Shown in pieces: positions 1-42,544 of a stretch of 42,544 nucleotides of DNA. A program made the translations under genes and the position numbers. The stretch lies in the NCBI RefSeq assembly GCF_030646925.1, contig NZ_JAUSKL010000121.1, positions 1 through 42,544 on the forward strand, read 5' to 3'. Within the stretch, counting starts at the first letter, position 1. Each line of letters starts with the position of its first letter. Under the pieces are notes generated by a model. That model was not told where the DNA came from. It did not search any database and saw only the letters and a list, made by a program, of their open reading frames with translations. Source of the DNA: Candidatus Binatus sp. GTDB taxonomy: Bacteria > Desulfobacterota > Binatia > Binatales > Binataceae.

Positions 1-20
1 GCACATCCTCGGCTGGCAGG

Positions 21-2357
21 GTGCGCGAGCGCACTCTATCCCTCAGTTCCTTGCGCTCCCTCGGGGCCAATCCAAGCTCTCCATCAAGCATCCCTTACGA
101 TACACTAACCCGATACCAATGTCACTGTTACAGGCCACTAGGTCTCTGGGCCGACCTCGAGACCAGCGACGAATTTGCCCGCAAGATTCAGGCGCGCGAG
201 CCGATCCGCAACATGAAAATAAGGCTTCGCGGCAAGGATGGTGAAGTGCGCTCATGCCTGGTGTCGGCCTCGGTGCTGAAGATCCATGGCAGGCTCTCGG
301 TACTATCCAGCGCACGGGACATCACGGATCTCGAGCATTCGCAACAAAAGCTCGAAGAGAGCGAAGAAAAGTTCCGGCGCATTTTCGAATCGAGCCTCGA
401 CCTGATCGCGGTGAGCAATCTCGATCGCGAGACGATCGTCGAGGCCAATGATCAGTTCGTCGCCAGCACCGGGCGCTCGCGCGCGCAGTTGGTGGGGCAT
501 CGGTACGCGGAAATCGTGACTTGGGCGGACCCCGAGCTCAGAGATGCGTTGCAGCTCGAACTGCGGCAATGCGGCGTGCTCCACAATCGCGACGTGACGC
601 TGCTCGGCCTCGGCAGCCAGCCGATGCGGGCGCTCTTTTCCGCCGCGACGGTGCAGATCGGCGGGCAGCGGTGCGCAATCTCGGTGATTCGCGACGTCAC
701 CGACCTCGAGAACGCGCGCCTGGCAGCGCTGGCCGCCTCCCAGGCGAAGTCGGAATTCCTCTCCAGCATGTCGCACGAGATTCGCACCCCGATGAATGTG
801 ATCCTCGGGATGGCCGACTTGCTCGGCGAGAGCGATCTCAATCCAGAGCAGCGCCGCTATCTCGATACCGTCGTCAGCAACGGCGACGCGCTGCTCGAAC
901 TGATCAACGGCATCCTCGATCTCGCGCGGGTCGAGAGCGGGCGCTTAAGCCTCGAAGCGACAGAATTCGATCTCATCGACCTGGTCGAGCGGGCCGCGGA
1001 GATGCTCGCCGTGCGAGCGCACGAGAAACAACTCGAGCTGGTGGTGCGGTTTGCTCCCAACCTTGACGCAATCGCGATCGGCGACACGCTCCGCCTGCGC
1101 CAGGTTCTCACCAACCTGATCGGCAACGCGATCAAGTTCACCGAGCACGGCGAAATTGTCGTGAGCGTCGAGCGCAACTTCGATCCATCGATTCCGGGCA
1201 ACCTGCTTTTTTCGGTCCGCGATACCGGAATCGGAATTGCCCCGGACAAACTCGCAGCGGTCTTCTCGTCCTTTACCCAGGCCGATACCTCGACCACCCG
1301 CAAATACGGCGGCAGCGGACTCGGTCTCGCGATCGCCAAGCGGCTGGTTAAATTGATGGGTGGCGAGGTCTGGGTCGAAAGCAAAGTAGGGCAGGGCTCT
1401 GACTTCCACTTCACGGCGAATTTGCCAGCCCCCGAAACGCCGACCCTCGCCCTCGAACCGATGCCAGATCCAATGGCCCGCGGAATCCGCGTACTCATCG
1501 CCGACGATCATGCGTCCACGCGAAGTGTGATCGCCGAGATGCTCGATGCGGCGGGCGCGATTGTCGTCGAGGAGTCGTGCGGCGCGTCCGCGTTCGAGGC
1601 GCTTGATACCCACAGCAACGCGGGTTCGCGCCTGGACCTGATACTGATCGCGTCGCGCATGACCTCGATTGACAGCCTGAAACTGATTCGCCGCGCGCAA
1701 AGCCTCTATCCGGACGCCGCGATCGTGATGATGCTAAGTCTCCCCGGGCTCAGCGCAAGGATTGCTGAACTGCGCGCGATGAATCTGAGCCGCTTCATCG
1801 CCAAACCAATAAAATGCAGGGAACTCTATGCCGCTATCGCCGAAGCGCGTCATGTCGGCGCCCCGAATGAACCTCCGATCGAGGTGGCGACGGCGCCAGT
1901 TGCCGCGTCGAACGTGGTCGATCGGCCGCTGAGACTTCTGCTGGCTGACGACTCACAGGACAACCGGCTGCTGATAGGCGCCTACCTGAAGAAGAGTCCC
2001 TACCTGATCGATGAAGTGGAGAACGGGCAGATGGCGCTCGATCGCTTCATAAGCGAGCAATACGACGTCGTGCTGATGGACATTCAGATGCCCATCCTCG
2101 ACGGCTACAGCGCGGTCCGAAAAATTCGGGCTTGGGAGCACGACCATTGGCGAGGTCGCACACCGATTATCGCGCTGACAGCGTCGGCCCTCGAAGAAGA
2201 TGTCCGCCGCGCGAAGGAAGCCGGCTTCGATTTCCACGTCAGCAAGCCGGTCAAGAAATCGACTCTGCTCGATTCGATCGCGACTGCGATCAAGCTCGAC
2301 GCGGGCGCCAGCACTCCCGCCAATCCCGCCGCGCCCAAGCCCGACCTGGCCGCCTAA
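21..2357 (+). CDS. Hybrid sensor histidine kinase, PAS-PAS-HisKA-HATPase-REC-REC (5' end uncertain)
   Basis: Cytoplasmic hybrid kinase of a two-component phosphorelay; no membrane segment is visible. In order: a PAS remnant (about residues 40-105), a second PAS (about 115-230), HisKA with the H-box SHEIRTPMN and phosphoacceptor His252, HATPase_c ([10 protein letters not shown]-box, DTGIGI and GSGLGL G-boxes), then two receivers. Receiver 1 (about 495-600) has Ala544 where the phosphorylated Asp should be (LILIASRM), so it is probably not phosphorylatable. Receiver 2 (about 640-760) is complete: DD pair, Asp687 in VLMDIQMP, and the KP lysine. There is no Hpt domain, so an unlinked Hpt or regulator would be needed. 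The first usable start is GTG at 21, but the frame is open to the window edge and the first PAS lacks its N-terminal half, so the true start may lie upstream or the gene may be damaged. The signal sensed is unknown. Confidence 0.9.
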
Positions 2358-2565
2358 CGCACCCTGGGTTCTGGACCTATAGGAGGCTGGAGATCGAAAG
2401 GCGCAAGATTAAGGGTCGGGAGCGCCGAGTCCGGCCTCGTGCCGAATTCGGTGGGAATTTGGAGAACAAGCTCTTTGTGGAAGCCCTTTGAGCGGAGGCT
2501 TGTGCGACACGGTTTCGAGTGCAAACGTGACGGGTGGCCTGTCGAAAAACAATCGAGAGAGAAAT

Positions 2566-3429
2566 TTGGTGCCAACTGACGTCGAGATTATTGTCGGCGA
2601 CTCGCGAAAGGTATTGACTTCCTTTCCGGAGAGAACCTTTCAATGTTGCGTTACGAGCCCGCCGTACTGGGGCTTGCGTGACTACGGAATCGAGGGCCAA
2701 ATCGGAGCGGAGCCGACGCTGGAACGATACTTGGGCGATTTGGTAGCGATTTTTCGCGAAGTCAGACGAGTGCTTCGCGACGACGGAACCCTCTGGCTCA
2801 ACATTGGCGACTCTTACACCAGCGGGAACCGCGGCTGGCGCGATCCAGACAAGAAGAATCCCGCACGCGGGATGAATTACCGGCCGCCAAATCCGACTGG
2901 GTTAAAAGACAAAGAACTCATCGGAATCCCGTGGCGAATAGCGCTGGCTCTACAAGCCGATGGCTGGTATCTGCGGTCGGACGTCATCTGGTACAAGCCG
3001 AACTGCCAGCCGGAAAGTGTAAAGGATCGGCCGACACGATCGCACGAATATGTGTTTTTGCTTTCAAAGAACGAAGATTACTTTTACGACTCCGAGGGCA
3101 GCAAAGAACCGACGACGACGCGAGGCCAGCTAAGAAATCGGCGAACTGTTTGGTCAATCAATACCGAGGCTTCGAAGGAGGCTCATTTCGCGATGTTTCC
3201 ACCGTCCCTGGTAAAACTGTGCATGGTGGCTGGGAGTGCAGAGGGAAGTAAGATCATTGATCCGTTCTTCGGTGCCGGCACGGTAGGTGTGGTGGCACGG
3301 GAACTGGGACGCGGCTGCGTCGGCATCGAACTTAAACCCGAGTACGCAGAGATTGCCAGGAAGAGAATCGCATCGGCTGCTGTCCAAACTACGTTGTTTT
3401 CTCGACGATCGTCGCTGGGATCCGCTTAA
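2566..3429 (+). CDS. Type II DNA methyltransferase, beta class, predicted N4-cytosine (M.SmaI-like)
   Basis: S-adenosylmethionine-dependent modification enzyme of a restriction-modification pair. The catalytic motif TSPPYWGLRDYG lies near the N-terminus and the SAM-binding motif DPFFGAGTVG near the C-terminus. This IV-TRD-I order is the beta class, and SPPY is typical of N4-cytosine enzymes. The frame is open from a TTG at 2488, but its first 26 residues look non-coding. TTG at 2566 or GTG at 2569, just after a purine-rich agagagaaa, gives the usual beginning VEIIVGDSRKVL. The partner endonuclease is convergent and overlaps this gene by 41 nt at the 3' end. Because that partner resembles R.SmaI, methylation within CCCGGG is predicted. 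GC content looks lower than in the flanking catabolic genes, as expected for an acquired cassette. Confidence 0.88.
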   Translation: MVPTDVEIIVGDSRKVLTSFPERTFQCCVTSPPYWGLRDYGIEGQIGAEPTLERYLGDLVAIFREVRRVLRDDGTLWLNIGDSYTSGNRGWRDPDKKNPARGMNYRPPNPTGLKDKELIGIPWRIALALQADGWYLRSDVIWYKPNCQPESVKDRPTRSHEYVFLLSKNEDYFYDSEGSKEPTTTRGQLRNRRTVWSINTEASKEAHFAMFPPSLVKLCMVAGSAEGSKIIDPFFGAGTVGVVARELGRGCVGIELKPEYAEIARKRIASAAVQTTLFSRRSSLGSA

Positions 3430-4183
3430 TTCCCCAAGCTGCGTGCACGTGGCAATCTCGTTTGTCCAAGTGTCGAATCTGCAATTTTCTTTCGGTTCCC
3501 CCATCAAAGTACAGCTCGAATAAGCGGCGGTCATTCCCGGCGACCGTGCAGGTTCCCGGTTTGGGACGCTGAGTGCTGCTGTGCATCATCCGGAGAGTTC
3601 CTTCCTTGGCCTTGAGAAGCAAATCTTTGGGGATTTCGACGAGTTCATAGTTCTGAAGTGTCTCGGTGTCCGTGATCCGGCGGAGTTGAAGGATTCGGTC
3701 ATAGCCATTCATGTGTTTAAAAAACTGATCTCGAAGGTCCAGCAAGTCCTTCTGAGCCTTATTCCATTGGCCTTTTCCCAACTCCATGAATTTCGAGATG
3801 TGCAAAAAATCCGCTTTAATGCTTCGATCGGCCTGCGTCTTCAGGCTGAACCGTTCGCCCGCAATGGTGATGTCATGCCCGGGGTTGCCCTTTGAAGCCA
3901 GTTGAGCTGGTACGCCGCAATGGTTGAGCACGCGCTCGAGCGCGTATTCGAAACGGTCCTTTGAAAGCGGCTCACGCGAAAAACAGTGGTGAATCTGCAG
4001 AACATCTCCGAACATCTCCGACACACAATCTGTTACAAGTTCTGACTTCGGATCGCGCCAAAGAGCTGGCTTCAGCTTGAACTGGTTAACAACGCCTTCG
4101 AGCCACTCGATCTGGTAAGTGCTAAGCCCACCGAGGGCGGCGGCAAGCTCCCGGATTCGCACCGCGCGATCTTTTGCATCCAT
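3389..4183 (-). CDS. Type II restriction endonuclease, R.SmaI-like (predicted CCCGGG)
   Basis: Predicted nuclease partner of the adjacent methyltransferase. It resembles R.SmaI as I remember that sequence: NPGHDITI followed by FSLKT, SKFMELGKGQW, YELVEIPKDLLLKAK, QRPKPGTC and the C-terminal YFDGGTERKLQIRHL block. GHD-x(n)-SLK is a plausible divergent PD-(D/E)XK core. Length (264 aa from this start) is close to SmaI (about 247). I chose the ATG at 4183, which matches the family N-terminus, although a GGGGAGG abuts it with no spacing. A GTG at 4216 (11 residues longer) is the alternative. The gene runs tail to tail with the methyltransferase and its own body contains a CCCGGG at 3878-3883, so the modification enzyme must protect it. 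Recognition specificity is inferred from resemblance only. Confidence 0.82.
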   Translation of the reverse strand: MDAKDRAVRIRELAAALGGLSTYQIEWLEGVVNQFKLKPALWRDPKSELVTDCVSEMFGDVLQIHHCFSREPLSKDRFEYALERVLNHCGVPAQLASKGNPGHDITIAGERFSLKTQADRSIKADFLHISKFMELGKGQWNKAQKDLLDLRDQFFKHMNGYDRILQLRRITDTETLQNYELVEIPKDLLLKAKEGTLRMMHSSTQRPKPGTCTVAGNDRRLFELYFDGGTERKLQIRHLDKRDCHVHAAWGIKRIPATIVEKTT

Positions 4184-4245
4184 CCTCCCCACTTGCCGTC
4201 GTTTAACTCGCGGCACTTGCCTACTGGCCCAATTGAGTAAGGACC

Positions 4246-4430
4246 CTAGATCAACAGGCGGCCGCCGTCGAGGTCAGCGTGATGCCCGTGACGAAGCCGT
4301 TCTTCATCAGGAATAGCACCGCATCCGCGATGTCTTCGGCACGCCCGATGCGCTTGACCGGCAGGCGCTCGGCTTCCTGCGCCATGAGCGCATGTACAAG
4401 CCGCGAGTTTAGAGTGATCGATGATGGGCG
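4246..4430 (-). pseudogene. C-terminal remnant of a short-chain dehydrogenase
   Basis: Reading the minus strand gives LNSRLVHALMAQEAERL, then PVKRIGRAEDIADAVLF, then LMKNGFVTGITLT. This is a recognisable SDR C-terminus. The expected final residues (VDGGRLLI-stop) are present only in another frame: one nucleotide is missing near 4270-4273, so the frame reads TSTAAAC and stops early. The 5' part of the gene, with the Rossmann glycine motif and catalytic Tyr-Lys, is absent; nothing SDR-like is seen beyond about 4440. It is a decayed gene fragment between the restriction cassette and the amidohydrolase. Confidence 0.75.
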
Positions 4431-4441
4431 GGTAGGGAATT

Positions 4442-4482
4442 AGGCGTCACGGATCGTGCGCTGTCGCCGATCCGTGACGCCT
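4442..4482. terminator. 15-bp perfect hairpin, probable terminator
   Basis: AGGCGTCACGGATCG at 4442-4456 pairs perfectly with 4468-4482 across an 11-nt loop. It lies 17 nt beyond the stop of the minus-strand amidohydrolase. There is no clean T tract on the minus strand; on the plus strand it is followed by a moderately T-rich ttgcttgtttcg. It is a structural terminator or mRNA 3' end for the amidohydrolase, and possibly a barrier for plus-strand readthrough. Confidence 0.6.
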
Positions 4483-4498
4483 TGCTTGTTTCGCTAGA

Positions 4499-6211
4499 TT
4501 ACGCGCTTACGCCGTGACGCAACACCTTGCCCGGATGCGCGCCTGTGAACTGATCGTTTTCCCACGTGACCGCGCCGTTCACGATTACGTATCGATAGCC
4601 TTCGGCGCGCTGGATTCGCCGCCACTCGTCGCCCGGCAAGTCGTGGACAATTTCAACCGGCTGCACCGCCAACTTCTGGAGATCGTAGATCACGATGTCG
4701 GCGGGAGCGCCTTCGCGCAGAAATCCGCGATCCTTGAAGCCCGCGCAGAACGCCGGCAGTCCCGACAGGCGCCAGTGGATATCCTCGAGCGAAATCCATT
4801 TCTGGTCGCGCGCAAAATTGATGATACCTTCGGTCGGGAAGCGGCCCGCGGTCAGGAACTTGGTGTGCGCGCCGCCGTCCGACACGCCAAACGTCAGGTA
4901 AGGATAATCGATCAATTCCTTCATGCCCGCCGAGTCGTGCGAGTTGGTGCCAGGCGCGAAAAATTCAGTCTTGAGATTCTCCGACACCGCGAGATCGAGC
5001 ATCGTGTCGACCGCGTCTTTCTTCGTTTCGAGCATCGCGAGCCGCAGCGTCATGCCTTCGAACCGCTTGTTCTCGGGACGTTCGACCTGCGTGATGACGA
5101 TCTCTTCGAAGAAGTTCACGATCAGGCTCTCACGCGGCATCTGCGCTTTCAGTGCGGCGCGACGGCGCGGATCGCCCAGCTTCTCCGTGCGGTCTGCAAC
5201 CGAACCGGTGGTGGCTTCGCGCCATGCATCCGAATCGTCGAACAGGTTCCAGTCCTCGAAGGTAAACGTCAGGCCGGCATCGGTGGTCACGCCCTGTCCA
5301 TAAACTGGCAGCCCGCGCTCACGGCATCGCTCGAGCCATCGGAGCGTGTTGCGATGCCGATGCGGGAAGCGATCGTTGGCGGCGACCGCCTCGAACATGA
5401 TAGGACGTCCGCTGATTTCCGCGAGCTTCTCGAAATGCGCCGCGTCGGCCTTCGGATCCCAGCTCGCGAGCGTCAGTTCCTGGAAGCCTTCGCCGCGATC
5501 GCCGAGCACCTTGGCCATCTCGAAGCACGTCTCGTCGTGCATTACGTCGGTATTCATCGGCGCGCCATCGTAATCGCGCTGCACCGAGCTAGGACCATCG
5601 GGCTTCAACCGCTGCGCCGACCATCCGCACGCGCCGGCATCCATCGCTTCATTCAGGATCTGCCGCATCTGCTTATGTTCGTCGTCGGTCGGCATCCGGC
5701 CAGTCTTCGATTCGTCGATACCCATCACGTAGCCGAGCAGCGGATTCATCGGCACGTACGGCAGCAGGTTGATTCCCTTGGGGATGTTGTCGAGCTTGTC
5801 GAGGAACTGGGGATAGCTCTCCCAATCGAACGGCATCGCAGCCTGCATCGAGCGCAGGGGAATCGCTTCGGTGCGAACCATCGTTAGCATCGCTCGCTCA
5901 GCTTCCTTGGGATGCACCGGGGCGAAGCCGAAGCCGCAGTTTCCGATCACGACTGAAGTGATTCCGTGATAGCCGGAGATCGTGAGATAGGGATCCCAGA
6001 AAATCTGCGCATCGTAGTGAGTGTGCAGATCGATAAATCCAGGCGCGACGATCGAGCCGCTGGCATCGACGAGCCGCTTGCCTTCGTGGGGTTGGATACG
6101 TCCGATTTTGGCGACCCGGCCGTGCTTGATCCCGATATCGCCGCGAAAACGCGGGGCGCGGGTGCCGTCTATCACCATTCCATTTTTTATCACGATATCG
6201 AATTCTGCCAT
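4499..6211 (-). CDS. N-acyl-D-amino-acid deacylase family amidohydrolase (copy 1)
   Basis: 570-residue cytoplasmic TIM-barrel metallohydrolase of amidohydrolase family 3. Seen: the N-terminal small beta domain (DIVIKNGMVIDGT), the metal motif HTHYD (His63, His65), NCGFGF with Cys92 at the position used as metal ligand in D-aminoacylases, and SDGGAHTKF near the C-terminus. Members cleave N-acyl or other amide bonds; the substrate cannot be read from sequence. The ATG start has GGAGG five nt upstream. A paralog with the same motifs at the same residue numbers lies at 28.4-30.1 kb. It is divergently arranged with the MetE-like gene across a 251-nt intergenic region, and a hairpin follows its stop. 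Confidence 0.88.
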   Translation of the reverse strand: MAEFDIVIKNGMVIDGTRAPRFRGDIGIKHGRVAKIGRIQPHEGKRLVDASGSIVAPGFIDLHTHYDAQIFWDPYLTISGYHGITSVVIGNCGFGFAPVHPKEAERAMLTMVRTEAIPLRSMQAAMPFDWESYPQFLDKLDNIPKGINLLPYVPMNPLLGYVMGIDESKTGRMPTDDEHKQMRQILNEAMDAGACGWSAQRLKPDGPSSVQRDYDGAPMNTDVMHDETCFEMAKVLGDRGEGFQELTLASWDPKADAAHFEKLAEISGRPIMFEAVAANDRFPHRHRNTLRWLERCRERGLPVYGQGVTTDAGLTFTFEDWNLFDDSDAWREATTGSVADRTEKLGDPRRRAALKAQMPRESLIVNFFEEIVITQVERPENKRFEGMTLRLAMLETKKDAVDTMLDLAVSENLKTEFFAPGTNSHDSAGMKELIDYPYLTFGVSDGGAHTKFLTAGRFPTEGIINFARDQKWISLEDIHWRLSGLPAFCAGFKDRGFLREGAPADIVIYDLQKLAVQPVEIVHDLPGDEWRRIQRAEGYRYVIVNGAVTWENDQFTGAHPGKVLRHGVSA

Positions 6212-6351
6212 GCCATCCTCCGTTCCAGCTCGAGCCGTTAGATTATCACTGGACCGCGATCGGCCGTTACCATGCGCGCTGGGCTGGGGGTGCTAAATGC
6301 CCGCAGAATTGACGATGCGTCGGTAATGGCGAAAGCGCTCACCTGCGCATC

Positions 6352-6379
6352 TTGACGCTATTAATCGGACCTTCAAAAT
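6352..6379 (+). promoter_or_regulatory. Candidate sigma70-type promoter for the MetE-like gene
   Basis: TTGACG at 6352-6357, a 16-nt spacer, and CAAAAT at 6374-6379. The start codon is 84 nt downstream. A 6-bp inverted repeat (CTTGAC and GTCAAG) brackets the promoter and could be an operator. A nearly identical arrangement (CTGACG-N16-CAAAAT) precedes the ring-hydroxylating dioxygenase operon at 30.3 kb. Predicted by eye only. Confidence 0.3.
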
Positions 6380-6462
6380 GTCAAGCGTAAGGCGGCTCGG
6401 CCACGTAAAATGAAAGACCAAAATCACCTAAACAGTCAGCCGGATTTCGGAGAATTGGCGCC

Positions 6463-7575
6463 ATGAAGAATCTCTACCGCGCGGAAGTGATCGGCTCGAT
6501 GCTGCGGCCGCAATATCTCAAAGATGCGCGCAAGCGATGGGAAGCCAAAAACATCAGCACGCGCGCGTTCAAGCAAATCGAGGATCGTGCGGTGGACGAA
6601 ATGATCGCGCTGCAGGAGCGATGCGGCGTGGACGTCGTCACCGACGGCGAGATGCGCCGCACGCATTTCATCGCGCCGCTCACCGACGTGATCACCGGCG
6701 TCAAGGAAATCCCGGCGTTCACGCGCGTCTGGCGAAAGCCCCATGAAAAAAACGTAAAGGGCGAGGAGACCAACATCCAGGTTCAGTACGCGGTCGTCGA
6801 AAAAATCCATCGCACGCGCTCGCTCACCAACGAGGAATTTGCTTACGCGCGCGGTCGCGCCAAGAAACCGCTCAAGGTTACGCTGCCGAGTCCGCTGATG
6901 ATGACGCTCCGATGGTCGCCGGATTATTCGCGCGACGCCTATCCCGATCCGTTCGGCCTGTTCATCGACGCCGCCGACATCATGCGCCAGGAAGCGCGCG
7001 AGTTGGCCGCGCTCGGATGCGAGTACATCCAGATCGACGCGCCCGAGCTTGGGATGCTCTGCGATCCCGATCGCCGCAAACAGGATTTCGCCGATCGCGG
7101 GATGGATCCCGAGCGGCTGCTAACCGAAGGCATCGACATCATAAATTCGGTCGCCGATGTTCCCGGCGTGAACTTCGCGCTGCATCTGTGCCGCGGCAAC
7201 AACAAGGGCTACTACGTCGGCGAAGGCGGCTACGACTCGATCGCAAAGCAACTCTTCAAGCGTGCGCGCAATTTTTCGAGCCTGCTGCTCGAGTACGACG
7301 ACTGGCGCTCGGGATCGTTCGAGCCGCTCGGCGAAGTACCGTCGGACATGGGCGTCGTGCTCGGACTAGTCTCGACGAAGCGCGCGCAACTGGAATCGGC
7401 GGACGAACTGATCGCGCGAATCAAGGAAGCGAGCCGCTACTGTCCGCTCGAGCGGATGGCGCTTTCGACGCAATGCGGTTTCGGCACGGTGTGGGAAGGC
7501 AATCCGATCGCCGAATCAGTGCAGGAATCAAAGCTGAAGCTGGTCGCGGAAGTGGCGCACCAAGTCTGGCGGTGA
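6463..7575 (+). CDS. MetE-like (cobalamin-independent methionine synthase C-terminal domain) methyl/alkyl transferase
   Basis: 370-residue single-domain protein of the MetE/UROD TIM-barrel superfamily. It has the equivalents of the zinc ligands of methionine synthase: His241 and Cys243 in HLCRGN, Glu277 in LLEYDDW and Cys338 in STQCGFG. The N-terminal half of true MetE is missing. Stand-alone proteins of this type include thiol alkyltransferases such as epoxyalkane:coenzyme M transferase and archaeal-type MetE. Transfer of a methyl or alkyl group to or from a zinc-bound thiolate is therefore the supported chemistry; the substrate is open. The ATG start has GGAG about ten nt upstream. It is monocistronic by spacing, with a 341-nt repeat-bearing gap after it. 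Confidence 0.8.
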   Translation: MKNLYRAEVIGSMLRPQYLKDARKRWEAKNISTRAFKQIEDRAVDEMIALQERCGVDVVTDGEMRRTHFIAPLTDVITGVKEIPAFTRVWRKPHEKNVKGEETNIQVQYAVVEKIHRTRSLTNEEFAYARGRAKKPLKVTLPSPLMMTLRWSPDYSRDAYPDPFGLFIDAADIMRQEARELAALGCEYIQIDAPELGMLCDPDRRKQDFADRGMDPERLLTEGIDIINSVADVPGVNFALHLCRGNNKGYYVGEGGYDSIAKQLFKRARNFSSLLLEYDDWRSGSFEPLGEVPSDMGVVLGLVSTKRAQLESADELIARIKEASRYCPLERMALSTQCGFGTVWEGNPIAESVQESKLKLVAEVAHQVWR

Positions 7576-7576
7576 C

Positions 7577-7700
7577 GAGGCTCAGGGCAGACAAATCCTC
7601 CGGAGGCCGAAACCTCCCGCAGGTGGAGTTTACCCTGAGGCTCTGTCGAAGGGGGGCTTCCCGTTGTGACGGGGATGCGCGCTCCGCGCCGTTAGAAGTA
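7577..7700 (+). repeat. Dispersed hairpin repeat, copy 1 (plus orientation, with nested second repeat)
   Basis: This fills part of the 341-nt gap 7576-7916, which has no gene. The core begins CGAAACCTCCCGCAGG at 7607 and resumes with GGCTTCCCGTTGTGACGG and GATGCGCGCTCCGCGCC, which pairs with itself. Between the two parts lies CCCTGAGGCTCTGTCGAAGG (7634-7653), a different, commonly seen repeat motif. An inverted partner, GAGGCTCAGGG at 7577, matches CCCTGAGGCTC with one mismatch. Copies 2 (9.1 kb, opposite orientation) and 3 (35.1 kb) share the core. Confidence 0.6.
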
Positions 7701-7916
7701 GAAAATTGTCGGTTCTGTGAACTTAGCGATGGATGGCCGGCGAGGTTGGAGGCTAGATCCAGCGAAGGTTTAAAAGCCTCGCAGTACTCTTCTTCCTGAT
7801 TCCGCTTGCTTTTAGACGCCAACTCTTGTTCACTCACGGTGTCCTGGGTCCTGGCTGCTTACAGAAAAGGTTTTCCGGCACCTTCCTTTCGAACAGAGAG
7901 CTTTTGGGTGATCCAA

Positions 7917-8256
7917 ATGAATCGTCGAATAGCAATATTTCTTGCGGCTCTAACGGCCTTGATGAATATCACGAGTTGCGCAGTCAGTAAGGAGTGGAGT
8001 TCGACTGGTGGAAGTCGCGGATGGCACAGTTGAACTTTCTTATGAGTACGGTGGGATGCAACGACCTACAGTCGACGAAGAGCAGGGGGTTAAACTCGCC
8101 AGTTCTACATGCTCTGAGTGGGGATACTCTGGATCCAAGCCGTTCGGATCTGGGCTTCAAACATGTACAGCAATAAGCGGCTATGGCTGTATGGCGTACA
8201 GAGTGACGCGCAAGTACCAGTGCTTGGGTTCCCCTACCGGAGCGCGTGCATCTTAA
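7917..8256 (+). pseudogene. YecR-like lipoprotein, frameshifted
   Basis: The first frame starts at ATG 7917 with a lipoprotein signal (MNRRIAIFLAALTALMNITSC) and reads through SSTGGSR, then meets a stop at about 8034. The second frame continues from about 8020 as DGTVELSYEYGG, then EQGVKLASSTC, WGYSG and GYGCMAY to the stop at 8256. Joined, they give the YecR family pattern (GGSRADGTV, an A..C..WGY block and Cys-rich end). About two nt (one CG unit of a CGCG run) are missing near 8020. This may be a true inactivation or a sequencing error. The family is an outer-membrane lipoprotein group of unknown function. The region is AT-richer than the neighbouring catabolic genes. Confidence 0.7.
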
Positions 8257-8433
8257 CATCTTCGAAGGGCGCGTCTAAAAAGGCGTATCTCGCGTAAAAG
8301 TAATCTTTCGCTAGGTAAAGAACGGCTGCGCTGTGTGGTGAATTGGGGACCACTCAGCCAAGGCCGGCACAAGCTCTCTGGTCGTTCCCAGTTAGGTTGG
8401 CATTTTTTCCCGGACAAAGCGGCAGGAAAAACC

Positions 8434-9030
8434 ATGCGGAGAACGTTCGCCAACATGGCTGGTTGCGTACTGAGCTGCACTCTCGCGATGTCATGCGCCG
8501 CACAACGTCCGCAATTTGCTCATCTCGACGAGACCCCAACCTCACCCGCGCATGATGAAGCAGTGTTACCACATGCAAAGGTTGATTTTTATCCGAACCG
8601 CACGAATCCACGGAGGATGATCATTTACACAGATTCCGGAGGGTCATCAGATCTGACCTGTATGGATTCCGATTGCCAAAATTTGACGGGACAAATCCTT
8701 GGTAGCACCGTTCTTCCGGACGGAACCTATCAGGTAATACGAACCGACGATGCTCGGCTTGCCTGGGTTCAGCAAGAAGGAATCACGCTAGGCTACATGG
8801 TCTCTCGAACCGGAACTGATTCAGCGTTTTTTAAGACTTTGCCCGAAGCGCAAGATTACGAACACAAGGGCGAAACAATCAAACTAGTTGGAAAGATTGT
8901 ACTAATAACTTTGGTGGTGGGCATCATCGTATTCGCCGCGGCCGCAGGAGCTGCATCGGCAGCAAACTCAAGTTCGATAGTGACTCGGTGTACCACTTTT
9001 GGCGTTACCACCACCTGTACTTCAAGATGA
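8434..9030 (+). CDS. Hypothetical lipoprotein with C-terminal membrane segment
   Basis: 198 residues from ATG 8434, which has AGGA seven nt upstream; the frame extends further 5', but that part looks non-coding. The N-terminus is a signal peptide with a lipobox-like LAMSCA. Two cysteines follow in DLTCMDSDCQN, with a beta-rich middle part. A hydrophobic stretch near the C-terminus (KIVLITLVVGIIVFAAAAG) is long enough to span a membrane, and the tail carries two more cysteines in a CTTFGVTTTC pattern. I do not recognise the family. It follows the YecR-like pseudogene and both lie between inverted copies of a hairpin repeat. Base composition is AT-richer than the catabolic genes, consistent with acquisition. 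Confidence 0.65.
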   Translation: MRRTFANMAGCVLSCTLAMSCAAQRPQFAHLDETPTSPAHDEAVLPHAKVDFYPNRTNPRRMIIYTDSGGSSDLTCMDSDCQNLTGQILGSTVLPDGTYQVIRTDDARLAWVQQEGITLGYMVSRTGTDSAFFKTLPEAQDYEHKGETIKLVGKIVLITLVVGIIVFAAAAGAASAANSSSIVTRCTTFGVTTTCTSR

Positions 9031-9075
9031 CAAGATAGCCTCTCGCGCAGGGCTGTCTCCGAGAGGGGAGTTTTA

Positions 9076-9156
9076 TCGCCATTCTCCTACTAACAGCGCA
9101 GAGCGCGCATCCTATTGTCACTGCGGGAAGTCTGAAACCTCTTAGAGGTTTCAGGG
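9076..9156 (-). repeat. Dispersed hairpin repeat, copy 2 (minus orientation)
   Basis: Read on the minus strand: CTGAAACCTC, loop TAA, GAGGTTTCAG (perfect 10-bp stem, plus-strand 9132-9154), then ACTTCCCGCAGTGA and GATGCGCGCTCTGCGC, then TGTTAGTAGGAGAATGG. It shares order and wording with copies at 7.6 and 35.1 kb. It lies just after the stop of the minus-strand radical SAM gene and can act as its terminator. Confidence 0.6.
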
Positions 9157-9185
9157 GATCCTGTCTTTCTTACTTCTCTCCCCGA

Positions 9186-10988
9186 TCACTCCGCCGCGAA
9201 GGCGGTGCGGGCGAGGCGTAGCTTGCGAGTTGCCTCTTGCGATTGCGCTAGCTCGGCGGCGCGGCGCGCGGAATCGGTCGCGTGATATAGCTCGAGATCG
9301 TCGGCGAACTCGTGATCGTTGACTGGCGTCAGCGCGAGATCGGTGTAGCTCTTCGACGCGGGATCTTTTTCGATCTTGCGGCGCAATCGTTCTAGCTGCC
9401 AGAAAAACATTAGCCCTGGTCCGTAGGTCGATAGCATCTCGCGCGTACGCCGTAGCGCAAAGCTGAAAACATTTTCACGCGGATAGCCGGGACGCCGCTG
9501 GGTGCGGCGTTTGCGCCGGATGATCCCGCCCTGCAGCGGATGCACGTGCTCGTATTTGTGACTCGCATAGAAGTAGAAAATCATCGACGCGATTCGGCTG
9601 GTGCGGATTCCGCTCGCGACGGCCCGCTTGATCAGCGTCACGATATGCTCGGGCGTATAGTAGAGATGCCACGCGCGCTGGTAGATGTCCTCCCATTCCG
9701 CCGCGGTCATCCGCGGATGGTCTGCGGTTGCGTGCTCGGCGTCGTACTTGTTGGTGTCGGTCTCCATCCGCTCGCCGCGCAGATACATATCCAGATGATC
9801 CTTCGAGCCGGGCAGCGGCGTCAGCATGAAAAATTCCATGATGTCGATCGGCAGCTCGCGCTGGATTATCTGGATGTCGCGCGCGATGCTCTCCGGCGTG
9901 TCGGACGGAAATCCCAGGATGTATCCGGCGTAGGTCAGCACCTTGGCTTTTTTCCACGCCTGCAGCATCTTGCGGTACTCGGTGATCTGATTTTGGCCCT
10001 TCGACGCGCCCTTCAGGCTCTCGGGATTGATATTTTCGAGCCCGATGAAAACTTTTTTGCATCCGGCGCGCGCGGCTTTCTCGATGAATTTCGGAATTTT
10101 GTGACACAGCGTATCCACCTGCATGATGATGTTGAGGCGCAGATGGTCGCGGCGGCGCAGCTCGATAATGCGATCGAGAATCGGCTCCCAGTTTTTGTTG
10201 CGCGCAAAATTATCGTCGGTGATGAAGAAGCTGCGAACGCCCTGCGCCGCGTGCGCGCGTATCAGATGCTCGATGTCGTCGGCGGTGCGGTAACGCGACT
10301 TGCGCCCCTGCACGTTGATGATAGTGCAGAAGCTGCAACTGAACGGGCATCCGCGGCCGGCGTCGAAGCATCCGATCGCGCCGGCATAGCGCTTGACGTA
10401 TTTCAGCGGCAGGAACGGCAGCGGCGTGCCGCTGACCGCGGGCAGGTTTTTCATGAAATTGTAGAGCGGCAGCAGTCGCCGCTCGAACGCGGACTTCAGC
10501 AGATCGTCGAGGCGCTCTTCGGCTTCGCCCGCAAACAGCGTGATCCCGGCGGCCTGCGCGTCTTTCAGATCCTGCGGCAACTCGGGCAGCATCGCGAGGC
10601 ATCCGCTGACGTGGAACCCGCCGATCGCGACGTCGAGGTTCGCCGCGCGAAGCTCGCGCGCAATATCCACCGCGCGCGCGAACTGATTAGTCTGCACGCC
10701 GACGATCAGCACCAGCCCGCGATTATCGTTGCGGGCGAAGCGGCGGATTATCTCGCGGACCGGGACTTTGGTGTTGGTTTCGTCGTGCGCCTGAATCTCG
10801 ATATCGACGTCGTCGCCGAGCACGCGGCGATTGCGCGAATCGAGCGCAAGGCCGTAGATGCTCGACAAGGAGTTCGACGGGATGAAGCCGCGCCACCATT
10901 GGATGACGTAGCCGTCGTCGTCGTAGTGCGAGGGCTTGATCAGTTCGACCAGGAATTTTGTGCGCTTAGGCTGCTCAACCCGTTCCAT
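9186..10988 (-). CDS. B12-binding-domain radical SAM protein
   Basis: 600-residue radical SAM enzyme. An N-terminal Rossmann-like cobalamin-binding-type domain (about residues 85-180: VLIVGVQTNQ, VAIGGFHVSG) precedes the 4Fe-4S cluster motif CPFSCSFC with Cys214, Cys218 and Cys221. The SAM barrel follows, with FFITDDNFARN, VFIGLENINPES and YILGFPSDTPES. The B12-radical SAM class includes methyltransferases and many uncharacterised enzymes; the classical DxHxxG cobalamin signature is not evident, so cobalamin binding is tentative. The ATG start has GGAG seven nt upstream. It stands alone on the minus strand, divergent from the VOC dioxygenase gene across 222 nt. Confidence 0.85.
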   Translation of the reverse strand: MERVEQPKRTKFLVELIKPSHYDDDGYVIQWWRGFIPSNSLSSIYGLALDSRNRRVLGDDVDIEIQAHDETNTKVPVREIIRRFARNDNRGLVLIVGVQTNQFARAVDIARELRAANLDVAIGGFHVSGCLAMLPELPQDLKDAQAAGITLFAGEAEERLDDLLKSAFERRLLPLYNFMKNLPAVSGTPLPFLPLKYVKRYAGAIGCFDAGRGCPFSCSFCTIINVQGRKSRYRTADDIEHLIRAHAAQGVRSFFITDDNFARNKNWEPILDRIIELRRRDHLRLNIIMQVDTLCHKIPKFIEKAARAGCKKVFIGLENINPESLKGASKGQNQITEYRKMLQAWKKAKVLTYAGYILGFPSDTPESIARDIQIIQRELPIDIMEFFMLTPLPGSKDHLDMYLRGERMETDTNKYDAEHATADHPRMTAAEWEDIYQRAWHLYYTPEHIVTLIKRAVASGIRTSRIASMIFYFYASHKYEHVHPLQGGIIRRKRRTQRRPGYPRENVFSFALRRTREMLSTYGPGLMFFWQLERLRRKIEKDPASKSYTDLALTPVNDHEFADDLELYHATDSARRAAELAQSQEATRKLRLARTAFAAE

Positions 10989-11210
10989 GCCCGCTCCGTC
11001 GATCGCTCGATTGCGCCGCGCCTCATCGGAAATTCCAGCGCGCGTGAGGGTTCAGCCTAATAGTTATGCGCGCCCAAGGATAGGTGAAGACGCCCACCCA
11101 TTGACGAGCACAGCCATTGTCGAACGATGGAATCATTGCGATAAGAAGGGCTATGTTGGTGTGGTTCAATCGAAGCGTGACTGAAAATGTCAGCCAGGGA
11201 GGAACCTGCG

Positions 11211-11825
11211 ATGTCAACGGAATCAGGCAATGAAAGCGTCCGTGGCAAGCGCGTCGCGCCCGTAAAGTTTGCGCATGCGGTGCTGCGCACCAACAAGTTC
11301 AAGGAGATGGTCCATTTCTATACCACGGTGCTCGAGGCCGAGGTGGTGATGTCCACCGGCACGATCGCGTTCATGACCTACGACGACGAGCATCATCGGC
11401 TGGCGATTGCAGGCGTCCCGGGGCTGGTCGATCGCGATCGGCGCTCGGTGGGCCTCGATCATCTGGCGTACACGTATGCGAACCTCGGCGATCTGGTTTT
11501 CACCTACGAGCGGCTGAAAAAGGCTGGCATCACGCCGGTGGTAACGATCAATCACGGGCCTACGACCTCGATGTACTATCGCGACCCGGACGGCAATCGG
11601 GTCGAATTGCAGATCGACAATTTCGAGAGCGTCGAAAAGCTGAAGGGCTTCTTTCGCAGCGGCGATTTCAAAAAAAATCCGATCGGGGTGAATTTCGATG
11701 CGGATGAACTCGCGCGCAAGTATCACGAAGGCGTGCCCGAAGCCGAACTGATCAGGTACGACGCATCGAAGGGGCTCGACCCGGAAACGCTGCGGCGGCT
11801 GACCGGGATGACGCAGCAACCGTAG
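11211..11825 (+). CDS. VOC-superfamily dioxygenase/glyoxalase-like protein, extradiol type
   Basis: 204-residue vicinal oxygen chelate protein. Metal ligands of a 2-His-1-carboxylate site are visible: His22 (KFAHAVL), His84 (GLDHLAYTY) and Glu132 (NRVELQID). The DPDGNRVE signature and overall fold order resemble small extradiol (catechol 2,3- or biphenyl-2,3-diol) dioxygenases. The start is ATG 11211 with GGGAGGAA eight nt upstream; the frame extends eight codons further 5'. It is followed after 17 nt by a fumarylacetoacetase-family hydrolase, an arrangement common in aromatic pathways. It is the only extradiol candidate in the window and might supply the ring cleavage missing from the operon at 30.4-34.9 kb. 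Confidence 0.82.
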   Translation: MSTESGNESVRGKRVAPVKFAHAVLRTNKFKEMVHFYTTVLEAEVVMSTGTIAFMTYDDEHHRLAIAGVPGLVDRDRRSVGLDHLAYTYANLGDLVFTYERLKKAGITPVVTINHGPTTSMYYRDPDGNRVELQIDNFESVEKLKGFFRSGDFKKNPIGVNFDADELARKYHEGVPEAELIRYDASKGLDPETLRRLTGMTQQP

Positions 11826-11842
11826 CCAGCAATTGAGGAACG

Positions 11843-12718
11843 ATGAAACTCGCGACTTTCAAACAGGATAGATTCACGCGCATCGGCGTCGTGATCGACG
11901 ATTCGATCGTGGACCTCGCAGCGGCAGCGCCCGAGTTGCCGCGCGAAATGATCGCGTTCCTGACCGCTGGCGCGCCGGCGCTCGATCGCGCGCGCAACGC
12001 TGCCAAGGATTCGGCCAAGCGGATTGCGCTCGCGAGCGTGAAGCTCGAGGCGCCCATCCAGCGGCCGCCGGAATTTCTGGCGATCGGGCTCAACTACGCG
12101 GATCACGTCGCCGAAACCAAAATGAAGAAGCCTGAGTTCCCGATGTTCTTCAACAAGCAATCGAGCTGCGTCACCGGCCCCGGCGATCCGATTCATCTGC
12201 CGCGCGTCTCGACCTGGCTCGACTACGAGGGCGAACTCGGTTTTGTGATCGGCCGGCGATGCCGCCACGTGCCGCGCGATCGCGCGCATGAAGTGATCGC
12301 GGGCTATTTCATCGTCAATGACGTCAGCGTGCGCGACTGGCAGCGCCGCGCGCAGACGATGACGCTCGGTAAATCGTTCGACACGCACGGGCCGATCGGT
12401 CCGTGGATCGTGACGCCCGACGAAATCGGCGATCCGCACAAGCTTGATCTGCGCACTTTCGTCAACGACGAAGAGCGTCAGCATTCGAATACGTCGAACC
12501 TGATTTTCGACTGCTTCGCGCAGGTCGAGACGCTTTCGACGGTGTTCACGCTGATGCCGGGGACGATCGTATCGACCGGCACGCCCGGCGGCGTCGCGGC
12601 GGTGATGAATCCGCCGAAGTGGTTGAAGGCCGGCGACGTGGTGCGAATCGAGATCGAGAAAATCGGCAAGCTCGAGAATCGCGTGATCGACGAACCGGCG
12701 AGTACCGACCTGATCTGA
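11843..12718 (+). CDS. Fumarylacetoacetate hydrolase family protein
   Basis: 291-residue cytoplasmic FAH-fold enzyme. LAIGLNYADHVAE, the acidic metal-binding cluster DYEGELGFVIG, NDVSVRDWQ, GKSFDTHGPIGPW and STGTPGGV are all diagnostic. Family members hydrolyse, hydrate or decarboxylate diketo acids, for example acylpyruvases and 2-oxo-hept-3-ene-dioate hydratases, commonly after ring cleavage. It forms a two-gene unit with the VOC protein upstream (17 nt gap, GAGGAA ribosome site). Its stop is separated from the convergent intradiol dioxygenase stop by 2 nt, so the two transcripts must overlap. Confidence 0.88.
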   Translation: MKLATFKQDRFTRIGVVIDDSIVDLAAAAPELPREMIAFLTAGAPALDRARNAAKDSAKRIALASVKLEAPIQRPPEFLAIGLNYADHVAETKMKKPEFPMFFNKQSSCVTGPGDPIHLPRVSTWLDYEGELGFVIGRRCRHVPRDRAHEVIAGYFIVNDVSVRDWQRRAQTMTLGKSFDTHGPIGPWIVTPDEIGDPHKLDLRTFVNDEERQHSNTSNLIFDCFAQVETLSTVFTLMPGTIVSTGTPGGVAAVMNPPKWLKAGDVVRIEIEKIGKLENRVIDEPASTDLI

Positions 12719-12720
12719 AG

Positions 12721-13590
12721 CTATTTGCGTTTCGGATTCAGTACGAAATCGAACTTGATCGAGTCAATTTTCGAGTCGCGATCATTGCTCATTCGGTCGT
12801 TGCCTTGGTCCAACTGGCTATAGCCAACGACTAGTGACTTTCTCGATCCGAAGACCGCATCCGAGTCGAGGTATTCGTCGCCGTCGATATACAGCGCAGT
12901 AGTCAATGTCTCATAGTCAGGCGCGGTAATTAGAAAATGGATATGAGCCGGGCGGAAGGGATGCCGGCCGACTGCATTCAGCATCTGGCCGACTGGACCG
13001 TCGGTCGGCACCGGGTAGCTCGCCGGCTTGATCGAGCGAAACCGGTACCTGCCCTCTGAATCGGTGCGAAAGCGCGCCCGCAGATTCATCTCCGGCTGAT
13101 TCTCGTCCTGCAGATCGTACAAACCGTTTGGCGCCGCCTGCCATACGTCGAGCATCGCATCGGCCACCGGTTGTCCATAGATCGAGGTCACGCGTCCGTG
13201 CAGAACTACGCGTTTTCCCTCGACCGGACCGGCGATATCTGCGTCGAACGGCATCTCCGGCGCGCCCTCGCGGAAGAACGGACCCAGCAAACTCGATTCG
13301 GTAATCTGCTCGGGTTTGTCGCCATTTTGAAGAATATCGACCAGCGCACTGAGCCCCAACGTGTCGGACAGCAGGATAAATTCCTGGCGCTTTTCGTTTG
13401 TGATGTGTCCCGCGGCGGTGAGGAAATTGATGCCGGCCATCCATTCCTCGGGCGTGAGCCGTACCTCGCGTGCGAATTCATGCAGATGACGGATGAGGGA
13501 ATCGAACAATTGATTCAGGCGCGGATCGGGGCACTCCGCGAATCGTTCCCGGACCGCATCTGAAATACTCTGTTCAGTCAGATTCCGCAT
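12721..13590 (-). CDS. Intradiol ring-cleavage dioxygenase, hydroxyquinol/catechol 1,2-dioxygenase type
   Basis: 289-residue non-haem Fe(III) dioxygenase. An N-terminal helical dimerisation domain precedes the catalytic beta sandwich. Iron ligands are Tyr158 (NGLYDLQ), Tyr192 (SYPVPTDGP), His216 and His218 (RPAHIHF), with spacings like catechol 1,2-dioxygenase. Adjacent maleylacetate reductase favours hydroxyquinol (1,2,4-benzenetriol), whose cleavage gives maleylacetate directly, or a substituted catechol. The start ATG 13590 is preceded by AAGGG at eight nt; a GTG two codons upstream is too close to that site. It is the last gene of the minus-strand run, and a homologous gene occurs in 4-hydroxyacetophenone (hap) clusters. 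Confidence 0.88.
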   Translation of the reverse strand: MRNLTEQSISDAVRERFAECPDPRLNQLFDSLIRHLHEFAREVRLTPEEWMAGINFLTAAGHITNEKRQEFILLSDTLGLSALVDILQNGDKPEQITESSLLGPFFREGAPEMPFDADIAGPVEGKRVVLHGRVTSIYGQPVADAMLDVWQAAPNGLYDLQDENQPEMNLRARFRTDSEGRYRFRSIKPASYPVPTDGPVGQMLNAVGRHPFRPAHIHFLITAPDYETLTTALYIDGDEYLDSDAVFGSRKSLVVGYSQLDQGNDRMSNDRDSKIDSIKFDFVLNPKRK

Positions 13591-13645
13591 AGTCACACCC
13601 TTTTTCTGGCAACGTATCAGGCGTTGCGCAAGTACATACCAATAG

Positions 13646-15115
13646 CTAGTGCTCCGATCCGATTAGCTTGTTCGCTGCTCCTTCGACGCGAGTGCCTTTG
13701 AAGAAATCGGGGTTTAGCGCCGTGAAGAAGTGGACCGGATTGCTGAATACGAAATCGCGGAAATCGTCGTCCGTGATCAGTTCTTTTTCCACCAATTCGT
13801 ACGCCTCCGCGGCCGCATCTCTCATGTCAGGCAAGTCGAAGTGCCCGAGATCCGAGCTGTAGAGTACATTCAGGCGCGAGTGGAACGGCAGCTTCCGGCT
13901 GTCGAAGGCCAGCGACGTCAGACGATCGTCGCCTTCGCATCCGAAGTAGAATTTCGGCACGAACAAATCGCGGATGTCCTCCCGCTTCGTGATACCGCAG
14001 CGCGCCCACTCGTCACGATCCTCAGTTTTCTCTTCTGGCGATCCCCAGAGCAGGCCCGAACGCTCGGCTTCAGGATGGTTCTTCAACTCGCCATATCGCG
14101 CACCGTATTTCAGAAATAGCTCGCGCATCAGCTCGTGATCGATTTGCGCGGGGTCGAATTTGTCCAGCACGCTGGGGCTGTGCTTTTCCCAATGCGAAAT
14201 CAGGTCGGCATAGAGGGTGGCGGCCCATGCGACTCCGCCCTCCTGAAATGAAAAGCGAAGTTCCGGAAAGCGGCGCGTGACGCCGCCCAGAAAAAGCGAC
14301 TTGCAGATGGCGTCGGCCGATTGCGCGAAATGACCGATATGATTGAACACGAAATTCGAAATCGAGTTGCGGAATCCGATCCCGGCCGTCGGCGAATGAA
14401 AACTCGGGCAGACCTTCAGTTCGACGCACTTCGCCCACACCGGATCGTAATCGTAGTCGCTGTCCATCGCGAACGTGTCGAGCCAGTACGCATAGCGCGA
14501 CATCTCGGGCGAGGTCCGCTCGACCGCCGGAATCGGGCGGCGCGCAAAGCTTGCCATCACGATCGCCTTCATTCCGAGTTTACCAACTGCATAGTCCAGT
14601 TCCTCGATTGCTTCGCGCGGACTATGCATCGGGATAATAGCTACTGGCGTCATCCGATCTGAGTATTCGCTGTATATATCGGCATTCAACTTGTTAAACG
14701 CGCGGCATAGCCCGAGGCGCAGTTCGTCGTCGCCGACATGCAGGCCGAATAGCCCCATGCTCGGGTAAATCACGGTGAAATCGAGGCCCATTTCGTCGAG
14801 GCGCTCGTGCAGCAGCCGCGGCAACGAGCTGGTCGCGCGATCGAGGGTGTTTTTCGTCGGATGCACCCACCAATGTGGCCGGGTGACGCGCTCGTCGCGG
14901 CGCTGATCCCATGACAGCCGATGCCATCGATACGAAAACGGCCCCGCCGGAAAGGTCTTGACGCGCTCCACCGCCTTGGGGCCGGCAATCTCGCGAAGAT
15001 ATTCGAAGACTGCGGGCTCAAACTCCGCGGTGTGACCGTCCGAATCAATGATGGGATGATTCAGCCGGCTTCGAATCTCGGCTGACCTGGTTCTCGCCGT
15101 GGCAACTGTACTCAT
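13646..15115 (-). CDS. Amidohydrolase-2 (ACMSD-like) family protein
   Basis: 489-residue TIM-barrel metalloenzyme of the amidohydrolase-2 group that includes aminocarboxymuconate semialdehyde and gamma-resorcylate decarboxylases. The N-terminal metal motif is PIIDSDGH rather than the HxH of the classical members, and a late SSDLGHFDLPD provides the conserved Asp. It is longer than the 330-residue decarboxylases. It sits between maleylacetate reductase and the intradiol dioxygenase (gaps 51 and 55 nt), so decarboxylation or hydrolysis of an aromatic acid feeding this pathway is a reasonable guess, not shown. The ribosome-binding site is weak: GAGGGGAG lies 13 nt before ATG 15115. Confidence 0.82.
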   Translation of the reverse strand: MSTVATARTRSAEIRSRLNHPIIDSDGHTAEFEPAVFEYLREIAGPKAVERVKTFPAGPFSYRWHRLSWDQRRDERVTRPHWWVHPTKNTLDRATSSLPRLLHERLDEMGLDFTVIYPSMGLFGLHVGDDELRLGLCRAFNKLNADIYSEYSDRMTPVAIIPMHSPREAIEELDYAVGKLGMKAIVMASFARRPIPAVERTSPEMSRYAYWLDTFAMDSDYDYDPVWAKCVELKVCPSFHSPTAGIGFRNSISNFVFNHIGHFAQSADAICKSLFLGGVTRRFPELRFSFQEGGVAWAATLYADLISHWEKHSPSVLDKFDPAQIDHELMRELFLKYGARYGELKNHPEAERSGLLWGSPEEKTEDRDEWARCGITKREDIRDLFVPKFYFGCEGDDRLTSLAFDSRKLPFHSRLNVLYSSDLGHFDLPDMRDAAAEAYELVEKELITDDDFRDFVFSNPVHFFTALNPDFFKGTRVEGAANKLIGSEH

Positions 15116-15166
15116 TGCAGATAGTCACTCCCCTCGACGACGCGACATTTTCCAATACTCAGTCTC

Positions 15167-16237
15167 TTACGCAGTGACAGTCGGGCGGCGTCCATAATAT
15201 GCGTCATCGAGCAGCCGCCGAATTCCCTCGCGCGTAACCGGGCGCGGATTGTAGTAAGGATTCTGAATAGCCAGTTCAGCCGCGCGATCGAGATCGGTTT
15301 CCTTGAGGCCGTAATCTTTGAGCGCCATCTTTGCGCCGACCGCGATCGCAAGATCGTAAAGTCCTTGCGCGGCGCTCGATGTCCCAATGGCCGTCGCGAC
15401 TCTGCCAATCGCATCGGGCGCCGCGGACGCATTGTAGGCAACCGCGTGCGGCAGAATCGCGGTGTGAGTTTCAGCGTGCGGCAAATTGAAGGCGCCGCCG
15501 ACGGTGTGACAAAGCTTGTGATGCAACGCCATTCCGACCGCGCCGAGCGACATGCCCGCCAGCCATGCCCCGTAAAGCGCCGCGCCGCGAGCGTCGAGAT
15601 TGCGCGGCGCCTTGACCACTACCGGCAGGCTGGCCGCGAGTGCTCGAATGCCTTCCTCTGCCATCAGCGAGATGATCGGATTTGCATCTTCGGCGTAGAG
15701 CGCTTCCACGCAATGCGCGATCGCGTTCATGCCGCTGGCGCCGGAAAGCGACGGCGGCATCGTCAGCGTGAGCGTCGGATCGTAGATGACGGTGCGCGGC
15801 AGGACGCGCAGATCGCGGCCGGTCTTTTTGATTCCGCCTTGGGTGAGTCCCCAAATCGGAGTCATCTCCGAGCCGGCATAGGTCGTCGGGATCGCGATGA
15901 TCGGTAGTTCCGAGACCAGCGCGATCGCCTTGGCGAGGCCGGTCGTCGAGCCGCCGCCGACTGCGACGCAGCAATCGGCGCCGAGGCGCTTCGCTTCGTC
16001 GCGCGCCGATTCGGCGGTTTCGATCGGCACGTGCATGGCGGCCTTCGCGAAAACTCCGGTTGATTTTTCTCCGAGCCGTTCCGCGATCGAGCGCGCTTCG
16101 CCGGATTGCTCCGGCGTCGAGAGCACCAGCGCGCGCCGCGCATGAATCCGCTCGACTTCCTCTGGCAGACGCTCGAGACTGCCGACGCCGAAAATCACCC
16201 TGCACGGCAGCGCCTCGTATAAAAACTTCGGCATCAT
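15167..16237 (-). CDS. hapF: Maleylacetate reductase
   Basis: 356-residue iron-containing alcohol dehydrogenase-like NAD(P)H enzyme that reduces maleylacetate to 3-oxoadipate. Diagnostic blocks: GGGSTTGLAKAIA (dinucleotide site), PTTYAGSEMTPIWGLT, VLPRTVIYDP, SGMNAIAHCVEALYA, ALYGAWLAG, HHKLCHTVGG and LPHAETH. The usual metal His residues are in this region. ATG 16237 follows the aldehyde dehydrogenase stop by 9 nt. It converges both possible branches here: hydroquinone via 4-hydroxymuconic semialdehyde, and hydroxyquinol via the intradiol enzyme. The symbol follows the hap gene order and is an assignment by analogy. Confidence 0.9.
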   Translation of the reverse strand: MMPKFLYEALPCRVIFGVGSLERLPEEVERIHARRALVLSTPEQSGEARSIAERLGEKSTGVFAKAAMHVPIETAESARDEAKRLGADCCVAVGGGSTTGLAKAIALVSELPIIAIPTTYAGSEMTPIWGLTQGGIKKTGRDLRVLPRTVIYDPTLTLTMPPSLSGASGMNAIAHCVEALYAEDANPIISLMAEEGIRALAASLPVVVKAPRNLDARGAALYGAWLAGMSLGAVGMALHHKLCHTVGGAFNLPHAETHTAILPHAVAYNASAAPDAIGRVATAIGTSSAAQGLYDLAIAVGAKMALKDYGLKETDLDRAAELAIQNPYYNPRPVTREGIRRLLDDAYYGRRPTVTA

Positions 16238-16246
16238 CGGCGCCGC

Positions 16247-17716
16247 CTAGCGCGCGTAGAACGGCGGAATCTTCGCATCGACGTTGACCCACACCGATTT
16301 TGGCGTCGTGTATTCCGTCATGGCTTCGAAGCCCATGTCGCGCCCGTAGCCCGAGCCGCGCACGCCGCCGAACGGCGAACCCGGATTAAATCGCTTGTAG
16401 CAGTTGATCCAGACCATGCCGGTGATCATGTGACGCGCAATCAGATGCGCGCGCTGCAGATTGCTGGTCCACAGTCCGCCGCCGAGTCCGTAGCTGGTGC
16501 CGTTGGCGATCTCGATCACTTCGGCGTCGTCCCTGAAAGTGCTCACCGCGACGAACGGGCCGAAGACTTCCTCCTGGCAGACGCGATCGGTTGGACGCGC
16601 GCGCACCACGGTCGGCATCACATAGCATCCGGGCGCAAGTGCGGAATCAGCCGGCGCTTTTCCGCCGAGAATAATCTCGCCGCCTTGCTCTTGCGCAATT
16701 TTGCAGTAGCCGAGCACGCGATCGCGATGCTGCGTCGAAGTGAGCGGACCCATCTCGGTCGCGGGATCGAGCGGATTACCCAATTTGATCGAAGCTGCGA
16801 GTTTCAGAAATCCGTCGAGGAATTGATCGGCGATTTTTTCATGCAGCAGCAGCCGCGAGCCCGCGATACAGGCCTGACCCTGATTGTGGAAAATCGCAAA
16901 CGCGCTGCCGTTAATCGCGGCATTCAGATCCGCGTCGTCGAAAACGATATTCGCGCCTTTGCCGCCGAGTTCGAGCTGCACGCGCTTCAGATTCCCCGCC
17001 GATGCCTCGACGATTTTGCGCCCCGTCATGGTCGAACCGGTGAACGCGATCTTATGCACCTGTGGATGCGCCGCGAGGTACTGTCCCGCGACGTTGCCGT
17101 AACCGGGAATGATATTCACCACGCCGGCTGGAAATCCGACCTCGCGGACCAGCTCGGCAATTTTCAGCGAGCTTAGCGGCGTCAATTCGGCGGGCTTCAG
17201 CACCACGCAATTGCCCGCGGCGAGCGCCGGTCCCATCTTCCAGCTCGTGAACATCACCGGAAAATTCCACGGCACAATCTGGCCGACCACGCCAAGCGGC
17301 TCGCGCACCACGTAGTTCAGCAAGCCCTGCTCGACCGGGATGACGCTGCCCTGGAGCTTGTCGGCCATGCCGCCGAAGTAGCGAAACACGGCGACTGTGC
17401 GCGGCAGATCGAGATTGCGCGTGTCGCGAATCGGATGGCCGGTGTCGAGCGATTCGACTTCGGCGAGCTCGTCGCGATGCGCTTCGATCGCGTCGGCCAG
17501 CTTTGCGATCAGCCGGCCGCGATCGGCCGCCGCGGTATCGCGCCACGCCGGGAATGCCTTGCTCGCGGCGGATACCGCGTCGTCAACGTCGGGCTCGGTC
17601 GCCTCTGCGACCGCGGCCAGTTTCGAGTTGTCGTGCGGGTTCAGCGTTTCGATCGTGCCGCCGCGCCGCGCCTCGACGAATTCACCGCCAATGAAAAGCC
17701 TCGTCTGTAATTTCAT
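16247..17716 (-). CDS. hapE: Aldehyde dehydrogenase, probable 4-hydroxymuconic semialdehyde dehydrogenase
   Basis: 489-residue NAD(P)-dependent aldehyde dehydrogenase. Visible: VPWNFPV, KPAELTP, FTGST, catalytic Glu249 (ELGGKGAN) and nucleophile Cys283 (GQACIAGS), 34 residues apart as usual, then EEVFGPF and the C-terminal PFGGVRGSGYGRD. Family assignment is firm. The substrate is inferred from position between the two-subunit hydroquinone dioxygenase and maleylacetate reductase, the order seen in hap and pnp clusters, where this step makes maleylacetate. ATG 17716 is preferred over a TTG two codons upstream; neither has a good ribosome site. Confidence 0.88.
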   Translation of the reverse strand: MKLQTRLFIGGEFVEARRGGTIETLNPHDNSKLAAVAEATEPDVDDAVSAASKAFPAWRDTAAADRGRLIAKLADAIEAHRDELAEVESLDTGHPIRDTRNLDLPRTVAVFRYFGGMADKLQGSVIPVEQGLLNYVVREPLGVVGQIVPWNFPVMFTSWKMGPALAAGNCVVLKPAELTPLSSLKIAELVREVGFPAGVVNIIPGYGNVAGQYLAAHPQVHKIAFTGSTMTGRKIVEASAGNLKRVQLELGGKGANIVFDDADLNAAINGSAFAIFHNQGQACIAGSRLLLHEKIADQFLDGFLKLAASIKLGNPLDPATEMGPLTSTQHRDRVLGYCKIAQEQGGEIILGGKAPADSALAPGCYVMPTVVRARPTDRVCQEEVFGPFVAVSTFRDDAEVIEIANGTSYGLGGGLWTSNLQRAHLIARHMITGMVWINCYKRFNPGSPFGGVRGSGYGRDMGFEAMTEYTTPKSVWVNVDAKIPPFYAR

Positions 17717-17755
17717 CGCCAAATGCTTCGCGCGTTTAAATCGATCACCGCAGGA

Positions 17756-18733
17756 TCAGAAATCGACCGGATTCGGCTTCAGCTTTTTCTGCGCATAGAG
17801 GTCCGGCAGCGTGCTGTCGGCATTTTCCCACACCAGCAGCATCGCGCGCTTCGGCGAGAATCCCTGGTGGCGGATGTCAGCCGGCATCGCGGCGACGTCG
17901 CCCGGCTTCATGACGGCGCGGGCGCGCGGCGCACCGGTCTCGCGATCCTGGATGTCCCAGTGAATCTCGTCGCTCAACTGCACGAACCATTCGACGCGAT
18001 CGTTGCCGTGGATAATCGGCAGCATGAATTCTTCGGTGGTCGGGCAGAGCAGACTGTCCTTCACCGCCGCCGTAACCGACGGATTCCACGTCACGTCCGA
18101 GCGCGACAGATATCCAAAAAAGTTGAAAGCGTGCACTTCGTTCTCGAAGCCCGGCTCGGCGTGAATTTCGGGCTCGCTTTGATCGACATCCCGGAACTGG
18201 CGATTGACTGGACAACCGTTGTCATCACTGCGGAGCGGGGTATCGTCCTTGAGACCGACCATGCGCTTTGCGACGACGCGCTGGCGTCGCACGGCCTTCA
18301 TATTGTCGCCATTTTTGGCGCCGAATGGAGTGCCGGTTTCTTCAGGCGCCGCGAATGGATCGAAGCGGGCGTTGGTCCAGTCCTCGAGCATCGCCTGGAA
18401 CAGCGCGCGCGTATGATCGCCCTTGAAAGTCTCGACGTGATGCTTGTTCTGTGCGCGATAGCCGGCGTTGTACAGACCCGCGTACACGTCGACGGTGCCG
18501 TAATGATTGGTGGTGCCGAAGACCTCGTCGAAGTTGACCGTGCCATAGAAAAAATTCCACGCGACATCGCGCATCAGCGCGCGCAGGAATTTATCGACCG
18601 GGACGATGTGGCCGCCGCCGGGCCAGTTGATTTGCGCGAAATATTCATCGCGCTCGAAGCGAAATCCGCCGAGCGAAAACGACTGGTAGCCGTACTGATT
18701 GGTTTTGCTTTGCACATTCGTCGTTTCAGCCAT
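17756..18733 (-). CDS. hapD: Hydroquinone 1,2-dioxygenase, large (beta) subunit, HapD/PnpD-like
   Basis: 325-residue cupin-type subunit carrying the Fe(II) site of two-component hydroquinone dioxygenase, which opens hydroquinone to 4-hydroxymuconic semialdehyde. The motif HGNDRVEWF gives His242, Asn244 and Glu248, and His289 follows in DIRHQGF. The spacings (+2, +6, +47) equal those I recall for the iron ligands of PnpCD. The start is ATG 18733 with GGAGAT seven nt upstream; the frame remains open 17 codons further, right up to the stop of the small-subunit gene. It lies 51 nt after the small subunit and 39 nt before the aldehyde dehydrogenase. Confidence 0.87.
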   Translation of the reverse strand: MAETTNVQSKTNQYGYQSFSLGGFRFERDEYFAQINWPGGGHIVPVDKFLRALMRDVAWNFFYGTVNFDEVFGTTNHYGTVDVYAGLYNAGYRAQNKHHVETFKGDHTRALFQAMLEDWTNARFDPFAAPEETGTPFGAKNGDNMKAVRRQRVVAKRMVGLKDDTPLRSDDNGCPVNRQFRDVDQSEPEIHAEPGFENEVHAFNFFGYLSRSDVTWNPSVTAAVKDSLLCPTTEEFMLPIIHGNDRVEWFVQLSDEIHWDIQDRETGAPRARAVMKPGDVAAMPADIRHQGFSPKRAMLLVWENADSTLPDLYAQKKLKPNPVDF

Positions 18734-18784
18734 GTTGGAAATCTCCGCGGCCAGCCGGCCTCGATTCAAATGTCTCAGCGGCAA

Positions 18785-19279
18785 TTATTTTTGGCAGATG
18801 TCGTTCCATCGCTCGACGGTGAGATCGCCCTGAATTGTTTGCAGCAGGATCACGCCGGGCTTCGCGGCGTGAAATTGGTAGGCGGCGCCCTTGGGCAACA
18901 GCGCCATATGCCCTCGACGCGCGACGATATGTCCCATCCTGCGGCCCTTGGGATTGCCTTCGAGCATCGTGGTGCCTTCGTGATCGTCGGCGACAAGCTG
19001 GGTCTCGAGTTTGACGAGACGAATCTCGACTTCGCCGTCCATCACTATCGCGGCTTCATCATGCGATGCGGCGTACCACGGCGAAGTGCCTTCGGCGCGA
19101 ATCGCTTCCAGCACGTATTTCAGATTTTTCCCGACCGCGATTTTCTCGTACGGCTCGGCCTTGGCCGCGACTTCATAAACATTGGAGAAGACGTAATTCT
19201 TCGGATCGTCGTTGATTACCTGGATGCCGCCCTTCTCGAAATGCTCCAGCGATCCGAATCGCGTCTGATGCTGCGTCAT
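18785..19279 (-). CDS. hapC: Hydroquinone 1,2-dioxygenase, small (alpha) subunit, HapC/PnpC-like
   Basis: 164-residue cupin-like protein, the length expected for the small subunit of hydroquinone dioxygenase. Segments such as NYVFSNVYEVAA, PWYAASHDEAAIVMDGEVE and the MGHIVARRGHMALLPKGAAYQ beta-strand block indicate a cupin fold. In the known enzymes this subunit does not carry the catalytic iron but is needed for assembly. ATG 19279 has GGAGG six nt upstream. The identification depends jointly on size, fold and its position directly before the iron-bearing large subunit. Confidence 0.83.
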   Translation of the reverse strand: MTQHQTRFGSLEHFEKGGIQVINDDPKNYVFSNVYEVAAKAEPYEKIAVGKNLKYVLEAIRAEGTSPWYAASHDEAAIVMDGEVEIRLVKLETQLVADDHEGTTMLEGNPKGRRMGHIVARRGHMALLPKGAAYQFHAAKPGVILLQTIQGDLTVERWNDICQK

Positions 19280-19361
19280 CGAAACCTCCGTTCGAGTGCG
19301 ATGAAACTATAGTTCCTTTAATACTGCGCGCACGCGGGCGAACGCATCGCGTAGCGCCGCA

Positions 19362-20570
19362 TTAATGATGGCCGGCGGCGCGGACCACGGTCTTACCCCA
19401 CTTCGGAATTTGCGGCGCGCGCTTACGAGCCATCGCCTTGTTGACGATGCGATCGCGGAGCGCGGCCCTTTCACTGGCGCGCTTCTGATCGCGCTCCTTA
19501 ACTTCGGGCAGCACTGTTTTGCCGAAAAGTTCGATCGACGATGCAAGCATCTCGCTCGGGATGTTGCCGGCCTGCGAGAGAAAGATCACCTGGTCAACGC
19601 CGGACTCTTCGAAACTTAAGAGCGACGCGCGCACGTCGTCAGGCGTGCCGACGCAGCTCTGCGAGCGTCCCGCGTTCGCCAGCGGATCGTCCACCGTCAC
19701 TTTCGCCGGCTGATTTTTGTAGTCGTTCCAGAGGTTGGTTTTGCCCGGCTCGTGATTGCCGAAAAACGCGTAATGCCCGAGCCCGTACATGAAGAAGCCG
19801 TGGTGCTCGGCGGACATTTCGCGCACGCGTCCGCCGTCGCGATCGCAGAGGAACGGGCACGTGATCGCGATCGCAGGATTTACGTCGTAGCCGATCGGAT
19901 CGCATTCGTTTTCGATGGTCTGGTAGTAGTCGCGAACCCATTGGCGCGACTCCTCGGGCGAAACGAATGCGAACGTCAGCGCGCCCAATCCGAGCTTCGC
20001 CGCGAGCAGGATCGTTTCGCGGCGCGAGCACGCGAGCCAGAGCGGCGGATGAGGCCGTTGCAGCGGCTTCGGCACGATGTTGCGGACCGGCGCGGTCAGA
20101 TATTTTCCCTCGAAGCCCGCGAACGGCTCCTCGACCATCATGCGCGTGACGCAGGTGAGGCCCTCGAGCCACATCGCGCGTTTCTCGCTCTGCGGGATGC
20201 GGAATCCGTCCAGCTCGACTTCCGCGGCGCCCTCGCCCGTGCCGAAATCGAGCCGCCCGTCGCTGACGAGATCGAGCGTGGCGATCCGTTCGGCGACGCG
20301 CGCCGGATGATTGATCAGCGGCGCCATCTGCACGATGCCGTGGCCGATGCGGATATTTTTGGTGCGCTGGCTCACCGCCGCGAGAAAAATTTCGGGCGCC
20401 GACGAATGCGCATACTCTTCGAGAAAATGATGCTCGGTGGCCCACACGTAGTCGTAGCCGAGCCGGTCGGCGAGTTCGATATGATCGAGCGCGTCTTTGA
20501 ACAGTCGATGCTCCGAATCGCGGGTCCAGGGACGTGGCAGTTGATGCTCGTAAAATCCGCCAATCTTCAT
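19362..20570 (-). CDS. LLM-class (luciferase-like) flavin-dependent monooxygenase (copy 1)
   Basis: 402-residue TIM-barrel flavin oxidoreductase of the bacterial luciferase family. Seen: YDYVWATEHHF, IRIGHGIVQMAPLINHP, VAERIATLDLVSDGRLDFGTG, PHPPLWLACS and the C-terminal SCVGTPDDVRASL. These use reduced FMN (or F420) supplied by a separate reductase to oxygenate organic substrates, including type II Baeyer-Villiger reactions. It lies 82 nt upstream of the hydroquinone dioxygenase genes and 46 nt after a GFA-family gene, so it probably belongs to the same transcript and may prepare the aromatic substrate. ATG start with GGAG seven nt before. A 45-residue basic tail after the barrel is unusual and absent from the second copy at 23.6 kb. 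Confidence 0.87.
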   Translation of the reverse strand: MKIGGFYEHQLPRPWTRDSEHRLFKDALDHIELADRLGYDYVWATEHHFLEEYAHSSAPEIFLAAVSQRTKNIRIGHGIVQMAPLINHPARVAERIATLDLVSDGRLDFGTGEGAAEVELDGFRIPQSEKRAMWLEGLTCVTRMMVEEPFAGFEGKYLTAPVRNIVPKPLQRPHPPLWLACSRRETILLAAKLGLGALTFAFVSPEESRQWVRDYYQTIENECDPIGYDVNPAIAITCPFLCDRDGGRVREMSAEHHGFFMYGLGHYAFFGNHEPGKTNLWNDYKNQPAKVTVDDPLANAGRSQSCVGTPDDVRASLLSFEESGVDQVIFLSQAGNIPSEMLASSIELFGKTVLPEVKERDQKRASERAALRDRIVNKAMARKRAPQIPKWGKTVVRAAGHH

Positions 20571-20616
20571 CGTGGGCTCCTCGCTCTTACGGGCCGGCTC
20601 CGTTTATAGATCGTTA

Positions 20617-21039
20617 TCACTGGTCGAAGCCCTGCGTCTTGCGCACGTTGTCGTTTAGCTCCAGCCATGGCACCCGATCTGGCCAGAAGGCATGGCGCAG
20701 GGTTTCTGCCGGATGACCGGTGTCCGCGGTCGGCTCGATAGAGGCGCGGCTGACCGCGATCAGGTCCGGCATTGCATCGAGATTGATCGTGAGCGGCGAG
20801 CCGCAATTCTTGCATCGATTGCGATGTACCTTGTCCGAGCTGCTGAAGCTCTGAAGATCGCCGCCCTTGGTCCAACGAAACCCGGCTTTTGGAAAGATCG
20901 ACAGGGTCACGAAGGCAGCGCCCTGGAGCCGCCGGCACACCGAGCAATGGCAATGATGGGTATCGACCGCCGGTTGGGCGATGGCGAACTGGTTTGCGCC
21001 GCAGAAGCATGAACCTTTGATTTCATCAAATTTAGGCAT
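20617..21039 (-). CDS. GFA/CENP-V family zinc protein
   Basis: 140-residue protein with the zinc-binding cysteines of the glutathione-dependent formaldehyde-activating (Gfa) family: GSCFCGAN, HCHCSVCRR and NRCKNCGSPL. Gfa promotes the adduct of glutathione with formaldehyde; many family members have other or unknown roles, so an aldehyde-handling role in this operon is only suggested. ATG 21039 (AGGA eight nt upstream) is chosen over a GTG five codons earlier. It lies between the alpha/beta hydrolase (47 nt) and the luciferase-like gene (46 nt). Confidence 0.84.
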   Translation of the reverse strand: MPKFDEIKGSCFCGANQFAIAQPAVDTHHCHCSVCRRLQGAAFVTLSIFPKAGFRWTKGGDLQSFSSSDKVHRNRCKNCGSPLTINLDAMPDLIAVSRASIEPTADTGHPAETLRHAFWPDRVPWLELNDNVRKTQGFDQ

Positions 21040-21086
21040 CGACGTTATCCTCACAGAGTCTCAAAAGATTTCCTTCCTAATAATCA

Positions 21087-21902
21087 TCACGTCATCGGGT
21101 GATTGCCGAAAAATTCCGCGAGGCCTTCAGCGACCGCGGTTGGATTCTCCATCTGGAGCATATGACCAGCGCCGGGGATGTCGATCGGTTCCGACTGCAC
21201 GATCGTCGCGAGCACTTTGTCGTGAATCTGCGTGAAGATAGGCGCAGTGTGGCGACCGACCATCGCGAGCACCGGTATCTTGATCATGCGGAGGTTCTCG
21301 GCCGACATGGTTTGCGCATACTCCATCAGCGCCGGCAGCTCGATCTGAAAGAAGGTGTCAGCATCGGCGACCGCCCTTTGGTATGCGCCCGGCAAAGCGA
21401 AATCCATCTTGGCGCGATAATCCGCGCCGCCAACGCCCGCCATGAAATTGTCGATCGCGCCGGCCTTGTCACCCGCGTGATAGAGCTGCATCGCAGATGC
21501 CAGTCCGGCCTGCATTTCCGGCCCTTGCGGGACCATCCAGATCAATGCGGGCTCCAGCAACGACAAAGTATGCACGACTGACGCATCCTCGAAGAAAAGT
21601 TGCGTCGCCGTGACGCCGCCATATGAATGTCCGACGACGTGCGCCCGGGCGAGGCCGAGATGGCGAATCAAGCCAAGGCAATCGCGCGCCTGATCCTGGA
21701 TGCGCACCGGCGGCGGCGTATGCGAACTGCCGTCGAAGCCGCGGCGGCGATAGCGGATGAGCTGATACTCGGCGAGCGCCCGTTCGGGCATCATCGGCAG
21801 ATAGGCGTCCGAGACGATGCTGCCGTGGATCAATACGACGGCTTCGCCGCGCCCCTGCGATTCGAATTCGAGCTTGATGCCGTTGACGTTCGCAGTATTC
21901 AT
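21087..21902 (-). CDS. Alpha/beta hydrolase
   Basis: 271-residue alpha/beta-hydrolase fold protein. The oxyanion HG motif is in VLIHGS, the nucleophile elbow GHSYGG holds Ser93, and the catalytic His is His247 in GAGHMLQ. At the usual acid position the sequence reads VGRHTAPIF, with no Asp in the expected place, so the acid may come from another strand or the chemistry may differ. It is the first gene of the nine-gene minus-strand run. Paired with a luciferase-type monooxygenase it could hydrolyse a Baeyer-Villiger ester to release hydroquinone, by analogy with the 4-hydroxyacetophenone pathway. AGGAGA precedes ATG by five nt. Confidence 0.85.
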   Translation of the reverse strand: MNTANVNGIKLEFESQGRGEAVVLIHGSIVSDAYLPMMPERALAEYQLIRYRRRGFDGSSHTPPPVRIQDQARDCLGLIRHLGLARAHVVGHSYGGVTATQLFFEDASVVHTLSLLEPALIWMVPQGPEMQAGLASAMQLYHAGDKAGAIDNFMAGVGGADYRAKMDFALPGAYQRAVADADTFFQIELPALMEYAQTMSAENLRMIKIPVLAMVGRHTAPIFTQIHDKVLATIVQSEPIDIPGAGHMLQMENPTAVAEGLAEFFGNHPMT

Positions 21903-22163
21903 TCGATCTCCTGTGGTTCAGCTCGCATCGCCTGCCGGAGCGGGATTCATGATCATCCAACTGACCGATATTGGCAAATCAGCGGTGAGGGGTTGCCTTC
22001 CGGATTCGATCGATCCTGCTCTCCTCCAAGCTGACGCCGTTCACGCCGGTATGGCGCCGCTCCGCGCCGGTAATACGCCATTGCCGGATATTCGCGCGGT
22101 CGAGGCGTTAGCGCAGTAGTAGAATGTCGCACACGCGGGTTGCGTCACGGGGTGCAAGCGACA

Positions 22164-22616
22164 ATGCAAAAGCATCGGCGTCGGTCACGTTACATATCCA
22201 GCTTACTTGTTTGTGTGGTCGCCACCACCTTCTGCGCGTGCGCGGCACTGCTAGCCGGCCGCGAGGCGCAGGAAAAAAAACACGAGATGATGGTCAAGCG
22301 GATGGACACCGCCCACATCTTCATAACTCCGGGCGATATCCCGGCCGGCAAACCCTACAAGGTGCTGGGGGAATTAAGATACAGCGAGCCCTTTTCCCTC
22401 GACGTGATCGATTCGGCCAAGATCGAAGTGAGGCTGAAGGCTATGGCGCTGGAGAAATATCACGGCGACGCCGACGCGGTGATCAAGGCCAACGTCGACG
22501 TTGACGCTTCCGGTGAGACGGTAACAGTCACCGGCGTAGCCATCCAGTTCGAGTCGTCGGCAGATCGCGAGATGATGCATAAGATGTGGGAAGGAATGAT
22601 CGTGTCGCCGAAGTGA
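22164..22616 (+). CDS. Hypothetical lipoprotein
   Basis: 150 residues from ATG 22164 (the frame extends eight codons to a TTG). The arginine-rich start and hydrophobic run end in FCACA, a possible lipobox, followed by a charged stretch (REAQEKKHEMMVKRM). The body has KPYKVLGELRYSEPF and a DADAVIKANVDVD segment, resembling small exported beta-sheet proteins that carry a metal or ligand, but I recognise no family. It is divergent from the hydroquinone operon across about 260 nt. Its ribosome-binding site is weak. Confidence 0.7.
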   Translation: MQKHRRRSRYISSLLVCVVATTFCACAALLAGREAQEKKHEMMVKRMDTAHIFITPGDIPAGKPYKVLGELRYSEPFSLDVIDSAKIEVRLKAMALEKYHGDADAVIKANVDVDASGETVTVTGVAIQFESSADREMMHKMWEGMIVSPK

Positions 22617-22683
22617 GGACGCGATCCGCGTTTGTCTTTGGCCGCGTCGTGTCGCAGAATTAACCGATCGTTCAGGAACGAAA

Positions 22684-23535
22684 TTGAACCACGAATCGAG
22701 ACAGGCGATGCGAAACGATATCGATCGGATTGTTGCGGAAGTCGAACAGAACGGCATAGCCGTCGTGGCAAATTTCATCCCGGCGGATCTATTGCGGCGT
22801 ATCCACGGTGAAGTGGATCGCCTGAACCGGCTCGAGCGGCAGCACGGCGTCGCGTTCCTCGAATCGGAAGGCGCCAACCAGCGCGTGTTCAACCTCGTCA
22901 ATAAGGGCGAAGTCTTCGAGGAGATCGTACAGCATCCAGACGTGATGGCGGTGATGGGGAAACTGCTCGGCGGCGATTTCATCCTGTCGGGATTTTCGTC
23001 GAACACGACCGGGCCGGGCGGCGAGGAGATGATGCTGCATTCCGATTCGGGCTACGTGCCGCCGCCGCATCCCGAGTACCTGCTGTCGGCCAACGCAGTC
23101 TGGATGATCGACGATTTCACCGAAGAGAACGGCGGCACCCGGTACGTGCCCGGATCGCACAAGCTGCGGACGAATCCAGATCCGCGCGAGAATTACGAAA
23201 CGGTGCCGCTGATCGGCAAAGCCGGCTCGATCGCGATCCTGCACGGATACACGTGGCATAAGACCGGGAACAATGTGTCGCGCGATAGCAGGCGGCGCGC
23301 GCTGTTCGCCTACTATGTGCGGCCGTTCCTGCGCGTGCAGGAGAATCATATCGTCTCGGTGCGCGAGGAGGTTTGGCATCGCGCGACGCCAACGCTGCGG
23401 CATCTGCTCGGCGGCGATCTGTGGGTGAACTCGATCGGTTTCTTCGATGGACCGCCGAAGGCGTACCGCGAAGCTGCGTTCCCGCGGCGATCGGGTCTAG
23501 GCACTCCGCCGAAACAGGAATCGCAAGGCAAGTAG
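22684..23535 (+). CDS. Phytanoyl-CoA dioxygenase (PhyH) family protein
   Basis: 283-residue Fe(II)/2-oxoglutarate-dependent oxygenase. The facial triad is visible as His119 and Asp121 (MMLHSDSGY) and His192 (YTWHKTG), with GGTRYVPGSHK between them. The family hydroxylates CoA esters, ectoine, phosphonates and many secondary metabolites, so the substrate is unknown. TTG 22684 has a good AGGAA five nt upstream; ATG 22708 (nine residues in) is the alternative. It lies 60 nt before a luciferase-like oxidoreductase in the same orientation, suggesting a two-gene oxygenase unit. Confidence 0.87.
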   Translation: MNHESRQAMRNDIDRIVAEVEQNGIAVVANFIPADLLRRIHGEVDRLNRLERQHGVAFLESEGANQRVFNLVNKGEVFEEIVQHPDVMAVMGKLLGGDFILSGFSSNTTGPGGEEMMLHSDSGYVPPPHPEYLLSANAVWMIDDFTEENGGTRYVPGSHKLRTNPDPRENYETVPLIGKAGSIAILHGYTWHKTGNNVSRDSRRRALFAYYVRPFLRVQENHIVSVREEVWHRATPTLRHLLGGDLWVNSIGFFDGPPKAYREAAFPRRSGLGTPPKQESQGK

Positions 23536-23595
23536 CTTGACTTAGGCTACTTACCAAGTCTGTGTGAACAATCGTTCAAAAGGATAGCTATACCT

Positions 23596-24690
23596 ATGAA
23601 GCTCGGACTGTTGTACGAAATCCAAATTCCGAAACCGTGGACGCCGGGGATCGAAGCGCGGGCCTACGGCGAAGTGCTCGATCAGGTTGTGCTCGCCGAC
23701 AAGCTCGGATGGGGCTACGTGTGGGCCGTCGAGCATCATCTGCTGCCGCAATGGTCGCATTGCCCGGCGCCCGAGGTGCTATTCGGCGCGATCACGCAAC
23801 TCACTTCGCAGATTCGGATCGGGCACGGAATCGCGTTGCTGCCGCGCAACTTCAATCACGCTATAAGAGTGGCGGAGCGAGCGGCCGTGCTCGACATCCT
23901 AAGCGGCGGGCGAGTCGAGCTCGGCACCGGCCGCGCGGTCACGCTGCAGGAACTCGACGGCTTCGAAGTCAATCCCGACGACACGCAAGCGATGTGGGCC
24001 GAGGCGATCGAGATCCTGGTGCGAGCGTGGCGCGATGAGCCGGTCGAGTACTCAGGCAAGTTCTACAACATCCCGCCGAGTTATGTAGTGCCGAAGCCGG
24101 TGCAGAAGCCGCATCCGCCGCTATGGCTCGCGGGCACCAATCCCGACACCTTCACGCTAGCGGGCCGCAAGGGTCTCGGGATGCTGGGCTTCGTAACCGG
24201 CACTCCAGAGCAGCTAGCGCCGCGGATCGCCGCTTATAAGGAAGCAGTAAAGAATGCCGAGCCGGTCGGCGCATTCGTCAACGATCAGTCCGCAGTTCTT
24301 ATCCAGACTTACTGCGCCGAGAGTCACGATCAGGCAGTTCGCGACGTAACACAGCCACTCGAAATCGTCGCGCAGTTGGCCGCCGAGCTATTCCTGCCGT
24401 GGGCCGAGAAAGGCCGCGAGCGAAAAGCTGAGACCTATAAGTACCTGGCCGAGCAGCAACAGGCAGCTATTCGCGCGGGCGCTAACACGTCCGACGTCGA
24501 GCAAAGGACTCGCGATGGAGTTATAGCTGTCGGCACGCCCGACGAACTGGTGAAGCTATTTCGCACGTATCGCGACATGGGCGTCGATCAGATGCTGACG
24601 TGGGTGCAATTCGGCGGGCTGGAGCATCGCAAGATCATGCAGAGCATGGAGCTGATCGGAAAGTACGTGATTCCGGAACTGAATCGCTGA
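23596..24690 (+). CDS. LLM-class flavin-dependent oxidoreductase (copy 2)
   Basis: 364-residue luciferase-like TIM barrel closely related to the 402-residue copy at 19.4 kb: both begin with MK.G..YE.Q.P.PWT and share WA.EHH, IRIGHGI and PHPPLWLA. It lacks the basic C-terminal tail of that copy. Uses FMN or F420; substrate unknown. AGGA lies 11 nt before ATG. It follows the PhyH gene and is convergent with the MaoC-like gene, leaving a 78-nt gap that holds only a weak 5-bp hairpin. Confidence 0.87.
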   Translation: MKLGLLYEIQIPKPWTPGIEARAYGEVLDQVVLADKLGWGYVWAVEHHLLPQWSHCPAPEVLFGAITQLTSQIRIGHGIALLPRNFNHAIRVAERAAVLDILSGGRVELGTGRAVTLQELDGFEVNPDDTQAMWAEAIEILVRAWRDEPVEYSGKFYNIPPSYVVPKPVQKPHPPLWLAGTNPDTFTLAGRKGLGMLGFVTGTPEQLAPRIAAYKEAVKNAEPVGAFVNDQSAVLIQTYCAESHDQAVRDVTQPLEIVAQLAAELFLPWAEKGRERKAETYKYLAEQQQAAIRAGANTSDVEQRTRDGVIAVGTPDELVKLFRTYRDMGVDQMLTWVQFGGLEHRKIMQSMELIGKYVIPELNR

Positions 24691-24768
24691 TGCACTTTGG
24701 GTGGGCGTCGCTCATTTTGAGCAAGGTACCAGATGAGCATCTACCGTCAGAAAGCCTGGAAGAATTTC

Positions 24769-25905
24769 CTAACCGCGCGACGGTAGCTTCACAATACCGT
24801 TCGCGAGCACTGACAGTTCGCCATCCTGATTGATTGCCTTCTGACTGATCTCGGCGTAGTGCTCGCCTCCGTCGTCAAAAGTGCGAACCACTTCGCCGCT
24901 GATGTAGAGCGTATCGCCAACCGGATTGTGCCGCCGTATCTTTACTTCAAGATGACGCAGAAACCCGCTGTCGCCCATCCAGTTGGTAAGATGGTGCGAC
25001 ATCCACGAGCATCTTTCAGGACCGTAGTCATAGGCAGCCGGAGTACCGACCAGCGTCGCGAGATCGTCCTCCCAATGGACGCGCTCGGGCACGTCTGGTA
25101 TTCCGAATTTGTTTGGAATGCCTAGCCCCGGATGCTTCTTCAATTGCTTCCAAGCCAGCTTATTCGCTCGAATGTACAATCCACCCCAGCCTTGCGCGAA
25201 AGCAATGAAGCCGGTGACGGTCATAGGTCCTTTGACGATGGTCTGCAACTTATCGCCGACCTTCACATCTTCGATGAAGCGCGGAATCGATCCCCGAATC
25301 TCCTCTGACTCGTAGTAGGAAAAAATCTTTGCGAGATCCTCGCGCTCGTAACGCACTGGAGCCTTCTTCTTTACCTCTTCGTACTTGGTGCCACGTTCTC
25401 GCGCCGTGTCGCGCTCCGTTCGAAAGCACCAGCTATCGCCTGCCGCGACTAGCTCGCTCTTCTGATTGTAAAATTCACAGCGATAGATCTGCTGGATCGA
25501 CCGTCCAGCGAAACGGGTCTGATGCTCTACGAGGTCCTTGAGCCACACCTTCGTGGTGAACTGATCTCCCAGCATCATGGGCTGGTGCCACGTAACGTCG
25601 ATGCCGGCAAACATCGCGTGCACGCCGGCCATTCCTCCGACGTAGCCGCTGAATGATCGGTTCAAGGCAAAGATGAACGACGGCGGCGCCAATATACGGC
25701 CATAGGAAGTATCGGCGGCGTACTGCGGATCACTCCACAAAGGATTGTCGTCGCCGATACCGTGCGCCCAATGCCGAACATTGTCGCGGCTCGCTTCATA
25801 GCACCACGGCTCGAGCGAGTCCTCGATCGGGACGCCGATCAGCTTCCGCAGATCGACAAGGCTCTTCTCTCCGATTAGCGAGAAGCGTTGCTGCGTACCA
25901 GGCAT
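24769..25905 (-). CDS. MaoC/FAS1-like double-hotdog dehydratase
   Basis: 378-residue protein with two hotdog domains. The first (about 15-165) has HWAHGIGDDNPLW and APPSFIFALNR, typical of the MaoC N-terminal/FAS1-like dehydratase family. The second (about 200-375) has GPERCSWMSHHLTNWMGD and ISQKAINQDGE. Such proteins hydrate or dehydrate enoyl-CoA or related thioesters. It lies 87 nt downstream of the thiolase on the same strand, so a shared CoA-thioester pathway is likely. GGAGG is 11 nt before ATG, slightly far. Confidence 0.82.
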   Translation of the reverse strand: MPGTQQRFSLIGEKSLVDLRKLIGVPIEDSLEPWCYEASRDNVRHWAHGIGDDNPLWSDPQYAADTSYGRILAPPSFIFALNRSFSGYVGGMAGVHAMFAGIDVTWHQPMMLGDQFTTKVWLKDLVEHQTRFAGRSIQQIYRCEFYNQKSELVAAGDSWCFRTERDTARERGTKYEEVKKKAPVRYEREDLAKIFSYYESEEIRGSIPRFIEDVKVGDKLQTIVKGPMTVTGFIAFAQGWGGLYIRANKLAWKQLKKHPGLGIPNKFGIPDVPERVHWEDDLATLVGTPAAYDYGPERCSWMSHHLTNWMGDSGFLRHLEVKIRRHNPVGDTLYISGEVVRTFDDGGEHYAEISQKAINQDGELSVLANGIVKLPSRG

Positions 25906-25992
25906 CGATGCTCGACCTCCAATCTCAGGCTATAAGTGCGGCTAGCTATCTTCGGTATCTAACCATAGGTGTCGGCGGACAATAGCTGCCCC

Positions 25993-27225
25993 CTAGATGC
26001 GCTCGATGATCGTCGAGATTCCCATGCCGCCGCCGATACACATCGTGATCAGCGCGGTGGTCTTGTTGATTCGCTCGAGTTCGTCGAGCGCCGTCCCGAG
26101 CAGCATCGCACCAGTCGCACCCAGCGGATGCCCCAACGCGATCGCGCCGCCATTGACGTTCACCTTGTCGTGCGGGATGCCGAGGTCCTTCATCACTTTG
26201 AGCGGCACCGCGGCGAACGCCTCGTTGATTTCGAACAGGTCGATATCATTCACCGTCATGCCGGCCTTCTTGAGGCATCGCTTGCTCGCGGGCACCGGCG
26301 CGGTGAGCATGATAACGGGATCGTCGCCGTAGGTGGCAGTCGCGATGATCCGCGCGCGCGGCTTCCATCCGCGGCTCTTCGCGTAGTCGGGCGCCGCCAG
26401 CAGCACCACGCTCGCGCCATCGACGATACCGCTCGAGTTGCCCGCAGTATGCACGTGATTCACGAACTCGATTTGCGGGTAGCGATTCTTGGCCTTCTCA
26501 TCGAAGGTCAGCGGTCCGTCCTTCATTCTATAGGCGCCCATCCCGAGGAACGACGGCTCGAGCTTGCCGAGGCCTTCGAGCGTGGTCTCGGGACGCGGGT
26601 ATTCGTCCTCGGCGAGCACGATCTTGCCGTCGAGGTCCTTGACTGGCTCCATGCTCTTTTTGAAGTAGCCGTTTTTGACCGCGTGATTGCATCGGCGCTG
26701 CGATTCAAGCGCAAATCGATCGCAATCCGCGCGCGAGAATCCTTCGAGCGTCGCGATCAGATCGGCGGAAACTCCCTGCGGCACCAGCGCGTGAAGCTCG
26801 CGCAGATGGCGATTGTGGCCGTCGAGGCCGGATTTGTCCGAGCCGAGCGGCACCCGCGACATGCTCTCGACGCCGCCGCCGACGACGAGATCCTGCTGGC
26901 CCGACATCACGCCCATCGCGGCGAAGTTCACCGCCTGCAATCCCGAGCCGCAGAAGCGATTGAGCGAGACGCCGGTCGCCTCGGACGGCCATCCCGCGGC
27001 CAGCACCGCCATCCGCGCGATACAACCGCCCTGGTCCTCGATCTCGCTGACGGTGCCGACCACGACGTCCTCGACGTCGCGCGGGTCGAGGCCGTCGCGC
27101 CTGATCAAGGCGTTGAGCGTTTGTGCGAACAGTTCCTGCGGATGGATGTTGTAGAGCGCGCCGGTTTCTTTCTTGCCTTTGCCGCGCGGCGTGCGAACGT
27201 GGTCGATTACCCATGCTTCCGACAT
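25993..27225 (-). CDS. Acetyl-CoA acyltransferase (thiolase)
   Basis: 410-residue thiolase. Nucleophile Cys92 (NRFCGSG), His366 ([15 protein letters not shown]) and Cys396 (TMCIGGGMG) form the complete catalytic set. It may be a degradative 3-ketoacyl-CoA or biosynthetic acetyl-CoA thiolase; sequence alone does not decide. In this context it could cleave 3-oxoadipyl-CoA made downstream of the hydroquinone and hydroxyquinol genes, but no CoA-transferase for 3-oxoadipate is in the window. It is followed by the MaoC-like gene. Confidence 0.9.
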
Positions 27226-27428
27226 GTGAGTTCCTGCCTTTTATCGACGATCGGGATTTGCTCTCGGCGATCGGAAATTTGGCGTCAGCTTGGCACAATC
27301 GAGCCGCGGTTGTCACCGCCCCGCTCGATGCCGCATTCTGCTCTGCCATATCGAACGAAACCGCCCATCCCGGTACTGAGTGCGTATTGAGTGCGCTCAC
27401 TTTTAGACGTTAAATACCTGTGGCTGTG

Positions 27429-27458
27429 TTGACGAATGGCTGTACAACAGCACATACT
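27429..27458 (+). promoter_or_regulatory. Candidate promoter/operator of brnTA
   Basis: TTGACG at 27429-27434, an 18-nt spacer and CATACT at 27453-27458, ending 28 nt before the toxin start. The spacer contains an interrupted inverted repeat (CTGT-aca-ACAG, 27440-27450), a plausible binding site for the ribbon-helix-helix antitoxin, which autorepresses such operons. By eye only. Confidence 0.35.
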
Positions 27459-27486
27459 GAGTGAAACGAAGCGGATGAGACCCTGA

Positions 27487-27795
27487 ATGCACGTAGAAGG
27501 ATTCGATTGGGATGAGGGTAATCGGATCAAATGCGAGGAGCATGGCGTTTCGACGGTGACGATCGAGTCTCTTTTTGCGGGGGAGATCGCAGTTCTACCT
27601 GACCCGCTGCATTCGAAATTCGAGGAACGGTTCAAAGCTATCGGCAAAACGGACAAAGGGCGTGAAATTTTTGTTGTGTTCACCTTGCGACGGCGTCGGG
27701 GCAGGACACTAATTCGGCCGATCAGCGCGCGATACATGCGCAGTAAGGAAATGGAGCACTATGAGAAAGAAACTGCCACGCTTGCGGAGCGATAA
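27487..27795 (+). CDS. brnT: BrnT-family toxin
   Basis: 102-residue type II toxin, RelE-like ribonuclease fold. The family start (GFDWDEGNRIKCEEHGVS), FEERFKAIGKT and the C-terminal LIRPISARYMRSKE block are all visible. BrnT degrades RNA and is neutralised by BrnA. The start ATG 27487 has only a weak ribosome site, and the antitoxin start overlaps the last 35 nt, so translation is coupled. Toxin-first order is normal for this family. Confidence 0.9.
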   Translation: MHVEGFDWDEGNRIKCEEHGVSTVTIESLFAGEIAVLPDPLHSKFEERFKAIGKTDKGREIFVVFTLRRRRGRTLIRPISARYMRSKEMEHYEKETATLAER

Positions 27796-28021
27796 AGAAG
27801 CCGAGGAGTTCGTCGAAAAGGCCGACTTGACCGAATTCGACTTGTCGGAGATGCGACCGATCCGCTTTGAGTTTCAACCCAAGAGCGAGCGAGTCAACAT
27901 GCGCCTGCCCCGGCAACTGCTCGATGCAGTGCGGGCCTCTGCGGCTAAGGCGGGAGTCCCCTACCAGCGCTTTATCCGCCAAGCCCTTGAGCTTGCGGTC
28001 AGACGTCGCGAGACGCGCTGA
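27761..28021 (+). CDS. brnA: BrnA-family ribbon-helix-helix antitoxin
   Basis: 86-residue antitoxin. The N-terminal half is acidic and probably wraps the toxin (EAEEFVEKADLTEFDLSE). The C-terminal half is the DNA-binding ribbon-helix-helix: RVNMRLPRQLLDAVR followed by GVPYQRFIRQALELAV. It binds BrnT and represses the shared promoter. It overlaps brnT by 35 nt and ends about 120 nt before tRNA-Arg. Confidence 0.88.
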   Translation: MRKKLPRLRSDKEAEEFVEKADLTEFDLSEMRPIRFEFQPKSERVNMRLPRQLLDAVRASAAKAGVPYQRFIRQALELAVRRRETR

Positions 28022-28142
28022 TTACTTGTCGGAACAGATACGGCGCATTCGGTCAGCCGGAGGGAGCGCGGCGCGGAATGCTCGCGCGTCGCGATTGAGC
28101 TTGGTCGATGCCGCGCGAGAGCGTAAAGTTTCTGGCTTGGGC

Positions 28143-28219
28143 GCCCCCTTAGCTCAGATGGATAGAGCACAGGATTCCTAATCCTGGGGCCGTGGGTTCG
28201 AATCCCGCAGGGGGCACCA
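28143..28219 (+). tRNA. tRNA-Arg (anticodon CCT)
   Basis: Acceptor stem GCCCCCT (28143-28149) pairs with AGGGGGC (28209-28215), with discriminator A and encoded CCA at 28217-28219. D arm GCTC...GAGC. Anticodon stem CAGGA/TCCTG around loop TTCCTAA gives anticodon CCT at 28177-28179. T arm GTGGG-TTCGAAT-CCCGC. All stems close. No duplicated 3' end that would mark an integrated element was seen in the window. Confidence 0.96.
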
Positions 28220-28289
28220 AAGTACCTTAGCGATTGGGATAGATACGAACAGATTTTGGAGCGCGATCGCGAGCGCATCAGGAAGATGA

Positions 28290-28320
28290 AGCGGGGGCGG
28301 CGATTATCGCCGCCCCCGCT
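28290..28320. terminator. Strong GC-rich hairpin downstream of tRNA-Arg
   Basis: A 15-nt arm at 28290-28304 (AGCGGGGGCGGCGAT) is perfectly complementary to 28306-28320. On the plus strand ctgtattcac follows; on the minus strand ttcatcttcc. It probably ends the tRNA transcript, and possibly the opposing amidohydrolase transcript, though neither side has a clear T run. Confidence 0.6.
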
Positions 28321-28336
28321 CTGTATTCACTGACTC

Positions 28337-28384
28337 GCGCGACTAACGATAGTCGCGCTGATTGCTCGCAGTCGCGAGCGATCA
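28337..28384. repeat. Two further hairpins between terminator and amidohydrolase stop
   Basis: Hairpin A: GCGCGACTA (28337-28345) with TAGTCGCGC (28350-28358), loop of four. Hairpin B: TGATTGCTCGC (28359-28369) with GCGAGCGATCA (28374-28384), one G-T pair, loop of four; its right arm contains the minus-strand stop codon. With the 28290 hairpin this makes three stems in less than 100 nt. Confidence 0.6.
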
Positions 28385-30109
28385 GGCGTGGCCGTGGCGC
28401 AGCAGCTTGCCCGGCGTCGCCTCCGTGCACTTGTCGTAGGCGAACGTCTCGACGCCGTTTACGATGATCGAGCGATAGCCCTTCGCGCGCTGCACGCGGC
28501 GCCATTCGCCGCCCGGCAGATCATGCGTCACTTCGCCTATCCATTCGGGCTCGACGCCCAGGTTCTTCAGGTCGTACACGACGACGTCGGCCCACGCGCC
28601 TTCGCGCAGGATGCCCCGATCTTTGAATCCCGCCGCATGGGCCGGCAGCGCCGACAGCCGGTAGTGCGCCTCTTCGAGCGTTACTCGCTTCTCGTCGCGC
28701 ACCATCCAGCGCAGGAAGTCAGTCGTGAACGAGCCGCCGGTGAAAAACTTCGTATGCGCGCCGCCGTCCGAAACGCCCGGGAAGGTGTACATCGAGTTGT
28801 TGATGATCTCGGCGTTGAACTCGGCGTTGAATTCCGGTTCAGGCTGCAGGAACTCGGCCTTGAGATCGGTCGCGAGCGACAGATCGATCATCACGTCCGC
28901 CAGATGCTTGCCTTCTTCCGACGCAATCTGCCCGAGCGACTTGCCGACGTACTTTTCGAGCTCCGGCTTGTTCTCGACCCATGACACGATCAGTTTCGCC
29001 GGCCGCCCGCCGATTCCCGCCGCGTTGGTGTCGATCGCATGCATCGCGCGGTCGCTCTTGACCGCGTTGCGCATTGCCGGGTCGTTCATCTTCGCGATTT
29101 TTTCTTCCTTGGTGCCGGTCGTCATGTCGCGCCACGCGCTCGACATGTCGTACAGGTTCCAATGCTCGAGCGTGAACGCAAAGCCGCTGCGCACGGTGCC
29201 GCCCTGGCCAAAGATCGGCAGTCCCTTGGCGCGCGCGTTATGCAGCCAGTTCAGGCTCTTCCGATGGATATCGGGATTGCGCGTGCTCGCGGTGATCGCC
29301 TGGAACAGAATCGGGCGATTCGCCTCGGCCGCGAGTTTCTCGACGAACGCGAGGTCATCCTTTATATGGCCGGTCGCCTGCGTGATTTCGATGAAGCCTT
29401 CGTCACGCTCGCGGAGCACGCGCGCGAGATTCAGGATGTCTTCATCGCACATCGTGTCGGTGACCATCGGCGAGCCGTCGAAATCCGCCTGCGCCGAATG
29501 CTTGCCGAGCCGCTGAATCGAAAAGCCGCAAAGTCCCGCGTCCATGCCTTCGTTCAGCAGGCGGCGCATCTCGGCGCGCTCCGCTTCGGTTGCGACCCGA
29601 GTCTTCGCCGCGTCGAGACCCATCACGTAGGTCATCAGCGAGGCGGTCGGCATGTACTGGATGCAATTCACGCCCTTGGGCGCGCGGTCGAGCGAATCAA
29701 GGTACTGCGGAATGGTTTCCCAATCCCACTGCATCCCGATTTTCATCGATTCGTAGGGAATCGCTTCGGTGCGCGTCATGGTGAGCATCGAGCGATCGCG
29801 AAAGTCCGGCTTCACAGGGGCAAAGCCGAAGCCGCAATTGCCGAGCACGACCGAGGTCACGCCGTGATAGCCGGAAATCGTGCACCAGGGATCCCACCTG
29901 ATCTGCGCGTCGTAATGCGTGTGCAGATCGACGAATCCCGGCGCGACGATCAATCCGTCGGCGTCGATGACGTTTTTCGCGGTACCCGACGCACGCCCGC
30001 CGATCTGCGCAATCTTGCCATCCTTGATCCAGACGTCGCCGCGAAAACGCGGGACGCGCGTACCGTCGACGACGGTTCCGCCTTTGATTTGAATGTCGTA
30101 TTCGGCCAT
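28382..30109 (-). CDS. N-acyl-D-amino-acid deacylase family amidohydrolase (copy 2)
   Basis: 575-residue paralog of the 4.5-6.2 kb enzyme, with the same landmarks at the same positions: His63 and His65 (HTHYD), Cys92 (NCGFGF) and SDGGAHTKFF near the end. The two start almost identically (MAE-DI-IK-G--VDGTR-PRFRGD). The frame is open to 30448, but ATG 30109 has GAGGG nine nt upstream and matches the paralog's N-terminus, so it is the start. Its stop codon lies inside a hairpin. It is divergent from the ring-hydroxylating dioxygenase operon; substrate unknown. Confidence 0.88.
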   Translation of the reverse strand: MAEYDIQIKGGTVVDGTRVPRFRGDVWIKDGKIAQIGGRASGTAKNVIDADGLIVAPGFVDLHTHYDAQIRWDPWCTISGYHGVTSVVLGNCGFGFAPVKPDFRDRSMLTMTRTEAIPYESMKIGMQWDWETIPQYLDSLDRAPKGVNCIQYMPTASLMTYVMGLDAAKTRVATEAERAEMRRLLNEGMDAGLCGFSIQRLGKHSAQADFDGSPMVTDTMCDEDILNLARVLRERDEGFIEITQATGHIKDDLAFVEKLAAEANRPILFQAITASTRNPDIHRKSLNWLHNARAKGLPIFGQGGTVRSGFAFTLEHWNLYDMSSAWRDMTTGTKEEKIAKMNDPAMRNAVKSDRAMHAIDTNAAGIGGRPAKLIVSWVENKPELEKYVGKSLGQIASEEGKHLADVMIDLSLATDLKAEFLQPEPEFNAEFNAEIINNSMYTFPGVSDGGAHTKFFTGGSFTTDFLRWMVRDEKRVTLEEAHYRLSALPAHAAGFKDRGILREGAWADVVVYDLKNLGVEPEWIGEVTHDLPGGEWRRVQRAKGYRSIIVNGVETFAYDKCTEATPGKLLRHGHA

Positions 30110-30311
30110 TGTGAGTTCCCTCCTCGAGCGGTAAGGACTTTTCGCGATCAGTTTGCGATATGGCGACGCGATGGCGCCGCCTAATGTTCGGCTGCGACGA
30201 TACTTATACAAAACGCGCCAAATGCCAACCCGATCGATGACTCCGCGCTTGACCATCGCCTTCGCGAGTGCGTTCGATGGGGCCTGAACCGACCAAAAAG
30301 TGCTCGGGCGT

Positions 30312-30339
30312 CTGACGCCAATGATATTTCGGCCAAAAT
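30312..30339 (+). promoter_or_regulatory. Candidate promoter of the dioxygenase operon
   Basis: The 320-nt divergent region 30110-30429 contains no gene. CTGACG (30312-30317), 16 nt, CAAAAT (30334-30339) matches the layout found before the MetE-like gene. The predicted leader is about 85 nt. No clear operator was found. Confidence 0.25.
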
Positions 30340-30429
30340 AGGCTAGAGAGTTAGTTGTGATGGTGCGCGGGATGGCGCGCGTCATGAGAATTTGGAGTGA
30401 GCACTTGCGCGTGTGACGGGAGGGCTTAG

Positions 30430-31755
30430 ATGAAACCTGCATCGACATCCAATGGCAATGGCAATCATCGGCTGAGTAATGAGGCGCTGCGTGGGTTGGT
30501 CGATGATAAAGCCGGCCGGCTCGATCCGCGCATCTACGAGGATCAAGCTATCTACGAGCTGGAACTCGAGCGCGTGTTCGATCGTTCATGGCTGTACCTT
30601 TGCCATGAAAGCCAGCTCAAGAAGCCGGGAGATTTTTTCGCGACTTACATGGCCGAGGATCCAGTGTTGGTGGTGCGGCAGAAAGACAATTCGATCCGCG
30701 CTTTTGTAAATCAATGCCGTCATCGCGGGATGCGTATCTGCCGCGCCGACGGCGGCAATGCGCGGGCCTTTACCTGCTCCTATCACGGCTGGAGCTATGA
30801 CATAGCTGGTAAGCTGGTGTCGGTCCCGCATGAAGAAGATGGCTATCGCTGCGAACTGGATAAGAGCCAATGGAGTCCGCAGCAGGTGCCACGCATCGAG
30901 AGCTATCACGGCCTTGTCTTCGGCACCTGGAACGAGAGCGCACCTTCGTTCCGCGATTACCTGGGCGACATGCTGTGGTATATGGACGGCTACTTCGATC
31001 GAAGCGCGGGCGGCACCGAGGTCATCGGCGGGATGCATCGATGGGTGCTGAAGTGCAACTGGAAATTCGCCGCGGAGCAGTTCTGCTCGGACATGTATCA
31101 TGCCGACTTCAGCCATCTGTCGGCGCTGATTGCACAACTGCCGGAGGGAATCGATCCGGCCTTGGGCCGCTTACCGATCATAGGCAAGCAATTCAGTTCG
31201 AGCGGCGGCCACGGCACCGGGTTCTTCACCGAGACCATGGGAACTGGCCAGAATATCAATGGGCCGATAGCGTCTGCATGGTTCGAAGGACCCGGCCGCG
31301 CGGAAGCAATCCAGCGTCTCGGCGAAACGCGAGGGTCAGAGATCTTTGGCGGACACATGACGGTGTTCCCGACCTTCTCATATTTGCCGGGAATCCAGAC
31401 ACTGCGCGTGTGGCATCCGCGAGGACCCGGTGAAATCGAGGTGTGGGCGTGGGCGCTGGTCGAACGCGACTCACCGCCCGAGGTCAAGGAGGCGGTTCGC
31501 CTGGGCGTGCTTCGCACCTTTAGCGCGGGCGGAATATTCGAACAGGACGACGGCGAGAATTGGCTCGAAATCCAGAAGGTGCTGCGCGGCTACAAGGCGC
31601 GCCAGTCAAAGCTGAACTTAGGGATGGGACTTGGCCACGCACGAACCGACGATCCCAAGTTCCCTGGAAAGATCAACAACGTCTATGGCGAAGAGGCGGC
31701 GCGCGGCTTCTATCGCCGCTGGGCTGAAATGATCTCGACGGGGGTAAGCGCGTGA
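30430..31755 (+). CDS. Aromatic ring-hydroxylating dioxygenase, alpha (Rieske) subunit
   Basis: 441-residue oxygenase large subunit of the biphenyl/phenylpropanoate/cinnamate dioxygenase type. The Rieske 2Fe-2S ligands are Cys96, His98 (CRHRGMRIC) and Cys116, His119 (CSYHGW). The catalytic iron ligands are His224 and His229, with bridging Asp221 (DMYHADFSH) and the later Asp pair 373-374 (EQDDGENW). It adds O2 across an arene to give a cis-dihydrodiol, with electrons from a ferredoxin and reductase that are not in this window. The GTGA overlap with the beta gene indicates coupling. The exact aromatic substrate is not readable. Confidence 0.92.
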
Positions 31756-32315
31756 GCGCCGGAGTAGCTACTCAGCCTAAGTCGCAAGCTGCCAGTGCGG
31801 AGAAGGTTACGCCGGAGTTGCAACAGGAGATCGAGCAGTTCCTGTATCATGAGTCACGCATTCTTGATGATAGGCGCTATGAAGAATGGTTCGAGCTACT
31901 AGCTAGCGACCTTCACTACTTCATGCCGACGCGCTACAACCGGCTGCGCCGCGAATCCGACAAGGAATTCTCCGCCGCCAACGAAGCCGCGTTTTTCGAT
32001 GAGGATAGGGCGTCGATCGCGATGCGCATCCGCCGCCTCAACACCGGGATGGCGTGGGCGGAGGATCCACCGTCGCGCACGCGCCACATGGTGAGCAACG
32101 TGGTGATAAAGCCGCGCGGCAACGATGAGTACGAGGTCGATTGCTACTACCTGCTGTATCGATCGCGGCTGGAGCGCGAGGTCGAGACCTTCGTCGGGAT
32201 GCGCCACGACGTGCTCCGCCGCGCCAACAACTCCGCGGGATTTGAGCTCGCGCGCCGCACGATCATCCTCGATCAAACGATCCTGCTGGCGCGCAATCTG
32301 AGCTTCTTCTTTTAG
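31752..32315 (+). CDS. Aromatic ring-hydroxylating dioxygenase, beta subunit
   Basis: 187-residue structural subunit of the alpha3-beta3 oxygenase (SnoaL-like cone fold). [40 protein letters not shown] and the end [19 protein letters not shown] are typical of BphA2/HcaF-type proteins. The GTG start overlaps the alpha-subunit stop by 4 nt. Confidence 0.92.
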
Positions 32316-32343
32316 CTGCACGACGTAAGCGGAGTAGCGAACT

Positions 32344-33156
32344 ATGGGATGGCTCGAAGGCAAAGTCGCGCTGGTGACGGGCGGCGCGTCGGGACTTGGA
32401 CGCGCGATCGTCGAGCGCTTTCTCGAGGAGGGCGCGCGCGTCGCGATTCTCGACAAATCGCGCGAGCGGAGCGAGGAATTGGTGGCGCGGCTCGGCAAGG
32501 ATGCGGCCGCGATCGTCGGCGACGTCACGATTCTCGCCGACAACGATCGCGCGGTCGCGGAGACCGTCAAGCGATTCGGGCGTCTCGATTGTTTCGTCGG
32601 CAACGCCGGCATCTGGGATTTTTCGATCTCGCTCGCGGACCTGCCCGAGGACCGAATCGGGGCGGCGTTCGATGAACTATTCGGCGTGAACGTGAAGGGC
32701 TATCTGCTCGGCGCCAAGGCCAGCTATCGCGAACTCGCGAAGTCGCGCGGCTCGATCATCTATACGGTGTCGAACGCCGGCTTTTATCCGTGCGGCGGCG
32801 GTCCTTTATATACCGCGTCGAAGCACGCCGTGGTCGGGCTGATTCGCCAACTCGCTTACGAACTCGCGCCCAAGATTCGCGTCAATGGCGTCGCACCCGG
32901 CGCAATCCCGACCGATCTGCGCGGTCCGCGCTCGCTCGAGATGGCTGAGCGATCGATCGCCGCGATGCCGCTCAAGGATTTCGTCGAGGCTGGATTGCCG
33001 CTCGGCAAATTGCCCGCGCCGCGCGACTACACCGGTTCGTACGTGCTGCTCGCGTCATCGGAAAATTCCTCGACCGCGACCGGCGGCGTGATCATTTGCG
33101 AAGGCGGGATGGGAATCCGCGGCTTCGGCGACGCGGCGGGCGGCCGCAATCTGTAA
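32344..33156 (+). CDS. bphB: cis-2,3-dihydrodiol-2,3-diol dehydrogenase (BphB/HcaB type)
   Basis: 270-residue NAD-dependent SDR that rearomatises the dihydrodiol to a catechol. TGGASGLGR binds NAD, NAGIWD is distinctive of this subfamily, and the triad is Ser143, Tyr156 (YTASK) and Lys160, within one residue of BphB numbering. SNAGFYPCGGGPLYTAS closely matches BphB. It follows the beta subunit by 28 nt. The symbol denotes family, not proven biphenyl specificity. Confidence 0.92.
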   Translation: MGWLEGKVALVTGGASGLGRAIVERFLEEGARVAILDKSRERSEELVARLGKDAAAIVGDVTILADNDRAVAETVKRFGRLDCFVGNAGIWDFSISLADLPEDRIGAAFDELFGVNVKGYLLGAKASYRELAKSRGSIIYTVSNAGFYPCGGGPLYTASKHAVVGLIRQLAYELAPKIRVNGVAPGAIPTDLRGPRSLEMAERSIAAMPLKDFVEAGLPLGKLPAPRDYTGSYVLLASSENSSTATGGVIICEGGMGIRGFGDAAGGRNL

Positions 33157-33196
33157 CTGAAATCGATCGCTGATCGAAACAACTCGGGAGGTGGTT

Positions 33197-34036
33197 ATGC
33201 CGCTCACACACGAAGCAACCAGCAAGTTCGTCCAGGCCGGGCCGCTCAAACTGCACTATCATGAGGCCGGACGCGGACCGGTGGTGATCATGATTCACGG
33301 CGGCGGACCGGGCGCCGGCGGATGGAGCAACTATCGGCGCAACGTCGACGCGTTCGCGGAGCACTTCCGCGTGATCCTGCCCGACCTGCCGGGCTTCGCG
33401 CAGAGCGACAAGCCGAAGATCGAGGGCGGCATCTTCGCATTTTTGTCGAAGGCGATCCGCGACTTGATGGACGCGCTCGATATCCCGCGCGCAAGTTTCG
33501 TCGGCAATTCGCTCGGCGGCGGCACCACGCTGCAGTTCGCGCTCGACAATCCCGATCGCGCGGAACGGCTGGTACTGATGGGCGCGGCCGGCGGCCTGCC
33601 AATCTTCACGCCGCAGCCGACCGAAGGAATCAAGCATCTGCTCAGCTACTACGAGCCGCCCGGACCTTCGCTCGAGAAGCTGCGCGCGTTTCTCAACGTG
33701 ATGGTTTACGACGGCTCGCAGTTGACCGACGAACTGATCAAGGAACGATTCGCCGCGAGCACGCAGCCCGATCTGCTGGCCAATCCGATCCTGTCGCGGA
33801 GCCGGCCGGTGGCGATCGAACCGCTCTGGCAGAAGCTCGCGAGCGTCAAACACAAGACATTGATCATCTGGGGCCGCGACGATCGCACCGTCACGCTCGA
33901 CGGCGCGTTTATCATGCTGAATCAGATGCAGGATGTGCGGCTGCACGTGTTCGGCAAATGCGGGCATTGGGCGCAGTGGGAAAAGGCGCCCGAGTTTAAC
34001 CGGCTCGTGATCGATTTTCTGTCGGCGAAGGAGTGA
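33197..34036 (+). CDS. bphD: Meta-cleavage product C-C hydrolase (BphD/MhpC type)
   Basis: 279-residue alpha/beta hydrolase that splits a 2-hydroxy-6-oxo-dienoate into 2-hydroxypenta-2,4-dienoate and an acid. Visible: HGGGPGAGGWSN oxyanion motif, Ser105 (GNSLGGG), Asp229 (WGRDDRTV) and His257 (GKCGHWAQWE), all typical of BphD. ATG 33197 has GGGAGG five nt upstream; an upstream GTG adds two residues. Position after bphB without an extradiol dioxygenase in between is unusual. Confidence 0.92.
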   Translation: MPLTHEATSKFVQAGPLKLHYHEAGRGPVVIMIHGGGPGAGGWSNYRRNVDAFAEHFRVILPDLPGFAQSDKPKIEGGIFAFLSKAIRDLMDALDIPRASFVGNSLGGGTTLQFALDNPDRAERLVLMGAAGGLPIFTPQPTEGIKHLLSYYEPPGPSLEKLRAFLNVMVYDGSQLTDELIKERFAASTQPDLLANPILSRSRPVAIEPLWQKLASVKHKTLIIWGRDDRTVTLDGAFIMLNQMQDVRLHVFGKCGHWAQWEKAPEFNRLVIDFLSAKE

Positions 34037-34078
34037 ATTGCGCAAGAGTTTCAACAGACTGACTTGCAAAGGACTGAC

Positions 34079-34858
34079 ATGGACGATTCCAGGCTGAATC
34101 AAATCGCGGAGCGGCTCCGCGTCGCCGAGCGCGAACGCAAAGCGATCGATCCGCCCGCGGCGCAAACCGGAATGTCGGCGGCCGACGCATATCGAATCCA
34201 GATGATCAACGTCGCGCGGCGCGTCGCGTCGGGGCGGCGAATCGTGGGGCGCAAGGTCGGGCTTACGAGTATCGCGATGCAGAAAATGTTCGGCGTCAAC
34301 GAGCCCGATTTTGGGCATCTGTTCGACGACATGATGCTCGCGAGCGGCGATGAATGCCGCGTCAGCGCGCTGATGCTCCCGCGAATCGAGCCTGAGATCG
34401 CGTTTGTGCTGTCGCGCGAACTGCGCGGACCAGGCATCACGCGCGAGGACGTGCTCGCGGCGACGGAATACGTGACGCCGGCGCTCGAGATAATCGACAC
34501 GCGGCTCCGCGACTGGAAAATCACGCTTGCGGATACGATCGCCGACAACGCGTCGTCGGCGCGCGTCGTGCTGGGCGGTGAAAAATCGAAGCCGTCAAAA
34601 TGCGATCTCGCCAGCGTCGCGATGAAGCTCGAAAAGAACGGCGCCGTCGTCGAAGAGGGCGTCGGCTCGGCCGTGCTGGGGCATCCCGCGCAACCGGTCG
34701 CGTGGCTCGCCAACAAACTCGCCGAATTCGGACAAACGCTCGCAGCCGGCAGCGTCGTGATACCGGGCGCATTATGCCGCGCAGTTGAGGTCGCGGCGGG
34801 CGATTCGATCACCGCGCGCTATGACCATCTTGGCACGGTCAGCGTGAGATTCGTCTGA
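34079..34858 (+). CDS. 2-hydroxypenta-2,4-dienoate hydratase (MhpD/BphH type)
   Basis: 259-residue hydratase/decarboxylase-family enzyme. VGRKVGLTS, DFGHLFDDMML, IEPEIAFVLSREL, ALEIIDTR and VLGHPAQPVAWLANKL are diagnostic of the hydratase/oxalocrotonate decarboxylase family. After the C-C hydrolase, hydration to 4-hydroxy-2-oxovalerate is the expected role. ATG 34079 has AGGA six nt upstream. Its stop overlaps the start of the bphJ remnant (TGATG), the usual gene order. Confidence 0.9.
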   Translation: MDDSRLNQIAERLRVAERERKAIDPPAAQTGMSAADAYRIQMINVARRVASGRRIVGRKVGLTSIAMQKMFGVNEPDFGHLFDDMMLASGDECRVSALMLPRIEPEIAFVLSRELRGPGITREDVLAATEYVTPALEIIDTRLRDWKITLADTIADNASSARVVLGGEKSKPSKCDLASVAMKLEKNGAVVEEGVGSAVLGHPAQPVAWLANKLAEFGQTLAAGSVVIPGALCRAVEVAAGDSITARYDHLGTVSVRFV

Positions 34859-35007
34859 TGAAATCCATCGAGACTGACACGAAGTCGAACCAGCCGCGGG
34901 TCCGATGCGCGATCGTCGGTACTGAAGTCCTGGAGGACATGATCATCGAATTTGCGCGCGAGCTTTCGAACCACCACCCCCCGCCCGCTGCACAAAGCCC
35001 CAGGTAA
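34858..35007 (+). pseudogene. bphJ: Deletion scar: N-terminus of acylating acetaldehyde dehydrogenase joined to aldolase C-terminus
   Basis: A 49-codon frame overlapping the hydratase stop. Its first 21 codons end in VRCAIVG, the beginning of the NAD-binding fold of BphJ/MhpF-type acetaldehyde dehydrogenase. It then passes to EDMIIEFARELSN, which resembles the last residues of BphI/MhpE aldolases. Everything between (most of bphJ and bphI, about 1.9 kb in normal operons) is missing. The short length makes each half tentative, but position and order are exactly those expected. Confidence 0.55.
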
Positions 35008-35080
35008 CCCGCCCCGCCAATCCTCGCACTCGCTGGGCGATGTCCAAGTCGCCCGCGCCTTCGATCAATCCGCAGCACTT

Positions 35081-35170
35081 TCCGAAACCTCACGCAGGTT
35101 TCGGACTTCCTGTTGTGAAGGAGATGCGGCCTTCCGGCCTGTGAATAGTTACGAAAGAAGAATGGGACTT
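35081..35170 (+). repeat. Dispersed hairpin repeat, copy 3
   Basis: TCCGAAACCT (35081-35090), loop CACGC, AGGTTTCGGA (35096-35105), then CTTCCTGTTGTGAAGG and GATGCGGCCTTCCGGCC (second small stem), then a purine-rich gaaagaagaatggg. Order and sequence match copies at 7.6 and 9.1 kb. The rest of the 355-nt gap 35008-35362 holds no gene that I can see. Confidence 0.6.
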
Positions 35171-35362
35171 AAAAGCCGCGCGGACTTTCTCGTATCTGGC
35201 TAGGGGCCGATACAAACGATCATAGAGCCTGCCCGATTGCGACGTTACGGGGCAAAGCGGGCAAGGTGGTGGCGGCGGGGCTCCGGCGCGCTTGATTTTC
35301 CAGCGTCTTGTATAATGCAACAGCAGGAGCTAACTCCGCTCGGACACGTTCACTAGTCGCTG

Positions 35363-36529
35363 CTACGATCGCGCCTTGATGGCCAGCAGCTCCGGGCTCG
35401 ATAACGCCCTGGCGCCAAGTAGTCGCGCGACCGGCAGAGCTCTTCCAGACGGGAGCTCTATTGTTTCGCCGTGAAACCCGCCCTCTCGCTGCTTGAAGTA
35501 GCGCAACACGACACCGCGACGATCCTCGAACACCAACCGAAACGGATTCGGTCCGAGTTGTACAACCCAGACGAGGTCCCCTTGGCGAGTCGCAATCTCA
35601 GGTCCACCTGCGGTGCCGGCGACGACTTGCATTCCGCTCTCGAGACCCGCAAAAAGCTGTATCCGTGCCTCAAGAGAATACTGGTTCCAATCGCACGCGA
35701 CGGCATGCGCTGGAGCTTCGATATCCGCTGCGCGGACTATCGGGTCCGAGTTCGCATATACATAGCGGTTCAGCTCCTCGCCTTTGTAGATGAACCGCTT
35801 GATCGCATCAAACTCCGGCTCAAATCCAGTAAAATTCGGATAGAAATGCAGAAAAGCATGAAAGCCTATTTTCGCGATAGCCCTGAAGTAGGTCGGTGTG
35901 AGCTGGAACGCTGAACGCGCGCGTATGACTTGCCCCGGTTCGCCGGTCCGAAATTCAGTGGGCCTTCTGCCGAATATCTCTGTACATAACGCGTGCATCA
36001 GTCGGAGATCCCCGTCGGAATCGCCGAAGAACCGCTCCACTTTGAATCCCAGCTCCTGCTTCTGTTTAAGCAGTTCCCTCACCTGCGGAGGAAATTTGCC
36101 AGTCTCTCCGCCAAGGCGGATGTGCTCGACTTCGCCTTGCGGTCCGATGATCACGAGCTGACGCTGTGGCTTAGCCTCGCTGTTGGACCCGACTTCCCAC
36201 ATGATGACGTGTTTTGCATCGGGGTCCTCGCCAAGCACTTGAACGGGCGGATGCTTGTTGGATCCTCGCGCGAAGATGTTGCGCTTTTCGTGCGATTCGC
36301 TGCCTAGGTCTCCGCCTGCGATCTCGCGAAAGAGCGCTTCGGGACCGCAATGCAGAAATACATCCTCTAGCTCTCGCCCGAATCGGTTGTTGCAAGCTTT
36401 GCAGACTTTCCCCTTGAGTTCCCGAAAACCGCGGAACCTTCCTAAGCCCCGCGAGAACCAGTGTTCTCCGCGGCGCTCGAACGGAGCGCTACCGTCGCAA
36501 AGGCCGTCCGGTCGAGTGTAAATGCAAAG
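35363..36529 (-). CDS. HNH-endonuclease-like protein without a canonical start codon
   Basis: Open from within the aldolase fragment down to 35363. The first about 100 residues look like an HNH_5-type nuclease domain: [25 protein letters not shown] and the [16 protein letters not shown] zinc/HNH block. The second Cys of the first CxxC pair is Thr, and an extra RRG precedes the EHW. The remaining about 290 residues (from VLGEDPDAK) are unrecognised. No ATG, GTG or TTG exists in frame before GTG 36238, which would remove the HNH part. So the gene is either 5'-truncated, uses a rare start such as ATT, or is expressed only from 36238 (291 aa). GC content is below that of the neighbours. Confidence 0.6.
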
Positions 36530-36565
36530 CGCGATGTTTGACTTGCAGAAAATGCTATCTCGAAC

Positions 36566-36897
36566 GCGCTGGGGCCGGCAACGCCGCGACTGAAGTGCTC
36601 GCTGCGGTGCTCGATCGAATCGGGCTGAATCCCGGCCTCGATGTGTTCAAGCTGATGGACGTGGCCGAGGAACTGGTGCCGCCGGTGATGCTTAAGCCGG
36701 CGACGATCGATCGCGCGGCGCTGACGCTTGGTTACTGCGGCGTCTATTCAAGCTTCCTCCGGCATGCCGAGCGCGCCGCCGAGCGGTTCGGTGTCGATGC
36801 GCGCGAAATCCTGGTCGAAGTTGGCCGGCGCAAAGCGGTTGGCGGCCAGGAGGACATGATCATCGAGGTCGCGCACGAACTCTCCCAACGCCGCTAG
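36566..36897 (+). pseudogene. bphI: C-terminal fragment of 4-hydroxy-2-oxovalerate aldolase
   Basis: The frame reads [48 protein letters not shown] and HELSQRR, the last about 110 residues of BphI/DmpG/MhpE-type pyruvate aldolases. The TIM-barrel part with the metal and catalytic residues is absent: upstream of about 36566 the sequence is that of the opposing HNH-like frame. There is no start of its own. Confidence 0.8.
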
Positions 36898-36910
36898 AAT
36901 CACACTTTTC

Positions 36911-36978
36911 CTTGTCACCCTGAGCGCAGCGAAGAATCACGGATCCGGGATTCTTCGCCTGCGGCTCAGAATGACAGG
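36911..36978. repeat. Long imperfect hairpin of the CCTGAGCGCAGCGAAG type
   Basis: CACCCTGAGCGCAGCGAAG onward is complementary to the segment ending TTCGCCTGCGGCTCAG, with a short central ggatcc palindrome. Such hairpins are common intergenic repeats in soil bacteria. It lies 13 nt after the aldolase fragment. The gap 36898-37195 holds nothing else recognisable. Confidence 0.6.
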
Positions 36979-37195
36979 GTGCGCCGCGATTCGCCGCACC
37001 TGGCGCGATGCTCGCGACCAGCTTCAGCTTTGAATTCCTGCACGCGGCAGCGAAGCCCAGGTCAGGACGGGGCCGCGCTAAAGCAGTCGGCACCCGAAGA
37101 ACGTGATCATCGCCCCGATTCTCATAACGCTGCCCAATGCCTGTATCGAATCGGCTTAATATGCGACGAAAGCGCAGGGTAGCTTAAGATGTCAG

Positions 37196-38545
37196 TTGGA
37201 TGCAGCCGAATCACAAAGTAGGCCGAGGCGTTTGACACTGCGGCGAAGCGCCGTCTATAAGCCGACAGCAGGGCTTTTACTGTCGAGCCCGCAGGAAACA
37301 CGCATCGAGGCTGGAACGTCTTATAACGCGAATGAACGTACGGTCGCGTGCGACCGCTCACTCGCATTTTTACTGCTGGTTGTGGCATTTACACTTTCAT
37401 CGTCACGCATACCGGCCTTCGAGCGTCTGCTCACCAGCAATATCGGACGAATCGCCGCAATCGCGATAGACCTGATCGGCTCCAGCGCTTCGGCACAAGC
37501 TTCAGATGCGACCGAGGCGATGCCGAATCGCTTCGAGCTTCGGCCCGGTGTGATGATCGACGCGGCGGCGGGAGCGGCTTATCTGATGAACCCGGGGGGC
37601 GGGATCGATGCGATCGATTTGTCGTCCGGCAAGTTGCTCTGGAGCACGACTGCGGCAGCCAAACCGATCGCGCTGTTCGACGATCGTCTGGCGGCACAGG
37701 CTGAAACCCACGGCGACGCGCGAGTGTTACCGATCGTGGTGCTCGATACGAAGAATGGCGGCAAGGTCGTGTTGACCGCATCGATACCGATGCCGGACGG
37801 CACATGGGCGTCGGTGGACGAAGGCCTCGGCACGTCCTTCCAGATAAGCGCGCGCGTTGAGCACGAACGTCTGCTCGTATCATGGAGCGCGTCGCAGCGC
37901 ACGATCAGCGGGATCGCTAGTCCCGGTCCGCCGCCCGAGCGGAAAGACCGCGGCGACGCATCGATCGACCTCAAAACGGGCCACGTCGAGACGCTTACGG
38001 CCGAGCAAGGGGCGCGGATGCGCGCGGGCGAACGTCCGGCGAAGAATCCGCGGATGAGCGGGGCTGAACGTCTGCAATCGCCGCCCCGACTCGTTGGAAA
38101 TTTCTTTATCGCGACGGAAGTATCGAGCTCCGGGGACCGCGCGACGCTTAAGCGATGGAGCGCCGACACGGGTGAGCCGCTGCCTGACGTCGAACTGGGT
38201 GCCGGATTTGTCACGGCGACTCCTGCTGCCGACGGCTTGCTGGTGGCGGCGGCCAAGGCTGTCGGCGCGGGGCCGATTGGACTGCAGGAATACCTCTGGT
38301 CGATTTATTCGCTCACCAGCGGAAAGCGGGTGGCGGAGATTCAGATGTTCCCGTCGTCGGCGCCGTTCTTTATCTGGCGCTCGAACCTAATCTACGTATC
38401 GCCTCAATACGCGCGACGCGTAAAAGGGACGTTGCTCCAGGAGCCGCTGGAGCTTAGAGCGCTGAACCTCAAACCGGGGACCGAAGTCTGGAAGAGAGAG
38501 CTGCGCGATACGGCGTACCGCGGACCATCGCCGCCATCACCCTAG
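37196..38545 (+). CDS. Secreted beta-propeller-like (PQQ/quinoprotein-type) hypothetical protein
   Basis: Up to 449 residues. A hydrophobic segment (residues about 57-72, SLAFLLLVVAFTLSSS) acts as a signal or anchor, but the 50 residues before it are probably not coding. TTG 37196 is merely the first possible start; no in-frame ATG lies closer to the signal. The mature part has repeats of the form 'dlssGkLlWst', 'dtGepLpdvel', 'LKPGTEVWKREL', typical of PQQ-like or WD-like propeller blades. No catalytic residues recognised. It lies 33 nt before a second secreted propeller protein, likely the same transcript. Confidence 0.7.
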   Translation: MDAAESQSRPRRLTLRRSAVYKPTAGLLLSSPQETRIEAGTSYNANERTVACDRSLAFLLLVVAFTLSSSRIPAFERLLTSNIGRIAAIAIDLIGSSASAQASDATEAMPNRFELRPGVMIDAAAGAAYLMNPGGGIDAIDLSSGKLLWSTTAAAKPIALFDDRLAAQAETHGDARVLPIVVLDTKNGGKVVLTASIPMPDGTWASVDEGLGTSFQISARVEHERLLVSWSASQRTISGIASPGPPPERKDRGDASIDLKTGHVETLTAEQGARMRAGERPAKNPRMSGAERLQSPPRLVGNFFIATEVSSSGDRATLKRWSADTGEPLPDVELGAGFVTATPAADGLLVAAAKAVGAGPIGLQEYLWSIYSLTSGKRVAEIQMFPSSAPFFIWRSNLIYVSPQYARRVKGTLLQEPLELRALNLKPGTEVWKRELRDTAYRGPSPPSP

Positions 38546-38578
38546 AGGGGTGCGATCGCGAGTGGGGAGGGAGGAATC

Positions 38579-41500
38579 ATGATCGACTTACGCCGCGTGC
38601 GTATATCCGCGCTCTGGCGACGGATCATGCGGAGCGGATACTTGTCGCGCCGCGTGATCGGATTGCTGGTCCCGACGATCGCGCTTGGGGCTCTGCTGTT
38701 CACCACCGGCGCTTCCACCAGTTCGACGCCCGTGGCGGAATCAGACGCGCCAATCGCGGCTCCCACCAGCGATGAGCAGGATTCATCGCAAAACGTTCTG
38801 GACGAGGCGGAGGCGGATCAGAGTGTCGGACCTCCCGCACTGCTGCCGCGTACTCCCGGTAGCTGGTCGGCCAAAGGCCCCGCGCCAATTCAGCAAGGGC
38901 AGGTGGTCGCCGCCCCTAACAACGAGGTCTCCGGCTGCGCCAAGGCAATCGCGGCTCATCCGAGCAATCCGGGTGTGATCTATGTCGGCGCAGTCAACGG
39001 TGGCGTCTGGAAGACTACTAACGGGACCGCAGCCAGCCCGACCTGGCTTCCCTTGACCGATACCGAGCGATCGCTTTCGATCAGTTCTCTGAAATTCGAT
39101 CCGACTGACGGCGCCAGCAACACGCTGATCGCCGGAACCGGCAGATACAGCTCGCTTGCTTCCGTCGGAGGTCCTCGTAGCGGCTTGCTGCTCACCACTG
39201 ACGGCGGCAGCAACTGGAGCCAACTAAACGGCGGCGGCACGCTTACCGGGAAGAATATTTCGGCGGTGGCAGCACGCGGCAAGATCCTGCTGGCGGCAGC
39301 CGACACGGCGGACGCCTTCACCTGCAACAATATCGGGATTTTCCGCAGCAAGGATACGGGAGCGACCTTCACGCGAATTTCCGGTGCGGCGAGCAGTGGC
39401 CTGCCGCTCGGCAGCGTGCTCGACCTGGCGGAGGAGCCGACCGGCGTCATCCCTCACGGCGTGGTGATGGTCTCGGACGGCTTTGGCCGAGTCCAGGAAT
39501 GGGGCAACAACGGAACCTTCATCAAGACTCTGAATACGGGCGCTTCTCAAGACGCGGGCTCGACCTTCGACGCGGCTGGGAAGTTTTATGTCAGCCTTTT
39601 CAGCGGCCAATCGGTGGCTGCATATGATCCTAAGGGGACCTTTACCGGCTTCGTCGGGCCGGCCCCGGGACTATACAACCTGCCCGAGTCGATTGTGCAG
39701 GACAATGCCGGGAACTTCTATGTCGGCAACGCGGGATTCGGCTACACGGATCCAATGACCATGGTTCATACCAGTCAGTGCGTGCAAGGTGCGGCCAACG
39801 AAGACCCGACTCATTTTCCACCCTGTCCGCTGCTGAAATTCGATCCCACTTTCAGCACCCTGCTCAGTACTTTTTTTCCCGCCACGGAACCCGCACCCGC
39901 GATGCACCCGACGCAGAGCGGGCGCGGCACGGACTGGAACGATCTCGTTCCCGTCCCGTCGACCGTTCCTCTCACCCCTCAATGTGTCAATCGTTACACT
40001 TCCGAAGGTCTTTTGGTTAAGCAATTCAACGTCTGCACCGGCACTCAGCTGGCCGATTTCGCTTCGGGATTGCCCGGCAGCAACGCCTACGAGCTGCGTA
40101 TCCTGCCTAATGGCGAAACATTCGTTGCCGACACCGAGGTGGTGGTGCGCCTCAATCCGGCGGGGAGCGTAATCCAGACGTACCTGTCCGGCGCCGGCGC
40201 CAGTGTCAGCAACCCGCTGTTCGCGGTTAACTTCGATCCGGATAGTACCTCGTTCTGGACCGGAGCTATTAATTCGGGCGACGTGTTAAAGCTGGACATC
40301 GCTAGCGGCAATGTCCTGACTAATTTTAATACCGGCAGCTTCGCGACCGGTATCACCGTAAAGAGCAGCCCGCTCTATGCGGCGTTAATCAATGGGCCTG
40401 CCTGCGGCGCCGGCACCAACGGCGTTTACAAGTCGGTCGATTCCGGCGCCACCTGGAATTTGGTCAGCAATGCCGCGATGAACGCGCTCTTTATCGACGG
40501 CACCACGGTCAACGCCAAAATTGCGCTTGGAACCGCGGGCAACGTCTATGTCGGTATCGAAAACCAAAAGGTCACCGCTCCCACCCACGGCGGCCGCCTG
40601 GTCGGACTGTTCCGCTCGGGCGACGGCGGAGTGACTTGGGCGGCGATGGATATTCCGACGACTGTCGAAGGTTGCGCGACGTTCGGCATCAACCCCGGCA
40701 ATCAGGGGAACATCCATTTCTCACTTGTTGCCGACCCGAACAACGATAAAGTCGTCTATGTCGGCGGCGATCGGCAGCCCCGGCTGAACGAGGGTTGCGG
40801 TGTCGCCAGCTTTCCGAATTCAGAAGGAGCGAAGGATTTCACCGGACGATTGTTCCGCGTTGACGCGAGCCTGCCGTTGGGCAGCCAGGCCTCGTTCATT
40901 ACCGATTCGAACACGACCGGCGGCACCGCGCCGCACGCCGATTCGCGTGGGATGGTGTTCGACGCGAGCGGCAACCTGGTCGAGGTGGATGACGGCGGGG
41001 TCTTTAAGCGGACCACCCCGCAGGGGAATGCCGGCGATTGGACCTCGATCAACGGCAACCTGCAAATCAACGAGTTGCACGATCTGGCCTACGATCGGAG
41101 ATCGGGCGTCATCTTCGGCGGTACACAGGATACCGGGGCGGCTGGCGAAATCGCCACGGGGGGACTGCCGTGGCTCGAGTTCCTAAAGGGTGACGGCGGC
41201 AATGTCGCGGTGGATGTGACCACCGGCGCCCCGAACTCGATTCGCTACGCGGCCCGCAACGGGCTGGGCGGTTTCTCGGCCCGCACCTACAACGCGGCCA
41301 ACGTGCTGCAGGGCACAATCTCGCCGGCGCTCACTACGGGAACGCCCTTTGTGGCCCAGTTCTACACACCGATGAAGATCAACGCGATCAATCCGCGCCG
41401 CCTGTTGTTTGGGTTCAGCAACGCGCTGTACGAATCGATCGATCAGGGCACCAACATCACGCCGCTGACGCCCGCCTTCACCACCAACGACAGTTTAGGG

Positions 41501-42544
41501 CATATCGCGCTGGTGTATGGCGGCAGTTCCGGCGGCACCGCTAACGGCAACGTGATCTACGCGGGCGCGGGCGCACAAATATTCCGCCGACTCGCAGCGG
41601 CGCCCACCGCGCTAACGCAACTCGCAGCGTATCCCGGCGCGTCGCCGGTCAACGGCATCACGGTCGATCCAACTAATGTCCTCGATGTGTACGCGATTGA
41701 CCGGACGCATGTGTTCCATAGCCCAGACGCCGGAGCCAGTTGGACGGACATCACGGGCAACCTTGGGGCGTCCAGCCCGGGAGATTTCGATTCGATCGAT
41801 TTCTTCACGAATTTGGGCGCTAAATCCATCGTAGTCGGAACCACCCATGGCGTGTTCGAGGCGCTCACCAGCAACCTGACGAGTTGGAGTCTGATGGGAA
41901 CCGGCCTGCCAAATACGAGGGTTTATAGGCTGACCTTCGATCCGACGGCGGGAGTACTGGTCGCGGGTCTCCTCGGTCGCGGGGCTTGGCAGTTTACCGT
42001 CGCGACACCTACCGCGACGCCTACCCGGACTGCGACTAAAACTCCGACCAAGACTCCAACCAAGACTCCGACCAAGACCGCGACCAAAACGCCGACGAAG
42101 ACGCCCACTACTACTCCTACGGCGACGGCCACTCCCAGCGCGACGGCGACCTCGACCGCGGTGCTCCCGAGTCCCACTCCGACCGCGGTCAAGACGGCGA
42201 CGAAGACTGCGACAAAGACAGCTACGCGCACTGCGACCAGGACGGCCACGCGCACTGCGACCAGGACGGCCACGCGCACTGCGACCAGGACGGCGACGCG
42301 CACTGCGACCCGAACCGCAACCCGCACGGCAACTGCTGAGGCCACATCGACGAGGACCGCGACGCGCACTGCGACGCGAACTGCAACCAGAACGCCGACT
42401 AGAACCGCGACGCGCACCGCAACGCGGACCGCGACCCGGACTGCAACCAGAACGCCGACTAGAACGGCGACGCGCACTGCGACGAGAACGGCAACCAGAA
42501 CGCCGACTAGAACCGCGACGCGCACTGCGACGAGAACGGCAACG
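38579..42544 (+). CDS. Large secreted BNR/Asp-box propeller protein with Thr-rich repeat tail (3' partial)
   Basis: Open from ATG 38579 (GGAGG five nt upstream) to the window end, at least 1322 codons; the stop lies outside. An arginine-rich start and a hydrophobic run ([16 protein letters not shown]) form a signal peptide or anchor. Asp-box (BNR) motifs recur: TTDGGSNW (about 206), SKDTGATF (256), SVDSGATW (619), SGDGGVTW (680) and SPDAGASW (1048), as in sialidase- or photosynthesis-stability-factor-like propellers. From about residue 1142 the protein becomes Thr-Ala-Thr-Pro/Lys/Arg repeats, probably an extended, possibly glycosylated stalk. The role is likely extracellular or surface-bound; no enzymatic function can be assigned. 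Confidence 0.85.
42008..42544 (+). repeat. Degenerate tandem repeat encoding (T-x-T-P/R) units
   Basis: Short units of 6 or 12 nt such as ACGCGCACTGCGACC and AGGACGGCC recur with drift through the last 537 nt. They encode TPTKT units first and TRTATRT units later, with some longer near-identical blocks (for example AGAACGCCGACTAGAACC recurring about every 50-70 nt). It continues past the window. Confidence 0.8.

Follow-up and report, generated by a model that had tools for sequence, protein, structure and literature searches.

A predicted hydroquinone-cleavage operon with a luciferase-type enzyme and a PF04909 protein in an uncultured soil bacterium

Members of the Binatia are, to our knowledge, uncultured, and most of their many luciferase-like and PF04909 proteins carry no assigned role. 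A contig from a soil bacterium of this lineage, analyzed here over 42,544 nucleotides (the window), places one member of each family among genes for hydroquinone cleavage and raises the question of what the two are doing there. The predicted operon is a variant of the known hydroquinone pathway that includes a luciferase-type enzyme (LLM) and a PF04909 gene (AMH). On balance, we favor the reading that the nine genes form a single operon for the catabolism of a para-substituted phenol, in which two routes of ring opening converge on maleylacetate.

Gene content and the lower pathway

Nine open reading frames, all on the minus strand, occupy positions 12721-21902, with coordinates as in the initial annotation. 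The same-strand arrangement with short gaps described there was confirmed, the spacings being 49, 51, 9, 33, 0, 82, 46 and 32 bp in ascending coordinates. The scan gave three promoter-like matches against 3.7 in shuffled sequence, hence no excess; one of them (21977-21949) is situated a short distance before the first gene. We infer that the nine genes are co-transcribed as one operon.

Directly abutting, hapC and hapD encode the two subunits side by side. HapC/PnpC (18785..19279, minus strand, 164 aa) matched the small subunit of hydroquinone dioxygenase in the PDB (5m21 chain A, E 1e-59; 4zxa, E 1.6e-52), the next match being at E 0.89, and no Pfam family. HapD/PnpD (17756..18784, minus strand, 342 aa) matched the large subunit (5m21 chain B, E 5.8e-139; 4zxa, E 6.6e-136) and the Pfam family PnpCD_PnpD_N (1.4e-51). 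Residues H259, N261, E265 and H306 of HapD form the predicted HxNx3E motif with its +47 His, and they align with H256, N258, E262 and H303 of 4zxa (positions counted by hand on the alignment), which we take to be the iron ligands. Sequence comparison thus identifies the cupin pair as the two subunits of a hydroquinone dioxygenase, iron-ligand positions included; the possibility of an unrelated family was checked by the PDB search, which placed both subunits in this enzyme.

The three lower-pathway enzymes were likewise compared with the PDB. ALDH (16247..17722, minus strand, 491 aa) matched 4-(gamma-)hydroxymuconic semialdehyde dehydrogenase (4go4/4go3, E 3e-227), the next named aldehyde dehydrogenase following at 1e-141; its best PDB match, 4o6r, is an aldehyde dehydrogenase without a specific name. 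MAR (15167..16237, minus strand, 356 aa) matched the maleylacetate reductases 3hl0 (E 2.1e-114) and 3w5s (E 3.3e-112), its best match (3jzd) being named merely an iron-containing alcohol dehydrogenase. The intradiol enzyme HQD12 (12721..13596, minus strand, 291 aa) matched 3n9t (E 1.9e-78) and hydroxyquinol 1,2-dioxygenase 1tmx (E 4.8e-75), the best catechol enzyme reaching 7.8e-38; these scores place it with the hydroxyquinol rather than the catechol dioxygenases. As predicted, these three assignments fit the known lower pathway of hydroquinone. No CoA-transferase (PF01144) was found in the 98%-complete genome, which leaves the step after 3-oxoadipate without explanation and counts against the favored reading.

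The luciferase-type enzyme and its neighbors

LLM (19362..20570, minus strand, 402 aa), the candidate first oxygenase, belongs to the luciferase-like TIM barrel family (Bac_luciferase PF00296, E 5.3e-50). Its predicted structure (pLDDT 63) gave Z values of 28.4 to 2i7g, 27.4 to RslO1 (7bip) and 23.3 to 5aec. Luciferases ranked high on the list and F420 reductases gave Z values of 23-25, so that the fold does not decide between FMN and F420. Among solved structures, the FMN-type enzyme RslO1 shows the highest identity (28% in the model alignment); identity to 3,6-diketocamphane monooxygenase is 18-19%. The product proposed for RslO1 is an epoxide and not that of a Baeyer-Villiger reaction, and the genome encodes an F420 ligase, so LLM may depend on F420 and not be an oxygenase; even its oxygenase role is thus presumptive, and Baeyer-Villiger chemistry is a candidate reaction. 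A catabolic luciferase-like enzyme with Baeyer-Villiger activity is described for progesterone (PMC12239570). The initial claim that a luciferase-family oxygenase replaces the type I enzyme is supported as to the place that LLM occupies and its linkage to hapC, its oxygenase and Baeyer-Villiger roles being presumptive.

This linkage was examined across genomes. Of the 12 hapD-bearing Binataceae genomes, 7 have an LLM of at least 72% identity next to hapC, and none was found in the 29 genomes without hapD (Fisher p 3.5e-5, ancestry left uncorrected; up to 45 candidates were scored in each genome). Within the family, this group was found only beside hapC; its absence from five hapD-bearing genomes counts against the favored reading. 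The order LLM-HapC-HapD-ALDH-(MAR)-AMH-HQD12 is kept in the seven genomes, which span four genera, down to 72% LLM identity; two of them lack MAR, and a third, with additional genes in between, has a fragment of it. If any LLM-family gene beside hapCD is counted, the number rises to 9 of 12, distant ones in G183 and G194 included; none was seen in G184 and G197, nor within 1.7 kb of hapC in G171. Among 80 named loci, 15 have an LLM-family gene 3 kb or less from hapD on either strand.

Furthermore, hapCD has a second, distant LLM paired with an alpha/beta hydrolase as its neighbor in Vineibacter, in Reyranella and, within the Binataceae, in G183. The pair lies before hapC in the first two and after ALDH in G183 (MAR-HapC-HapD-ALDH-LLM-ABH). 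Each protein is 61% identical between G183 and Vineibacter, whereas identity to the window's proteins is 25% for LLM and 25-32%, over part of the length, for the hydrolase. Both arrangements point to an LLM feeding hydroquinone cleavage as a recurrent design, and suggest that luciferase-type enzymes repeatedly do so.

The window's own hydrolase, ABH (21087..21902, minus strand, 271 aa; Abhydrolase_6, E 1.8e-19), carries GHSYG (GxSxG at 91) and GAGH at 244 and is a candidate aryl-ester hydrolase. A counterpart beside LLM (89% identical) was found only in G166, of the same genus; no such gene lies upstream of LLM in the other relatives, G198 showing just 263 bp there. This restriction to the genus counts against the favored reading, as does the Vineibacter hydrolase, which shares 34% over 125 residues with a different hydrolase of the window, encoded at 33191, and less (25% over 115) with ABH.

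The initial annotation had also proposed searching genomes for LLM, GFA and amidohydrolase genes together with hapCD. Such linkage was observed for LLM, as above, and for AMH with HQD12 (eight genomes), but not for the GFA-family gene (20617..21054, minus strand, 145 aa; PF04828, E 2.6e-20): no GFA lies near hapCD in the 11 hapD-bearing Binataceae relatives, within the flanking DNA covered. This weakens its proposed part in the pathway, although in two genomes from a different family of the Binatia, G157 and G158, the gene right after hapD encodes a GFA protein distant in sequence.

AMH carries the metal-ligand set of dinuclear oxygenases

The gene initially called an amidohydrolase, AMH (13646..15115, minus strand, 489 aa; Pfam Amidohydro_2), is tied to the operon, adjoining HQD12 in 8 of the 8 Binataceae genomes that have it beside hapCD, but its type is revised because its ligand set is that of dinuclear oxygenases. 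Residues D26xH28, H240, E292 and D422xxH425xD427 showed no variation across the 12 long homologues that were aligned. Set against the metal ligands of AibH2 and PtmU3, where the extra acid in DxxHx[DE] is reported to be specific to dinuclear members (PMC7782822), AMH carries the ligand features of the amidohydrolase-related dinuclear oxygenases (AROs): three carboxylate and three His ligands, plus a seventh acidic residue, D427. Alignment to PtmU3 matched H240, E292, D422, H425 and D427 (opposite Glu313), with D422, H425 and D427 covered by a second, weak match scoring -1.4 bits; the N-terminal DxH was assigned by motif only. At E292, PtmU3 and DitZ both have Glu, whereas ACMSD has His. A profile search ranked PtmU3 (E 2e-10) and DitZ (6e-10) before ACMSD (8e-9), and in structural comparisons with a poor AlphaFold model (pLDDT 44.5) DitZ and PtmU3 (Z 7.5) tied with ACMSD (Z 7.0).

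The hydrolase label is probably wrong, an oxygenase that provides hydroxyquinol being the better reading of AMH. Hydroxylation of hydroquinone to hydroxyquinol is known (PMC3727088). Several findings count against the favored reading: the structural comparison is tied and its model poor, the motif is common among the PF04909 proteins of this genome, and none of the nine genes encodes a Rieske or other reductase (Pfam). The lone Rieske match among the 20 window proteins scanned by Pfam is a ring-hydroxylating dioxygenase at 30430-31755. A nearby Rieske or other reductase was used to find several AROs and is not stated to be required. Our literature search returned no case of this family in aromatic-ring cleavage, nor any role of DitZ.

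Proposed routes, alternatives and known systems

In the first proposed route, LLM, with reduced flavin made elsewhere, would oxidize the substrate to yield hydroquinone; a 4-hydroxyaryl ketone, for instance, might become an ester to be split by the alpha/beta hydrolase. In the second, AMH as a dinuclear Fe/Fe or Mn/Fe oxygenase would form hydroxyquinol from hydroquinone or from one of its analogues, methoxylated ones among them, and the intradiol dioxygenase would open this product to maleylacetate. In both, maleylacetate reductase would deliver 3-oxoadipate. The sequence data support the identities of HapCD, ALDH, MAR and the intradiol enzyme, the metal-ligand set of AMH and the conserved linkage; we infer the substrates and reactions of LLM, the hydrolase and AMH. 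The fullest form of the proposal, in which AMH hydroxylates hydroquinone or demethylates methoxyhydroquinone beside a luciferase-type enzyme replacing the flavoprotein Baeyer-Villiger monooxygenase, is considered less likely than not.

Both families are hugely expanded, and LLM and AMH could be chance or loosely related neighbors of a standard hydroquinone/hydroxyquinol lower-pathway operon. The 4.58 Mb genome holds 85 luciferase-family matches, which make chance proximity possible and count against the favored reading, and 38 PF04909 matches (some of them fragments); 8 of the 38 lie 2.5 kb or less from an LLM against 4.5 expected if LLMs were evenly spread, which is not striking, and in three relatives no LLM was found beside hapCD (in G171, within 1.7 kb of hapC). 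Against this stand the order kept in seven genomes, the confinement of the LLM group to hapD-bearing genomes, an LLM-family gene beside hapCD in 9 of the 12 hapD-bearing genomes when distant LLMs are counted, the AMH-HQD12 adjacency in 8 of 8, and a second pair conserved at 61% identity despite different gene orders. We consider mere neighborhood rather unlikely.

Similarly improbable is a role of LLM as a reductase that uses F420H2, acting perhaps on benzoquinone or a nitroaromatic, rather than as an oxygenase; another enzyme, for instance a phenol monooxygenase of the HpaB type, would then make the hydroquinone. In favor of this reading, the genome encodes the F420 ligase, and a PF01933 match lies on the same contig as the ligase, at neighboring coordinates. 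No flavin reductase adjoins LLM, the genome's three PF01613 matches all being on other contigs, which also weighs on the favored reading. In G180, an HpaB-family gene, assigned by Pfam, precedes LLM at a short distance; in G179 a gene similar to it stands in that position, with a MarR gene in between. The kinship to RslO1 and the high rank of luciferases argue for an FMN enzyme, but F420 reductases at Z 23-25 leave the fold undecided; a hydrolase beside both LLM types fits an ester-forming oxygenase better. For AMH, we give little credence to a mononuclear PF04909 decarboxylase or hydratase (like LigW, gamma-resorcylate decarboxylase or LigJ) forming hydroxyquinol from a dihydroxybenzoate. The family does include aromatic decarboxylases, which appeared in the profile search and the weak structural comparison, but E292 replaces the His of ACMSD and D427 is the dinuclear-type acid. 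An Asp also occupies the first His of the HxH that we take the decarboxylases to carry, and six homologues that by eye look HxH-type (L033, L043, L050, L051, L069 and L079) are without DxxHx[DE].

On the favored reading of one catabolic operon, the conserved locus ties one LLM and one PF04909 member to a well-understood pathway and suggests testable substrates: hydroquinones, hydroxyaryl ketones and methoxyhydroquinones. If AMH is an oxygenase, many 'amidohydrolases' of soil bacteria may be mislabelled oxygenases, and the ARO family would extend into aromatic-ring cleavage. Two distinct luciferase-type enzymes with a hydrolase lie beside hapCD, one pair being common to Alphaproteobacteria and Binataceae in differing orders.

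The hap cluster of Pseudomonas fluorescens ACB (4-hydroxyacetophenone) likewise combines, in a single operon, HapCD and an alpha/beta hydrolase with ALDH, maleylacetate reductase and intradiol dioxygenase. Unlike it, the present locus has a luciferase-family enzyme instead of a type I Baeyer-Villiger monooxygenase, which is absent among the nine genes (Pfam), as is its fingerprint regex from the whole window (no positive control), and adds a PF04909 gene with dinuclear-oxygenase ligands. With the pnpCDEFG operon of Pseudomonas sp. WBC-3 (para-nitrophenol) it shares PnpCD and PnpE, as the strong matches to the solved proteins indicate, and presumably maleylacetate reductase and a hydroxyquinol-type dioxygenase; LLM and AMH stand here instead of the PnpA/PnpB pair, absent among the nine genes.

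LLM has the fold and Pfam family of the type II Baeyer-Villiger and luciferase-like monooxygenases (3,6-diketocamphane monooxygenase, the pdc LLM of Caenibius tardaugens, RslO1), but is distant from the first and last and has no reductase gene beside it. The pdc LLM represents catabolic Baeyer-Villiger use (PMC12239570). AMH differs from PtmU3 by some 130 additional residues (489 vs 356) and weak overall similarity, and from the AROs PtmU3, AibH2 and SfbO (PMC7782822, PMC10811679) by lying among genes for aromatic-ring cleavage, where no Rieske protein is encoded next to it; it shares with them PF04909 membership, the six ligands and the seventh acid.

Operon layout and lower pathway

The operon lies at 12721-21902 and comprises nine genes on the minus strand with intergenic gaps of 0-82 bp, as the initial annotation had proposed. 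From 5′ to 3′ these encode an alpha/beta hydrolase (ABH), GFA, a luciferase-like protein (LLM), HapC, HapD, an aldehyde dehydrogenase (ALDH), a maleylacetate reductase (MAR), an 'amidohydrolase' (AMH, PF04909) and a hydroxyquinol 1,2-dioxygenase (HQD12). Between 12400 and 22300, promoter-like matches were not enriched (3 against 3.7 in shuffled sequence), one of them, at 21977-21949 on the minus strand, lying just 5′ of the first gene. Terminator-like matches were enriched in the same scan (18 against 10.7 in shuffles, sd 3.6), and none was listed at the 3′ end of the operon. The genome is a draft of 4.58 Mb, 98.4% complete, in 126 contigs; its nearest named relatives by HapD are 'Deltaproteobacteria' palsa_1115 (92%) and Candidatus Binataceae genomes, and we accordingly assign it to Binatia.

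The lower pathway predicted for the operon is secure by sequence. Both dioxygenase subunits match solved hydroquinone dioxygenases (HapD: 5m21, E 5.8e-139, and 4zxa, E 6.6e-136; HapC: 5m21, E 1e-59, and 4zxa, E 1.6e-52), and HapD has H259, N261, E265 and H306. The closest named enzyme to ALDH is gamma-hydroxymuconic semialdehyde dehydrogenase 4go3/4go4 (E 3e-227; next named ALDH, 1e-141), MAR matches maleylacetate reductases, and the intradiol enzyme is of the hydroxyquinol type by its sequence matches. The HapC/HapD-like dioxygenase and the set of aldehyde dehydrogenase, maleylacetate reductase and intradiol dioxygenase, as first annotated, are thereby confirmed. A CoA-transferase (PF01144) was not found in the genome, which leaves a gap in the pathway; such a gene lies beside hapCD in two relatives, G194 (Pfam) and G195 (by resemblance). 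On the plus strand, tail to tail with the operon and 2 bp from HQD12, glyoxalase/dioxygenase-family and FAA-hydrolase genes (11187-12718) possibly add further ring-fission functions.

The luciferase-like gene beside hapCD

hapD is present in 27/148 genomes of the class and in 12/41 of the family Binataceae; a phylum-wide hapD search returned, among 148, only the genome under study. Named hapD loci are the best 80 of 422 confirmed candidates. Gene presence was counted by tblastn; script gene calls dropped or fused some genes (for instance AMH and ALDH in L119 and L011, and the hydrolase in L021).

An LLM of at least 72% identity occurs in at least seven family genomes from four genera (the window, G166, G179, G180, G195, G198 and G199) and adjoins hapC in each. 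Among the matches listed, with up to 45 candidates scored per genome, not one came from the 29 family genomes that lack hapD, and the next identity tier in the family is 65% or lower. The association with hapD gives a Fisher p of 3.5e-5, genomes being counted as independent despite shared ancestry. The 58-65% tier was considered as a clue to the substrate; these genes are situated elsewhere and nothing was gained. Within the best 80 of 422 loci, LLM-HapC-HapD-ALDH is kept together with AMH and HQD12 in G166, G198, G199 and G179 (L009, L010, L011 and L013), and G171 (L012) has the full set except LLM. MAR is not beside hapCD in G198 and G199, while G195 has only a MAR fragment, a second AMH and a CoA-transferase-like gene lying between. 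A different LLM (27% identity) precedes hapC in G194, neither LLM nor AMH stands beside hapCD in G184, and only hapD was found at the locus in G197. With G183 and G194 included, 9 of the 12 hapD-bearing family genomes have an LLM-family gene beside hapCD.

On either strand within 3 kb of hapD, an LLM-family gene was found in 15/80 loci (best 80 of 422). Vineibacter terrae strain CC-CFT640 (L023, 6405-13808) has the row LLM, ABH, AraC regulator, HapC, HapD, ALDH, MAR, and Binataceae G183 (L127, 3494-9704) the row MAR, HapC, HapD, ALDH, LLM, ABH. LLM and ABH of G183 are each 61% identical to their Vineibacter counterparts, and those of Reyranella (L021) 95% and 89%. LLMs of this type share only 25% identity with the window LLM. 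The window ABH shares 25% identity with the Vineibacter hydrolase over 115 residues and 32% with the G183 hydrolase over 119; the Vineibacter enzyme is nearer to the window hydrolase at 33191 (34% over 125). This second LLM and ABH pair of G183 and Vineibacter resembles a functional module that is mobile or has been re-shuffled. In f65, a different family of Binatia, an LLM follows hapD in L050, L051, L069 and L079, and a nearby divergent group at L128 encodes an extradiol-type dioxygenase, a PF04909 protein, an alpha/beta hydrolase, an LLM and GFA.

Could LLM and AMH be chance neighbours of a standard lower-pathway operon? The genome contains 85 LLM-family hits in 4.58 Mb, so that chance neighbours are expected in Binatia, and for this reason we put the weight on conserved order and not on proximity. 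The gene order conserved across relatives and the LLM and hydrolase pair beside hapCD in G183 both argue against coincidence, which we consider unlikely. A luciferase-family partner of hydroquinone cleavage is well supported by the conserved linkage and the second pair. That part of the initial proposal, a luciferase-family enzyme in place of the type I monooxygenase, is therefore supported; its chemistry, as an oxygenase or a Baeyer-Villiger enzyme, is putative.

Membership of LLM in its family is clear (Pfam). Its structural model (pLDDT 63) is closest to 2i7g (Z 28.4) and RslO1 (7bip, Z 27.4, 28% identity); luciferases and F420-dependent reductases follow at Z 23-25, a likeness of family fold that does not separate FMN from F420. 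Since RslO1 is proposed to make an epoxide (PMC8093152), the resemblance is no demonstration of Baeyer-Villiger activity, which is known in a catabolic LLM for progesterone (PMC12239570). The genome encodes an F420 ligase, and also three flavin reductases on other contigs, so that the cofactor may be FMN or F420. The type I Baeyer-Villiger fingerprint, used with no positive control, was found in 0/80 loci (best 80 of 422), 5 kb on both sides being available in only 52/80, and we give this result no weight as a sign of absence.

Divergent from the operon, a PhyH dioxygenase and a second LLM (37% identical to the first) occupy 22684-24690 and are kept together in G166 (L009; 86% and 93% identity). 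An HpaB-family phenol hydroxylase gene lies 5′ of LLM in G180 (L123, 5390-6853; Pfam), and a similar one in G179 (L013, 6225-7613) with a MarR gene between; this gene could be an alternative source of hydroquinone.

AMH as a candidate oxygenase

Long-form AMH adjoins HQD12 in 8/12 hapD-bearing family genomes, namely the seven LLM genomes and G171, which are all those with this AMH near hapCD. Pfam returned Amidohydro_2 only, a family of hydrolases, carboxylases, hydratases and monooxygenases (PMC10811679). AibH2 binds two metals through D25, H27, H211, E265, D337 and H340, with D342 nearby; PtmU3 has Glu313 where AibH2 has D342, and an acidic residue at this position is reportedly a conserved feature of dinuclear members only (PMC7782822). 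AMH carries D26, H28, H240, E292, D422, H425 and D427, all seven invariant in an alignment of 12/12 long homologues (six encoded in these operons, the other six paralogues from the same genome), although in one of them D and H stand one residue further apart. Searching with a profile of the long homologues ranked PtmU3 (E 2e-10) ahead of DitZ (6e-10), with ACMSD (8e-9) next. PtmU3 and DitZ have Glu aligned with E292, where ACMSD has His, and PtmU3 Glu313 aligns with D427 in a weak separate match of -1.4 bits. On account of this ligand set, its invariance and the matches to PtmU3 and DitZ, we read AMH as a candidate dinuclear oxygenase. The initial annotation's 'amidohydrolase' is thus better taken as a probable oxygenase. 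The constant neighbour HQD12 suggests that AMH would supply hydroxyquinol.

Among 52 distinct homologues, DxxHx[DE] and the N-terminal DxH occur together in 16/16 full-length long forms and 21/34 shorter ones; two further shorter homologues have DxxHx[DE] alone, and in two cut fragments the combination is not seen. The motif is therefore common in these genomes and no operon-specific mark. The AlphaFold-type model of AMH was poor (pLDDT 44.5, from six sequences) and its structural neighbours were tied, so no claim is based on it.

Elsewhere in the genome, long-form paralogues have an HpaB-family hydroxylase as neighbour on contig C77, and on contig C103 they form tandem pairs next to luciferase-family genes. 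C103 (L165, L166) spans 33 kb and contains eight luciferase-family hits. Around a regulator-like gene lie two divergent groups, each of which includes two long PF04909 proteins in tandem; these pairs resemble AibH1/AibH2. Genome-wide PF04909-LLM clustering was dropped as support: 8/38 PF04909 hits have an LLM within 2.5 kb where 4.5 would be expected, and C103 accounts for 4 of the 8.

Accessory genes and known pathways

GFA was found near hapCD in 0/11 family relatives, the available DNA extending past LLM by only 263 bp in G198 and past HapC by 1.7 kb in G171, and we rejected it as a core component within these flanks. Its proposed place in the pathway set is weakened in the family; of the three co-occurrences with hapCD that were checked, those of LLM (7/12 family genomes) and AMH-HQD12 held, but not that of GFA. 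A looser tie with hapCD is possible, because GFA-family genes directly follow hapD in f65, 18 bp downstream on the same strand, in G157 (L111, 245-679; Pfam E 2e-19) and G158 (L133, 8716-9150; 3e-20), while G148, G150 and G153 have GFA-like genes in the vicinity of hapCD. The G183 pair speaks for our overall reading of the operon, and these f65 GFA genes speak against it. At the nucleotide level the LLM-ABH gap and that of the relative L117 have diverged too far to date a GFA insertion or loss. The only close partner of ABH is in G166 (89%); in G199 (L011) a Peptidase_S15/CocE-type hydrolase, not ABH, lies 5′ of LLM.

At 30430-34858 the plus strand has another group for aromatic catabolism. 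Pfam identifies in it an alpha/beta hydrolase and the alpha subunit of a Rieske ring-hydroxylating dioxygenase; other genes look by eye like those for a beta subunit, a hydratase and an SDR dehydrogenase. A BrnT-toxin-like and CopG-antitoxin-like pair lies at 27487-28018. Meth_synt_2 genes (cobalamin-independent methionine synthase-like) occur in the window (6463-7575) and near hapCD in f65 (L128, 7871-8869), there immediately before hapC, and in Rokubacteria (L028, 1373-2434); they perhaps point to methyl-group handling and methoxylated hydroquinones.

In the titles and abstract openings consulted, with few subscription journals, no luciferase-like monooxygenase or PF04909 oxygenase was tied to a hydroquinone dioxygenase. 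The known routes lead from hydroquinone through 4-hydroxymuconic semialdehyde and maleylacetate to 3-oxoadipate, and from hydroxyquinol to maleylacetate (partly PMC3727088). We lean slightly towards an operon for a para-substituted phenol, in which LLM would feed hydroquinone to HapCD and AMH hydroxyquinol to HQD12. The whole operon would then be a newly seen variant of the hydroquinone/hydroxyquinol pathway.
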